A DNA stretch of 64,000 bases. Origin: Theodoxus fluviatilis (Eukaryota; Mollusca; Gastropoda; Cycloneritida; Neritidae). A program made the translations under genes and the position numbers. The notes below the pieces were generated by a model. That model saw only the letters and a program-made list of their open reading frames with translations. It was not told where the DNA came from and made no database searches. Position 1 is the first letter of the stretch, and every line of letters begins with the position of its first letter. The DNA is taken from the NCBI GenBank assembly GCA_034096865.1, contig JAWQFJ010000626.1:7501-71500 (forward strand), read 5' to 3'. Positions 1 to 64,000 of this stretch are shown piece after piece.

Positions 1-95
1 ATTGCTACATTGGAGCACCATGTATGTGAGTGTGAACCAGCATTGTGTTGGAATATTCCCCAGGGAGTGGAGTTGGTGTTGGTACTGTGCATCTT
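1..95 (+). mobile_element. 3' fragment of a tRNA-derived SINE
   Basis: This stretch resembles the 3' half of the fuller SINE copy at 21708-21965. Both share a run reading roughly gtgagccggcattg, then a short variable part, then ggagtggagttggtgtt. Only the tail is present, so the copy is 5'-truncated or cut by the window edge. It sits upstream of the first visible SON exon, presumably in an intron. Confidence 0.55.
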
Positions 96-157
96 ATTAG
101 TCTGTTGCTGTGTTTTTCATCAGGTGCCAGTGAAGGAGTGATCAAGAGACCCAGTGA

Positions 158-183
158 TAGTGTGTGTGTGTGTGTGTGTGTGT

Positions 184-269
<86 letters not shown>
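158..269. repeat. (GT)n microsatellite
   Basis: About 110 bp of nearly pure GT repeat with a few interruptions. The poly-His/Thr reading of the other strand is an artefact of the repeat. Confidence 0.95.
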
Positions 270-271
<2 letters not shown>

Positions 272-724
272 GGTGGTTTGAGACCAGACAAGTATAAAAC
301 CACAGCTTTACCATTTCCATTTACCTATAATACAACAGCAAGGCACTCAAATACAAGTATCATTGTATGTTTAGCTTCAGTTACATGTAGTTACAATGAT
401 CATCTACATTAGAGTCCTGTCCATATTTGAAAATTGAATTTGTTGTTGTGTCCCTGTTTTACTGCTCTCCCTCTAAACACTTGCTATGTTGTTTTCACAT
501 GCTGCACCCCTGTGTGCCTAGCATACATGTCTCTGCTCACTTGCTGCCACCCAATGCTTTTGATTTCATATATCTGTTCCATAGTACATCCCTTATCACC
601 TTACTGTAGTTCAGTTCACTTGGTGCATTCAGTAGTTATGTCCTAACTAGCATGCAATAGAGCACCTAGTTGAGATGAATCGCAACTGCTTTGAAGGGAT
701 TGTCTTTAAGTTTAAGTTGGCATG

Positions 725-955
725 TCCAGCTCTGTTGCTGACTGGCTGGCTAACTGGCTAACAGGCTGGCTAGCTAGTCAATTGATTAACTAGTTGGCTA
801 AATTGCTATCTGCCTGACTTGCTGGGTTGCTGGGTGGCTAAATCAGTAAATAGCTGGCTGGCTTGCTGGTTGGTTGACTTGCTGGGTTGCTGGCTGGCTG
901 GCTTGCTGGCTACCAGGCTAGTGGCCTGACTGAATGCCTGGCTGGCTAGATGGTT
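725..955. repeat. Degenerate ctgg/ggct-rich minisatellite
   Basis: Imperfect repetition of short words such as ggctggctaactggct over about 230 bp. It runs up to the interspersed-repeat tail at 956-1026 and resumes weakly after it (1030-1085). The rest of 270-1340 shows no coding signal and is probably intron. Confidence 0.6.
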
Positions 956-1026
956 CTTAACGTTGTGGCCTTATATAGCCTACGAGGCTGATAGGCCCTT
1001 AAACCTCATCCATCCATCCATCCATC
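956..1026 (+). mobile_element. Short interspersed repeat family A, 3' fragment with (ATCC)n tail
   Basis: It carries the family's 3' hairpin (ggcctta...agcctac...aggctgataggcc) followed by a CATC/ATCC tail. The 5' part seen in the copies at 6508, 19257, 40431 and 59353 is missing, so this is a truncated copy in the same orientation. Confidence 0.65.
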
Positions 1027-1343
1027 CTGGCTAGATGGCTAACTGGCTTGCCAGCTGGCTGGCTAGTTGGCCAACTGGCTGGCTGGCAGAAAAGATTATT
1101 GGTGGCAGGTTGACTGATGAATGGGTGTGTGATGGATGTTGTTAATGATAAAGAAGAAGATGATGATGATGATGATGGCGACAACAATGACTACTACTTG
1201 TATGAAAGAGGGTGGTATTTAACTGATGTCTAACATTTTGTCCGCCAATCTGTTTCAGAGGCATTGCATTGTCTGGTAACAGCAGGCCAGAACTGCACTC
1301 TTCACTGCTGGCAGCCAGGCATCTTTGCCCTGACTTTTTTCAG

Positions 1344-1790
1344 CCCTTACAATGGAGAGAGGGTCTGGACAGGGAGAGGCTTTGAAGCCTTCTCTCATGC
1401 ACAATCCGAGGCTGGAGGACAGTGCTCTGCGAAAGTTGATCACCGAGAAGCTGAAGGAAAATAAGGACGGGAAGGGCGTAGACATTCTGGAGACACTGAA
1501 GGTGAACGGACAGGATGTGGAGTTGGCGAGCTCCTTGGAGGAGATGAAGCGACTCTTGGACGATGAGATCAGCAGCATCAACAGAAGCCGTGAGCTCCAG
1601 AATGCCTTCTGTACCGCTGATGCTGTGGACAAAAGGGAAGAGATGGAGATGGATTCAGCCCTTGGTGCCAGGGGTGATCAGGAGGAAGGCCCACATGCTG
1701 AAGAGATGCCAGCCGCTGTCCTTATCCTGCCTCAGGCTGAGAGGGAAAGTCTTGTCCCCTGTGTTGAGAACAGTTCTTTAAATGCTGATG
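1344..1790 (+). CDS. SON: SON orthologue, N-terminal acidic exon (internal exon)
   Basis: This exon is reached from a convincing acceptor (ctgac branch-like word, T-run, CAG at 1341-1343) and closes at GATG|GTAAGT (1791). The reading frame holds an ATG at 1352, and just upstream there is an in-frame TGA (1331-1333) inside the inferred intron. The coding part therefore either starts at 1352 or continues from an exon left of the window. The encoded ~147 residues are acidic and helical (LRKLITEKLKENKDGKG, LEEMKRLLDDEISS), comparable in position to the poorly conserved N-terminus of SON before its Lys-rich block. On its own this exon would not identify the gene. Assignment rests on the phase-1 match to the exon at 3548 and on the downstream domains. 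The first start codon is uncertain. Confidence 0.7.
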
Positions 1791-1798
1791 GTAAGTGA

Positions 1799-2755
1799 TT
1801 TGTTTTGTTTTTTATGTGTTATCTTGCTTGTTCTGAGTTGTGTAAAGATGGTCATTTGGAATCTATCTGCTGTGTAATTAATTCAAGGTAGGTCGACCTT
1901 TTAAAAAGTTTTTTTTTTAATTCTGTTTTTAATATTAACCACCATGCTTTCTTCTTTCTTAGTCTTTTAGGAGCTGGAAAATTAATGTCTGCTTATCATT
2001 AAGTAGCTTTATTGTGCCACATATGTATTTATTTCAGGGTTAATAGCAGTGTCTATAGCAGGGTACTGAATTCTTTTCAAAGCATTTTTGGAAAATTGTA
2101 GTTTTCACATTTTGCAGTTATTTTTTAGAAAAAGTTACTGAACTAATTTTGAATGTAATATGTATCCTCTTAATTTTTAATTTGCAACCTTGACCAAAAA
2201 ATCTGCCCATGGGTTGTCATTTTATTTGTGAAATTTTTTAATATTAAAATGAGGTTACACCTAACCTGAATATATCACTAGACGAAAGAAATGCATAAAA
2301 TTTGCACATGAACTATACACACAAATTATATAAATAACTTTTGGCCCCCCAAAAAGTGCCATGATCATGACATGGTATTGTGTATGTAGATTGCAAGTGA
2401 AAGTTTTGTTTTGATACATTTAATCATTCCTGAGTTTTTGTCACAAAAATAGACTTACGTTCTGTGCTTTGGTGGCCAAATTTAAGGGTAATTTGCATTA
2501 TTTATGCACAGTGACTACGTAATTGTGTTTACTTTTCATGATGATTCTCATGATGAGCTGATTGGAGGAAGCTAATGAGGAGTAAAGGGAGCAAGAAGGG
2601 TCAACCTACCTTCGTGTATTTGCTCTGCTTGTTCTGTGATTTGTCTTTGTTCTCCTCTGTTGCCTTGCCTGTTCTTTTGTGCAGGGTGTGTCAGTGATTT
2701 GGTGTAAAATTGTATATTGATTAAGGAAAAGTATAGTGCATTTTTCAATTCATTC
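1799..2755 (+). other. SON intron, first part: no feature seen
   Basis: AT-rich intronic sequence without long open frames, exon-like splice pairs or recognisable repeats. Confidence 0.6.
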
Positions 2756-2756
2756 A

Positions 2757-2833
2757 TGTGTGTGTGTGTGTGTGTGTGTGTGTTGTGCAATTGCTTGTGT
2801 ATATGTATGTGTATGTGGCATGCATATGTGTGC

Positions 2834-2930
<97 letters not shown>

Positions 2931-2970
2931 CTTGGGTGTCTATCTGTCTGTGTCTCTGTCTGTCTGTGTC

Positions 2971-3007
<37 letters not shown>

Positions 3008-3095
3008 GTCTCTGTCATTCTGTCTGTCATTCTGTCTCTCTGCCTGCCTGCCTGCCTACCTGCCTGTCTGCCTGCCTGCCTGTCTGTTTAAATGT
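2757..3095. repeat. Compound microsatellite (GT)n-(GA)n-(TCTG)n-(TGCC)n
   Basis: A GT run at 2757-2783, about 92 bp of pure GA at 2835-2928, then TCTG/TGTC and TGCC tetranucleotides to about 3095. The intron therefore carries a strand-asymmetric purine run followed by pyrimidine-rich repeats, about 100 bp before the duplicated-acceptor array. Confidence 0.95.
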
Positions 3096-3197
3096 TTAAT
3101 ATCTTAGGGTCTACAGTGCATATTGCATTCACAGAATAAACACTTGTGCATCACACTGATCAGTTACAAGACTTGTAGCAAAGGCAGTAAGATCAAC

Positions 3198-3575
3198 AGC
3201 GTGGCTTGACAGTCTTGTTCCTATCTTACAGGCAACGCTGACCTGGCCAGCGCCACTCACAGCGTGGCTTGACAGTCTTGTTCCTATCTTACAGGCAACG
3301 CTGACCTGGCCAGCGCCACTCACAGCGTGGCTTGACAGTCTTGTTCCTATCTTACAGGCAACGCTGACCTGGCCAGCGCCACTCACAGCGTGGCTTGACA
3401 GTCTTGTTCCTATCTTACAGGCAATGCTGACCTGGCCAGCGCCACTCACAGCGTGGCTTGACAGTCTTGTTCCTATCTTACAGGCAACGCTGACCTGGCC
3501 AGCGCCACTCACAGCGTGGCTTGACAGTCTTGTTCCTATCTTACAGGCAAAGCTGAGCTGGCCAGCGCCACTCAC
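3198..3575 (+). repeat. Six 63-bp tandem copies, each with a 3' splice acceptor
   Basis: The unit contains a pyrimidine-rich acceptor (tgttcctatcttacag) followed by the first coding bases of the next SON exon. Copies begin at 3198, 3261, 3324, 3387, 3450 and 3513, so acceptor G bases fall at 3232, 3295, 3358, 3421, 3484 and 3547. Only the last acceptor leads into the open exon. After any earlier one, the same frame meets TGA in GTG GCT TGA inside the next unit. The array was therefore generated by duplicating an intron-exon junction. Confidence 0.95.
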
Positions 3576-3988
3576 AGCGAGTGTGAGGAAGAGGAGGCAG
3601 GCAAGGACAAGAAGAAAAGCAAGTCCAAGAAAAAGAAGAAGCACAAACACAAGAAGAAAAAGAAACACAAATCAGCCAAGGATAAAGAGAAGGAGAAGAC
3701 TTTCAAAGATGGAGAGAAGGGAATGGCTAAGAGGAAAAAGTTGGGCAGTGTTGAGAAAGATGGTGACAAACCCTCTCAGAAGACTGATGGTCAAGAAAAG
3801 TTGTCAGTTGTGACGATTTCAGCAGCAGCCTCTGCTGATGCGTCTGTCCCCAGGAGAGATTCCTCAGTGTCTGATTCCAAGAGTTCTGGGAACCGAAAGA
3901 AGGGTTCCAAGAAAACACTCGACAGTGCCAGCAAATCTAAGGGAAAAGAGGATGAGAAGAAATCAAAGACGAAACTTGGCCAAGATGG
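3548..3988 (+). CDS. SON: SON orthologue, Lys-rich exon
   Basis: Entered from the sixth acceptor (CAG at 3545-3547) in phase 1, which completes the Gly codon left open at 1790. It closes at GATGG|GTAAGA (3989) in phase 2. The ~147 residues start with an acidic stretch (SECEEEEAGKD) and then run into a Lys/His block (SKKKKKHKHKKKKKHK). This corresponds to the KKSKKHKKHKNKKKKKKK-type nuclear basic block near the SON N-terminus. The remainder is Lys/Ser/Asp-rich and disordered. Context: it follows the 63-bp acceptor array and precedes the RS exon. The match is compositional rather than a folded domain, so the family call depends on the downstream exons. Confidence 0.8.
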
Positions 3989-4399
3989 GTAAGATTGTCA
4001 CTAGTTCTGTTTGGAGAGTATCACTGATCTTGCAGTGATCAACCGCAAAGAATGTCTATGTATTCATATCTGTTAAATTTTTCCTAGAACAGGAATATTA
4101 ATTCTCTTTTGCAAAATTACGCTGTATTTCAAAAATTAGAATGGCAGTGTATTATTTGCAAACACTGTTTGGATTATTAATTTCCCGAGTTTCCACCTGC
4201 GAAGGAATGACAAGGGTCTTGTGTCTTTTTTTAGTATGAAAAAGGATCTCTGTGATATACATGAGTTAAACTTCCATTTCCAAGTGGAGTTAGAAGTATG
4301 AATTGTGTGGAGACTTACATGAACAGTAGGTAAACAGCAGTGTCGGTATGTGTTGCACACTATGCTAGGACTGGTGTATTTACAATATTTATGACATCG

Positions 4400-4400
4400 A

Positions 4401-4442
<42 letters not shown>
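4400..4442. repeat. (GT)n microsatellite
   Basis: About 40 bp of GT repeat in the intron between the Lys-rich and RS exons. Confidence 0.95.
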
Positions 4443-4444
<2 letters not shown>

Positions 4445-4618
4445 ATGTTATTTACTGACATTGCCTTGTTTTGACTTACACCTGAAGAAACATCTAGAGC
4501 ACCTGACGTCAGGACAGTTTAAATCAAGCACATTGTTCATTGGCACATACTGTCTGAAGTCATGAGAATGTATAAGTAACAGAATGCCTTAGTTTTCTGC
4601 CCTTTCTCTTCCTCAAAG

Positions 4619-5998
4619 GCCTCCAAGATCCAGGAGCAAGTCGCAGGACAAGTCCAGCAGCCAAACCAAGAGGTTGAGGAGCCACACCAGACGGAGCCAA
4701 AGCAAATCCAAGCCATCAAAGAGCCAGTCCCGGCGCTCCAGGAACCGTTCACCCTCAAAATCTGCGTCACTCGGAGCCAGAAACAAGTCCAGGAGTAAGT
4801 CTCCAATAGAGTGGACTTCAACAGAGAAAGTATCCGGCAGATCTCGGAGTAAATCTCCCAAGGCAAAGACCTCGTCATCTGAGAAGGCAAAGGCCAAATC
4901 CAAAAGTAAATCCCCAAAAGCCAAGACATCATCCAGCAAAGGCAACAGCAGGTCTCGAAGCAGATCTCCCAAAGACAGGCTTCCATCTCATGGGGTCAGA
5001 GGTCATTCAAGAAGTAGGTCACCAAGGGTGAAGGCAGGGTCGCTGAAGGTCAGAAGCAAGACCAGGAGTCGTTCACCTAGGACAAAAGACTCCATACACA
5101 AGAGGAAAAGTAGGTCAAGAAGTAGGTCCCCAAGGAGAAGACCTGAGTCGCCCAGGACTGAGAGCAAGAAAAGGACTCGGTCACCAAAGTCTGAATCCTC
5201 ATCCCAGATGCCCAAGAGTAAATCTAAGAGTCCCCCCTCCAAAACCAAAAACAAGTCAAACAATGCTAAAAGCAAATCTAGGAGTCCATCACCCAAGACA
5301 AAGACATCAACACACAAGACCAGAGGCAAGTCTAGGAGCCAGTCACCAAGAAGAAAAACTGAGTCAGACAAACTCGAGAGTAAAACAAGAAGTCGTTCCC
5401 CTAAGACAAAACCTTCCGCAGACAAAGCTAAAGTTAGGTCTTTGAGTGGCTCGCCCACAACAAAATTGGCATCACACAAGCCTAGAAGTAAATCCCGCAG
5501 TCGCTCACCCAAGACGAAATCATCACTTCGCAAATCTAGAACCAAATCTAGGAGTCACTCACCCAAAGCAAAATCTTCATCTCACACGGCCAGAAGCAAA
5601 TCTAAGAGTCACTCACCCAAAGCAAAATCTTCATCTCACACGGCCAGAAGCAAATCTAAGAGTCACTCACCCAAAGCAAAATCTTCATCTCACACGGCCA
5701 GAAGCAAATCTAAGAGTCAAGGCCCCGAGACTCCAGCCTCTTCACGCAAGCGCAAGAGTCGGTCACGGAGTCGAAGTCTAAGGTCAAGGCCAGGGACAAA
5801 GAGGGCGAGATCTCGGAGTGGATCACCCCGACCCAAGACTGCAGGCAGCAGAGGCAGAAGCAGATCCAGGAGCAGACCCAGAGCACCTGCTGGCAGGTCG
5901 AAGTGGTCTAGGAGCAGGTCAAGGTCAAAAGGTCGGGAGTCAAGGTCAAAGGAACCAGAGTTCAAAATTGACAAGGCCCAGCTTCGAAGGATTGCCAT
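4619..5998 (+). CDS. SON: SON orthologue, large Arg/Ser (RS) domain exon
   Basis: This ~460-codon exon runs from a CAAAG acceptor (4618) in phase 2 to GCCAT|GTAAGT (5999). It encodes an almost continuous SR/RS domain: repeated KSRSRSPK, KTRSRSPKTK and SRSRSRSPRRR blocks typical of splicing proteins of nuclear speckles, where the serines are SR-kinase substrates. The exon ends with FKIDKAQLRRIA, matching the conserved DKAQLLEIAKAN helix that directly follows the RS domain in vertebrate SON; this is the first specific SON signature. A perfect in-frame 54-bp unit (SHSPKAKSSSHTARSKSK) is repeated three times at about 5550-5720. Open frames on the other strand here are composition shadows. Confidence 0.9.
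5550..5720 (+). repeat. 54-bp in-frame coding repeat, three copies
   Basis: Three essentially identical 54-bp units encode 18 residues each of the RS domain. Lack of silent differences between copies implies recent duplication or homogenisation. Confidence 0.9.
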
Positions 5999-6168
5999 GT
6001 AAGTTTGAAATTAAGAGGGGGAAGTTGTCTACTATTTAGTGGTTGTGTCTCTGTCTGTGTGTTTGTATGTGTGTGTGTGTGTGAACATTTGACAAGTGTT
6101 GTTTTGGCAAAGTTCGCAGAAAAAGACCATTTTCCCATCAGTACACCCAGTTAACGACCAACACTCCC

Positions 6169-6289
6169 TATGGGGCTGTTCTCCCTAACAATTTGGGGGC
6201 TTCATGCTGATCAGAGGGCCTTGAGCAGGTGGGGCTGTTCTCCCTGACAATTTGGGGGCTTCATGCTGATCAGAGGGCCTTGAGCAGGT
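6169..6289 (+). repeat. Two tandem copies of a ~60-bp unit
   Basis: The segment starting tggggctgttctccctga is present twice in a row, with only one or two mismatches between copies. No coding signal. Confidence 0.9.
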
Positions 6290-6507
6290 CTGGCTGCCTG
6301 CTATGCTCTGCACTGCTAAGTTGTATATAGAAACTTGTACTCCTTTTGATTGGATGATTCACTTGACAGTGTACCAGCCTTTGTGGGTCATGTCAGGCTG
6401 TTGACTACCCAAGTCATCGGTGGCAGTTGGACTGTAAGTCAATGACGTTTCCCCTGCCACTTGCCTTCGAAGTAGCCGTGATTACAATTCTTCCCTAAAT
6501 AGGCGCC

Positions 6508-6722
6508 CCCTGTGGGTTCGGGGTAAGAATTGACCCACTAAGTCTCCCTACGCGATTCGTAAGAGGCAAATAACTAGGCTCACTGTTACTTGATTTGTGT
6601 TAACTCCAAACTGTTCTAGTTATCTTTATGCTTGATGGCCTTACAGTTACATAGCCTACAAAGGCTGATAGGCTGCAAAACACTATCCATCCATCCTTCC
6701 ATCCGTCCGTCCATCCCTCCCG
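6508..6722 (+). mobile_element. Short interspersed repeat family A, full-length-like copy
   Basis: It starts cccctgtgggttcgggg, followed by a head containing aagaattgaccca, ctccctacgcgattcgtaag and a 3' hairpin (agcctacaaaggctgataggc). It ends in a CATC/CGTC tail. The same ~180-bp sequence recurs at 19257, 40431 and 59353 and in part at 956. The tail differs in each copy, which suggests retroposition (SINE or truncated LINE). No coding capacity. Confidence 0.8.
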
Positions 6723-6813
6723 CGCTAAATACGTTCAGTTGGTAGGCCTGAAGTTTTTCTTAAAATTTTGTTTATTGATTAATTTTTTTAAGGAGGCCTG
6801 ATTGAAACTGTGC

Positions 6814-6814
<1 letters not shown>

Positions 6815-6887
<73 letters not shown>
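6815..6887. repeat. (GT)n microsatellite
   Basis: About 70 bp of pure GT repeat in the 5.7-kb SON intron. Confidence 0.95.
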
Positions 6888-6890
<3 letters not shown>

Positions 6891-7084
6891 AAGAAATGCC
6901 ATATATACAGTAGATTCAACTGAACATTAATCAAACTTTTTCATTCACTGAAACCGCTTTGTTACTTACATAGTGCTAATAGGAAAGATGGGGCAGCATG
7001 CAGTTTGTTATTTGCCTTTGATTTCATTTATTCTTTTTTTGACCATTTAAGAAAGGTTTACAGTGGGCAGGGGAAAATAGGGAT

Positions 7085-10000
7085 GGTCGGTTACTGTAAC
7101 CACAACCAGTTTGTTGTTGCTGTCCACCAAGTACAGAGATGAGGTGGGTCTTACTATAACCACAACCAGTTTGTTGTTGCTGTCCACCAAGTACAGAGAT
7201 GAGGTGGGTCTTACTGTAACCACAACCAGTTTGTTGTTGCTGTCCTCCAAGTAGAGAGATGAGGTGGGACTTACTGTAACCACAACCAGTTTGTTGTTGC
7301 TGTCCTCCAAGTAGAGAGATGAGGTGGGTCTTACTGTAACCACAACCAGTTTGTTGTTGCTGTCCTCCAAGTAGAGAGATGAGGTGGGTCTTACTGTAAC
7401 CACAACCAGTTTGTTGTTGCTGTCCTCCAAGTAGAGAGATGAGGTGGGTCTTACCACAACCAGTTTGTTGTTGCTGTCCTCCAAGTAGAGAGATGAGGTG
7501 GGACTTACTGTAACCACAACCAGTTTGTTGTTGCTGTCCTCCAAGTAGAGAGATGAGGTGGGACTTACTGTAACCACAACCAGTTTGTTGTTGCTGTCCT
7601 CCAAGTAGAGAGATGAGGTGGGACTTACTGTAACCACAACCAGTTTGTTGTTGCTGTCCTCCAAGTAGAGAGATGAGGTGGGTACTTAACCACAACCAGT
7701 TTGTTGTTGCTGTCCTCCAAGTAGAGAGATGAGGTGGGACTTACTGTAACCACAACCAGTTTGTTGTTGCTGTCCTCCAAGTAGAGAGATGAGGTGGGAC
7801 TTACTGTAACCACAACCAGTTTGTTGTTGCTGTCCTCCAAGTAGAGAGATGAGGTGGGACTTACTGTAACCACAACCAGTTTGTTGTTGCTGTCCTCCAA
7901 GTAGAGAGATGAGGTGGGACTTACTGTAACCACAACCAGTTTGTTGTTGCTGTCCTCCAAGTAGAGAGATGAGGTGGGACTTACTGTAACCACAACCAGT
8001 TTGTTGTTGCTGTCCACCAAGTAGAGAGATGAGGTGGGTCTTACCACAACCAGTTTGTTGTTGCTGTCCTCCAAGTAGAGAGATGAGGTGGGACTTACTG
8101 TAACCACAACCAGTTTGTTGTTGCTGTCCTCCAAGTAGAGAGATGAGGTGGGTCTTACTGTAACCACAACCAGTTTGTTGTTGCTGTCCTCCAAGTAGAG
8201 AGATGAGGTGGGTCTTACTGTAACCACAACCAGTTTGTTGTTGCTGTCCACCAAGTACAGAGATGAGGTGGGTCTTACCACAACCAGTTTGTTGTTGCTG
8301 TCCTCCAAGTACAGAGATGAGGTGGGACTTACTGTAACCACAACCAGTTTGTTGTTGCTGTCCTCCAAGTACAGAGATGAGGTGGGACTTACTATAACCA
8401 CAACCAGTTTGTTGTTGCTGTCCTCCAAGTAGAGAGATGAGGTGGGACTTACTGTAACCACAACCAGTTTGTTGTTGCTGTCCTCCAAGTAGAGAGATGA
8501 GGTGGGACTTACTGTAACCACAACCAGGTTGTTGTTGCTGTCCTCCAAGTAGAGAGATGAGGTGGGTCTTACCACAACCAGTTTGTTGTTGCTGTCCTCC
8601 AAGTAGAGAGATGAGGTGGGACTTACTGTAACCACAACCAGGTTGTTGTTGCTGTCCTCCAAGTACAGAGATGAGGTGGGACTTACCACAACCAGGTTGT
8701 TGTTGCTGTCCTCCAAGTAGAGAGATGAGGTGGGACTTACTGTAACCACAACCAGTTTGTTGTTGCTGTCCTCCAAGTAGAGAGATGAGGTGGGTCTTAC
8801 TGTAACCACAACCAGTTTGTTGTTGCTGTCCTCCAAGTAGAGAGATGAGGTGGGACTTACTGTAACCACAACCAGTTTGTTGTTGCTGTCCTCCAAGTAG
8901 AGAGATGAGGTGGGTCTTACCACAACCAGTTTGTTGTTGCTGTCCTCCAAGTAGAGAGATGAGGTGGGTCTTACTATAACCACAACCAGTTTGTTGTTGC
9001 TGTCCTCCAAGTAGAGAGATGAGGTGGGTCTTACTGTAACCACAACCAGTTTGTTGTTGCTGTCCTCCAAGTACAGAGATGAGGTGGGTCTTACTGTAAC
9101 CACAACCAGGTTGTTGTTGCTGTCCACCAAGTACAGAGATGAGGTGGGTCTTACTGTAACCACAACCAGGTTGTTGTTGCTGTCCTCCAAGTAGAGAGAT
9201 GAGGTGGGACTTACTGTAACCACAACCAGTTTGTTGTTGCTGTCCTCCAAGTACAGAGATGAGGTGGGACTTACTGTAACCACAACCAGTTTGTTGTTGC
9301 TGTCCTCCAAGTAGAGAGATGAGGTGGGTCTTACCACAACCAGTTTGTTGTTGCTGTCCTCCAAGTACAGAGATGAGGTGGGACTTACTGTAACCACAAC
9401 CAGTTTGTTGTTGCTGTCCTCCAAGTAGAGATATGAGGTGGGTCTTGCTGTAACCACAACCAGTTTGTTGTTGCTGTCCTCCAAGTACAGAGATGAGGTG
9501 GGTCTTACTGTAACCACAACCAGTTTGTTGTTGCTGTCCTCCAAGTAGAGAGATGAGGTGGGACTTACTGTAACCACAACCAGTTTGTTGTTGCTGTCCT
9601 CCAAGTAGAGAGATGAGGTGGGACTTACCACAACCAGTTTGTTGTTGCTGTCCTCCAAGTAGAGAGATGAGGTGGGACTTACCACAACCAGTTTGTTGTT
9701 GCTGTCCTCCAAGTAGAGAGATGAGGTGGGACTTACCACAACCAGTTTGTTGTTGCTGTCCTCCAAGTAGAGAGATGAGGTGGGACTTACCACAACCAGT
9801 TTGTTGTTGCTGTCCTCCAAGTAGAGAGATGAGGTGGGTCTTACTGTAACCACAACCAGTTTGTTGTTGCTGTCCTCCAAGTAGAGAGATGAGGTGGGTC
9901 TTACTGTAACCACAACCAGTTTGTTGTTGCTGTCCTCCAAGTAGAGAGATGAGGTGGGACTTACTGTAACCACAACCAGTTTGTTGTTGCTGTCCTCCAA

Positions 10001-10890
10001 GTAGAGAGATGAGGTGGGTCTTACCACAACCAGTTTGTTGTTGCTGTCCTCCAAGTAGAGAGATGAGGTGGGTCTTACTGTAACCACAACCAGTTTGTTG
10101 TTGCTGTCCACCAAGTAGAGAGATGAGGTGGGTCTTACCACAACCAGTTTGTTGTTGCTGTCCACCAAGTACAGAGATGAGGTGGGACTTACTGTAACCA
10201 CAACCAGTTTGTTGTTGCTGTCCTCCAAGTAGAGAGATGAGGTGGGCCTTACTGTAACCACAACCAGTTTGTTGTTGCTGTCCTCCAAGTAGAGAGATGA
10301 GGTGGGTCTTACCACAACCAGTTTGTTGTTGCTGTCCACCAAGTACAGAGATGAGGTGGGTCTTACTGTAACCACAACCAGTTTGTTGTTGCTGTCCTCC
10401 AAGTACAGAGATGAGGTGGGTCTTACCACAACCAGTTTGTTGTTGCTGTCCACCAAGTACAGAGATGAGGTGGGACTTACTGTAACCACAACCAGTTTGT
10501 TGTTGCTGTCCTCCAAGTAGAGAGATGAGGTGGGTCTTACTGTAACCACAACCAGTTTGTTGTTGCTGTCCTCCAAGTACAGAGATGAGGTGGGTCTTAC
10601 CACAACCAGTTTGTTGTTGCTGTCCACCAAGTACAGAGATGAGGTGGGTCTTACTATAACCACAACCAGTTTGTTGTTGCTGTCCACCAAGTACAGAGAT
10701 GAGGTGGGTCTTACTGTAACCACAACCAGTTTGTTGTTGCTGTCCTCCAAGTACAGAGATGAGGTGGGACTTACTATAACCACAACCAGTTTGTTGTTGC
10801 TGTCCTCCAAGTACAGAGATGAGGTGGGTCTTACTGTAACCACAACCAGTTTGTTGTTGCTGTCCATCAAGTAGAGAGATGAGGTGGGTC
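7085..10890 (+). repeat. 3.8-kb tandem array of 60-bp and 54-bp units
   Basis: About 65 units of a sequence containing ccacaaccagtttgttgttg and agagagatgaggtggg. Two length classes alternate irregularly: 60 bp with cttactgtaacca, and 54 bp with cttacca. Both are multiples of three, so the opposite strand reads open for more than 1,000 codons with an 18/20-residue repeat. That openness needs only one stop-free unit and is not evidence of a gene. Point variants (gtag/gtac, tcctcc/tccacc, gggtc/gggac) are shuffled between units, typical of unequal exchange. The - strand of most units carries ACA|GTAAGT/GTAAGA, a donor-like word, but the host intron is transcribed from +. Confidence 0.95.
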
Positions 10891-11703
10891 TACTCTGATC
10901 CTGGGACCCACAGGAGGCTCATGGCAGGCCTATAAGGACACGCTTCTCCACAGACTTTTACCCATTTGGATGAAGGAAGAGGTTTTTTTCACCATGTCAG
11001 AGGGTTTGAGAATGTTGTTTCATTTTGGGCAGATAGCAAGTTGGTTGTTCAGATGTATCCAGACTGTAGCAATTTCACTGCAATCTTTTGAGCACTTTTT
11101 GTTTACCATTGCAGTGCTTAATGATTAATATTTTTATTACTGTGCACACCTTTTGCATTAGTTCCTTGAAGTCTAAATGTTCAAGTGAAGTCACAACTAT
11201 GAACACCTACAAGATCTGGCTTGCTGTATTAGATATACTCTTCGTTATTTGCCATGAATATATGCATTGCTGTATTGATATGGGAGTTTTCTTGTGGACC
11301 AATGCAAGGGGTTTATTCACCTCAAATGAAAATTGATACTTTCTTCACGTATATCATCCATGCTGGAGCGTTTGTGGACTTAAAAAAAATTGGCATCTTC
11401 AGACTGTTAGTTAGGGGAAGTAACTCCTGTAGCTTTGGTATGATTTATAGGTTGTTGTCTCCCTTGCATGGATTGGCTCCCATTCTGAGTATCCTTGTAT
11501 TGATTCACAGAAGTTCCATTCACTAAATTTCCATGGTGTGTGTGTGTGTGTGTGCGTTTGTTTGTGTGTGTGTGTGTGTGTGTGTGATATTCACAACCAG
11601 TTCCATTTTCCAAAGTTAGACTGTACTCAGTGTACTGAAAAGCGTTCTGTTGCAACTCCCTCGTACTGGAGACTGGCTGTACAGAGAGTGCTGATTGTTG
11701 CAG
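10891..11703 (+). other. Remainder of SON intron: (GT)n only
   Basis: Unique-looking intronic sequence with a GT microsatellite at about 11536-11586. No exon seen before the acceptor at 11701-11703. Confidence 0.6.
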
Positions 11704-11807
11704 AGCCAATGTGATGGCCACCATGAAGGCAGGGGAGCCACTGCCAGTGGCCAGTGTCAACTTGGCCTCCCTCAAGTCCGGCGGCAAGACAGTAGCAGAG
11801 CTCACAG
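11704..11807 (+). CDS. SON: SON orthologue, post-RS linker exon 1
   Basis: Bounded by GTTGCAG and CACAG|GTGAGG, entering in phase 2 and leaving in phase 1. It encodes ANVMATMKAGEPLPVASVNL and LKSGGKTVAELT, which align with the vertebrate SON stretch AKANAAAMCAKAGVPLPPNL and KSGGATIEELT that follows the RS domain. Together with the preceding exon this gives a continuous helix across the junction (DKAQLRRIAIANVMATMKAG). The splice phases agree exactly on both sides. This is one of the exons that makes the SON call firm. Confidence 0.92.
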
Positions 11808-11965
11808 GTGAGGGAAAACCTGACTACACGAAGGAATGGAAGTAAAAATGCTCAGCTTGGAGTGTTTTTACATAATATTCGAAAATATTTTCATGAACAC
11901 AACAGCATACTTGAAAATACTGACTACTACAGAATAAGTTGTTTGACTGTGCTTTGCTGTGGCAG

Positions 11966-12114
11966 ATTTTTGCCGAAAAATGGCCAGGACTGGCGGTTCG
12001 GACTCGGAGGAGAATGGACCGAAGAAGGCAGGGGAGGAGGAAGAAGAAAGGCTATTCATTCACCACCCCTTCAAACCCAGGGACCCTCAATCCAACATCA
12101 TCATGAACATCAGG
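11966..12114 (+). CDS. SON: SON orthologue, linker exon 2 with the HHPFK motif
   Basis: Bounded by GTGGCAG (11963-11965) and ATCAGG|GTGAGT (12115). It encodes DFCRKMARTGG, an acidic run, then EEEEERLFIHHPFKPRDP and NIIMNI. This matches the SON order: ELTEKCKQIAQ, acidic run, then EEEEEPPFYHHPFKLSEP. The 157-bp intron before it is the shortest in the gene. It is immediately followed by a 690-bp TCTG microsatellite and then by the inserted retrotransposon. Confidence 0.93.
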
Positions 12115-12115
12115 G

Positions 12116-12192
12116 TGAGTGTGTATGCGTCTTGTGGTGTATGCTCTCTCTCACTCAGTGTGTGCATGTCTGTCTGCCTCTGTCTTTCTCAG

Positions 12193-12241
<49 letters not shown>

Positions 12242-12250
12242 TTCTGTCTT

Positions 12251-12289
<39 letters not shown>

Positions 12290-12432
12290 GCCTGCCTGCC
12301 TACCTGCCTGTTTGTCTGTCTGTCTGCCTGCCTGTCTGTCTGTCTGTCTGTCTGCCTGTCTGTCTGCCTGTCTGTCTGCTTGTCTCTGTCTATCTATCTC
12401 TCTGTCTATCTTTCTGTCTCTGTCTGTCTGTC

Positions 12433-12510
<78 letters not shown>

Positions 12511-12529
12511 CGATGTCTGTGTGTCTGTG

Positions 12530-12560
<31 letters not shown>

Positions 12561-12805
12561 GTGTGTCTGTCTTTCTGTCTGTCTGTCTGTATGTGTGTCT
12601 GTGTGTCTGTCTCTATCTGCGTTTCTGTCTGTGTCTGTGTCTCTGTCTTTCTGTCAGTCTGTCAGTCAGTTTCTCTGTCTCTCTCTCTCTCTGTCTGTCA
12701 GTCTGTCTGTCTGTGTGTATGTCTGCCTGTCAGTTCATCTGTCCATATGTCTGCCTGTTCATCTGTCTGTCTGTGTGTATGTCTGCCTGTTCATCTGTCT
12801 GTCAA
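12116..12805. repeat. ~690-bp (TGTC/TCTG)n microsatellite
   Basis: Long, slightly impure tetranucleotide array beginning within tens of bases of the SON donor at 12115. It yields long Cys/Leu/Ser/Val readings in every frame, which are artefacts. Confidence 0.97.
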
Positions 12806-13014
12806 ATGTTGAGAAAAAGAAATATTGACTGAAGGTCATCCCTTTTGTCTGTATATGTTGTGTTCTGCATCCGCTTTTCTGCTGAAACAGTGGAAAGCAG
12901 CCAGGTGCAGATTTTGACAGAAAGCAATTTCTCATGCCTAACATCTTGTCTGAAATGCCCTGCCTGACAAACTCAGATCATGTCCAATGCTGGATACTTG
13001 TAGACAACATCTGA

Positions 13015-13270
13015 AAACTTTAAGAAATTTAAACTAATTTCTATGTTTCCCTGACATACTTACCAGTAGACAACAGTGACATATGACCTTGAACCCTCGA
13101 AAAAGAATTTGCAAAAATCTTACCCACCTGTGGCTACCTGCATCGGACCAATCCGATTGCCTATACCGCGCGGCCGCCGTTGCCGGGGCAGCAGGAGTTA
13201 TCTCCCCTGTCCTGCAGGCGCCGGGTATAAATACCGCAGTAGCCACGGTCCAGGCCTCTTTTTGACACGT
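13015..13270 (-). repeat. DIRS right inverted terminal repeat
   Basis: From about 13064 to 13270 this is an almost exact reverse complement of 18150-18345; I saw one difference (agcaggag versus agcgggag) in about 200 bp. The outer 13015-13063 part is unique to this end and is complemented in the internal complementary region. High identity implies a young insertion or homogenisation. Confidence 0.9.
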
Positions 13271-13316
13271 GGAGATAACCCCAGCAATGCACAAACGGGG
13301 AGGCGGGAGGGACCGT

Positions 13317-13413
13317 CCGTTGTCTACTGGTAAGTATATCAGGGAAACATAGAAATTAGTTTAAATTTCTTAAAGTTTCCTCTTCCATACTCTACCAGTA
13401 GACAACAGTGACA
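13317..13413 (-). repeat. DIRS internal complementary region (ICR)
   Basis: Positions 13317-13378 are the reverse complement of the outer right end (13015-13075). Positions 13375-13413 are the reverse complement of the outer left end (18328-18366). The two arms meet at GTTT (13375-13378), the complement of the AAAC found at both element boundaries. In DIRS-1 this region is thought to template joining of the ends during replication. Confidence 0.88.
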
Positions 13414-13478
13414 TGATTACCCAACCCTGGGAGGTGGGTTGTGCATAAGCACCGAACAAAAGGAAAAAACACTCACCA

Positions 13479-13970
13479 TCACACACTAAGAGCCGAACCC
13501 GCAACAACCAACTGTGACGCCATGGAACGAAGAACTCGAACATCACGCAGGTAGTGCATGGGAAACACAGTCACTGCGCCAGCAGGCCGTCCCATAAGGT
13601 AAGCCAAAGAAACATCCGTGGCAAACGTTACAGAGAAGGCACCCATGCGGAGTTCATGAGTCCAAGAGGCACCAGCAGGAGGAAACGCATAAGCGTACGC
13701 CTCCGCGAAAAAACACGTATCCAGCAAGAAAAACATCGAAGACACCTGAGCGCGACGACGTGTAAGTGGCAGAAACAGTCGTCGGTCCCGCAGACGACGG
13801 GACTGAGTTCGGACCAGATAACACGGGAGCGCACGCCCAAACAGTGACATAGGATGCGCGCCACAACGAGAGCAGCCAAGTGAACCCGCAGGAGAAAGAA
13901 GCCAAGCAGAAGTTGCAACAAGTGAACCTTCGGATGACCAATTCCCGCACGAGGCTGCACCAGAGTGCAC
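13479..13970 (-). pseudogene. DIRS tyrosine recombinase, C-terminal fragment
   Basis: A 163-codon frame ends at 13479 with the C-terminal half of a DIRS-type tyrosine recombinase. Visible landmarks are LFGRALPCYLVRTQSRRL (residues 43-60; family pattern P-x-RAL-x-YYL-x-RT), LFLPL (65-69), the HELR box (105-108) carrying a catalytic Arg, FATDVSLAYLM (116-126), and HYLRDV (139-144) with the presumed nucleophilic Tyr at 140. The His/Trp usually found between HELR and the Tyr is replaced (LMGRPAGAVTVF), and the N-terminal half with the first catalytic Arg is missing. Upstream homology continues in other frames (13919-14226). It is therefore decayed and probably inactive. It lies just before the ICR, the usual place for the recombinase. 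Confidence 0.8.
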
Positions 13971-14226
13971 CAGAGATGAAGCTCGATGTGCTCCCCATCC
14001 GCCAGAGCTAGCAGAACAGGGAACCAGGAAGCTACAGGCCAGAACGGCGCCACCAGAACAGACGAGGACGCTCTAGGGCGACCGGAGCCAACACCTTCGG
14101 AAGAAGGCACGTGGAAGGGAAAGCGTAGACTGCCATGCCCGACCACGACCGAGCAAAGGCATCTGGCCGAGAGCCCGAAACCATAGAGCCAGAGAACAGA
14201 CTCACGCCTGTGCCACCCCTCCCCAC
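13919..14226 (-). pseudogene. DIRS RNase H / recombinase linker remnant, frameshifted
   Basis: Two frames carry consecutive pieces of the DIRS polyprotein end. One has DAFARSWSGMAVYAFP, CLLPKVLAPVALERPRL (about 14090-14200). A second, from about 14050 downward, has APFWPVASWFPVLLALADG and GIGHPKVHLL. They resemble the family pattern DAF-x-WSG-x-YAFPP-x-LLP-x-VL followed by APFWP-x-WFP-x-L. The frame change between them and the break before the recombinase fragment show decay. No Y-x-D-D box or other reverse-transcriptase motif is seen upstream. Confidence 0.72.
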
Positions 14227-14767
14227 TCGACATGTCGAGAGTGCGAGGGCGTGGCACTAGAGCCTGAGCAGAAAGGCGGCGCGCACATCGGGCCAAACAG
14301 CAACCGCTGAACGGCCAGACGCAACGCTCTCCCAAAGCCCCCCCCCCGAGCTCGAGAAACAGACCCAGAGAGAGAAGACGCCCCTCCCCCCTCCGCACTG
14401 GAGAACGTGGACCACGATCCACAGACCGATGGTGCCGACAGTCAGGGGAAAAGCGCCGACCCGAGGACCCCCGACCCCCGGGGAGCACGGAGACGAAGCA
14501 CAGGACTGTGCCGCACCGACACGCTCGACCGCGCGGGAGCGCAGGGACGGGGCACAGAAGAACGCACAAGAACGAAAGCGGCGTGCCGATCCGCCGGCAC
14601 GCCCGCCGAGCGGCCGGACAGCACACTGCGGCGCTGGGAGACCGCAAAACGCACACCACCGGAAACACGGTGCAGACGACGCACCGCCCCGTCCGAACCC
14701 AAGGAAAAGCAGGAGTGGGGCACAGAGGAGTACAGAGGGAGAGGTGGCATGCTGACCGGACCAGGCA

Positions 14768-16259
14768 GTGTTAGCTGAAAGGCCGGTGACAACACACCGC
14801 CGTAACCCCACCGCAGAGCTCGACCCCCGGGAGCGTGGAGAGAGCGCCCACCCCTCTCGACCTCTCGGGAGCGTAGGGGCGGGGCACAGAGGAACGCACA
14901 GGGGAAAAGACGGCATGCAGACCGGACCAGGCAGTGTTAGCTGAAAGGCCGGTGGCAACGCTCCGCCGCAACCCAGCAGCAGAGCTCGACCGCCCGGGAG
15001 CACGGTGAGAGTGCCCCGTCCTAATCGATCTCCCGGGAGCGTAGGGGCGGGGCACAGAGGAACGCACAGGAAAGAGGGCGGCGGGCTCACCGGACCCGAC
15101 AGCGTGAGCTGAAGGGCCGGGAGCAAGGCTCTGCCCTGTTCGCATCGCACCAGGACTCGACCCGAGGGGAGCGCGGGACCGCCTTCCGTGAGCGTCCAAT
15201 ACATACCTGTCCCGAGCTCGACCCGTGAGGAGCGTGGGACTGCCTTCCAACAGAAAGCCGCATCGCGCCACTAACCAAGGGCGCAGGAACTGGCCACAAC
15301 TGACCGCACAATACATACCTGTCCGTGGAACGCCTTCCCACAGAAAGCCACATCACGCCACTATCCAAGGGCGCGGGAACTGGCCACAACTGACCGCACA
15401 ATACGTACCTGTCCGTGGAACGCCTTCCCACAGAAAGCCACATCACGCCACTATCCAAGGGCGCGGGAACTGGCCACAACGTGAGCTGAAAAGCCGGTGG
15501 CAATGCTCCGTCGTGACCCAACCACAGAGCGCGACCGCATGGGAGCGGAGGGGCTGGGCACAGAGGATCGCACAGGGGGAGAGACGGCATGCAGACCGGA
15601 CCAGGCAGTGTTAGCTGAAAGGCTGGTGGCAACGCTCCGTCGTAACCCAACCGAGGAGCTCGACCGCATGGGAGCGGAGGGCTGGGCACAGAGGATCGCA
15701 CAGGGGGAGAGACGGCATGCAGACCGGACCAGGCAGTGTTAGCTGAAAGGCCGGTGGCAACGCTCCGTCGTAACCCAACCGAGGAGCTCGACCGCATGGG
15801 AGCGGAGGGCTGGGCACAGAGGATCGCACAGGGGGAGAGACGGCATGCAGACCGGACCAGGCAGTGTTAGCTGAAAGGCCGGTGGCAACGCTCCGTCGTA
15901 ACCCAACCGAGGAGCTCGACCGCATGGGAGCGGAGGGCTGGGCACAGAGGATCGCACAGGGGGAGAGACGGCATGCAGACCGGACCAGGCAGTGTTAGCT
16001 GAAAGGCGGTGGCAACGCTCCGTCGTAACCCAACCGAGGAGCTCGACCGCATGGGAGCGGAGGGCTGGGCACAGAGGATCGCACAGGGGGAGAGACGGCA
16101 TGCAGACCGGACCAGGCAGTGTTAGCTGAAAGGCCGGTGGCAACGCTCCGTCGTAACCCAACCGAGGAGCTCGACCGCATGGGAGCGGAGGGCTGGGCAC
16201 AGAGGATCGCACAGGGGGAGAGACGGCATGCAGACCGGACCAGGCAGTGTTAGCTGAAA
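14768..16259 (-). repeat. GC-rich 128-bp tandem repeats inside the DIRS element
   Basis: Six near-identical 128-bp units begin at about 15480-15609 and run to 16259 (repeat word gtgttagctgaaaggccggt at 15609, 15737, 15865, 15993, 16120 and 16248; one unit is 1 bp shorter). More diverged copies extend left to 14768. Each carries ggagctcgaccgcatgggag and ggcatgcagaccggaccagg. Long open readings in several frames follow from GC bias and repetition. Confidence 0.92.
15250..15480 (-). repeat. 90-bp tandem repeat, about 2.5 copies, nested in the 128-bp array
   Basis: Units begin at about 15250, 15340 and 15430 with cagaaagccacatcacgcca and contain tggccacaactgaccgcaca. They interrupt the 128-bp series. 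Confidence 0.9.
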
Positions 16260-18140
16260 GCAAAACAAAACCGCGGTCTGACCCGCGGAAAGAAACAGAA
16301 GAGGAGAAGACAGCAAACGCCTCTCCCACATGCACGGGACAGGGGAGGGGCCGGGCTAGAAACCCCCCTCGCCCCTATCCACCAGCAGAGAAAGCAAATG
16401 CAGGCCCAGCACAGCGTCCACCATCTAGCAGACCGAGTGTTGGGCCTAACAACCACAGCGTGCCAAGACCGAACTCCGCAGCATCACCTATCAAGACAGG
16501 AAACGCCGCGGAAGCACGCCAAACCGACCGACGCGTGAGCTCAAGAGAAGGAAGAAAGCAAAAACACTCACTCACCATGAGCTAGAAAACCTCCCTCCTC
16601 CCAATGTCGCTGCCCCCAGGGTGGCGACGTCAAAGTGCGCACCCCTCGAACACGCCAGCGTGAAGGAGGGACGCCTTTAATGCTCACAGCCAGGCGCCCG
16701 GCCAGTCGCCCGGGAAAAGCGCACAAAGAGGGAACAACAGGGAACACAAAGACAACAACCAAGCATACACCCCAGCAGTGGACGCAAGATAAGGAGGGAA
16801 AGCAGAAACACGCACTCTATAAAGAGCGAGAATTCCTGCGTACCTCCGACCTCGGTGCCACCACCTTGTCAACGCCAGATAGCGCACGCCACCCTCACGC
16901 CTAGCGTGAAGGAAGGCCGCCCTAACGCGCATAGCGAAACTAACACCAGACCGTCGTAGCCCATTTCGACGAGCAACGACACACCAACACAACCGCGAAC
17001 TAGCGCTTGCACTCAACGTCAAGCGTCCAATTCTCAAACTCACACACAAGCGTTTAAATGGCAAATCCACACAAACGTCAACTGACGCCAAACAGCGGCA
17101 ATACTTCCCCCAAGCTCCCAGCGAAGGGGAAGTGCAAACCAGCTACAAGCAATCCCAAAGCAACGACAAGCAAAATTTTTACACACAAGAAAAAAGCAAG
17201 CCGTTGGCAGTAGAAAACTACTGGCCACCAACCCGCCATTTCACAGAAGCCAACACGCGTGTACACCAAGTACTGAGCGAAAAAATGGCCTCTGAGTGGG
17301 AGTACAGTAACAACAGCGTGCGACAAACGCACCGCCAGTTACAACTGCAACCACCAAAACAGCGGCCACCTCGCGAGAAAGAAAGAAAGACCCAAAACCC
17401 CGTGCAGACGGAAAGGAGAGGGTAGAGAACACCTCGTTCAGTCAGTGGAACGAGAACTCACTCCACCCCACTCGCATCCGCCATGCCGGCGCCGCCGCTA
17501 CCCTGTCGCCTCTACACGGAGAGCGACAAGGCAAACGCCATACCTAAGAGTGGTTAGCAACAGCTACCGCAAACAGGCAAGAAAAATCCAATGCAAACAC
17601 AACAGCCCGCCGGCTCACCTGACGAAACAGGAAAAGCAGCTGCTGCCCTCAACACCGACCTACGCATGGACGAACCCGCAGGAGGGAGGGAGGAAGACCG
17701 TTCTCGCAAAACCCGAGAACGCCCCTCCACCCCTGGGGTCGCCCCCGAGGCCACACCAGCATTCGCGACACCGCGAACACGCGGTGCGACGGAAAAGTCC
17801 GCCATGACAGAACGCAAATGGCGCCCCAGCCACCCACAAGCAGCCAAGCGAACCACGCGAACCGCCCAAACGCGACGACAAGCTAACAACAGCAAAACAC
17901 GAGCAAGTCGCCGCCAGAACAAACAGAGACACCACACGCCAACCAAACGAAAGGGCAGGTGCACTCAAGGTATCAAAACAAACGCTAAAACGCGTCACTG
18001 ACACCAAACCAAGCGTTATACTTCCCTGAAACTCTCAGCGAAGAAAACGCAGGAGAAAGCAAACTCTCTACAGCTACACAGAGCAGAGGTAATCCAAGCA
18101 TGAGGTATCCACATGCCAGCGAAACGCACACAGCGCACGA
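16260..18140 (-). other. DIRS interior, 5' part: GC-rich, no recognised protein
   Basis: This is where gag and reverse transcriptase should lie in a complete element read from the left end. Several 60-135-codon frames exist on both strands, but none shows a recognisable motif. Composition is strongly GC-rich, unlike the AT-rich SON introns. Confidence 0.6.
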
Positions 18141-18149
18141 AAGTCAAAA

Positions 18150-18366
18150 AGAGGCCTGGACCGTGGCTACTGCGGTATTTATACCCGGCGCCTGCAGGAC
18201 AGGGGAGATAACTCCCGCTGCCCCGGCAACGGCGGCCGCGCGGTATAGGCAATCGGATTGGTCCGATGCAGGTAGCCACAGGTGGGTAAGATTTTTGCAA
18301 ATTCTTTTTCGAGGGTTCAAGGTCATATGTCACTGTTGTCTACTGGTAGAGTATGGAAGAGGAAAC
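18150..18366 (-). repeat. DIRS left inverted terminal repeat
   Basis: Reverse complement of the right repeat over about 200 bp, with an additional outer 20-30 bp (gtatggaagagg...) that is complemented in the ICR. It contains the TATA-type promoter described separately. Confidence 0.9.
18173..18187 (-). promoter_or_regulatory. TATA-box candidate in the DIRS left terminal repeat
   Basis: On the - strand the word CCGGGTATAAATACC lies within the left repeat about 180 bp from the element end, correctly placed to drive inward transcription of the element. The same word is present in the right repeat (about 13222-13238) facing outward. Inference from sequence only. Confidence 0.5.
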
Positions 18367-18451
18367 TCACTACTTCAGCAAATTCTACTTGTGACTTCTG
18401 ACTGGCTTTCACTGTGACTGACTATCAGTGTTATAGCAAGCGCTATAAGAA

Positions 18452-18492
18452 TAATGATGATGATGATGGTGACAATGATGATGATGATAATA
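18452..18492. repeat. (ATG/GAT)n microsatellite
   Basis: Short trinucleotide run ending about 28 bp before the SON acceptor at 18518-18520. Confidence 0.9.
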
Positions 18493-18520
18493 AGTTTGAA
18501 TACATCTGTTCTGTATGCAG

Positions 18521-18808
18521 AATGCCCGCCAGCTGCCCATCTTGACACCACAGGAAAAGCAGTCCCAGCTTTCTACTCTGCGTCTGCAGTTCCCTGTAGA
18601 CAGCGGCATCCACCATCGCGCCAAAGAGTGGGTGCTGGTGGAAAAATCCTCTGCCACTGCCCCACCTGGAGGAACGAACCCTGAAACTCCTGCTCCTGCT
18701 CCAGTGCCCCCACCTCCTGGTGCTGGTGCTGGTGCAGTAGTCCCTAAGGCTGAAGTGGCTGCTCCGTGCCCAGCTCCTGATAAAGTCTTCCCGGATCCCC
18801 CCCCTGCA
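18521..18808 (+). CDS. SON: SON orthologue, linker exon 3 (WVLVEK motif, Pro/Ala-rich end)
   Basis: Bounded by TATGCAG and CCTGCA|GTGAGT; phase 0 at both ends. It encodes NARQLPILTPQEKQSQLS, then LQFPVDSGIHHRAKEWVLVE, aligning with the SON segment PTPPKSQVTLTKEFPVSSG...GEWVPVEKN. The second half is Pro/Ala-rich low-complexity sequence (PAPAPVPPPPGAGAGAVV). The 6.4-kb intron before it contains the DIRS element, so the insertion leaves the coding sequence intact if the intron is spliced. Confidence 0.92.
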
Positions 18809-19084
18809 GTGAGTGAGACATCTTGATAGGTGTCTATGGCTTGGGTGTAGAGAATCAGGAATGGTTGCTGCTGCTGCTAGATGCACCCCTTCATTGGCAG
18901 GAACCTGTGGTCATAGAGATTTTTAAATGTTGTGTTCTACTGATGCTGTCCAAGTCTCCTCACTAAGAAATGATTTCAATCTCATGGAAAGTCCACCCAA
19001 GGTTCAATACATTCCTTTTTGTTTTTAACCTTTTCGTACAGATGAAGCAGTAAGGGAGTGGAAACTATGGTGTTAAATGTTATG

Positions 19085-20712
19085 ATTAACCCATTACCAC
19101 TTTACGTCATCTGCAACAACAAAAAATCCCACGTTTCTGAGCATTTTTGTGATTAAAAAAAAGATATCCAGTGACCGCTTTCAACATTCATTTTCTCTGC
19201 TTGTGTTTTGGACATTTTGATGATTCAAACACTGTCAGAAAGCCTTTACTCTTGGCTGCCCCGTGGGTTTGGTGTAATAATTGACCCACCGTGTCTCCCT
19301 ATGTGATTCGTAAGAGGCGAATAACCAGGGACATTGTGACTTGATTTGCGTTGACTCTAAACTGTTCTAGAAGTTTTTGTGCGTAATGGCCTTACATAGC
19401 CTAGAAAGGCTGATAGGCCAAAAAACTCCATCCATCCATTCTTGTCATGTCAAGCAACTTCCTTTCCTACAAATCCTTTTGAGGTATAATTTTAGAAAAA
19501 TAAAAGAATAGTGAAAAATGACCGTTCTCTGCTTTCTTACAGCCTGTTGTGACTGACATGATGGTATAAGATGCAAAAGTTTTAACTGTAAAAACAATCA
19601 ACACCATTTATCAATCATGTGAATAGATTACAGCAACATCCATGATTTACAAAGTATTTCACACCGAGTCAAATGAAACTAGCCACAATATCAGCATTTT
19701 ACCCTCACTGTCTTCACTTGCACTTTTCTCTCTCTTTTTTTGGGTGTCAATTCATTTACATCAATTAACCACTGAAATATAGTTAAGAGACTGTGCTTTG
19801 TTATTTGTCTTTATCATTCGCAAATAAGATCAGTGTTTTACATAGTATCTTAATAAAAAAGAGGAATACAATCTTTTGACATGATAAAAGACCACTTCTA
19901 GCAAAGCAAATGATTGTTATCTTCATTGAACTTTCACAAATCATCAAATAATTTTCATTGGCAAAAATACTAACCATTTTTGCACCCTCTTGAAACAGTT
20001 GGGAATGATGGAATATTCACAGTGCATACAAAACCAAACCAAAGGAGTCGAATAAGCCATGCTGGGAGACAGGATTGTTCAGACCAGCAGTTCACTGTCA
20101 TCATCTCTGGATTCTTCTTCCAAAGTTTCATGTCCCCCACCTTGCTAGCTTTGGACCCATTCTGGTTCAAATTTGACTTCAATGTCGCTACCCTTACTCG
20201 TATTAGATGCCTCGTCGGCCATGTTTTCAACTTTCTCCCAAAATCCCAATGCCACATGATTTAAAAGTCAATAACTTCATGTCTACTTCACTGATCTCAA
20301 TGAAACTTTCATGTACAGTATAGGCGCAGCCATTCGCAGATATCCCACAGTCCCCTGAGATGTTGATAGCCTGACTGGATTCAATCCCATTTACAGAGCT
20401 GCTATAGGATGCAATGTGTATGTTGCATCCATCGGAAAAAGTAGATGTAACATGAGCTTATCATCCTGCGAAAAAGATCAGGTTTAAAAAATCAATTTTC
20501 CACTCCTACTTGCTCGATTTTAAATTTGTAAACGCATAACGGAGGTGTTTTCACTTGGCCACACAGCATGCCTAGTATCTGTCATGTGATGTCCGCAGCT
20601 ATTTCAGTCCATGCAATGAATGAACACCACTATCAAATGCGACTTCCACGTATCATCTGGTCAGAAAGGGAGATGTAACGCATGCGTAGCATCTGGTCGG
20701 AAAGGGTTAACG
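19085..20712. mobile_element. Possible TTAA-flanked DNA element with nested repeat
   Basis: TTAACCCATTAC occurs near 19085 and GGAAAGGGTTAA near 20700-20711, giving weak inverted CCCWTT-type ends on TTAA, the target of piggyBac transposons. The terminal similarity is short, so this may be chance. The family A copy at 19257 lies inside. No transposase frame is seen. Confidence 0.25.
19257..19440 (+). mobile_element. Short interspersed repeat family A, full-length-like copy
   Basis: Same head, body and 3' hairpin (agcctagaaaggctgatagg) as the copy at 6508, ending in CATC repeats. It lies in the SON intron 18809-21329, on the same strand as every other copy in the window. Confidence 0.78.
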
Positions 20713-20939
20713 TCCCATAGTGCCACACTCCACACCTCGTTGCCATTCCTTTCAAGCCTGTCCTCTGTGTGCAGCACTTCTGCCAAGAGATCGTCACATG
20801 AATACCAGTTTGAAAACCAAGAGGAGAAAAACAAAATGGAGGGGCTCATCCCTTTACCAATGGCTAGGGGTGGAATGAGAGTGGCTGCAAGGGGCAGGGT
20901 ATGGTGGTGTGAGAGGAGTGAATGTTGCAGATACTTGAG

Positions 20940-21253
20940 AATAAACTGTTTGGAGCACTGCACTGCCCACAGCATGCGACGCCCGCCAGGGTGCATGTGC
21001 TTGTCATGCAGTTCCCACGGGGCGTTTTTGAGACAAGCCAACTTGTGTTGAGAAATAATCTGTGCTTACACTCCAGGGAGAAAAATTACAAAGGTCAAAA
21101 TATGAATGTGTGTCTAGGTTGGACAACAGACATCGCGAGTGATCGTCATAGAAAACAGTTAATGACTGCAGTTTTCAGTACCTGGGTAGGGTGCTGACCT
21201 CGGTAGGGTACTGATTGTCTCAGATTTGGCTGTGGGCAGAGCAGTGCAAAGGG
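20940..21253 (+). mobile_element. piggyBac-type MITE copy 1 (TTAA end)
   Basis: The right end reads TTTGGCTGTGGGCAGAGCAG...GGG followed by TTAA at 21254-21257. The left end (gcactgcactgcccacagc at about 20955) is the complementary inverted terminus, but its TTAA is eroded. The interior (tgtcatgcagttccca, gtgttgagaaata, cagacatc) is shared in inverted orientation with the copy at 34308-35556. It has no coding capacity. Confidence 0.6.
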
Positions 21254-21329
21254 TTAATTGCAGGACAATGGATACTAGAGAGGCAATGGGATGATCTACA
21301 CGTGCATCTGTAATCTTTCTTCACCGCAG

Positions 21330-21440
21330 ACCATCGACATTGGCTCCATCGTCTCAGAGAGGCTGCAGTTGGTGCGAAAGCTGCAAGAGAACCCCCTGGA
21401 CGTGCAGGCCCTCAGCCGCATGCACCAGGCTCAGCAGCAG
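21330..21440 (+). CDS. SON: SON orthologue, helical exon (SERLQLVRKL)
   Basis: Exactly 37 codons between ACCGCAG and CAGCAG|GTGAGG, phase 0 on both sides. It encodes TIDIGSIVSERLQLVRKLQE and NPLDVQALSRMHQAQQQ, aligning residue for residue with the SON segment PVDISTAMSERALAQKRLSE and NAFDLEAMSMLNRAQERI. This predicted helical element precedes the G-patch region in all SON proteins. The agreement of length and phase makes the call firm. Confidence 0.94.
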
Positions 21441-21707
21441 GTGAGGGTCTGCAAAGCGGAGCTGCTTGCCTTTCTCTGAGCAGGTGCAGGACCATGGCAG
21501 ATGAGGTGTTTCAGTACTCGGCACTGAGATTTCAGAGTGGTCTTTTACTTGACATCTGACATTCTGTCTCTATGCAATCAAGAAGAAACTTTTCTCTCAA
21601 TGACTCTGTGCAGCGCCTTTGAGCAGTGTTCTGAAATTGATGCTATATAGATCTATCAATATACATACATGCATACATTCTTGCCTGCCATTTAGAGTGC
21701 ATCATGT

Positions 21708-21965
21708 GCACTGAGGAGCTCTGTGGCAGAGTGGTTAGCACACCTGACCTGCAGTCACTGGAGGCTGGTGGGTGCAGCTGTGCAGTTCCTAGAGGTGCAT
21801 CCTTGAGCAAGGTGCTAAACTGGCCTTGCTTCTCCCCACCCAGGAGTAAGACCGGATACCTGTGAGGGCAGCGGTGGTGCAATTAACCCCCTGTGTGCAG
21901 CTGTGAGCCGGCATTGGGTTGGAGTACTCTCCAGGAAGTGGAGCTGGTGTTTTCAAATAAATGTT
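21708..21965 (+). mobile_element. tRNA-derived SINE
   Basis: The 5' end contains a polymerase III A-box-like word (tggcagagtggttagca) and a weak B-box region (ggaggctggtgggtgcag), followed by a body with gcatccttgagcaaggtgct and a 3' part with gagccggcattgggttgg. Fragments recur at 1-95 (+) and 31290-31471 (-). Confidence 0.7.
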
Positions 21966-22869
21966 CTTCTCTTTTTTTTTAATGACAAGCACCCTTTTTC
22001 AACCGTATTTTAGTATCATGATTCCAGACATTTTATCACCATTATTGGATCATTGCCTCTACCAATGAGCTTATGTTTTCCCCTCGGTTCATTTGTTTCT
22101 AGTTTGTTCATTAGTTATTTATTTGGCAAGAATAACTCCTAAAGTTCCAAATGAGATTCTGATAGATTTGGTGTGCGGTCAGGGTACCACCCAAAGAACA
22201 ACCCATCAAAGTTTTGAGGTTGTCTGTTATTTGCTAAATGCAACCATAAACAGGAATATGTATCACCCTAGGCTGTAGCCCTGCGCAGCAAAGCAGATCT
22301 AGTGTGTCTTTAGCCTCCCCCTAGCCTCGCGCAAGATCAGGGTCTTGTAATTAGGTGACAAAATTCACCTGTGAAGCAGCAATTCTAAATAGAATTGTTT
22401 AAATCCTAGACATCATCGCCAATCTCTCTGCATCGCTGTGTGTTGATTACGTCCACCTTGGCACAGGTTTGCACGCTACAAGTGCTCTGTAGTTTGATAA
22501 AGCTGTTGTTAGCACCTGGCAGCAAACGGACAGATGGGAAGCTTACAGTTGGGTAGGTGCATGAACAGCACTCCCTGGGGAGTGAAGTGTACAGGGGTTT
22601 GAAACCCAGACATGGGTGTTGAGGCTCTGCATACAACCAAATCTTTACCTTTTTACTCCTGCCCTGTGCTGATGCCAAGTTGCATCAGAGTTGAATCTTG
22701 CCTTGATGTTCCATCACCACCTGACAAAGTACACTGTTTTTCTCCTGCTCGGAAAATTGATGGCACTGTCTGCCTGTCATCCCTCACAGGCACCCTGTTG
22801 CTTCCCCTGGCTGGCTTTCCTGTAGGCACGGTCAGACTTGATCCCACCTTACAGCTGCACTGTTGTTCC

Positions 22870-23456
22870 ATGAAAATGTGTCACACCTCACAGCTACCCT
22901 GTTGTTCTCCTTCTGAAGCCCAGTCCATGGCCTAAGTCATATGTGCATGAATATGTGTCACACCTCACAGCTACCCTGTTGTTCTCCTTCTGAAGCCCAG
23001 TCCATGACCTAGGTAATGTGTGCATGAAAATGTGTCACACCTCACAGCTACCCTGTTTTTCTCCTTCTGAAGCCCAGTCCATGACCTAGGTAATGTGTGC
23101 ATGAAAATGTGTCACACCTCACAGCTACCCTGTTGTTCTCCTTCTGAAGCCCAGTCCATGGCCTAAGTCATATGTGCATGAAAATGTGTCACACCTCACA
23201 GCTATCCTGTTGTTCTCTTTCTGAAGCCCAGTCCATGGCCTAAATCATATGTACATGAAAATGTGTCACACCTCACAGCTACCATGTTGTTCTCTTTCTG
23301 AAGCCCAGTCCATGGCCTAAGTCATATGTACATGAAAATGTGTCACACCTCGCAGCTACTCTGTTGTTCTCCTTCCAAAGCCCAGTCCATGGCCTAGGTG
23401 ATGTGTGCATGAGCATTTGTCACACCTCACAGATACACTATTGTTTTCCTGCACAG
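22870..23456 (+). repeat. Eight 77-bp tandem copies ending in the SON acceptor
   Basis: Units begin at about 22870, 22947, 23024, 23101, 23178, 23255, 23332 and 23409, each starting catgaaaatgtgtcacacct and holding a T/C-rich tract with gttgttctccttctgaag. The eighth, most diverged, unit contains the real acceptor (tgttttcctgcacag, 23456). Its following exon bases align with the cccagtccatggcc that follows the tract in earlier units. The array therefore derives from, or has overrun, a splice junction. Confidence 0.9.
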
Positions 23457-23579
23457 GCCAGTCTCTGGGCGCAGTCGAAACACCTGCCAGGACAGTTCAC
23501 AGGCAGCACGGGAGTGCAGATCCTGACGCCGCAGCAGCTTGCAGGCCCCAACAAACACAACCAGGCCTGGGTCAGAAAG
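23457..23579 (+). CDS. SON: SON orthologue, GQFTGSTGVQ exon
   Basis: Forty-one codons between CTGCACAG and AGAAAG|GTAAAA, phase 0. It encodes ASLWAQSKHLPGQFTGSTGV followed by QILTPQQLAG and NQAWVRK. Vertebrate SON has IDAWAQLNSIPGQFTGSTGV and QVLTQEQLAN...AWIKK at this point, so GQFTGSTGVQ is identical. This is the most diagnostic exon in the window. The donor GTAAAA is weaker than the others in the gene. Confidence 0.96.
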
Positions 23580-24159
23580 GTAAAATTCTAAGGATGGTTG
23601 GTCTGTTGCGTGTCAATCCTCCTCCTCTCCTGTCCAAGACAGTCGTCCAGGATCATAGATTGGTTCATGCCTGTTGTTAATTTTTGATAGTTTTTTTCCT
23701 TGATACTTTGTTGGAATGGTAATTCATTGAAGTGTTGCACATATTTTGTTGAAAAATCCATCTTTGTCATTTTTTTTATTTTTGCAAAATTACCATTTTT
23801 GATAAAGAGACAGAGTTGCTCCTTTGAGGATAGAAATCACGTTAACAACATGTAGGACAGTTACAGAAATGGAATTGAGAATAACTTGAGATTTGGTACT
23901 TCTGTAAATGTGAATGTGATAGGCTGTCAGGGACTTCATACAAGTTAGTAGTCATTATAGACTTATTGTTGTGTCTGCTGTTTTGTTCACTCACATTCTG
24001 ACTGTCAGAGTATTGTGACTGTCTCCTGTGTGAGAGAGGCAAGCTTTCTACAGGCTTGGGTTGAGGCATTTCAAGCTGGAGGTCTTGACTTCTTCTTGGG
24101 AGTTGCTCCAGCTTGAAACATCCTCAAAGAGTGTTGAAATGACTTGCAATGAGTTTTCA

Positions 24160-24208
24160 CGAACCCCCCCCCCCCCAAAAAAAAAAAAAACACAAAAAAA
24201 AAACCTGT
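24160..24208. repeat. Poly(C)/poly(A) tract
   Basis: A run of C followed by A in the long intron 23580-29744. The neighbouring sequence to 24900 shows no exon. A weak 113-codon open frame on the - strand (24530-24871) has no recognised domain. Confidence 0.85.
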
Positions 24209-24912
24209 ATTTCTTACGGCCATCTCTTTCTGCCTATTTTGACCAAAACGGAAATCTCATGATTTGATCACTACAAAAATCTGTAATAGAAAACTCATGT
24301 TCAAATGGACAATATGCATGCAATCAATATATTCTTTATTCATGTTTAGCAGCTCAGCCCTCCATCCTCCCAAGGGAATATTGTTTACAGCATTTCAAAT
24401 CTACTCTAAGAAAGGAGAGGAAAAAAAGAGACATCCTTCCCTCTGCCCTCCTCCTCTTGTTTAGACCCAATCCTCAGTAGCCCCATTGGGTGCTCTCCCC
24501 TTAGCAGCTCTCCACCTCTGGTGAAAACCTTAGGTGCTGAGCTGCTCTTCGTGGAAGCTTGTTGCAGGTTGAGAGTTTTTGATCAGCGACCGGGGCCTGA
24601 GTCGTCTCAGGCGAGGTAGACTTGTGGCTGGCACGCCTGACCCTAAGCACTCAGGAATCCACCTTAGGGAGTCTGTGTCGGGCGGTGAGTATCTGTGCCT
24701 TGCATAACCAACTCTCCCCTCTAGCAGGACCACCATGGACACCCAGGGGCTCCAATGGTCCCATTTAGGGGCCTTGGCGCAGCGTTTGACTTCAGCTGCA
24801 ATTTTCCATTCTATCTTATGACTTTCATGAATGTGAAGCATTGAAAGATTAAAGTTTGACGGGCCAGCCATCTCCTCATGAAAACACCTAAAACACTCAG
24901 ATTTTGTCCTTT

Positions 24913-25816
24913 TTTTTCAAACCTATTTGGCCACAGGATCTAAAGTGAGTCTATGTACTGAGCCGTGTCGTCCGTCCGTCCGTCCGGGCGTCCGTCCGTC
25001 CGGGCGTCCGTAAAAAACTTAAACGTTGGATTTTTCTCGGAGACTATTAAGTCTATCAACACCAAATGTGGCATGATGGTGTATGATGACAAGGCCTCAA
25101 AAAACATACATAGTGACTTGACCTTGCTTCAAGGTCAAGGTCACAGGAGCCATAAATGTGGTCTCAAAAACAGTCATTTTTCACATTTTCCCAATTTTCT
25201 CCCACGTTATTGAGAATGGCGACCTTAGCTACAAGTGGTATATAGGTCAAAGCAAGCCCTATCTTTTGATACCAGTTTGGTTGACCTTGCTTCAAGGTCA
25301 AGGTCACAGGAGCTCTTCAAAGTTGGATTGTATACATATTTTGAAGTGACCTTGACCCTGAACTATGGAAGATAACTGTTTCAAACTTAATAATTATGTG
25401 GGGCACATGTTATACTTTCATCATGAGACACATTTGGTCACATATCATCAAGGTCAAGGTCACTTTGACCCTTATGAAATGTGACCAAAATGGGGTAGTG
25501 AACCACTAAAAGTGACTATATCTCATGGTAGAAAGTGCCAATAAGCACCATTGTGCTTCCTATGTCTTGAATTAAGAGCTTTGTGTTGCATGACCTTGGA
25601 TGACCTTGACCTTGGGTCAAGGTCACATGTATTTTGGTAGGAAAAATGTGTAAAGCATTTCTTTGTGTATGATGTCATTGGTAGGTTAGTTGTTTGACCT
25701 TGACCTTGAAGGTCACCTGAAGGTCAAGGTCATATAAAGGTCAAGGTCAAGCATGTGAGTCGTATGGGCTTTGCCCTTCTTGTTTTTCAAACCTATTTGG
25801 CCACAGGATCTAAAGT
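24913..25816 (+). mobile_element. 836-bp element with many TCAAGGTCA motifs between 34-bp direct repeats
   Basis: The 34-bp segment around caaacctatttggccacagg occurs perfectly at 24913-24946 and 25783-25816. The 836 bp between them start with a CGTCCGTCCG run and contain about a dozen copies of TCAAGGTCA or its complement, many overlapping as TCAAGGTCAAGGTCA. They end gggctttgcccttcttg. The direct repeats look like a target duplication, though longer than most element classes make. No protein is encoded. TCAAGGTCA is the extended half-site bound by NR5A/ERR-type nuclear receptors; binding here is untested. Confidence 0.75.
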
Positions 25817-25956
25817 TTTGATATGAAAAATTCTGCACATTTGCATTGTTTTAGGGTCATCTTCACTTAATTGCTTGTGAGCCAGGATGCAAAATTTCAA
25901 AACTGCAATTTCTCTTTAATTTGTCAGCGTGCATGATGAATGTATGTGACAATGTG

Positions 25957-26322
25957 CTCTCACCGATGCCAGGTATGCACAGGCCAGTTTGATGAACACA
26001 ACCTCAATGATCTCTCACCGATGCCAGGTATGCACAGGCCAGTTTGATGAACACAACCTCAATGATCTCTCACCAATGCCAGGTATGCACAGGCCAGTTT
26101 GATGAACACAACCTCAATGATCTCTCACCAATGCCAGGTATGCACAGGCCAGTTTGATGAACACAACCTCAATGATCTCTCACCAATGCCAGGTATGCAC
26201 AGGCCAGTTTGATGAACACAACCTCAATGATCTCTCACCGATGCCAGGTATGCACAGGCCAGTTTGATGAACACAACCTCAATGATCTCTCACCAATGCC
26301 AGGTATGCACAGGCCAGTTTGA
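25957..26322 (+). repeat. 55-bp tandem repeat, about 6.5 copies
   Basis: The unit starts tctctcaccaatgccaggta and includes gcacaggccagtttgatgaa. It contains both a donor-like word (CCAG|GTATGC) and an acceptor-like word (GCACAG|GCC). Differences between units are single bases. Confidence 0.93.
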
Positions 26323-27188
26323 TCTGTGTGCTTTGGGGACCTGCTCCAGTAGCACCTGCTCAGCCGGTCTAGAACAGAACCTATGTAACACAGAGAGTTA
26401 TTGTTCGGGATGGGTCCAGTTGCCAAATCATGCTTCTTCCATTTCCACGTATGTGGAGGAAGCATCAGCAGCACCTTGCAACTCGTTGTACACCCAGTAA
26501 TCTGGGGATGTGAAAGGTAGAGGGGTGGACTTACATAGTAACTTATCCCCCCAGGGCTCAAACTGATTTACTATTTACCCCCTAATCACTGGGCCACTTG
26601 ATGAAACCATCCAGATCACATATGAAGGAACCCCCACTGTTCATCCACCCACATAACCTCTGCACCACACTTCAGCAGTGAGAGTTGGCAAGTGTACCAC
26701 CCCCTCTCCCTGCCCTGCACTGCCAATGATGACAACTCCATGGGCCAAGGGCCTTTCATTCATGCAAGTCAAAAGAACAGCACTGTTGTCATTCTAGTGA
26801 ACTGTTAACTGATTTTTGTTAGGGATGTTTAATGGAGGTGATGAGGTCTGATGAAAACAATTGTTGATGGTGAGATAATTTTTCTTTCCTGTAGTTCGAA
26901 TTTCATGGTTAGGGTACACATCTTTTTTACATTTCAGCAGTTGTTAGCTGATTATTTAAGATGAAAGCATTTATGCGAAAACCTTGATTGAGTCAGGAAA
27001 TGAAATCAAGGAAGGGAGTGAAGGAGAGGAGCTGGAGGAGGAGAAATAAAGAGCAGCGATGACATGTGCTGTTGTGTGTCAGACCTGTCTCTAATTTCCT
27101 TATGAGACTCCAAAAAAAATTGTTTTAACAAGGACCATTTTCGGGTGAACAGTACTGTGGAGTTGAGCATTCTGCCAAAATGTGTCCT

Positions 27189-27353
27189 TCCCCCCCCCCC
27201 CCCCCCCCCCCCCCCCAAGTTGGCAAACCTTTTCTGTTTCTCTTCCTGCTACACACACTCCTGCCTCTCTGTGAATTCTGCAGAGAGGCAATCCAGAGGT
27301 AGGTAGGTAGGTAGGTAGGTAGGTAGGTAGGTAGGTAGGTAGGTAGGTAGGTG
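27189..27353. repeat. Poly(C) tract and (AGGT)n microsatellite
   Basis: C run at 27189-27217 and AGGT/TAGG tetranucleotides at 27296-27352, intronic. Confidence 0.95.
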
Positions 27354-27774
27354 TGTCCAGGGTAATATTGTGAGGCCAAAACAAGGAAGAAGATTTCTAG
27401 ATGCATTGATTCCAGAAGTCTGTGAACTGTGTGGTCAGTCAAGACCTTCACCTTTTTTCTTGTCAGAGCTTCTTGAAGGAATGCAGTTGTTCTGTATGAG
27501 GTCATGAGTTATTACAAGAGGACTGGTTTCCTGCCTGCCTTAGTAGGTGTCTTAGTAGAAAACCATGCACTTAGTTAATTAAATTTATGTTGTGATGAAA
27601 ATCCTCATCTGGAAATATCAGCTGTATGCTTGCTATTTTGAAGCATCTGCTGTTTATCTTTCATGATACTGCAACCCATTTGAATTGGTGAAGATTGACA
27701 GCTATCCGTAGCCAATCTTATGTTTGTGAGAAGTAAGCCCTGTCCATTCAAGTCGTGGCCCGATGCATGCTTAC

Positions 27775-28170
27775 GTAGGACTGCTGTATGCCGGGAAGCA
27801 ATGATGAGGTTTGTCAGGTGTCACTGACGGAGAGGAAGCTGGTAGTCATTGAGTGCTGCCACTGGAGTTCAACATAGGACTGCTGTATGCCGGGAAGCAA
27901 TGACGAGGTTTGTCAGGTGTCACTGACGGAGAGGAAGCTGGTAGTCATTGAGTGCTGCCACTGGAGTTCAACATAGGACTGCTGTATGCCGGGAAGCAAT
28001 GACGAGGTTTGTCAGGTGTCACTGACGGAGAGGAAGCTGGTAGTCATTGAGTGCTGCCACTGGAGTTCAACATAGGACTGCTGTATGCCGGGAAGCAATG
28101 ACGAGGTTTGTCAGGTGTCACTGACGGAGAGGAAGCTGGTAGTCATTGAGTGCTGCCACTGGAGTTCAAC
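27775..28170 (+). repeat. 99-bp tandem repeat, four copies
   Basis: The unit begins taggactgctgtatgccggg and ends tgctgccactggagttcaac. The copies are nearly identical, with one gatgagg/gacgagg variant. No coding signal; intronic. Confidence 0.93.
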
Positions 28171-28179
28171 ATAGGACTG

Positions 28180-29484
28180 GAACTGCTTGATGAATCCCTC
28201 ATTGATTAGGAACAATCCCATTTGATTCTTTCTTCTTGCCAATTTTTCCCCCCAGACAGGAGCCTGTTTCTGACTGCGTGTTATTATGAAATATGCATTT
28301 TTCATGTTTGCCTCAACTTTTGATCAGATCATTTTTTTAAAGTATAGTTTGCTTCTAGCCATGAGGTGAGGTAAGGGTTGGGGGCCTTGAATAAGGTCTT
28401 TTGAGCTTTTTAGGTGCACAATTGTGAAGGGACCATTTTTTGTTTTGTTTTGTTTTTTTCAAAGAAAATAAATTACATTTTAGTTCAGATTTCTTCAGTA
28501 CTAAGGTGTGAAGTAAAGGGACAGTGTGTCTGAAGAACAGAAATAGGAAGTCTTTCAGACTTCTTAGATGCATAATTGTGAAGGGACAGTTTGTCTCTAG
28601 AACAGAAATAGAAACTTTCTCAGGCTTCTTTGGTACTTGGGTGTGAAGGGGCTTTTTGGTGCAAGCAAAGAAAGAAACTGTTTTTCAGGCTTATTAGATG
28701 TGCAAATGTGAAGGGGAAGTTTGACAAAGATGAACTTTTGTCTATGCTATAGATTGTTTCTTCTGCACTGAAAAAATGTGAAAGACCTCAAGAAACACAC
28801 GTTGCATGCACAGAGCAAATGATCAAGCCTTGATGGTGAAAATGCAGTTCCCTATTAGATTGTGCTTTGTTTAGATGGCAGTCATTTCTCTGTAAAGAAT
28901 TATTTGAGCAATGTTAGGAGATGCAGGTAAGTTGTCATGATTATGTTACCTGCATAGTTAAATGTTTTTTCTGATGATTGTGAGCATTAGGGTTGTGTAC
29001 TTTTTGCATGCAACTCATCATTCCCAAATTACATCTACTTGTTTATTGCCAATGTGGCCATAGTTTTGATCATGATTTTCAAATAAATGTTTTTTACTCA
29101 TAACATTTGGAGAAGAAAAAAAAACCCTTTGCAAAATTATAGAGTCACCATCAGGATCTGGAAAATAGTCTTTCTTAGATCACCAATTAGTATTATTATA
29201 ATTCAGTGATGCAAGTATGTATGGAATTTATATATTTTTAAATAGTTTTTTAACAGTGATGCATTCTTGCTTAGGTTTGTTTTTTTGGGGGGGGATGTTT
29301 TTTTTAAAACTTTAAAGTGCAACTGGAGTGCATTTCTTAATGTTCTCACATTCATAAGTGACTATTTCACTGAGTAAATTAAATTATTCAACCACAGAGG
29401 TAGTTAAGTGTGTCATATAGTCTGCAGCATACGTCTATGTGGTTGTTTTTTGTTGGAAGTGTGCAGCCTTTTTATACTGTCCAC

Positions 29485-29489
<5 letters not shown>
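28180..29489 (+). other. SON intron, AT-rich, no feature seen
   Basis: Only short internal similarities (gtgaaggga with cttcttag words repeating loosely at 28410-28720). No exon-like segment. Confidence 0.55.

Positions 29490-29561
<72 letters not shown>
29490..29561. repeat. (CA)n microsatellite
   Basis: About 70 bp of pure CA repeat, 183 bp before the G-patch exon. Confidence 0.97.
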
Positions 29562-29563
<2 letters not shown>

Positions 29564-29744
29564 GTATTTCTTTGTAAAATAGGAACTCACCCAGCCTGCA
29601 TCTTCATATACAGTCAATCCTAAGTCAGAACACCTTCATCCAACACACCCTGGCATATCTCTAGTGGCTGTAACTGCCCTCCACACCTGTCCATCCTTGT
29701 CCATCTCCACACTGGCCAGGTGTCAGAGCTGTCTTCCCTTGCAG

Positions 29745-29892
29745 GACACCTTCATCAAGGCAGCGCCGGTGAAAAGCGGCATTGGACTCAAGCTGCTGCA
29801 GAAGATGGGCTGGCGTGAAGGGGAGGGATTGGGCAAGCGCAACGAAGGCAACACCCAACCTCTCATGCTGGAATTCAAGCTGGACAGGAAGG
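29745..29892 (+). CDS. SON: SON orthologue, G-patch exon
   Basis: Bounded by CCTTGCAG and AGGAAGG|GTGAGG, leaving in phase 1. It encodes DTFIKAAPVKSGIGLKLLQ, KMGWREGEGLGKRNEGN and PLMLEFKLDRK. This is a complete G-patch: hydrophobic-G-x(2)-hydrophobic-L-x-KMGW-x-EG-x-GLGK, followed by the conserved PI/PL-x-hydrophobic-F-K-x-DRKG. KMGWREGEGLGK is identical to the vertebrate SON stretch. G-patch proteins typically bind RNA or activate DEAH helicases; in SON the patch sits between the linker and the dsRBM. The donor lies inside a purine-rich repeat that re-creates donor words downstream. Confidence 0.97.
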
Positions 29893-30215
29893 GTGAGGAG
29901 AGAGGGAGGAAGGAAGGGTGGGGAGAGAGGAAGGAAGGAAGAGTAAGGAGAGAGGGAGGAAGGAAGGGTGAGGAGAGAGGGAGGAAGGGTGGGGAAGGAG
30001 GGAGAGAGGGAGGAAGGGTGGGGAAGGAGGGAGAGAGGGAGGAAGGAAGAGTGAGGAGGGAGGGAGGAAGGAAGGGTGAGGAGAGAGGGAGGGAAGTAGG
30101 AAGGAAAAGTGAGGAGAGAAGGAGGAAGGAAGGAGAGAGGGAGGAAGGGTAAGGAGAGAGAGGAAGGAAGGGTGAAGAGAGAGGAAGGGTGAGGAGAGAG
30201 GTGGAAAGGATGGAT
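29880..30215 (+). repeat. Purine-rich repeat reiterating the G-patch exon donor
   Basis: Starting at the exon end, ~22-bp purine units (aggaagggtgaggagagagg and variants) continue for over 300 bp. Donor-like GGTGAGG or GGTAAGG words recur near 29966, 30073, 30107, 30146 and 30186. The exon frame stays open for 87 codons beyond the normal donor (Arg/Glu/Lys/Gly-rich, to 30152). Confidence 0.88.
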
Positions 30216-31040
30216 GGATGGATTGGGCTGCATGGGACAGATAGGATAGAAGGATGGATGGAGGGGGTGGATGATTCATTGGATGGATAGATGGATGAAT
30301 TGGATGGATGATGGACAGATGAATGGTTGATGGATGGATGGATGAATTGGAATGATTGGGATGGATGAATGTATGGATGAATTGATGGGTGGATGAATGG
30401 AATGATTTGATGGATGGAAGGATGATGGATGGATGGATGAAAAAGGAAAAAAGGAGGTAAGAAGGAAAGAAAGATGGAATGAATAGGACTGAAGAGGAGA
30501 AGAATGACAAAAAGGGCAAAGAGGGAAAAAGGACAAAGGGGGGAGGTGGATGAGAGGGAGGGAATTGCAGTAGTGATGGAAAGAGGGAGACAGACGATGT
30601 AGGGAGGCAGAGGAGGAGGAAGAGGAAACAGGAAGGAAAAAAGAAAAAAAAGGAGGAGCAGGAGGAGGAAGAGGACGACGACGATGATGGTGATGATGAT
30701 GATGATGATGATGATGATTGATGATTGATTGATTTATTGATGATTGATGATGACGATGATGAGACAGAAGAACAGGAATTGAAGTAAATAAGAAGCAGAT
30801 GGAGCAAAACAGAAGTATAAGAAGGAAGGCAAGAGGTGGAGGAGGAAAAGTAGAAAAGAGGAGGAGGAGGAGTGTTGTTAGCAGCAAGAGAGGGAACAGA
30901 CATCTACTGGAATAGCTAGAGGAACTGGAGGATAGGAATGAACATTAGAAGAAGAAGAAGAAGAAGAAGAAGAAGAAGAAGAAGAAGAAGAAGAAGAAGA
31001 AGAAGAAGAAGAAGAAGAAGAAGAAGAAGAAGAAGAAGGG
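30200..31040. repeat. (GGAT)n, purine-rich, (GAT)n and (AAG)n microsatellites
   Basis: GGAT/ATGG runs at 30205-30440, purine-rich sequence to 30690, a GAT run at about 30690-30725, and a 90-bp AAG run at 30948-31037. Long Ser/Pro/His readings from the other strand are artefacts. Confidence 0.93.
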
Positions 31041-31289
31041 TCAAGTGAAAGAGGAAGAGAAGGAAGAGGTTTCCAGCCAGACTGACTGAAAAGACAGAAG
31101 ATGCTGGAGGAGGGGGACTTACAGGAGTAGCAGAAGGAGCAGGAAGACAGAGGAGTGAAGCAGAAGGTTGAAAAAACAGTACTGCAAGTGTAGAAGGGAG
31201 AACAGAAGTAGTTAGAATGGTATGATGATAAGAATAATAATGATTAAAACTCCCAAAATTTACTCAGATACCTGAGAATTAGTATTGGG

Positions 31290-31471
31290 GACTTTCACAC
31301 CTGGTTGAGGCTATGCAGTGCCCAGCACCCAGTTTGACAGCTCTGAAGGAGAGAAAATGCGTGTTAAGCACCTTGGCGCCTGGATGCAACTCTAGGATCT
31401 GTGCAGCATCGAACACCGTACCTGCCAGTCAGAAGGAGAGTGTCCTTGCCACTGGTGGAGAGCCCTGGAAG
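31290..31471 (-). mobile_element. tRNA-derived SINE, inverted fragment at an assembly gap
   Basis: The reverse complement contains tgctgcacagatcctagagt, then tgcatcc and aaggtgctta, matching the body of the + strand SINE at 21708. Its 5' end abuts the N gap, so the copy may be cut by misassembly. Confidence 0.6.
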
Positions 31472-31481
31472 NNNNNNNNNN
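31472..31481. other. Assembly gap (10 N)
   Basis: Ten N between a SINE fragment and a minisatellite. The true gap size is unknown. The missing SON dsRBM codons would be expected at or near this place. Confidence 0.99.
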
Positions 31482-31941
31482 ATTTGTATCTGAATCTGTG
31501 TGTGTGCCTGTATCTCCTTGCTGTGTTATGGTGACATTGACTTCTGAATCTGTGTGTTTCTGTATTTCCTTGCTGTGGTATGGTGACATTGACTTCTGAA
31601 TCTGTGTGTGTGTCTGTATCTCCTTGCTGTGTCACGGGGACATTTGTATCTGAATCTGTGTCTGTGCCTGTATCTCCTTGCTGTGTTCTGGTGACATTTG
31701 CATCTGAATCTGTGTGTGTGTATCTCCTTGCTGTGTTCTGGTGACATTTGCATCTGAATCTGTGTGTGTGCCTGTATCTCCTTGCTGTGTCCTGGGGACA
31801 TTTGTATCTGAATCTGTGTGTGTGCCTGTATCTCCTTGCTGTGTTCTGGTGACATTTGCATCTGAATCTGTGTGTGTGTGTGTGTGTATCTCCTTGCTGT
31901 GTTCTGGGGACATTTGTATCTGAATCTGTGTGTGTGTGTGT
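31482..31941 (+). repeat. ~54-57-bp minisatellite fused to a SON exon end
   Basis: About eight units containing tctgaatctgtgtgtg and gtatctccttgctgtgt, with a variable internal GT run. The last unit passes directly into the coding tail at 31942 without an AG acceptor. Confidence 0.93.
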
Positions 31942-31974
31942 GGCCCTGACCACAAGAAAAACTTTCTTTTCAAG
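31942..31974 (+). CDS. SON: SON orthologue, truncated dsRBM exon (3' end only)
   Basis: The last 11 codons before a GTATGT donor (31975) read GPDHKKNFLFK, phase 0. They match the SON dsRBM strand region SGPDHRKHFLFR and join in frame to the final exon (VIVNKVEYQ). Upstream the sequence is a GT microsatellite and minisatellite, with an in-frame TGA at 31921-31923 and no acceptor. The 5' part of this exon, and the preceding codons equivalent to vertebrate GLVAVGERAQKR through KHPVSALMEICNKRRW, are not in the window. Either the N gap has removed them or the repeat has expanded inside the exon. Confidence 0.75.
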
Positions 31975-32149
31975 GTATGTCCCGGCACCCTGGTGCTATT
32001 TTTGGTTGCTTTGTTGGAGTTTTGAGATCTGATGCAAGGGAATGTGGAATGGAGGTGCTGGTCAGTAGTTGTGGGTTTTTAAAAAGAGGAAACAGACAAA
32101 AACACACAGGCAGGCAGGCAGGAGGAGAGGCAGGGGAAGAGAGAGTGAC

Positions 32150-32350
32150 AGAGCAAGTGACAGAGACAGACACACACACACACAGATAGGGGGGTGAGAG
32201 AGAGAGAGTGTGTGTGTGTGTGCACATGCATTCATGCATATGTTTGTATGTATACATCATTATATGCACACTGTTATGTGTGTGTGTGCGCGCGTTAGCA
32301 AGCGTGTGTGTATGAGCAGTGTGCGTGTGGGCATGCAGATGTGTGTGTGC
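32150..32350. repeat. Short GT, CA and GA microsatellites
   Basis: Small GT, CA and GA runs (cacacacaca, gagagagaga, tgtgtgtgtg) in the last SON intron. The rest of 31975-33015 shows no exon. Confidence 0.8.
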
Positions 32351-33015
32351 ATGTGGCTATGTGTACGTATGAGGTGACTGTCCAGAGTGTATGGAAGTTC
32401 ACTGTGAACTGGCCGCACTGGTCAGCCTTGTTTACCACATTCTGTCTGATTATGTTGTCTTGTACACGTTCCATTCTGACAAGTTGATCTGACTATTTCT
32501 GTTGCAAGTCACGTTGATGGGCTGTCATGGAACTGTGATATATTAGTCATAGTCTGTTGACCATCAGAGTTGATGGTGTTGCTAGTGCATGCACTCTTCG
32601 TCGGTGGGTGTGGGAGTGGCTCGACAGTCCTGTCCTGGATGCACTCACTCTGGGACAGTGGGGGGCACTGGAAGGAGGCTGGTCTGTTGGTGGTGAAGAT
32701 GCATTAGTATTGAACAGATAACCAAACTGCTTGTGCTCTTCTAAGTCTTTGCTGGGCATTTTTTAAAATGGGGTTGTTTGTTTATTTATTGTGCATATTT
32801 TGTTATTGTTGTGTTTTTTGCAGGCAACAATTCCATTACCTTTCTTTGTTCTTCCATCATGGAGACAAAAATGTTTACAAAGACATTTGCACTGCACAAG
32901 ACTGAATGGATGGATGGTTAGGGGGAGGGAAAAAGTTTGTGTCATTCTAGCTTTTTGTTTGGTTTTGCCATCCACTCCCATCTTGAATCTGTACTCCTTT
33001 GTTTTGCCTGCACAG

Positions 33016-33147
33016 GTGATAGTCAACAAAGTGGAGTACCAGTCTACGGTTGCCAGTAGCAACAAGAAGGCAGCCAAAGCTCAGGCAGCTGCTGTATGTC
33101 TGCAGCAGTTTGGACTCATCACCCCTGACACCCCCCTCATCATCTGA
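33016..33147 (+). CDS. SON: SON orthologue, terminal exon, end of dsRBM
   Basis: Acceptor CCTGCACAG (33013-33015), phase 0, stop TGA at 33145-33147. It encodes VIVNKVEYQSTVASSNKKAA and KAQAAAVCLQQFGLITPDTP. This matches the C-terminal dsRBM helix of vertebrate SON (FLFRVLINGS...ASPNKKHAKATAATVVLQAMGL): the basic NKKxAK box at the helix start and the Ala-rich helix are both present. The protein ends LITPDTPLII. The codons for those last residues and the stop are then copied about twenty times in the 3' UTR. Confidence 0.95.
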   Translation: MIVNKVEYQSTVASSNKKAAKAQAAAVCLQQFGLITPDTPLII

Positions 33148-33785
33148 GGATCACCCCTGACACCCCCCTCATCATCTGAGTATCACCCCTGACACCCCCC
33201 TCATCATCTGAGTATCACCCCTTACACCCCCCTCATCATCTGAGGATCACCCCTGACACCCCCCTCATCATCTGAGGATCACCCCTGACACCCCTCTCAT
33301 CATCTGAGTATCACCCCTGACACCCCCCTCATCATCTGAGTATCACCCCTGACACCCCCCTCATCATCTGAGTATCACCCCTGACACACCCCCTCATCAT
33401 CTGAGTATCACCCTGACACCCCCCTCATCATCTGAGTATCACCCCTGACACCCCCCTCATCATCTGAGTATCACCCCTGACACCCCCCTCATCATCTGAG
33501 TATCACCCCTGACACCCCTCTCATCATCTGAGTATCACCCCTGACACCCCCTCATCATCTGAGTATCACCCCTGACACCCCCCTCATCATCTGAGTATCA
33601 CCCCTGACACCCCCCTCATCATCTGAGTATCACCCCTGACACCCCTCTCATCATCTGAGTATCACCCCTGACACCCCCCTCATCATCTGAGTATCACCCC
33701 TGACACCCCCCTCATCATCTGAGTATCACCCCTGACACCCCCCTCATCATCTGAGTATCACCCCTGACACCCCCTCATCATCTGA
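33114..33785 (+). repeat. ~21 copies of a 32-bp unit that includes the SON stop codon
   Basis: The unit tatcacccctgacacccccc + tcatcatctgag starts within the last coding codons and continues through 640 bp of 3' UTR, each copy with its own TGA. Variation is limited to C-run length and gatc/tatc. The period is not a multiple of three. Confidence 0.95.
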
Positions 33786-34303
33786 AGACAGCAGGTTCCC
33801 CATGGCAGGCTGTAACATGAGCTGTCCATTGGAGCTGTTTTCCAGATAAAACCTTCTTTTTTATTATTATTTTGTCTGACCACAATTTACATTGCTTAGA
33901 AAGATGATTTTCTTGTGTTTGAGAGAAACATCTGGGTGGTAGAACTATAAAAGTTTTTACAAAAATCGGAAGCATGTTGTAGTTGGTTGTTGTTGTTTTT
34001 TTTAAAATGATTTATAGAATCACATGTTGGGTCTCTTTGATGAAGATTTTGTTCAGGCATCAGTTCATAGAATGGTGATGTGGAGGAGTTTAGACCGGAT
34101 GGTGGAAAAGCAGTTTTTACATGGTTTCAGGAATTTGTTCCTGGCATCCTTGGCAATAAGGATAGGCAATGAGGGTGCATAGAGTGTTTGCAGGAACAAA
34201 GAGTTTAGGGTCTCATTGAAAGTGTGGGTTGTTTTAGAAGTTGTTCACAGAAAATGAGATGCCTAGACTAGGGAGAATTGTTAGCTGTCTTGCAGGAATA
34301 CAA
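33786..34303 (+). other. SON 3' flank: probable 3' UTR, no feature seen
   Basis: AT-rich. No clear canonical AATAAA close to the stop; the nearest on + are about 35661 and 36434, so the transcript end is unresolved. Confidence 0.4.
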
Positions 34304-34307
34304 TTAA

Positions 34308-35556
34308 CCCCTTGCATTGCTATGCCCACAGCCAAATCAGAGACAAACTGTACTCTCTTGAGTTATTGAAAACTGCTGAAAACTGCAGTCATAACTGTTT
34401 CCTACATTGATAAATCAGTATATTGGATGTCTGACCTACACACCCCCCAAGCTGTGTTTATCTCCCAGGAGCATAAGCATTGTTTATTTCTCAACACGAG
34501 TCACCTTGTTTAAAAAAAGTGACAGCCTGGTAATGCTGCATGGGAACTGCATGACAGGTACATGCACGCCAGGTACATACATGCCAGATACATGCATGAC
34601 AGGTACATGCGCGCCAGGTACATACACGCCAGGTACTTACATGCCAGGTACATACACGCCAGGTACATGCACGCCAGGTACATGCACGCCAGGTACATGC
34701 ACGCCAGGTACATGCACGCCAGGTACATGCACGACAGGTACATACACGCCAGGTACATGCACGCCAGGTACATGCATGCCAGGTCCATGCACGCCAGGTA
34801 CATACACGCCAGGTACATGCACGCCAGGTACATACACGCCAGGTACATACACGCCAGGTACATGCACGCCAGGTACATACACGCCAGGTACATGCACGCC
34901 AGGTACATGCACGCCAGGTACATGCACGCCAGGTACATGCACGCCAGGTACATGCACGCCAGGTACATGCACGCCAGGTACATACACGCCAGGTACATGC
35001 ACGCCAGGTACATGCACGCCAGGTACATGCACACCAGGTACATACATGCCAGGTACATGCACGCCAGGTACATGAACGCCAGGTACATACACGCCAGGTA
35101 CATGCACGCCAGGTACATGCACGCCAGGTACATGCACGCCAGGTACATGCACGCCAGGTACATGCACGCCAGGTACATGCACGCCAGGTACATGCACGCC
35201 AGGTACATGCACGCCAGGTACATGCACGCCAGGTACATGCACGCCAGGTACATGCACGCCAGGTACATGCACGCCAGGTACATGCACACCAGGTACATGC
35301 ACACCAGGTACATGCACGCCAGGTACATACACACCAGGTACATGCACGCCAGGTACATGCACGCCAGGTACATACACGCCAGGTACATGCACGCCAGGTA
35401 CATGCACGCCAGGTACATGCACGCCAGGTACATGCACGCCAGGTACATGCACGCCAGGTGCATGCACGCCAGGTGCATGCACGCCAGGTGCATGCGCGCC
35501 AGGTGCATACACGCCGATTGGCTGTGAATGTGTATGGTGGGTGGTGCTGCGAGGGG
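34308..35556 (-). mobile_element. piggyBac-type MITE copy 2, expanded by an internal 16-bp array
   Basis: Flanked by TTAA at 34304-34307 and 35557-35560. Termini are inverted: CCCCTTGCATTGC at the left, and the complement of GCTGCGAGGGG at the right, each followed inward by CACAGCCAA. Reversed, the 34320-34560 part matches copy 1 (20940-21253), including gtgttgagaaata and tgtcatgcagttccca. TTAA targets with CCC-starting ends are the piggyBac signature. No transposase. Confidence 0.65.
34547..35515. repeat. 16-bp minisatellite, about 60 copies
   Basis: The unit is ggtacatgcacgccag with mainly tgcacg/tacacg/tgcatg variants, and a final subset with ggtgcatg. Because no unit contains a stop on either strand, four or more frames stay open across the array; these are artefacts. 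Confidence 0.97.
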
Positions 35557-35560
35557 TTAA

Positions 35561-36545
35561 TTCTGATAAAGTGTAATGCTTTGTTCAAATTGATGTTTAG
35601 GTGCCAACATTTGATCTCTACATGGAGAGGTTTCAACTCACAACTTTAAAAAAATGTAATAATAAATATTAATATTTCTTCTAGCAACTTACAAGACTTC
35701 ATCCAGGATTTATCCTGCAGGCTTTAGACCCTCCCAAAAATTCTTACCTGAAAAGCAGATCTTTCTCTTTCAAAATTTTGTTAACAATATTCCTGCAGGA
35801 TTTTGCTCAAGAAGTGTTACAGTGTTTTCATATGTCCCCTCTTTATTTTCATGTTTACTGTGTGATTATTTGTTAGTGAAAGCTTTTAAAGTGCGCCATG
35901 CATGACGGACGTTTGTCTGGGTCACTGAAAGCAAGCCTTCCTGAGAGTGCTGAAAGTGGTATTTGAGTCAGCGGGAAGAATGTGCACATTGCCTCTGTGG
36001 TATCGGGACTAGCTGCAGTGAGGAAAATGCTTAGTGTGTGGGTTTGAATGAATGAATATAGTTTACCTCATGGTATGTTGACATTAAAACATGATTGTGG
36101 ACATGTTCAAATGCAGATTTTTTTTAAAAATAATAGATTATACTTTCTTGTTCTACATCATAATCATAAACCAGGAGTTGGGGATACAATCACTAGGCAG
36201 CAAGCACCTTGTACAATTATGTATAATCGATGGTGATGGGCATTGAAGTTGATTTGCATGAAGAAGTAGCAGAAGGCTTGATCTATTTGCAGCTGTTGAA
36301 GCTCAGGCTCATAAATCATTGAAACTGATAAGAAGTGTTGTGAATCCTCAGTTTTGAAAAGTTGCTTGATAATCATGGCTCATTCATGAGCAGGATGATG
36401 GGATTTCGTGTTGTATTTAATGTTCTGACAAAGAATAAAGTGATAAATATCAGTCTGCCTTTAGTGTTTGATGTCCTCCTCACCCCCACCCTAATCTCAA
36501 CCCCACCTCACCTCCTAAGGAAATGAGTTGGATTGTGTGCCTGGC
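35561..36545. other. Intergenic sequence between convergent genes, no gene seen
   Basis: AT-rich. AATAAA words at about 35661 and 36434 (+) are candidate SON polyadenylation signals, without supporting evidence. Confidence 0.4.
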
Positions 36546-36547
36546 TC

Positions 36548-36649
<102 letters not shown>

Positions 36650-38750
36650 TTGCAAATGGCTACGTCTTTCATTTCACATGAATGCAATGCTATTTGTACA
36701 GTTACTTCCTTGTAGTAATTCTGCAACCTTCTTAAAAAGGCAACCAGACAAATGCAGTGTACTTTTTAAAAGTTTATTTTCTTGTAAAGAGGCAACAAAG
36801 ACAGGAAAATGTACAACATTTTGGTAGAAAATGAATAAAGGCGGACATGCCTTAAATAAAATGAAACGAAAACCCATCATGCAAGTCGAATTGATGTGAA
36901 GATGAAGAAACTTCTACATGATTTTTAATTGCAGCAACACATTTTTAAAACATTAAAAAACGTGTTTAATGTTGATTTTACAACAAAACTGATCAACTTC
37001 ATAATTTCTTTGTCAAAATTAATGCAGCAATTTAAATATGTGGCTGCGCTACTTTTCGTATTATCTGCTTAAAAGTTGAGCAAAAGTGAGAAACAATGCT
37101 TAGGACTTAAATGTACCCAAGAATCGCCTGAAATTGCAAACGAAAGTTCAGGTAAGATTTTCTTCCCCAACCTTTTATTTTTCTAAGTTGATGTAGCAGA
37201 AAGCTCTGTAGCTTTGTAGATACTGCATAGAACTTTCATTGGTCAAGACAGAATGGACAGACTCGGCAAAGTTTTTCACAGTAAAAACAACTCATTTCCA
37301 ATTTGTAAGCACTCTTGAACTATACACTCTGTTGTGTTCTTGAGCAAGCTTTTCACTCAGTATCTGCAGACTATTGTCGGGAGACAAGCGTGACAATTCT
37401 GGAGCAACGTAGCTGTGATGCTGCATAGCTATTCAATTTCTCTGCACAGGAAGCAAAGAACACTGCCTTGCTACGGAGCAGAGGGAATCCTTGAAAGTAG
37501 TGAGACCCTGAAAACAAGGCGGGACACTGGAGAATGGAACGAGAAAAATGCTTCGTGAACATTTACACTAGATAGATTCAGTGAGAGCGGACAGGAGCAT
37601 TCACAGCAATGTGAAAGGGTACGTCAGCTCTTGAAGCTAGCAGAAAATAAAAGTTTATATTTTTTTAGTAGTCGAGCAGACTTGCACAAACCAAGAACTG
37701 AATTGTTGGGGAATTAAGTTTATTGAGCTAATAATGACCAAATACCCGTAGACGGATGTTATTTTCATTTACACCGTAAAAATGTATGTCTTATTATTAT
37801 ATGAAGGAAATGAATATTGCTCTAGACAGTCATGAAACTGGAAAGTGGATGAGATGGGCTTGAATGAACATCACATGAATCAAGCAGTAAAAATTCTGCT
37901 TATTTCCCAGAGATTTTATTGCATGTAATGATTTTCACTCACGATTTTATTACCAAAATTATTGTGACTTATTCGTAGCAAAATACTCGACCGATAAAAA
38001 TGTTCAGGCGTCTCTGACTGGAAGAAGTAACAAAAGACTTGTCTACAAACATAATTACACCGCTTTACAAAACGTACTTGAAAGATGGGAACATTACACC
38101 ATGAATACAAGAATGTTATGTTGTATTAGCTTTTCCTCATTTAAAAAAGGCATATTCCTGGTTTTTGGTCAACAAAAATCAATCAGGAAGAAATGAAGGG
38201 AAAATACGTAGAAAAGGGAATAATGTATCCTCAACTTGCAAGCATTTTGGGGAAACGCCATAGACACACGACTAAGTGAGTACTGACAGAGCCAAGATAA
38301 AATGGCTGGTTCATTACACATGATAGAGATTAAAAAAATTAGCTTGCGATGTATGTATAGTTGCAAGACTGATATATTCACAGATTCATCTGTGGCAACC
38401 TTCTTGATTTAACTGTTTATTCTCTCCACCTCTTTGAGTCATATTTGGTTCAATGAGTCAGCTATTGAACCCGTCTGAAATGTTTGTTCACGTTCTCAAA
38501 GAATTGTCTGAGCTCAGTCGCGTTATCGCTTGAATTGAACGGACTGCCTTTGCATTGTTTGTTCCCTTGGAACATCTCACCATGAACAAATGAAGTGGAA
38601 GATCACCACCGAAGACAAAGAATCAACGTCAGTGTTCTCACAAAGCATTGCCTGGTTAGTCTTCTCTCGACAATTCTGAACGTTGTCGTTTTCAACATAC
38701 TGCACGTGCCCCGTCTCGAAGCTGAAAAGGCCTTTGGCGCCACAGAGTTC
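36650..38750 (-). other. Probable 3' UTR or flank of the - strand gene, no coding feature
   Basis: AT-rich sequence downstream of the - strand gene. TTTATT words at 37915-37920 and 36773-36778 are AATAAA on the - strand and could end its transcript; unproven. Confidence 0.35.
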
Positions 38751-39128
38751 TTATCTTCCGAAGAGGTCGAAACCGGAATCGAAGCCTCCGAAACCTTCTA
38801 AGAAGCCGCCCATTGCTCCACCACCAAAGCCGTCAGTGAACGACCCACCCATGGCACTGAACGTGTCCCTCGCATTGCCACCAAAGTCACTGAAGGAATC
38901 GGCACCACCTTCAAAGCCATGCCTAAACCCTCCTGCCATGTCGCTGAAAGTGTCTCTCATTCCTTCTCTGAAATCTCCGAAAGAGTCCCTCATGCCACCA
39001 AATCTGTCGGCCATTCCTCTGGCCATATAGCGGAACGAGCCCCTCATGTTGCCTCCGAAGTCGCCAAAACGGTTCCTCATTCCTCCTTAGAAGTTTCCAA
39101 CTCCTCCAGTGAAATCACTGAAGCCGCC
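38751..39128 (-). pseudogene. In-frame Gly/Phe-rich extension beyond two stop codons
   Basis: Downstream of the TGA at 39129-39131 the same frame continues the Gly/Phe-rich repeat, crosses one TAA (39087-39089) and then stays open for 111 codons to a stop at 38751. Units such as GGMRDSFGDFR, EGMRDTFSDMA and DSFSDFGGNA match the style of the last coding exon (GDSFGDLGNSFGDFGG). It is either a recently truncated C-terminus, now 3' UTR, or a region reached by stop-codon readthrough. The sequence alone cannot decide. Confidence 0.55.
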
Positions 39129-39363
39129 TCACATGCTTCCACCGAAGTCTCCCACGTTGTCTGGCATGCTTGGCATAGAGTCATCCAAGCCTCCAGTCAT
39201 GTCAGAGAGGGAGTCTCTGGCTTCTCCACCGAAGTCTCCGAAACTGTTTCCCAAATCTCCGAAAGAATCCCCCAGTCCCCCAGCAACGATGCTGAGGGAA
39301 TGGCTGTCCCAACTGTCTCCCCCTGGAAACTCTAGTCCGGCCGGCATTCCCACTCCCTGAAAC
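39129..39363 (-). CDS. Acidic membrane-protein gene, terminal Gly/Phe-rich exon
   Basis: Acceptor on the - strand is TTTGCTTTTCCAG (G at 39364). It enters in phase 2, exactly completing the Gly codon left open at 40652. The exon encodes FQGVGMPAGLEFPGGDSWDS and then GGLGDSFGDLGNSFGDFGG, LSDMTGGLDDSMPSMPDN and VGDFGGSM before TGA. Gly, Asp and Phe dominate, with a loose 11-residue period. No known domain is recognised. The matching phase is the main support for joining it to the Asp/Ala exon 1.3 kb upstream. Confidence 0.65.
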
Positions 39364-40430
39364 CTGGAAAAGCAAAGACGGTAGGAACAACTCCGGGACC
39401 AGACTACAGCCGAATGGCCACGTTGTGAGTTCGACGACGCTGGGTTGCAGCTGGGGTGGGAGAGAGTCTGAAGTCCGTCTGGCAGTGTTTGGTTTTCCAT
39501 CGCCTTGTCGGGTCGTCTCGTTCTCGTCAGTAACACGGCATGGTTCTCGTCAATAACACGGCATGGTGTGGAGTGAGAATTTCAAGCAGCAAGAGAGAGG
39601 AAAATTTGGAGATCCGCCGCAATGGCAAGATGTCGGACTACTCCATTCGAAGGTTGAAACTGACCCTTTTTTAAATAGTCAATCGGTCCTTGAAAGTTAA
39701 TAATTTTCGTGTCAAGACGGGCAGCTGCTTTACGTTGTGAAGACAATGCTACAGAAACTACAAGATCATATATTTCTCAAAAACGTCCAAGTACTTCTAC
39801 GCATCCATAGCAGCTTAGTAATTACACGTATATTAGTCAGCAAGGCAAATGATCCTCTGAGACCTATGTACACAAACATGTCCACGAAGAGACGCCACAG
39901 AGTCTTTGCTGTCAAGTAGCCCGATAGGAAGGAGAATTTCCTACCAGAGGAATACCCTGGAAGCTCGAGACAGAAGGGAAAAAGACCAAAAAGAGATGAC
40001 AACTTGCCCATGACACAGAGAACGTACTGCATAGTCGCAATCTGTTAAACCAGAAGTGTCTAGTGGTACCAGCATGATATAGTCATGCGTCGTTGAAAGA
40101 ACACCTTATGCTTTTGAGAAAGTCGTGAATACAGATACAAACCATGTTGGGTCAAACAAATGACGTCGTGATCTAGCATAATCTAATTACTCCAGTGGGA
40201 GTGAAATGGACAGGCAGATATAGAAAAAGCACCACAAAGATAAAGAATTTATTGAAACCAGCCTGGACAGGCAACCTCTCATGTCTTGGTAAGCGACGTC
40301 GTTCTCTGGGCTGACAGAATACCGAGAGGAAATAAACACTGCTCAAGAACACAACTTCATAACACAGTGACTCACGCTCACGCACTTTCACTCCCGTGAC
40401 TTCGAAAACCAGTCCAGCGTCCTGAAACCA
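39364..40430 (-). other. Intron of the acidic-protein gene
   Basis: Contains a short direct duplication (about 23 bp, cgtcartaacacggcatgg, at 39520-39566). Otherwise unremarkable AT-rich sequence. Confidence 0.5.
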
Positions 40431-40628
40431 GTCCCCCTGTGGGTTCGGGAGAAGAATTGACCCACCGCGTCTCCCTACGCGATTCGTAAGAGGCGAATAA
40501 CTAGGGACACCGTGACTTGATTTGCATTTACTCTAAACTGTTCTAGTGATGTTCGTGCTTACTGGCTTTACATAGCCTACAAAGGCTGATAGGCCGTAAA
40601 ACACATCAATCCAATCCAATCCAATCCT
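40431..40628 (+). mobile_element. Short interspersed repeat family A, full-length-like copy
   Basis: Begins cccctgtgggttcgggag, contains aattgacccaccgcgtctcc and the 3' hairpin agcctacaaaggctgatagg, and ends in a CCAAT/CAATC tail rather than CATC. It lies in an intron, antisense to the host gene. Confidence 0.8.
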
Positions 40629-40651
40629 GAAACCAGGTCACAGATCCTCAC

Positions 40652-41795
40652 CCGTCCAAGGCAGCGTCTGCGACATCATCCATTGCGTCCTGCGCTGCGT
40701 CAACTGCGTCACTGACGCGCTCTGTCAGGGATCCCGTTGCGTCGGCAGCAGAATCCATCGCGTCATCGATCTGGTCGGCTGCGTCATACATGGCGTCGGC
40801 TGCTGTGTCGACGGCGTCGCTGACTGAGTCCGCCGCGTCGTCTGCTGCGTCATACACACTATCCAGCGCGTCATCCACGCCGTCGGCCGCGTCATCAGCG
40901 ACGTCGCCCAGGGCGTCGCCTGCGTCGTCCGCTGCGTCGAACACTGCGTCCAACACGTCGTCGGCGTTGTCAGTGGCGGAATCGACTGCGTCGGACATTG
41001 CGTCAGCTGCGTCATCCGCTGCGTCATCGCCAGCATCAGTGATGTCGTCAGCCGCGTCAGATGCCCCGCCAGCCAAGTCGTCAACTGCGTCCTCTGCAGA
41101 GTCGATCGCGTCGCCGGCAGCTTCCATTGCGTCATCCATCGCGTCAGCGGCAGAGTCAGCTGCGTCATCGGCGTCGTCAGCGAGGTCGTCGACTGCGTCA
41201 GACGCTGCATCAGCCAGGTCGTCCATTGCGTCACCGGCTGCGTCCATTGCATCATCCATCGCGTCAGCGGCAGAGTCAGCTGCGTCATCGGCGTCGTCAG
41301 CGAGGTCGTCGACTGCGTCAGACGCTGCATCAGCCAGGTCGTCCATTGCGTCACCGGTTGCGTCCATTGCATCATCCATCGCGTCAGCGGCAGAGTCAGC
41401 TGCGTCATCGGCGTCGTCAGCGAGGTCGTCGACTGCGTCAGACGCTGCATCAGCCAGGTCGTCCATTGCGTCACCGGCTGCGTCCATTGCATCATCCATC
41501 GCGTCAGCGGCAGAGTCAGCTGCGTCATCGGCGTCATGAGCGAGGTCGTCGAGACCGTTGGGGGCTCCGTCGCCGAGGTCGTCGACTGCGTCCGCAGCAC
41601 TGTCCGCCAGGTCATCGACTGCGTCCGCAGCACTGTCCGCTAGGTCATCGACTGCGTCCCTAGCACTGTCCGCCAGGTCGTCGACTGCGTCCCTAGCAGT
41701 GTCCACCAGGTCGTCGACTGCGTCCCCAGCACTGACCGCCAGGTCGTCGACAAGATCTCCTGCAGCGTCCGCCATGTCATCTGTGATGTCATCAA
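40652..41795 (-). CDS. Acidic membrane-protein gene, Asp/Ala-rich repeat exon
   Basis: 1,144 bp from acceptor ATGTTTGCAG (intron ends 41796) to donor GACGG|GTGAGG (40651). It enters with two bases that complete Val after the previous exon and leaves in phase 2. The 381 residues are dominated by Asp and Ala in short amphipathic units such as DAVDDLADSAADAVDDLADS, ADAMDDAMDAAGDAMDDL and SDAADDITDAGDDAADD, with Leu/Val/Met spaced 3-4 apart. A 120-bp DNA unit is repeated about three times (41165-41540). It may form highly negative helices that could bind cations; this is inference. If the intron is retained, translation stops at once (GAC GGG TGA, 40648-40650). Open frames on the + strand here are shadows of the GC-rich repeat. 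Confidence 0.78.
41165..41540 (-). repeat. 120-bp in-frame coding repeat, about three copies
   Basis: Units spaced exactly 120 bp apart encode 40 residues each (ADDADDAADSAADAMDDAMD and the next 20), with three or fewer differences. They lie in the middle of the Asp/Ala exon. Confidence 0.93.
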
Positions 41796-41796
41796 C

Positions 41797-44700
41797 TGCA
41801 AACATAACATTATGAGAGTAGCGTGCAGTGGCTATTGCTTTGAAGGATAAAATAAACATAGCATTATGAGAGTAGCGTGCAGTGGCTATTGCTTTGAAGG
41901 ATAAAATAAACATAACATTATGAGAGTAGCGTGCAGTGGCTATTGCTTTGAAGGATAAAATAAACATAACATTATGAGAGTAGCGTGCAGTGGTTATTGC
42001 TTTGAAGGATAAAAGAATGTGGAATGAGAGTAGCGTGCAGTGGTTATTGCTGTGAAGGATAAAAGAATGTGGAATGAGAGTAGCGTGCAGTGGTTATTGC
42101 TGTGAAGGATAAAAGAATGTGCAATGAGAGTAGCGTGCAGTGGCTGTTGCTGTGAAGGATAAAAGAATGTGGAATGAGAGTAGCGTGCAGTGGCTGTTGC
42201 TGTGAAGGATAAAAGAATGTGGAATGAGAGTAGCGTGCAGTGGCTGTTGCTGTGAAGGATAAAAGAATGTGGAATGAGAGTAGCGTGCAGTGGCTGTTGC
42301 TGTGAAGGATAAAAGAATGTGGAATGAGAGTAGCGTGCAGTGGCTGTTGCTGTGAAGGATAAAAGAATGTGGAATGAGAGTAGCGTGCAGTGGCTGTTGC
42401 TGTGAAGGATAAAAGAATGTGGAATGAGAGTAGCGTGCAGTGGCTGTTGCTGTGAAGGATAAAAGAATGTGGAATGAGAGTAGCGTGCAGTGGCTGTTGC
42501 TGTGAAGGATAAAAGAATGTGGAATGAGAGTAGCGTGCAGTGGCTGTTGCTGTGAAGGATAAAAGAATGTGGAATGAGAGTAGCGTGCAGTGGCTGTTGC
42601 TGTGAAGGATAAAAGAATGTGGAATGAGAGTAGCGTGCAGTGGCTGTTGCTGTGAAGGATAAAAGAATGTGGAATGAGAGTAGCGTGCAGTGGCTGTTGC
42701 TGTGAAGGATAAAAGAATGTGGAATGAGAGTAGCGTGCAGTGGCTGTTGCTGTGAAGGATAAAAGAATGTGGAATGAGAGTAGCGTGCAGTGGCTGTTGC
42801 TGTGAAGGATAAAAGAATGTGGAATGAGAGTAGCGTGCAGTGGCTGTTGCTGTGAAGGATAAAAGAATGTGGAATGAGAGTAGCGTGCAGTGGCTGTTGC
42901 TGTGAAGGATAAAAGAATGTGGAATGAGAGTAGCGTGCAGTGGCTGTTGCTGTGAAGGATAAAAGAATGTGGAATGAGAGTAGCGTGCAGTGGCTGTTGC
43001 TGTGAAGGATAAAAGAATGTGGAATGAGAGTAGCGTGCAGTGGCTGTTGCTGTGAAGGATAAAAGAATGTGGAATGAGAGTAGCGTGCAGTGGCTGTTGC
43101 TGTGAAGGATAAAAGAATGTGGAATGAGAGTAGCGTGCAGTGGCTGTTGCTGTGAAGGATAAAAGAATGTGGAATGAGAGTAGCGTGCAGTGGCTGTTGC
43201 TGTGAAGGATAAAAGAATGTGGAATGAGAGTAGCGTGCAGTGGCTATTGCTGTGAAGGATAAAAGAATGTGGAATGAGAGTAGCGTGCAGTGGTTATTGC
43301 TGTGAAGGATAAAAGAATGTGGAATGAGAGTAGCGTGCAGTGGTTATTGCTGTGAAGGATAAAAGAATGTGGAATGAGAGTAGCGTGCAGTGGCTATTGC
43401 TGTGAAGGATAAAAGAATGTGGAATGAGAGTAGCGTGCAGTGGCTNNNNNNNNNNTGCTGTGAAGGATAAAAGAATGTGGAATGAGAGTAGCGTGCAGTG
43501 GCTGTTGCTGTGAAGGATGAAAGAATGTGGAATGAGAGTAGCGTGCAGTGGCTGTTGCTGTGAAGGATAAAAGAATGTGGAATGAGAGTAGCGTGCAGTG
43601 GCTGTTGCTGTGAAGGATAAAAGAATGTGGAATGAGAGTAGCGTGCAGTGGCTGTTGCTGTGAAGGATAAAAGAATGTGGAATGAGAGTAGCGTGCAGTG
43701 GTTATTGCTGTGAAGGATAAAAGAATGTGGAATGAGAGTAGCGTGCAGTGGTGTTGCTGTGAAGGATAAAAGAATGTGGAATGAGAGTAGCGTGCAGTGG
43801 CTGTTGCTGTGAAGGATAAAAGAATGTGGAATGAGAGTAGCGTGCAGTGGCTGTTGCTGTGAAGGATAAAAGAATGTGGAATGAGAGTAGCGTGCAGTGG
43901 TTATTGCTGTGAAGGATAAAAGAATGTGGAATGAGAGTAGCGTGCAGTGGTTATTGCTGTGAAGGATAAAAGAATGTGGAATGAGAGTAGCGTGCAGTGG
44001 TTATTGCTGTGAAGGATAAAAGAATGTGGAATGAGAGTAGCGTGCAGTGGTTGTTGCTGTGAAGGATAAAAGAATGTGGAATGAGAGTAGCGTGCAGTGG
44101 CTATTGCTGTGAAGGATAAAAGAATGTGGAATGAGAGTAGCGTGCAGTGGCTATTGCTGTGAAGGATAAAAGAATGTGGAATGAGAGTAGCGTGCAGTGG
44201 TTATTGCTGTGAAGGATAAAAGAATGTGGAATGAGAGTAGCGTGCAGTGGTTATTGCTGTGAAGGATAAAAGAATGTGGAATGAGAGTAGCGTGCAGTGG
44301 TTATTGCTGTGAAGGATAAAAGAATGTGGAATGAGAGTAGCGTGCAGTGGTTATTGCTGTGAAGGATAAAAGAATGTGGAATGAGAGTAGCGTGCAGTGG
44401 TTATTGCTGTGAAGGATAAAAGAATGTGGAATGAGAGTAGCGTGCAGTGGTTATTGCTGTGAAGGATAAAAGAATGTGGAATGAGAGTAGCGTGCAGTGG
44501 TTATTGCTGTGAAGGATAAAAGAATGTGGAATGAGAGTAGCGTGCAGTGGTTATTGCTGTGAAGGATAAAAGAATGTGGAATGAGAGTAGCGTGCAGTGG
44601 TTATTGCTGTGAAGGATAAAAGAATGTGGAATGAGAGTAGCGTGCAGTGGTTATTGCTGTGAAGGATAAAAGAATGTGGAATGAGAGTAGCGTGCAGTGG

Positions 44701-47700
44701 TTATTGCTGTGAAGGATAAAAGAATGTGGAATGAGAGTAGCGTGCAGTGGTTATTGCTGTGAAGGATAAAAGAATGTGGAATGAGAGTAGCGTGCAGTGG
44801 TTATTGCTGTGAAGGATAAAAGAATGTGGAATGAGAGTAGCGTGCAGTGGTTATTGCTGTGAAGGATAAAAGAATGTGGAATGAGAGTAGCGTGCAGTGG
44901 TTATTGCTGTGAAGGATAAAAGAATGTGGAATGAGAGTAGCGTGCAGTGGCTGTTGCTGTGAAGGATAAAAGAATGTGGAATGAGAGTAGCGTGCAGTGG
45001 CTGTTGCTGTGAAGGATAAAAGAATGTGGAATGAGAGTAGCGTGCAGTGGTTATTGCTGTGAAGGATAAAAGAATGTGGAATGAGAGTAGCGTGCAGTGG
45101 TTATTGCTGTGAAGGATAAAAGAATGTGGAATGAGAGTAGCGTGCAGTGGTTATTGCTGTGAAGGATAAAAGAATGTGGAATGAGAGTAGCGTGCAGTGG
45201 CTGTTGCTGTGAAGGATAAAAGAATGTGGAATGAGAGTAGCGTGCAGTGGTTGTTGCTGTGAAGGATAAAAGAATGTGGAATGAGAGTAGCGTGCAGTGG
45301 CTGTTGCTGTGAAGGATAAAAGAATGTGGAATGAGAGTAGCGTGCAGTGGCTGTTGCTGTGAAGGATAAAAGAATGTGGAATGAGAGTAGCGTGCAGTGG
45401 CTGTTGCTGTGAAGGATAAAAGAATGTGGAATGAGAGTAGCGTGCAGTGGCTGTTGCTGTGAAGGATAAAAGAATGTGGAATGAGAGTAGCGTGCAGTGG
45501 CTGTTGCTGTGAAGGATAAAAGAATGTGGAATGAGAGTAGCGTGCAGTGGCTGTTGCTGTGAAGGATAAAAGAATGTGGAATGAGAGTAGCGTGCAGTGG
45601 TGTACCTGTGAAGGATAAAAGAATGTGGAATGAGAGTAGCGTGCAGTGGCTGTTGCTGTGAAGGATAAAAGAATGTGGAATGAGAGTAGCGTGCAGTGGC
45701 TGTTGCTGTGAAGGATAAAAGAATGTGGAATGAGAGTAGCGTGCAGTGGCTGTTGCTGTGAAGGATAAAAGAATGTGGAATGAGAGTAGCGTGCAGTGGC
45801 TGTTGCTGTGAAGGATAAAAGAATGTGGAATGAGAGTAGCGTGCAGTGGCTGTTGCTGTGAAGGATAAAAGAATGTGGAATGAGAGTAGCGTGCAGTGGC
45901 TGTTGCTGTGAAGGATAAAAGAATGTGGAATGAGAGTAGCGTGCAGTGGTGTTGCTGTGAAGGATAAAAGAATGTGGAATGAGAGTAGCGTGCAGTGGCT
46001 GTTGCTGTGAAGGATAAAAGAATGTGGAATGAGAGTAGCGTGCAGTGGCTGTTGCTGTGAAGGATAAAAGAATGTGGAATGAGAGTAGCGTGCAGTGGCT
46101 GTTGCTGTGAAGGATAAAAGAATGTGGAATGAGAGTAGCGTGCAGTGGCTGTTGCTGTGAAGGATAAAAGAATGTGGAATGAGAGTAGCGTGCAGTGGCT
46201 GTTGCTGTGAAGGATAAAAGAATGTGGAATGAGAGTAGCGTGCAGTGGCTGTTGCTGTGAAGGATAAAAGAATGTGGAATGAGAGTAGCGTGCAGTGGCT
46301 GTTGCTGTGAAGGATAAAAGAATGTGGAATGAGAGTAGCGTGCAGTGGCTGTTGCTGTGAAGGATAAAAGAATGTGGAATGAGAGTAGCGTGCAGTGGCT
46401 GTTGCTGTGAAGGATAAAAGAATGTGGAATGAGAGTAGCGTGCAGTGGCTGTTGCTGTGAAGGATAAAAGAATGTGGAATGAGAGTAGCGTGCAGTGGCT
46501 GTTGCTGTGAAGGATAAAAGAATGTGGAATGAGAGTAGCGTGCAGTGGCTGTTGCTGTGAAGGATAAAAGAATGTGGAATGAGAGTAGCGTGCAGTGGCT
46601 GTTGCTGTGAAGGATAAAAGAATGTGGAATGAGAGTAGCGTGCAGTGGCTGTTGCTGTGAAGGATAAAAGAATGTGGAATGAGAGTAGCGTGCAGTGGCT
46701 GTTGCTGTGAAGGATAAAAGAATGTGGAATGAGAGTAGCGTGCAGTGGCTGTTGCTGTGAAGGATAAAAGAATGTGGAATGAGAGTAGCGTGCAGTGGCT
46801 GTTGCTGTGAAGGATAAAAGAATGTGGAATGAGAGTAGCGTGCAGTGGCTGTTGCTGTGAAGGATAAAAGAATGTGGAATGAGAGTAGCGTGCAGTGGCT
46901 GTTGCTGTGAAGGATAAAAGAATGTGGAATGAGAGTAGCGTGCAGTGGCTGTTGCTGTGAAGGATAAAAGAATGTGGAATGAGAGTAGCGTGCAGTGGCT
47001 GTTGCTGTGAAGGATAAAAGAATGTGGAATGAGAGTAGCGTGCAGTGGCTGTTGCTGTGAAGGATAAAAGAATGTGGAATGAGAGTAGCGTGCAGTGGCT
47101 GTTGCTGTGAAGGATAAAAGAATGTGGAATGAGAGTAGCGTGCAGTGGCTGTTGCTGTGAAGGATAAAAGAATGTGGAATGAGAGTAGCGTGCAGTGGCT
47201 GTTGCTGTGAAGGATAAAAGAATGTGGAATGAGAGTAGCGTGCAGTGGCTGTTGCTGTGAAGGATAAAAGAATGTGGAATGAGAGTAGCGTGCAGTGGCT
47301 GTTGCTGTGAAGGATAAAAGAATGTGGAATGAGAGTAGCGTGCAGTGGCTGTTGCTGTGAAGGATAAAAGAATGTGGAATGAGAGTAGCGTGCAGTGGCT
47401 GTTGCTGTGAAGGATAAAAGAATGTGGAATGAGAGTAGCGTGCAGTGGCTGTTGCTGTGAAGGATAAAAGAATGTGGAATGAGAGTAGCGTGCAGTGGCT
47501 GTTGCTGTGAAGGATAAAAGAATGTGGAATGAGAGTAGCGTGCAGTGGCTGTTGCTGTGAAGGATAAAAGAATGTGGAATGAGAGTAGCGTGCAGTGGCT
47601 GTTGCTGTGAAGGATAAAAGAATGTGGAATGAGAGTAGCGTGCAGTGGCTGTTGCTGTGAAGGATAAAAGAATGTGGAATGAGAGTAGCGTGCAGTGGCT

Positions 47701-50700
47701 GTTGCTGTGAAGGATAAAAGAATGTGGAATGAGAGTAGCGTGCAGTGGCTGTTGCTGTGAAGGATAAAAGAATGTGGAATGAGAGTAGCGTGCAGTGGCT
47801 GTTGCTGTGAAGGATAAAAGAATGTGGAATGAGAGTAGCGTGCAGTGGCTGTTGCTGTGAAGGATAAAAGAATGTGGAATGAGAGTAGCGTGCAGTGGCT
47901 GTTGCTGTGAAGGATAAAAGAATGTGGAATGAGAGTAGCGTGCAGTGGCTGTTGCTGTGAAGGATAAAAGAATGTGGAATGAGAGTAGCGTGCAGTGGCT
48001 GTTGCTGTGAAGGATAAAAGAATGTGGAATGAGAGTAGCGTGCAGTGGCTGTTGCTGTGAAGGATAAAAGAATGTGGAATGAGAGTAGCGTGCAGTGGCT
48101 GTTGCTGTGAAGGATAAAAGAATGTGGAATGAGAGTAGCGTGCAGTGGCTGTTGCTGTGAAGGATAAAAGAATGTGGAATGAGAGTAGCGTGCAGTGGCT
48201 GTTGCTGTGAAGGATAAAAGAATGTGGAATGAGAGTAGCGTGCAGTGGCTGTTGCTGTGAAGGATAAAAGAATGTGGAATGAGAGTAGCGTGCAGTGGCT
48301 GTTGCTGTGAAGGATAAAAGAATGTGGAATGAGAGTAGCGTGCAGTGGCTGTTGCTGTGAAGGATAAAAGAATGTGGAATGAGAGTAGCGTGCAGTGGCT
48401 GTTGCTGTGAAGGATAAAAGAATGTGGAATGAGAGTAGCGTGCAGTGGCTGTTGCTGTGAAGGATAAAAGAATGTGGAATGAGAGTAGCGTGCAGTGGCT
48501 GTTGCTGTGAAGGATAAAAGAATGTGGAATGAGAGTAGCGTGCAGTGGCTGTTGCTGTGAAGGATAAAAGAATGTGGAATGAGAGTAGCGTGCAGTGGCT
48601 GTTGCTGTGAAGGATAAAAGAATGTGGAATGAGAGTAGCGTGCAGTGGCTGTTGCTGTGAAGGATAAAAGAATGTGGAATGAGAGTAGCGTGCAGTGGCT
48701 GTTGCTGTGAAGGATAAAAGAATGTGGAATGAGAGTAGCGTGCAGTGGCTGTTGCTGTGAAGGATAAAAGAATGTGGAATGAGAGTAGCGTGCAGTGGCT
48801 GTTGCTGTGAAGGATAAAAGAATGTGGAATGAGAGTAGCGTGCAGTGGCTGTTGCTGTGAAGGATAAAAGAATGTGGAATGAGAGTAGCGTGCAGTGGCT
48901 GTTGCTGTGAAGGATAAAAGAATGTGGAATGAGAGTAGCGTGCAGTGGCTGTTGCTGTGAAGGATAAAAGAATGTGGAATGAGAGTAGCGTGCAGTGGCT
49001 GTTGCTGTGAAGGATAAAAGAATGTGGAATGAGAGTAGCGTGCAGTGGCTGTTGCTGTGAAGGATAAAAGAATGTGGAATGAGAGTAGCGTGCAGTGGCT
49101 GTTGCTGTGAAGGATAAAAGAATGTGGAATGAGAGTAGCGTGCAGTGGCTGTTGCTGTGAAGGATAAAAGAATGTGGAATGAGAGTAGCGTGCAGTGGCT
49201 GTTGCTGTGAAGGATAAAAGAATGTGGAATGAGAGTAGCGTGCAGTGGCTGTTGCTGTGAAGGATAAAAGAATGTGGAATGAGAGTAGCGTGCAGTGGCT
49301 GTTGCTGTGAAGGATAAAAGAATGTGGAATGAGAGTAGCGTGCAGTGGCTGTTGCTGTGAAGGATAAAAGAATGTGGAATGAGAGTAGCGTGCAGTGGCT
49401 GTTGCTGTGAAGGATAAAAGAATGTGGAATGAGAGTAGCGTGCAGTGGCTGTTGCTGTGAAGGATAAAAGAATGTGGAATGAGAGTAGCGTGCAGTGGCT
49501 GTTGCTGTGAAGGATAAAAGAATGTGGAATGAGAGTAGCGTGCAGTGGTTATTGCTGTGAAGGATAAAAGAATGTGGAATGAGAGTAGCGTGCAGTGGCT
49601 GTTGCTGTGAAGGATAAAAGAATGTGGAATGAGAGTAGCGTGCAGTGGCTGTTGCTGTGAAGGATAAAAGAATGTGGAATGAGAGTAGCGTGCAGTGGCT
49701 GTTGCTGTGAAGGATAAAAGAATGTGGAATGAGAGTAGCGTGCAGTGGTAGTTGCTGTGAAGGATAAAAGAATGTGGAATGAGAGTAGCGTGCAGTGGCT
49801 GTTGCTGTGAAGGATAAAAGAATGTGGAATGAGAGTAGCGTGCAGTGGTTGTTGCTGTGAAGGATAAAAGAATGTGGAATGAGAGTAGCGTGCAGTGGTT
49901 GTTGCTGTGAAGGATAAAAGAATGTGGAATGAGAGTAGCGTGCAGTGGCTGTTGCTGTGAAGGATAAAAGAATGTGGAATGAGAGTAGCGTGCAGTGGCT
50001 ATTGCTGTGAAGGATAAAAGAATGTGGAATGAGAGTAGCGTGCAGTGGTTGTTGCTGTGAAGGATAAAAGAATGTGGAATGAGAGTAGCGTGCAGTGGTT
50101 GTTGCTGTGAAGGATAAAAGAATGTGGAATGAGAGTAGCGTGCAGTGGCTGTTGCTGTGAAGGATAGAATAATGTGGAATGAGAGTAGCGTGCAGTGGTT
50201 GTTGCTGTGAAGGATAAAAGAATGTGAAATGAGAGTAGCGTGCAGTGGTTGTTGCTGTGAAGGATAAAAGAATGTGGAATGAGAGTAGCGTGCAGTGGCT
50301 GTTGCTGTGAAGGATAAAAGAATGTGGAATGAGAGTAGCGTGCAGTGGCTATTGCTGTGAAGGATAAAAGAATGTGGAATGAGAGTAGCGTGCAGTGGTT
50401 GTTGCTGTGAAGGATAAAAGAATGTGGAATGAGAGTAGCGTGCAGTGGCTGTTGCTGTGAAGGATAAAAGAATGTGGAATGAGAGTAGCGTGCAGTGGTT
50501 GTTGCTGTGAAGGATAAAAGAATGTGGAATGAGAGTAGCGTGCAGTGGCTGTTGCTGTGAAGGATAAAAGAATGTGGAATGAGAGTAGCGTGCAGTGGCT
50601 GTTGCTGTGAAGGATAAAAGAATGTGGAATGAGAGTAGCGTGCAGTGGCTATTGCTTTGAAGGATAAAAGAATGTGGAATGAGAGTAGCGTGCAGTGGTT

Positions 50701-53700
50701 GTTGCTGTGAAGGATAAAAGAATGTGGAATGAGAGTAGCGTGCAGTGGCTGTTGCTGTGAAGGATAAAAGAATGTGGAATGAGAGTAGCGTGCAGTGGTT
50801 GTTGCTGTGAAGGATAAAAGAATGTGGAATGAGAGTAGCGTGCAGTGGCTGTTGCTGTGAAGGATAAAAGAATGTGGAATGAGAGTAGCGTGCAGTGGTT
50901 ATTGCTGTGAAGGATAAAAGAATGTGGAATGAGAGTAGCGTGCAGTGGTTGTTGCTGTGAAGGATAAAATAATGTGGAATGAGAGTAGCGTGCAGTGGCT
51001 GTTGCTGTGAAGGATAAAAGAATGTGGAATGAGAGTAGCGTGCAGTGGTTGTTGCTGTGAAGGATAAAAGAATGTGGAATGAGAGTAGCGTGCAGTGGCT
51101 GTTGCTGTGAAGGATAAAATAATGTGGAATGAGAGTAGCGTGCAGTGGCTGTTGCTGTGAAGGATAAAAGAATGTGGAATGAGAGTAGCGTGCAGTGGTT
51201 ATTGCTGTGAAGGATAAAAGAATGTGGAATGAGAGTAGCGTGCAGTGGCTGTTGCTGTGAAGGATAAAAGAATGTGGAATGAGAGTAGCGTGCAGTGGCT
51301 GTTGCTGTGAAGGATAAAAGAATGTGGAATGAGAGTAGCGTGCAGTGGTTGTTGCTGTGAAGGATAAAAGAATGTGGAATGAGAGTAGCGTGCAGTGGCT
51401 GTTGCTGTGAAGGATAAAAGAATGTGGAATGAGAGTAGCGTGCAGTGGCTGTTGCTGTGAAGGATAAAAGAATGTGGAATGAGAGTAGCGTGCAGTGGTT
51501 GTTGCTGTGAAGGATAAAAGAATGTGGAATGAGAGTAGCGTGCAGTGGCTGTTGCTGTGAAGGATAAAAGAATGTGGAATGAGAGTAGCGTGCAGTGGCT
51601 GTTGCTGTGAAGGATAAAATAATGTGGAATGAGAGTAGCGTGCAGTGGCTGTTGCTGTGAAGGATAAAATAATGTGGAATGAGAGTAGCGTGCAGTGGCT
51701 GTTGCTGTGAAGGATAAAAGAATGTGGAATGAGAGTAGCGTGCAGTGGCTGTTGCTGTGAAGGATAAAAGAATGTGGAATGAGAGTAGCGTGCAGTGGTT
51801 GTTGCTGTGAAGGATAAAAGAATGTGGAATGAGAGTAGCGTGCAGTGGTTATTGCTGTGAAGGATAAAAGAATGTGGAATGAGAGTAGCGTGCAGTGGCT
51901 GTTGCTGTGAAGGATAAAAGAATGTGGAATGAGAGTAGCGTGCAGTGGCTGTTGCTGTGAAGGATAAAAGAATGTGGAATGAGAGTAGCGTGCAGTGGCT
52001 GTTGCTGTGAAGGATAAAAGAATGTGGAATGAGAGTAGCGTGCAGTGGTTATTGCTGTGAAGGATAAAAGAATGTGGAATGAGAGTAGCGTGCAGTGGCT
52101 GTTGCTGTGAAGGATAAAAGAATGTGGAATGAGAGTAGCGTGCAGTGGCTGTTGCTGTGAAGGATAAAAGAATGTGGAATGAGAGTAGCGTGCAGTGGCT
52201 GTTGCTGTGAAGGATAAAAGAATGTGGAATGAGAGTAGCGTGCAGTGGCTGTTGCTGTGAAGGATAAAAGAATGTGGAATGAGAGTAGCGTGCAGTGGCT
52301 GTTGCTGTGAAGGATAAAAGAATGTGGAATGAGAGTAGCGTGCAGTGGTTATTGCTGTGAAGGATAAAAGAATGTGGAATGAGAGTAGCGTGCAGTGGTT
52401 GTTGCTGTGAAGGATAAAAGAATGTGGAATGAGAGTAGCGTGCAGTGGCTGTTGCTGTGAAGGATAAAAGAATGTGGAATGAGAGTAGCGTGCAGTGGCT
52501 GTTGCTGTGAAGGATAAAAGAATGTGGAATGAGAGTAGCGTGCAGTGGTTATTGCTGTGAAGGATAAAAGAATGTGGAATGAGAGTAGCGTGCAGTGGCT
52601 GTTGCTGTGAAGGATAAAAGAATGTGGAATGAGGGTAGCGTGCAGTGGCTATTGCTGTGAAGGATAAAAGAATGTGGAATGAGAGTAGCGTGCAGTGGCT
52701 GTTGCTGTGAAGGATAAAAGAATGTGGAATGAGAGTAGCGTGCAGTGGTTATTGCTGTGAAGGATAAAAGAATGTGGAATGAGAGTAGCGTGCAGTGGCT
52801 GTTGCTTTGAAGGATAAAAGAATGTGGAATGAGAGTAGCGTGCAGTGGCTGTTGCTGTGAAGGATAAAAGAATGTGGAATGAGAGTAGCGTGCAGTGGTT
52901 ATTGCTGTGAAGGATAAAAGAATGTGGAATGAGAGTAGCGTGCAGTGTCTGTTGCTTTGAAGGATAAAAGAATGTGGAATGAGAGTAGCGTGCAGTGGCT
53001 GTTGCTGTGAAGGATAAAAGAATGTGGAATGAGAGTAGCGTGCAGTGGTTATTGCTGTGAAGGATAAAAGAATGTGGAATGAGAGTAGCGTGCAGTGGTT
53101 ATTGCTGTGAAGGATAAAAGAATGTGGAATGAGAGTAGCGTGCAGTGGCTGTTGCTGTGAAGGATAAAAGAATGTGGAATGAGAGTAGCGTGCAGTGGTT
53201 ATTGCTGTGAAGGATAAAAGAATGTGGAATGAGAGTAGCGTGCAGTGGCTGTTGCTGTGAAGGATAAAAGAATGTGGAATGAGAGTAGCGTGCAGTGGCT
53301 GTTGCTGTGAAGGATAAAAGAATGTGGAATGAGAGTAGCGTGCAGTGGCTGTTGCTGTGAAGGATAAAAGAATGTGGAATGAGAGTAGCGTGCAGTGGTT
53401 ATTGCTGTGAAGGATAAAAGAATGTGGAATGAGAGTAGCGTGCAGTGGCTGTTGCTGTGAAGGATAAAAGAATGTGGAATGAGAGTAGCGTGCAGTGGTT
53501 ATTGCTGTGAAGGATAAAAGAATGTGGAATGAGAGTAGCGTGCAGTGGCTGTTGCTGTGAAGGATAAAAGAATGTGGAATGAGAGTAGCGTGCAGTGGTT
53601 ATTGCTGTGAAGGATAAAAGAATGTGGAATGAGAGTAGCGTGCAGTGGCTGTTGCTGTGAAGGATAAAAGAATGTGGAATGAGAGTAGCGTGCAGTGGCT

Positions 53701-56700
53701 GTTGCTGTGAAGGATAAAAGAATGTGGAATGAGAGTAGCGTGCAGTGGTTATTGCTGTGAAGAATAAAAGAATGTGGAATGAGAGTAGCGTGCAGTGGCT
53801 GTTGCTGTGAAGGATAAAAGAATGTGGAATGAGAGTAGCGTGCAGTGGCTGTTGCTGTGAAGGATAAAAGAATGTGGAATGAGAGTAGCGTGCAGTGGTT
53901 ATTGCTGTGAAGGATAAAAGAATGTGGAATGAGAGTAGCGTGCAGTGGTTATTGCTGTGAAGGATAAAAGAATGTGGAATGAGAGTAGCGTGCAGTGGCT
54001 GTTGCTGTGAAGGATAAAAGAATGTGGAATGAGAGTAGCGTGCAGTGGCTGTTGCTGTGAAGGATAAAAGAATGTGGAATGAGAGTAGCGTGCAGTGGCT
54101 GTTGCTGTGAAGGATGAAAGAATGTGGAATGAGAGTAGCGTGCAGTGGTTATTGCTGTGAAGGATAAAAGAATGTGGAATGAGAGTAGCGTGCAGTGGCT
54201 GTTGCTGTGAAGGATAAAAGAATGTGGAATGAGAGTAGCGTGCAGTGGCTGTTGCTGTGAAGGATGAAAGAATGTGGAATGAGAGTAGCGTGCAGTGGTT
54301 GTTGCTGTGAAGGATAAAAGAATGTGGAATGAGAGTAGCGTGCAGTGGCTGTTGCTGTGAAGGATGAAAGAATGTGGAATGAGAGTAGCGTTCAGTGGCT
54401 GTTGCTGTGAAGGATGAAAGAATGTGGAATGAGAGTAGCGTGCAGTGGTTATTGCTGTGAAGGATAAAAGAATGTGGAATGAGAGTAGCGTGCAGTGGCT
54501 GTTGCTGTGAAGGATAAAAGAATGTGGAATGAGGGTAGCGTGCAGTGGCTATTGCTGTGAAGGATAAAAGAATGTGGAATGAGAGTAGCGTGCAGTGGCT
54601 GTTGCTGTGAAGGATAAAAGAATGTGGAATGAGAGTAGCGTGCAGTGGTTATTGCTGTGAAGGATAAAAGAATGTGGAATGAGAGTAGCGTGCAGTGGCT
54701 GTTGCTTTGAAGGATAAAAGAATGTGGAATGAGAGTAGCGTGCAGTGGCTGTTGCTGTGAAGGATAAAAGAATGTGGAATGAGAGTAGCGTGCAGTGGTT
54801 ATTGCTGTGAAGGATAAAAGAATGTGGAATGAGAGTAGCGTGCAGTGTCTGTTGCTGTGAAGGATAAAAGAATGTGGAATGAGAGTAGCGTGCAGTGGCT
54901 GTTGCTGTGAAGGATAAAAGAATGTGGAATGAGAGTAGCGTGCAGTGGCTGTTGCTGTGAAGGATAAAAGAATGTGGAATGAGAGTAGCGTGCAGTGGTG
55001 TTGGGGTGAAGGATAAAAGAATGTGGAATGAGAGTAGCGTGCAGTGGCTGTTGCTGTGAAGGATAAAAGAATGTGGAATGAGAGTAGCGTGCAGTGGTTA
55101 TTGCTGTGAAGGATAAAAGAATGTGGAATGAGAGTAGCGTGCAGTGGCTGTTGCTGTGAAGGATAAAAGAATGTGGAATGAGAGTAGCGTGCAGTGGCTG
55201 TTGCTGTGAAGGATAAAAGAATGTGGAATGAGAGTAGCGTGCAGTGGCTGTTGCTGTGAAGGATAAAAGAATGTGGAATGAGAGTAGCGTGCAGTGGTGT
55301 TGCTGTGAAGGATAAAAGAATGTGGAATGAGAGTAGCGTGCAGTGGCTGTTGCTGTGAAGGATAAAAGAATGTGGAATGAGAGTAGCGTGCAGTGGCTGT
55401 TGCTGTGAAGGATAAAAGAATGTGGAATGAGAGTAGCGTGCAGTGGCTGTTGCTGTGAAGGATAAAAGAATGTGGAATGAGAGTAGCGTGCAGTGGCTGT
55501 TGCTGTGAAGGATAAAAGAATGTGGAATGAGAGTAGCGTGCAGTGGCTGTTGCTGTGAAGGATAAAAGAATGTGGAATGAGAGTAGCGTGCAGTGGCTGT
55601 TGCTGTGAAGGATAAAAGAATGTGGAATGAGAGTAGCGTGCAGTGGTTGTTGCTGTGAAGGATAAAAGAATGTGGAATGAGAGTAGCGTGCAGTGGCTGT
55701 TGCTGTGAAGGATAAAAGAATGTGGAATGAGAGTAGCGTGCAGTGGCTGTTGCTGTGAAGGATAAAAGAATGTGGAATGAGAGTAGCGTGCAGTGGTTAT
55801 TGCTGTGAAGGATAAAAGAATGTGGAATGAGAGTAGCGTGCAGTGGCTGTTGCTGTGAAGGATAAAAGAATGTGGAATGAGAGTAGCGTGCAGTGGCTGT
55901 TGCTGTGAAGGATAAAAGAATGTGGAATGAGAGTAGCGTGCAGTGGCTGTTGCTGTGAAGGATAAAAGAATGTGGAATGAGAGTAGCGTGCAGTGGCTGT
56001 TGCTGTGAAGGATAAAAGAATGTGGAATGAGAGTAGCGTGCAGTGGCTGTTGCTGTGAAGGATAAAAGAATGTGGAATGAGAGTAGCGTGCAGTGGCTGT
56101 TGCTGTGAAGGATAAAAGAATGTGGAATGAGAGTAGCGTGCAGTGGCTGTTGCTGTGAAGGATAAAAGAATGTGGAATGAGAGTAGCGTGCAGTGGCTGT
56201 TGCTGTGAAGGATAAAAGAATGTGGAATGAGAGTAGCGTGCAGTGGCTGTTGCTGTGAAGGATAAAAGAATGTGGAATGAGAGTAGCGTGCAGTGGCTGT
56301 TGCTGTGAAGGATAAAAGAATGTGGAATGAGAGTAGCGTGCAGTGGCTGTTGCTGTGAAGGATAAAAGAATGTGGAATGAGAGTAGCGTGCAGTGGCTGT
56401 TGCTGTGAAGGATAAAAGAATGTGGAATGAGAGTAGCGTGCAGTGGGTGTTGCTGTGAAGGATAAAAGAATGTGGAATGAGAGTAGCGTGCAGTGGCTGT
56501 TGCTGTGAAGGATAAAAGAATGTGGAATGAGAGTAGCGTGCAGTGGCTGTTGCTGTGAAGGATAAAAGAATGTGGAATGAGAGTAGCGTGCAGTGGCTGT
56601 TGCTGTGAAGGATAAAAGAATGTGGAATGAGAGTAGCGTGCAGTGGCTGTTGCTGTGAAGGATAAAAGAATGTGGAATGAGAGTAGCGTGCAGTGGCTGT

Positions 56701-58905
56701 TGCTGTGAAGGATAAAAGAATGTGGAATGAGAGTAGCGTGCAGTGGCTGTTGCTGTGAAGGATAAAAGAATGTGGAATGAGAGTAGCGTGCAGTGGCTGT
56801 TGCTGTGAAGGATAAAAGAATGTGGAATGAGAGTAGCGTGCAGTGGCTGTTGCTGTGAAGGATAAAAGAATGTGGAATGAGAGTAGCGTGCAGTGGCTGT
56901 TGCTGTGAAGGATAAAAGAATGTGGAATGAGAGTAGCGTGCAGTGGCTGTTGCTGTGAAGGATAAAAGAATGTGGAATGAGAGTAGCGTGCAGTGGCTGT
57001 TGCTGTGAAGGATAAAAGAATGTGGAATGAGAGTAGCGTGCAGTGGCTGTTGCTGTGAAGGATAAAAGAATGTGGAATGAGAGTAGCGTGCAGTGGCTGT
57101 TGCTGTGAAGGATAAAAGAATGTGGAATGAGAGTAGCGTGCAGTGGTTGTTGCTGTGAAGGATAAAAGAATGTGGAATGAGAGTAGCGTGCAGTGGCTGT
57201 TGCTGTGAAGGATAAAAGAATGTGGAATGAGAGTAGCGTGCAGTGGCTGTTGCTGTGAAGGATAAAAGAATGTGGAATGAGAGTAGCGTGCAGTGGCTGT
57301 TGCTGTGAAGGATAAAAGAATGTGGAATGAGAGTAGCGTGCAGTGGCTGTTGCTGTGAAGGATAAAAGAATGTGGAATGAGAGTAGCGTGCAGTGGTGTT
57401 GCTGTGAAGGATAAAAGAATGTGGAATGAGAGTAGCGTGCAGTGGCTGTTGCTGTGAAGGATAAAAGAATGTGGAATGAGAGTAGCGTGCAGTGGTTATT
57501 GCTGTGAAGGATAAAAGAATGTGGAATGAGAGTAGCGTGCAGTGGCTGTTGCTGTGAAGGATAAAAGAATGTGGAATGAGAGTAGCGTGCAGTGGTTATT
57601 GCTGTGAAGGATAAAAGAATGTGGAATGAGAGTAGCGTGCAGTGGTTATTGCTGTGAAGGATAAAAGAATGTGGAATGAGAGTAGCGTGCAGTGGTTATT
57701 GCTGTGAAGGATAAAAGAATGTGGAATGAGAGTAGCGTGCAGTGGTTATTGCTGTGAAGGATAAAAGAATGTGGAATGAGAGTAGCGTGCAGTGGTTATT
57801 GCTGTGAAGGATAAAAGAATGTGGAATGAGAGTAGCGTGCAGTGGTTATTGCTGTGAAGGATAAAAGAATGTGGAATGAGAGTAGCGTGCAGTGGTTATT
57901 GCTGTGAAGGATAAAAGAATGTGGAATGAGAGTAGCGTGCAGTGGTTATTGCTGTGAAGGATAAAAGAATGTGGAATGAGAGTAGCGTGCAGTGGTTATT
58001 GCTGTGAAGGATTAAAGAATGTGGAATGAGAGTAGCGTGCAGTGGTTATTGCTGTGAAGGATAAAAGAATGTGGAATGAGAGTAGCGTGCAGTGGTTATT
58101 GCTGTGAAGGATAAAAGAATGTGGAAGGAGAGTAGCGTGCAGTGGTTATTGCTGTGAAGGATAAAAGAATGTGGAATGAGAGTAGCGTGCAGTGGTTATT
58201 GCTGTGAAGGATAAAAGAATGTGGAATGAGAGTAGCGTGCAGTGGTTATTGCTGTGAAGGATAAAAGAATGTGGAAGGAGAGTAGCGTGCAGTGGCTGTT
58301 GCTGTGAAGGATAAAAGAATGTGGAATGAGAGTAGCGTGCAGTGGTTATTGCTGTGAAGGATAAAAGAATGTGGAATGAGAGTAGCGTGCAGTGGTTATT
58401 GCTGTGAAGGATAAAAGAATGTGGAATGAGAGTAGCGTGCAGTGGTTGTTGCTGTGAAGGATAAAAGAATGTGGAATGAGAGTAGCGTGCAGTGGCTGTT
58501 GCTGTGAAGGATAAAAGAATGTGGAATGAGAGTAGCGTGCAGTGGTTATTGCTGTGAAGGATAAAAGAATGTGGAATGAGAGTAGCGTGCAGTGGTTGTT
58601 GCTGTGAAGGATAAAAGAATGTGGAATGAGAGTAGCGTGCAGTGGCTGTTGCTGTGAAGGATAAAATAATGTGGAATGAGAGTAGCGTGCAGTGGCTGTT
58701 GCTGTGAAGGATAAAATAATGTGGAATGAGAGTAGCGTGCAGTGGTTGTTGCTGTGAAGGATAAAAGAATGTGGAATGAGAGTAGCGTGCAGTGGCTGTT
58801 GCTGTGAAGGATAAAATAATGTGGAATGAGAGTAGCGTGCAGTGGCTGTTGCTGTGAAGGATAAAAGAATGTGGAATGAGAGTAGCGTGCAGTGGCTGTT
58901 GCTGT
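41797..58905. repeat. 17-kb satellite of ~340 units, 50-bp period (first three 54 bp)
   Basis: Starting directly at the acceptor of the Asp/Ala exon, the unit gagagtagcgtgcagtggc + tgttgctgtgaaggataaa repeats to 58905. The exon-proximal three or four units are 54 bp, end in ataaacataacattat and share tatgttt with the acceptor. All later ones are 50 bp with gaatgtgga. Variants at one site (ctgtt, ttatt, ttgtt, ctatt) form blocks. From about 45950 to 49540 nearly every unit is identical. A 10-N gap interrupts it, so the true length is unknown. It fills most of an 18.9-kb intron. Confidence 0.97.
43446..43455. other. Assembly gap (10 N) within the satellite
   Basis: Ten N in the middle of a repeat unit; array length is therefore a minimum or an estimate. 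Confidence 0.99.
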
Positions 58906-58912
58906 GGAATTT

Positions 58913-59217
58913 GATTCATTGCAGATGATGTGATATCTGCCTTCTTAATGCAACTTTTCCATTCATTGCAAATGTTGCGATATCTGCCTTCTTAATGCAA
59001 CTTTTCCATTCATTGCAAATGTTGCGATATCTGCCTTCTTAATGCAACTTTTCCATTCATTGCAAATGTTGCGATATCTGCCTTCTTAATGCAACTTTTC
59101 CATTCATTGCAAATGTTGCGATATCTGCCTTCTTAATGCAACTTTTCCATTCATTGCAAATGTTGCGATATCTGCCTTCTTAATGCGACTTTTCCATTCA
59201 TTGCAAATGTTGCGATT
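58913..59217 (+). repeat. 47-bp tandem repeat, about six copies
   Basis: The unit gttgcgatatctgccttctt + aatgcaacttttccattcat + tgcaaat abuts the end of the 50-bp satellite. The first unit differs (gcagatgatgtgatatctgc) and the last is truncated. Confidence 0.95.
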
Positions 59218-59352
59218 CCACGTCCGAAAGAAAATAATAATAGCCAATAGCAAAAGCCTTAGGGCAGATTGTCTCCATTTAATACGCAAATGTTATCAAG
59301 CATACTGCATCTCTTCAGCAGACATATGCATATGAAACATTATACACGCGAT

Positions 59353-59545
59353 TCCCCCTGTGGGTTTTGGGAGAGAATTGACCCACCACGTCTCCCTACG
59401 CGATTCGTAAGAGGCGAATAACTAGGGACACCGTGACTTGATTAGCGTTTACTCCAAACTGTTCTAAAGATTTTCGTGCTTAACGGCCTTATATAGCCTA
59501 CAAAGGCTGATAGGCCGTAAAACACCAACCAACCAACCAACCAAA
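59353..59545 (+). mobile_element. Short interspersed repeat family A, full-length-like copy with (CCAA)n tail
   Basis: Same head and hairpin (agcctacaaaggctgatagg) as the other copies, but ending in a CCAA tetranucleotide tail. Confidence 0.8.
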
Positions 59546-60230
59546 TCATGCTGTTGACGCTTGTCGAGTAGCATTCTAGTTGACTGGAGATTTTGCCTAC
59601 CGGCGAAAGTATCTCTAGCCCAGTTGACATCACGTGATGGAAGGTTTTCGTCCAATTTATGCAAATGGAGGTCACACGAGAGGCTTGTGCGATAGCCGAT
59701 CTGCTCCCTGACATACGCCGTTAAAGTAGTTCTAAGACTATTTTGCACAAAACTCTTAACTTACGCTTGTTGAGGCAATAAACAAGCGTTTATTCGATAA
59801 AATAAAATGTTTGCGTTGAAATGGAAACAAGTTTTGACATCTGAATGATTTCTGTAAAAAGTGAAGAGAGAAATAGTATCAGAACGAACTATTTTTGGCG
59901 CAATGCTGTAACGCGAAGGGTCATGTCTATTACGCATTCATTGCGAACTGTGCCAGAGTCAATACTGACTCGGGTTCACATAATGGTCGAGTAGAAACAT
60001 GAAACTGCAAAACTGAACCTGTCATCGATCTGAGGCAGTGACCAATCGCACAGCTTTCGACTTCCATCTCGTCCAGCTCAAAGAGGGAACAAACAACCAC
60101 GAATCCTGAGTTACTCTAGCTCCTTTCAGTTCAAGAGTAAACAAGAAACATCATAATATTCTCGGTATTATGGGAACATTTTCCCTGGCCGGAAATGGTA
60201 TATGCAGATACCTAAAGAAGCGCCATTTTA

Positions 60231-60521
60231 TCAGTAATAGTGAGCACCATTTTCTGGTACTGCTGGGATGCAGCCCTCGCGCTCCAAAACGGCCATCAAA
60301 GAACCGCAGGGCACAGCTGAGGCTGCATCCAAGTGGAGCTGGCGCCAGAGCCAATGCCCAAGTGGATCATGTTTGCCTCCCACACTGATAAACTCACCCC
60401 ATCCCCCAGTGGCATACGCTGCTAGGGGCTGCCCATGTCCCAGCAGGACCCGGAAGCTGTACAGGTATGGGTTCCAGCTGAGAAGGGGAGTATCGTGCGG
60501 TAGCTGCAGTACGTAAATCAT
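60231..60521 (-). other. Unassigned 96-codon open frame in an intron
   Basis: The frame includes LLGHGQPLAAYATGGWGEFI and GGKHDPLGHWLWRQLHLDAA. The codon pattern is not obviously repetitive, so it could be a remnant of a mobile element or an unrecognised exon, but no family is recognised and no splice pair was found. The rest of 59546-60740 shows nothing else. Confidence 0.2.
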
Positions 60522-60740
60522 TAAAATGGTACCTCACATCAACGATTCCGCTTATTATTAGCTATCAGGCAACTTGCGTTACTCGTGCTGTGGAGAAGTG
60601 TGAAGGCTAGCCTGTCTACGTTGCAAGCGACTGTGCCAAGCGTTGAGCTGCTAGCCACAACGAGAGCCACGCGGACAGCATCGTGTACAGCAGTCTGGAG
60701 TGAACGTCCAGCGAATTCCTGACGATCGTTGGAGACTTAC

Positions 60741-60894
60741 CAGCGTCCTCCATGTTGTCGACAGCGTCGTCCACGCTGTCAAGCAAATCTAGGCTCATTC
60801 CCGCCATAGAGCCTATGGTGTCCTTGACGTTGTCCCGCATGTCATCTGCCATGTCTGTCATGGAGTCGGCAGCCTCGGACATCTTGGGGATGTC
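60741..60894 (-). CDS. Acidic membrane-protein gene, amphipathic acidic exon
   Basis: Acceptor CTGTGTACAG (G at 60895) and donor GACGCTG|GTAAGT (60740). It enters in phase 0 and leaves in phase 1. It encodes DIPKMSEAADSMTDMADDMR, DNVKDTIGSMAGMSLDLLDS and VDDAVDNMEDA, an acidic helical stretch that leads smoothly into the Asp/Ala exon 18.9 kb downstream (NMEDAVDDITDDMADAAG across the junction). The continuity of style across so long an intron supports the join. Confidence 0.75.
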
Positions 60895-61087
60895 CTGTAC
60901 ACAGACACAGCGACGTCAGGTCTTCATGATTTGTTTGTATGTGTGTAAGTGCATGCATGTGCTTTTGTTTCTTTAGCATGTTCTGTATATTGAGTTCATT
61001 GCAGAAAGAGAATATTCAAGGACGAAAAGTTGGCAGACTTGTTTTGAAGAGAGGGAGAGGTGGGTGGGTGGAGTGATTGATGAGGAC

Positions 61088-61094
<7 letters not shown>

Positions 61095-61148
<54 letters not shown>
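61095..61148. repeat. (GA)n microsatellite
   Basis: About 54 bp of GA repeat in the intron; on the - strand this is a CT run. Confidence 0.95.
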
Positions 61149-61150
<2 letters not shown>

Positions 61151-61422
61151 GGTTTTGGGAGTTGAAAGCAAAAAAAAACAAAAAAACAAACAAACTCGCA
61201 CACATGCAGGAACGTGTGCTGTCGAATGCACGCGCTCGCGTTCACATACACACACACACATGGACAAAGAGGCACATCAGAATAAGCTGAGACAACAAAG
61301 GATAACCACAGCTGCACACGGACACAACGCTGAATGGAAAGGGCCGAGACACATCCAGGTGGATCGATGCATTGACATTAGACACACTACGACAGAGATG
61401 CAACATTACAACAGGAACTTAC

Positions 61423-61524
61423 GTCCAACTTGCCCACTTTGCCGAAGTCGTCCACACTGATCTTGTTGATGGCGTTCTCTCCGAAAGCCTGGTCCGCCAC
61501 GCTGGCCAGTTTGCTGGGAAGTTC
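61423..61524 (-). CDS. Acidic membrane-protein gene, 34-codon exon after the membrane segment
   Basis: Acceptor CTGGTGCAG (G at 61525) and donor TTGGAC|GTAAGT (61422), phase 0 on both sides. It encodes ELPSKLASVADQAFGENAIN and KISVDDFGKVGKLD. The sequence is non-repetitive with a balanced composition, so it looks like a genuine conserved segment, but I do not recognise a family. It follows the membrane-spanning exon and precedes the acidic exon. Confidence 0.75.
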
Positions 61525-61747
61525 CTGCACCAGGAAAGAAGACACGATGTGAAGCAAATCGCTGTCGTGACTTCGATTTGGCCTCAGGGTCGTAGGCCGC
61601 AGTACACATTATTCTCACCCCGAAGGCAGCAAAGAGAAATGAACCGCAACAGAAACTTCCATGTCGTCATTTGTTTGCTGTACATAGACTTTGATTTACC
61701 ATTGAACATGGTTTTAGACCTACGTACTCATTTGTAGATAGTATAGC

Positions 61748-62530
61748 CTACCTCTCCAATAGTAGGCCCTATTGGCAATACATGTACTTGAAGATCTGTA
61801 TAGTAGGCCCTATTGGCAATACTTGAAGATCGCTATAGTAGGCCCTACTGGCAATACTTGAAGATCGCTATAGTAGGCCCTATTGGCAATACTTGAAGAT
61901 CTGTATAGTAGGCCCTATTGGCAATACTTGAAGATCGCTATAGTAGGCCCTATTGGCAATACTTGAAGATCTGTATAGTAGGCCCTATTGGCAATACTTG
62001 AAGATCTGTATAGTAGGCCCTATTGGCAATACTTGAAGATCGCTATAGTAGGCCCTATTGGCAATACTTGAAGATCTGTATAGTAGGCCCCATTGGCAAT
62101 ACTTGAAGATCTGTATAGTAGGCCCTATTGGCAATACTTGAAGATCTGTATAGTAGGCCCTACTGGCAATACTTGAAGATCTGTATAGTAGGCCCTATTG
62201 GCAATACTTGAAGATCGCTATAGTAGGCCCTATTGGCAATAATTGAAGATCTGTATAGTAGGCCCTATTGGCAATACTTGAAGATCTGTATAGTAGGCCC
62301 TATTGGCAATAATTGAAGATCGCTATAGTAGGCCCTATTGGCAATACTTGAAGATCTGTATAGTAGGCCCTATTGGCAATAATTGAAGATCGCTATAGTA
62401 GGCCCTATTGGCAATACTTGAAGATCGCTATAGTAGGCCCTATTGGCAATACTTGAAGATCTGTATAGTAGGCCCTACTGGCAATACTTGAAGATCTGTA
62501 TAGTAGGCCCTATTGGCAATACTTGAAGAT
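61748..62530. repeat. 35-bp tandem repeat, about 22 copies
   Basis: The unit tatagtaggccctattggca + atacttgaagatc ends in either tg or gc, giving two alternating classes (gatctg and gatcgc). It lies in the intron between the membrane exon and the next exon. Confidence 0.96.
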
Positions 62531-62899
62531 TAGGTTTTTTTGCAAATATATTTCAACGACGGGTATGCAGTGTTCAAACAAGATGTCTATGAACTCTTTG
62601 AAGAAGTCCTCTAATCCATTTAATTTTACAGAGTCTACGAGCAGGGCTGCAATTCCAACAGATCACTGATAGGGGAAAACTTTCTTCAAGCAGATGCAAT
62701 ATGATGGCGTTTGCCAGAAAACCATGCATTCTCTGACTTTATTTCGGTATAAAATAAGCCAGCTATTGGTATATTATAATAGTTGTCAACGGAATGTTAA
62801 TCATATCCACGAATCAAATTTTAAGGCTTTTCTTTACGAATTACTCGTTGATGATTATACACGAGTCATCAAGTGGTTGGCTTAAGACGTCATACTGAC

Positions 62900-63043
62900 C
62901 CTGTCGGAGTCATCTTCTTTGGAGAATTTCCCAGCGACGCCAAGGCCGATGAGAACTCCGGCCAATCCCACCACTCCTACAGCCACGCCCACCAGAAGCC
63001 ACTTGAGCAGTCCGCATTTTCTCCCCTGCTTGGCCACAGCCAC
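62900..63043 (-). CDS. Acidic membrane-protein gene, transmembrane exon
   Basis: Acceptor TGCGCTCTACAG (G at 63044) and donor GACAGG|GTCAGT (62899), 48 codons, phase 0. It encodes VAVAKQGRKCGLLKW, then a ~23-residue hydrophobic Gly/Val/Leu segment (LLVGVAVGVVGLAGVLIGLG), then VAGKFSKEDDSDR. Basic residues before and acidic residues after the helix predict a cytoplasmic N-terminus and a lumenal or extracellular acidic C-terminus by the positive-inside rule. That would put the Asp/Ala repeats outside the cytoplasm. The small-xxx-small spacing (GVAVGVVGLAGVLIGLG) favours helix packing. No further confident upstream exon is seen, so the N-terminus is probably outside the window. Confidence 0.78.
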
Positions 63044-63286
63044 CTGTAGAGCGCAAAATGCATAACAGTGTTACAGGAAATAGCGGGAACAGCGTCTACT
63101 TCATATCGGCAGTTTGGTTGTCTGCGTTAGGGTGTATGCCTTGTAACAAGTGTTTCCCCAAAACATTACACGAAGAGCACGATGGAGTCATCAGTGTTGC
63201 AATGAAAGTCAGCAATTGTAGGTATATATCTACCGTGCCCATCGATTTCTCTTAGTACAGCCGCAGATACCGAAGTTTAGACATAC

Positions 63287-63319
63287 CGACTTTCGCCTTG
63301 TCCTTAGGCTCTTGGTAGC
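63287..63319 (-). CDS. Possible small upstream exon of the acidic membrane-protein gene
   Basis: A 33-bp segment between TTTCCAAAG and CG|GTATGT on the - strand. In the phase needed by the membrane exon it reads ATKSLRTRRKS, a basic stretch; another phase reads YQEPKDKAKV. Either is plausible but too short to be convincing. Confidence 0.25.
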
Positions 63320-64000
63320 CTTTGGAAACAAGTCCGAAATTTTGCCAAGGTGACATCAGTTACATGATAATTTTGTGTAACACGAACAAACAAAAGTTCT
63401 GACGGCACGAAAAGAACACTGTTTGCTGTTCTCTTTTTCAAACGTGTTCTGTTCTTAATGGGATGGGTTTATCTTATCTTAAATCTTCCTCTTTACATTG
63501 ACATATGACATAGCTTTCTCGTGTAAAGTTTTGTGTGTGTTATGGTGTATTGGAAATTGGACAAACCAACTCAGATTCTAAAAGTAAAAACTGAATTTTA
63601 AAAAGAACGCGTACGCAGAATACAACTTCTCACATGCAAACATTGACGGACTTCCTAATTAAGACAAAGCCATGAAATTATTCAGCAATGAAAAAAAGAC
63701 AAAATCTTAAACGACAAGTTGCGTAAGTTTGTCGATTATTTTGATCTTATCAAAAAAACAGTTTGGGGTCGAATTGAGCCTGTGGTTTACTGATGAATTT
63801 TTCGCTTTTGACACATACTTTTATCAGTTAATGAAGTTGTCAGTATGTTTATGAGTTCCTCTTTCACACGGGAATAATCATTTGACTGTGACGAAGTCAC
63901 TGTCGATTTTCAGGTGAGAGTCTGAGGTGAGACTGCGGTGATTAGTGGATACCTGGCATGTCACACCTGGCTAATTAAGATGTTGACAGGTGACGGGGAA
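63320..64000. other. AT-rich sequence, no feature seen
   Basis: No exon, repeat or RNA gene recognised from here to the window end. Confidence 0.5.

What the first reader, a model, noticed from the sequence alone, without database searches (positions are those of the whole stretch)
3198..3575. Ladder of six duplicate splice acceptors before one SON exon, five of them leading to a premature stop
Each 63-bp unit repeats the pyrimidine tract, the CAG and the first coding bases of the next exon. Because 63 is a multiple of three, every acceptor sets the same frame, and in the first five the frame meets TGA (GTG GCT TGA) in the next unit. Only use of the last acceptor gives full-length protein. 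Unless the upstream sites are silenced, the array would act like a poison cassette that lowers SON output. Since SON itself assists recognition of weak splice sites, an autoregulatory loop is conceivable.
Basis: partly seen in the sequence, partly recalled or inferred. Interest (0 to 1): 0.82.

Follow-up and report, generated by a model that had tools for sequence, protein, structure and literature searches.

The report
Minisatellite repeating a SON splice acceptor
In what looks like a snail's SON gene, a 63-base tandem repeat has copied one intron-exon border six times; it is most likely a by-product of a repeat-rich genome, of a kind already described in lancelets, rather than a purpose-built off-switch.

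Summary
In detail: 6.1 copies of a 63-bp unit (3196-3579, 98% matches) span an intron end and the start of the next exon of SON. Acceptors 1-5 lead to TGA; acceptor 6 gives a nine-exon, 1061-aa open frame. The species is probably a gastropod (best hit Haliotis rubra, 60%). All six acceptors are identical 23-mers, so the site sequence cannot rank them.

The five stops are one event, met by chance about half the time (0.48). The same gene holds a likely older, decayed acceptor array at exon 8, and splice acceptors are not hit more often than random points (2 of 9 against 128 of 400). Lancelet papers call such arrays 'mirages' and report normal splicing. In one published test duplicated globin acceptors spliced only to the distal site, inefficiently. 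Best reading: a recent, neutral or mildly costly mirage, acceptor 6 used. A regulatory poison ladder is not excluded; no RNA data were available.

The parts
3196..3579 (+). 63-bp tandem array (6 units plus 6 bp) over the 3' end of an intron and the start of the next SON exon; six acceptors, first exon bases 3232, 3295, 3358, 3421, 3484, 3547
3232..3522 (+). Decoy acceptors 1-5 and the TGA stops they lead to (3270, 3333, 3396, 3459, 3522); each TGA lies inside the next unit's TTGAC, a candidate branch point 23 nt before the junction
   Evidence: branch-point role inferred from consensus
3547..3988 (+). SON exon behind the last acceptor (442 nt), lysine-rich, with GAA/GAG-rich start
1352..1790 (+). 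Upstream SON coding exon (ATG at 1352, donor GTAAGT at 1791); its true 5' end is not settled
3196..3201 (+). ACAGCG, shared with 3574-3579: possible microhomology at which the first duplication arose
   Evidence: role inferred
22869..23456 (+). Second, likely older acceptor array in the same gene: seven diverged 77-bp units before the exon-8 acceptor (exon from 23457)
29745..29892 (+). SON G-patch exon, supports gene identity; its donor lies in a 25-bp purine-rich array (29886-30188)

Best explanation
It is a 'mirage' minisatellite: a tandem duplication, perhaps begun between two 6-bp ACAGCG copies and then expanded and homogenised, whose 63-bp unit happens to hold a complete 3' splice site plus 27 nt of exon. 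The last copy (acceptor 6) is the working acceptor, favoured by the purine-rich, enhancer-like exon directly behind it and by a 442-nt rather than 505-757-nt exon. The five upstream copies may bind splicing factors; their likely cost is slower removal of this intron and a minority of transcripts ending at TGA and lost to nonsense-mediated decay. Shown: the anatomy, the single open frame, the other arrays. Inferred: the microhomology origin, the use of acceptor 6, the cost.
For: Only acceptor 6 continues the SON frame. Units 1-3 and 5 identical, edge unit 6 most different, the pattern of a recent homogenised array whose border copy is spared, as described for lancelet BflGb6. A second acceptor array in the same gene with decayed decoys: all seven end in AAG against CAG in the true site, 11-14 of 21 exon-start bases kept, approximate score 6.8-9.5 against 10.1. 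Arrays of period 10 or more cover 27% of the SON span, and acceptors are not enriched for spanning copies: 2 of 9 against 128 of 400 random positions. GAA/GAG triplets in the first 63 nt: 6 behind acceptor 6, 0 behind each of the other five. Published: lancelet mirages in globin, Adh and TnC said not to disturb splicing; duplicated beta-globin acceptors with 14, 55 or 205 nt of exon behind the proximal site spliced only to the distal site and inefficiently, and double occupancy inhibits splicing.
Against: All six sites are identical over 23 nt, so nothing at the site itself tells the spliceosome to skip five. Each unit appears to carry its own branch point. I recall early duplication experiments that favoured the proximal site, and a cited title on 5'-to-3' scanning (reference list) points the same way; PMC5389562 notes that proximal exon length was reported to matter. 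In humans, repeats at exon-intron borders can change splicing (PMC2812944, abstract and passages). No RNA data; no second haplotype; the genome search did not complete.
Confidence: 0.68

Rival explanations
1. Poison ladder: decoy acceptors take a regulated share of SON transcripts, which stop early and are degraded, lowering SON output, possibly under feedback by SON itself.
For: Five strong, identical acceptors lead to a stop 466-718 nt before the exon's own donor, which by the usual rule (recalled) would trigger decay. Splicing factors commonly autoregulate by poison exons (abstracts listed). Heterozygous loss of SON causes disease in humans, so dose matters (abstracts listed).
Against: The stop is expected by chance about half the time. 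No enrichment of arrays at splice acceptors. The sites are strong, not weak. Dose sensitivity also argues against a large constant loss. Searches listed no title or abstract start on SON poison exons or SON feedback (4 of 4 and 12 of 23 listed); passages of two of those papers name SON only as a speckle component, antibody or data set.
Confidence: 0.1
2. Occupancy bottleneck: the decoys are rarely joined, but several acceptors occupied at once slow or block removal of this intron, so intron retention, not the stop, sets SON output.
For: A duplicated strong acceptor bound two sets of U2AF and U2, spliced poorly, and spliced several-fold better when occupancy was competed away (PMC5389562, section 12).
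Against: In vitro result with two sites, in a human extract; lancelet arrays with up to six units are said to splice regularly.
Confidence: 0.12
3. Assembly artefact: the true locus has fewer units, perhaps one.
For: The window has two 10-N gaps, one beside another array; near-identical units are hard to assemble.
Against: Units 4 and 6 carry differences of their own; 384 bp fits inside one long read; collapse is the commoner error (recalled); another acceptor array with diverged units lies in the same gene.
Confidence: 0.07

Closest known systems
'Mirage' minisatellites of lancelets (globin BflGb6 and BflGb9, Adh3, TnC, PGBD5; passages of PMC3087553 and PMC3902484)
   Same: Tandem units spanning an intron-exon border, with splice AG in many units; BflGb6 has six and three units in two haplotypes, over the 3' intron end and exon start as here; identical inner units and a different border unit.
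   Different: Units there are 150-160 bp in BflGb6 (10-72 bp in Adh3), 63 bp here; here the animal is probably a gastropod and the gene a splicing cofactor. RT-PCR was done there, not here.
Internal tandem repeats at exon-intron boundaries of human duplicated genes (PMC2812944, abstract and passages)
   Same: Minisatellites at exon-intron borders, copy-number variable, about 30-bp units repeated about 4 times on average.
   Different: There they can produce new introns with transcript support; here no transcript is known.
Duplicated 3' splice-site test substrates (beta-globin; PMC5389562)
   Same: Several equal acceptors with short exon pieces behind the proximal ones.
   Different: Artificial, two sites, in vitro; here six natural sites.
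Autoregulatory poison exons of splicing factors (Smndc1, RBM39; abstract starts)
   Same: A splice choice that would bring a stop into the mRNA of a splicing factor.
   Different: No separate cassette exon, no conservation or regulation shown; the stop is repeated intron sequence.

Membership tests
Mirage minisatellite | Tandem repeat units span an exon-intron border and repeat a splice signal | tested here: met
Mirage minisatellite | Splicing stays regular, using the border unit | not testable with these tools
   no RNA data; only the frame argument
Mirage minisatellite | Copy number differs between haplotypes | not testable with these tools
   one haplotype; the genome search unanswered (14 calls)
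Poison exon / unproductive splicing switch | Alternative junction puts a stop more than about 50 nt before a downstream junction | tested here: met
   on paper only
Poison exon / unproductive splicing switch | The alternative junction is used, and rises when decay is blocked | not testable with these tools
   no RNA data
Poison exon / unproductive splicing switch | Conservation of the poison element | not tested
   only proteins, no genomic DNA, of relatives were in hand
SON | RS-rich region, conserved C-terminal blocks and G-patch, in this order | tested here: met
SON | C-terminal double-stranded-RNA-binding domain | tested here: inconclusive
   a 12-residue match near 31942 and the last exon at 33017-33148 are present; the domain's start was not found

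The most novel reading that the evidence does not exclude
A ladder of identical acceptors, variable in copy number, acts as a rheostat of SON: each added unit takes a share of nascent transcripts, by joining to a stop or by blocking occupancy, so that allele length sets the dose of a general splicing cofactor and thereby the fidelity of weak introns across the transcriptome.
Probability: 0.07. Interest if true: 0.8.

Novelty: new member of a known kind. Interest (0 to 1): 0.4.

Why it matters
Such arrays are natural versions of the duplicated-acceptor constructs used to study how the spliceosome chooses between equal sites. Six acceptors identical over 23 nt, in a splicing cofactor gene, with a likely older decayed array in the same gene, give a clean natural test: if only the last is used, exon context and not the site decides. 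It would also carry the lancelet 'mirage' idea to what is probably a gastropod; my one search for gastropod cases (12 of 66 papers listed) showed no title or abstract start on this, which is not proof of absence.

Tried and rejected
Genome-wide count of such arrays: the genome search was asked the same question 14 times and never answered. RNA structure hiding the decoys: z-score -0.70, 29 of 100 shuffles fold at least as well; rejected. Array as coding repeat: one + frame is open from 3160 to 3810, but it is not the SON frame; rejected. Recursive splicing: the AG is followed by GC, not GT; not pursued. Mini-introns inside the array: the GTs there (AGC|GTGGCT, ACA|GTCTTG, CTT|GTTCCT) look poor as donors; not scored. 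Rfam: no match in the window. First protein search with residues 1-170: 1479 candidates, none at E 0.001 or better. Orthologue alignment: the aligner misplaced the window protein's N-terminal part, so pairwise comparison was used; the intron position in other species could not be read. The splice score uses base frequencies recalled approximately, not a published program; two other AGs in this intron (exon starts 1971 and 2685) score higher than the array, so the score alone does not decide use. Multiples of three: of 21 array periods of 20 or more that I picked by hand from the list (overlapping rows and most of the 40.8-41.8 kb cluster dropped), 9 are multiples of three, so 63 is unremarkable. 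In one search exon 5 was ended one base early (also in the query), and exon 8 was begun one base late; both were set right. Two papers were opened and gave only reference-list or unrelated passages (PMC9225289, PMC12480690).

Full report
What is there. The array is real: 63-bp period, 6.1 copies, 3196-3579, 98% matches; a 33-nt junction probe matches 6 times in the window and in none of 100 shuffles. Each unit has 36 nt of intron end (candidate branch point TTGAC with its A 23 nt before the first exon base, a pyrimidine tract, TTACAG) and 27 nt of exon start. The TGA met by the first five (from 3270, 3333, 3396, 3459, 3522) is part of the next unit's TTGAC. The 23 nt around the junction are identical in all six; unit 4 differs from units 1-3 and 5 by one base, unit 6 by two. 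The array ends share ACAGCG, which suggests, but does not prove, a first duplication by microhomology.

The gene. With acceptor 6, nine exons join in one open frame of 1061 aa with a G-patch (E 1.6e-14). Of the ten best protein matches, seven bear the name of a gastropod (best Haliotis rubra, 60% identity over 99% of residues 740-1061), one of a bivalve, two no name (that these genera are gastropods is my knowledge). The exon before the array shares a motif with Haliotis rufescens SON (16 of 30 residues), and the exon behind it has a lysine-rich block like that seen in the other gastropod SON proteins (matched by eye, as the aligner put the N-terminal part elsewhere). So acceptor 6 makes SON and the other five cannot. 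Whether 1352 is the true start is open: the eight relatives have more residues before the shared motif, and a possible acceptor lies just before the ATG.

How surprising are the stops? Of all starts in this intron, 48% meet a stop within 13 codons. As the units are copies, five stops are one event. The ladder needs no design.

Context. Arrays of period 10 or more cover 27% of the SON span and 46% of the window. For nine acceptors I searched the 1 kb before each for copies reaching 8 nt or more to either side of the junction: two have them, this one and exon 8. Of 400 random positions in the span, 128 had such copies, so acceptors are not enriched. At exon 8 seven 77-bp units precede the true acceptor; their exon-like parts keep 11-14 of 21 bases of the true exon start, all seven end in AAG against CAG, and approximate scores are 6.8-9.5 against 10.1. 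In one search only two of the seven reached 8 nt across the junction, so this older array is likely, not certain. Six of the seven decoys lead to a stop; the one at 23304 is open to the end of exon 8, 276 nt, a multiple of three. Of nine donors, exon 9's lies in an array, but its copies cover only 7 exonic nt, below the criterion. The stop codon also lies in an array. Not counted: the acceptor of the exon near 31.94 kb, which I could not find, and any exons outside the window.

Mechanism. The lancelet cases are the nearest match. Passages of PMC3087553 describe arrays over the 3' intron end and exon start of BflGb6, six and three units in two haplotypes, with Adh3 data and RT-PCR suggesting regular splicing, though the repeats could serve as cryptic sites. 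A passage of PMC3902484 says that Adh and TnC mirages do not give aberrant mRNAs and proposes the same for PGBD5. PMC5389562 (abstract, section 12, passages; [quoted passage not shown] Here the proximal exon pieces are 27 nt. GAA/GAG triplets number 6 in the first 63 nt behind acceptor 6 and 0 behind each other acceptor, which fits enhancer-driven choice of the last site. I therefore expect acceptor 6 to dominate, perhaps with slow splicing; this is inference.

SON feedback. SON is reported to help weak splice sites (PMC8455679, passages), whereas the array's sites score high: 10 of 5580 + strand AGs score as high or higher, the six included. Heterozygous SON loss causes human disease (abstract starts), which argues against a large constant loss. 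Two searches (4 papers, 12 of 23 listed) showed no title or abstract start on a SON poison exon or SON feedback, and the passages shown of two of those papers name SON only as a speckle component, antibody or data set. The library holds open-licence papers only.

Against my reading. Identical sites give no local reason to skip five of them; I recall early experiments that favoured the proximal site; human repeats at exon-intron borders can alter splicing (PMC2812944); there are no RNA data, no second haplotype and no genome-wide comparison.

Verdict. Observation confirmed, interpretation partly supported, a new member of a known kind; moderate interest as a natural test of acceptor choice.

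Noticed in passing
window 22869-23456: A second acceptor-spanning array: seven diverged 77-bp units before the SON exon-8 acceptor; the decoy at 23304 is open and in frame to the end of exon 8.
   Followed up: partly
window 29886-30188: The donor of the G-patch exon (29892) lies at the start of a 25-bp purine-rich array; GGGTGAGGA occurs 4 times in 29881-30220, the true donor included.
   Followed up: partly
window 33118-33785: The SON stop codon lies in a 32-bp array of 20.9 copies; TCATCATCTGA occurs 21 times in the stretch.
   Followed up: partly
window 31482-31977: A 54-bp array (8.5 copies) beside a 10-N gap runs up to a SON-like stretch (GPDHKKNFLFKV) for which I saw no AG acceptor; the start of the double-stranded-RNA-binding domain was not found, so the assembly may be faulty here.
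   Followed up: partly
window 7085-10891: 60-bp array, 65 copies, inside a SON intron; on the - strand ACAGTAAG, a donor-like string, occurs 41 times and GTAAG 62 times, and the repeat is open in reading frames.
   Followed up: no
window 41812-58906: A 17-kb array of a 50-bp unit, with one 10-N gap at 43446-43455.
   Followed up: no
window 5538-5719: An in-frame 54-bp coding repeat (3.4 copies, 98% matches) in the RS-rich exon of SON.
   Followed up: no
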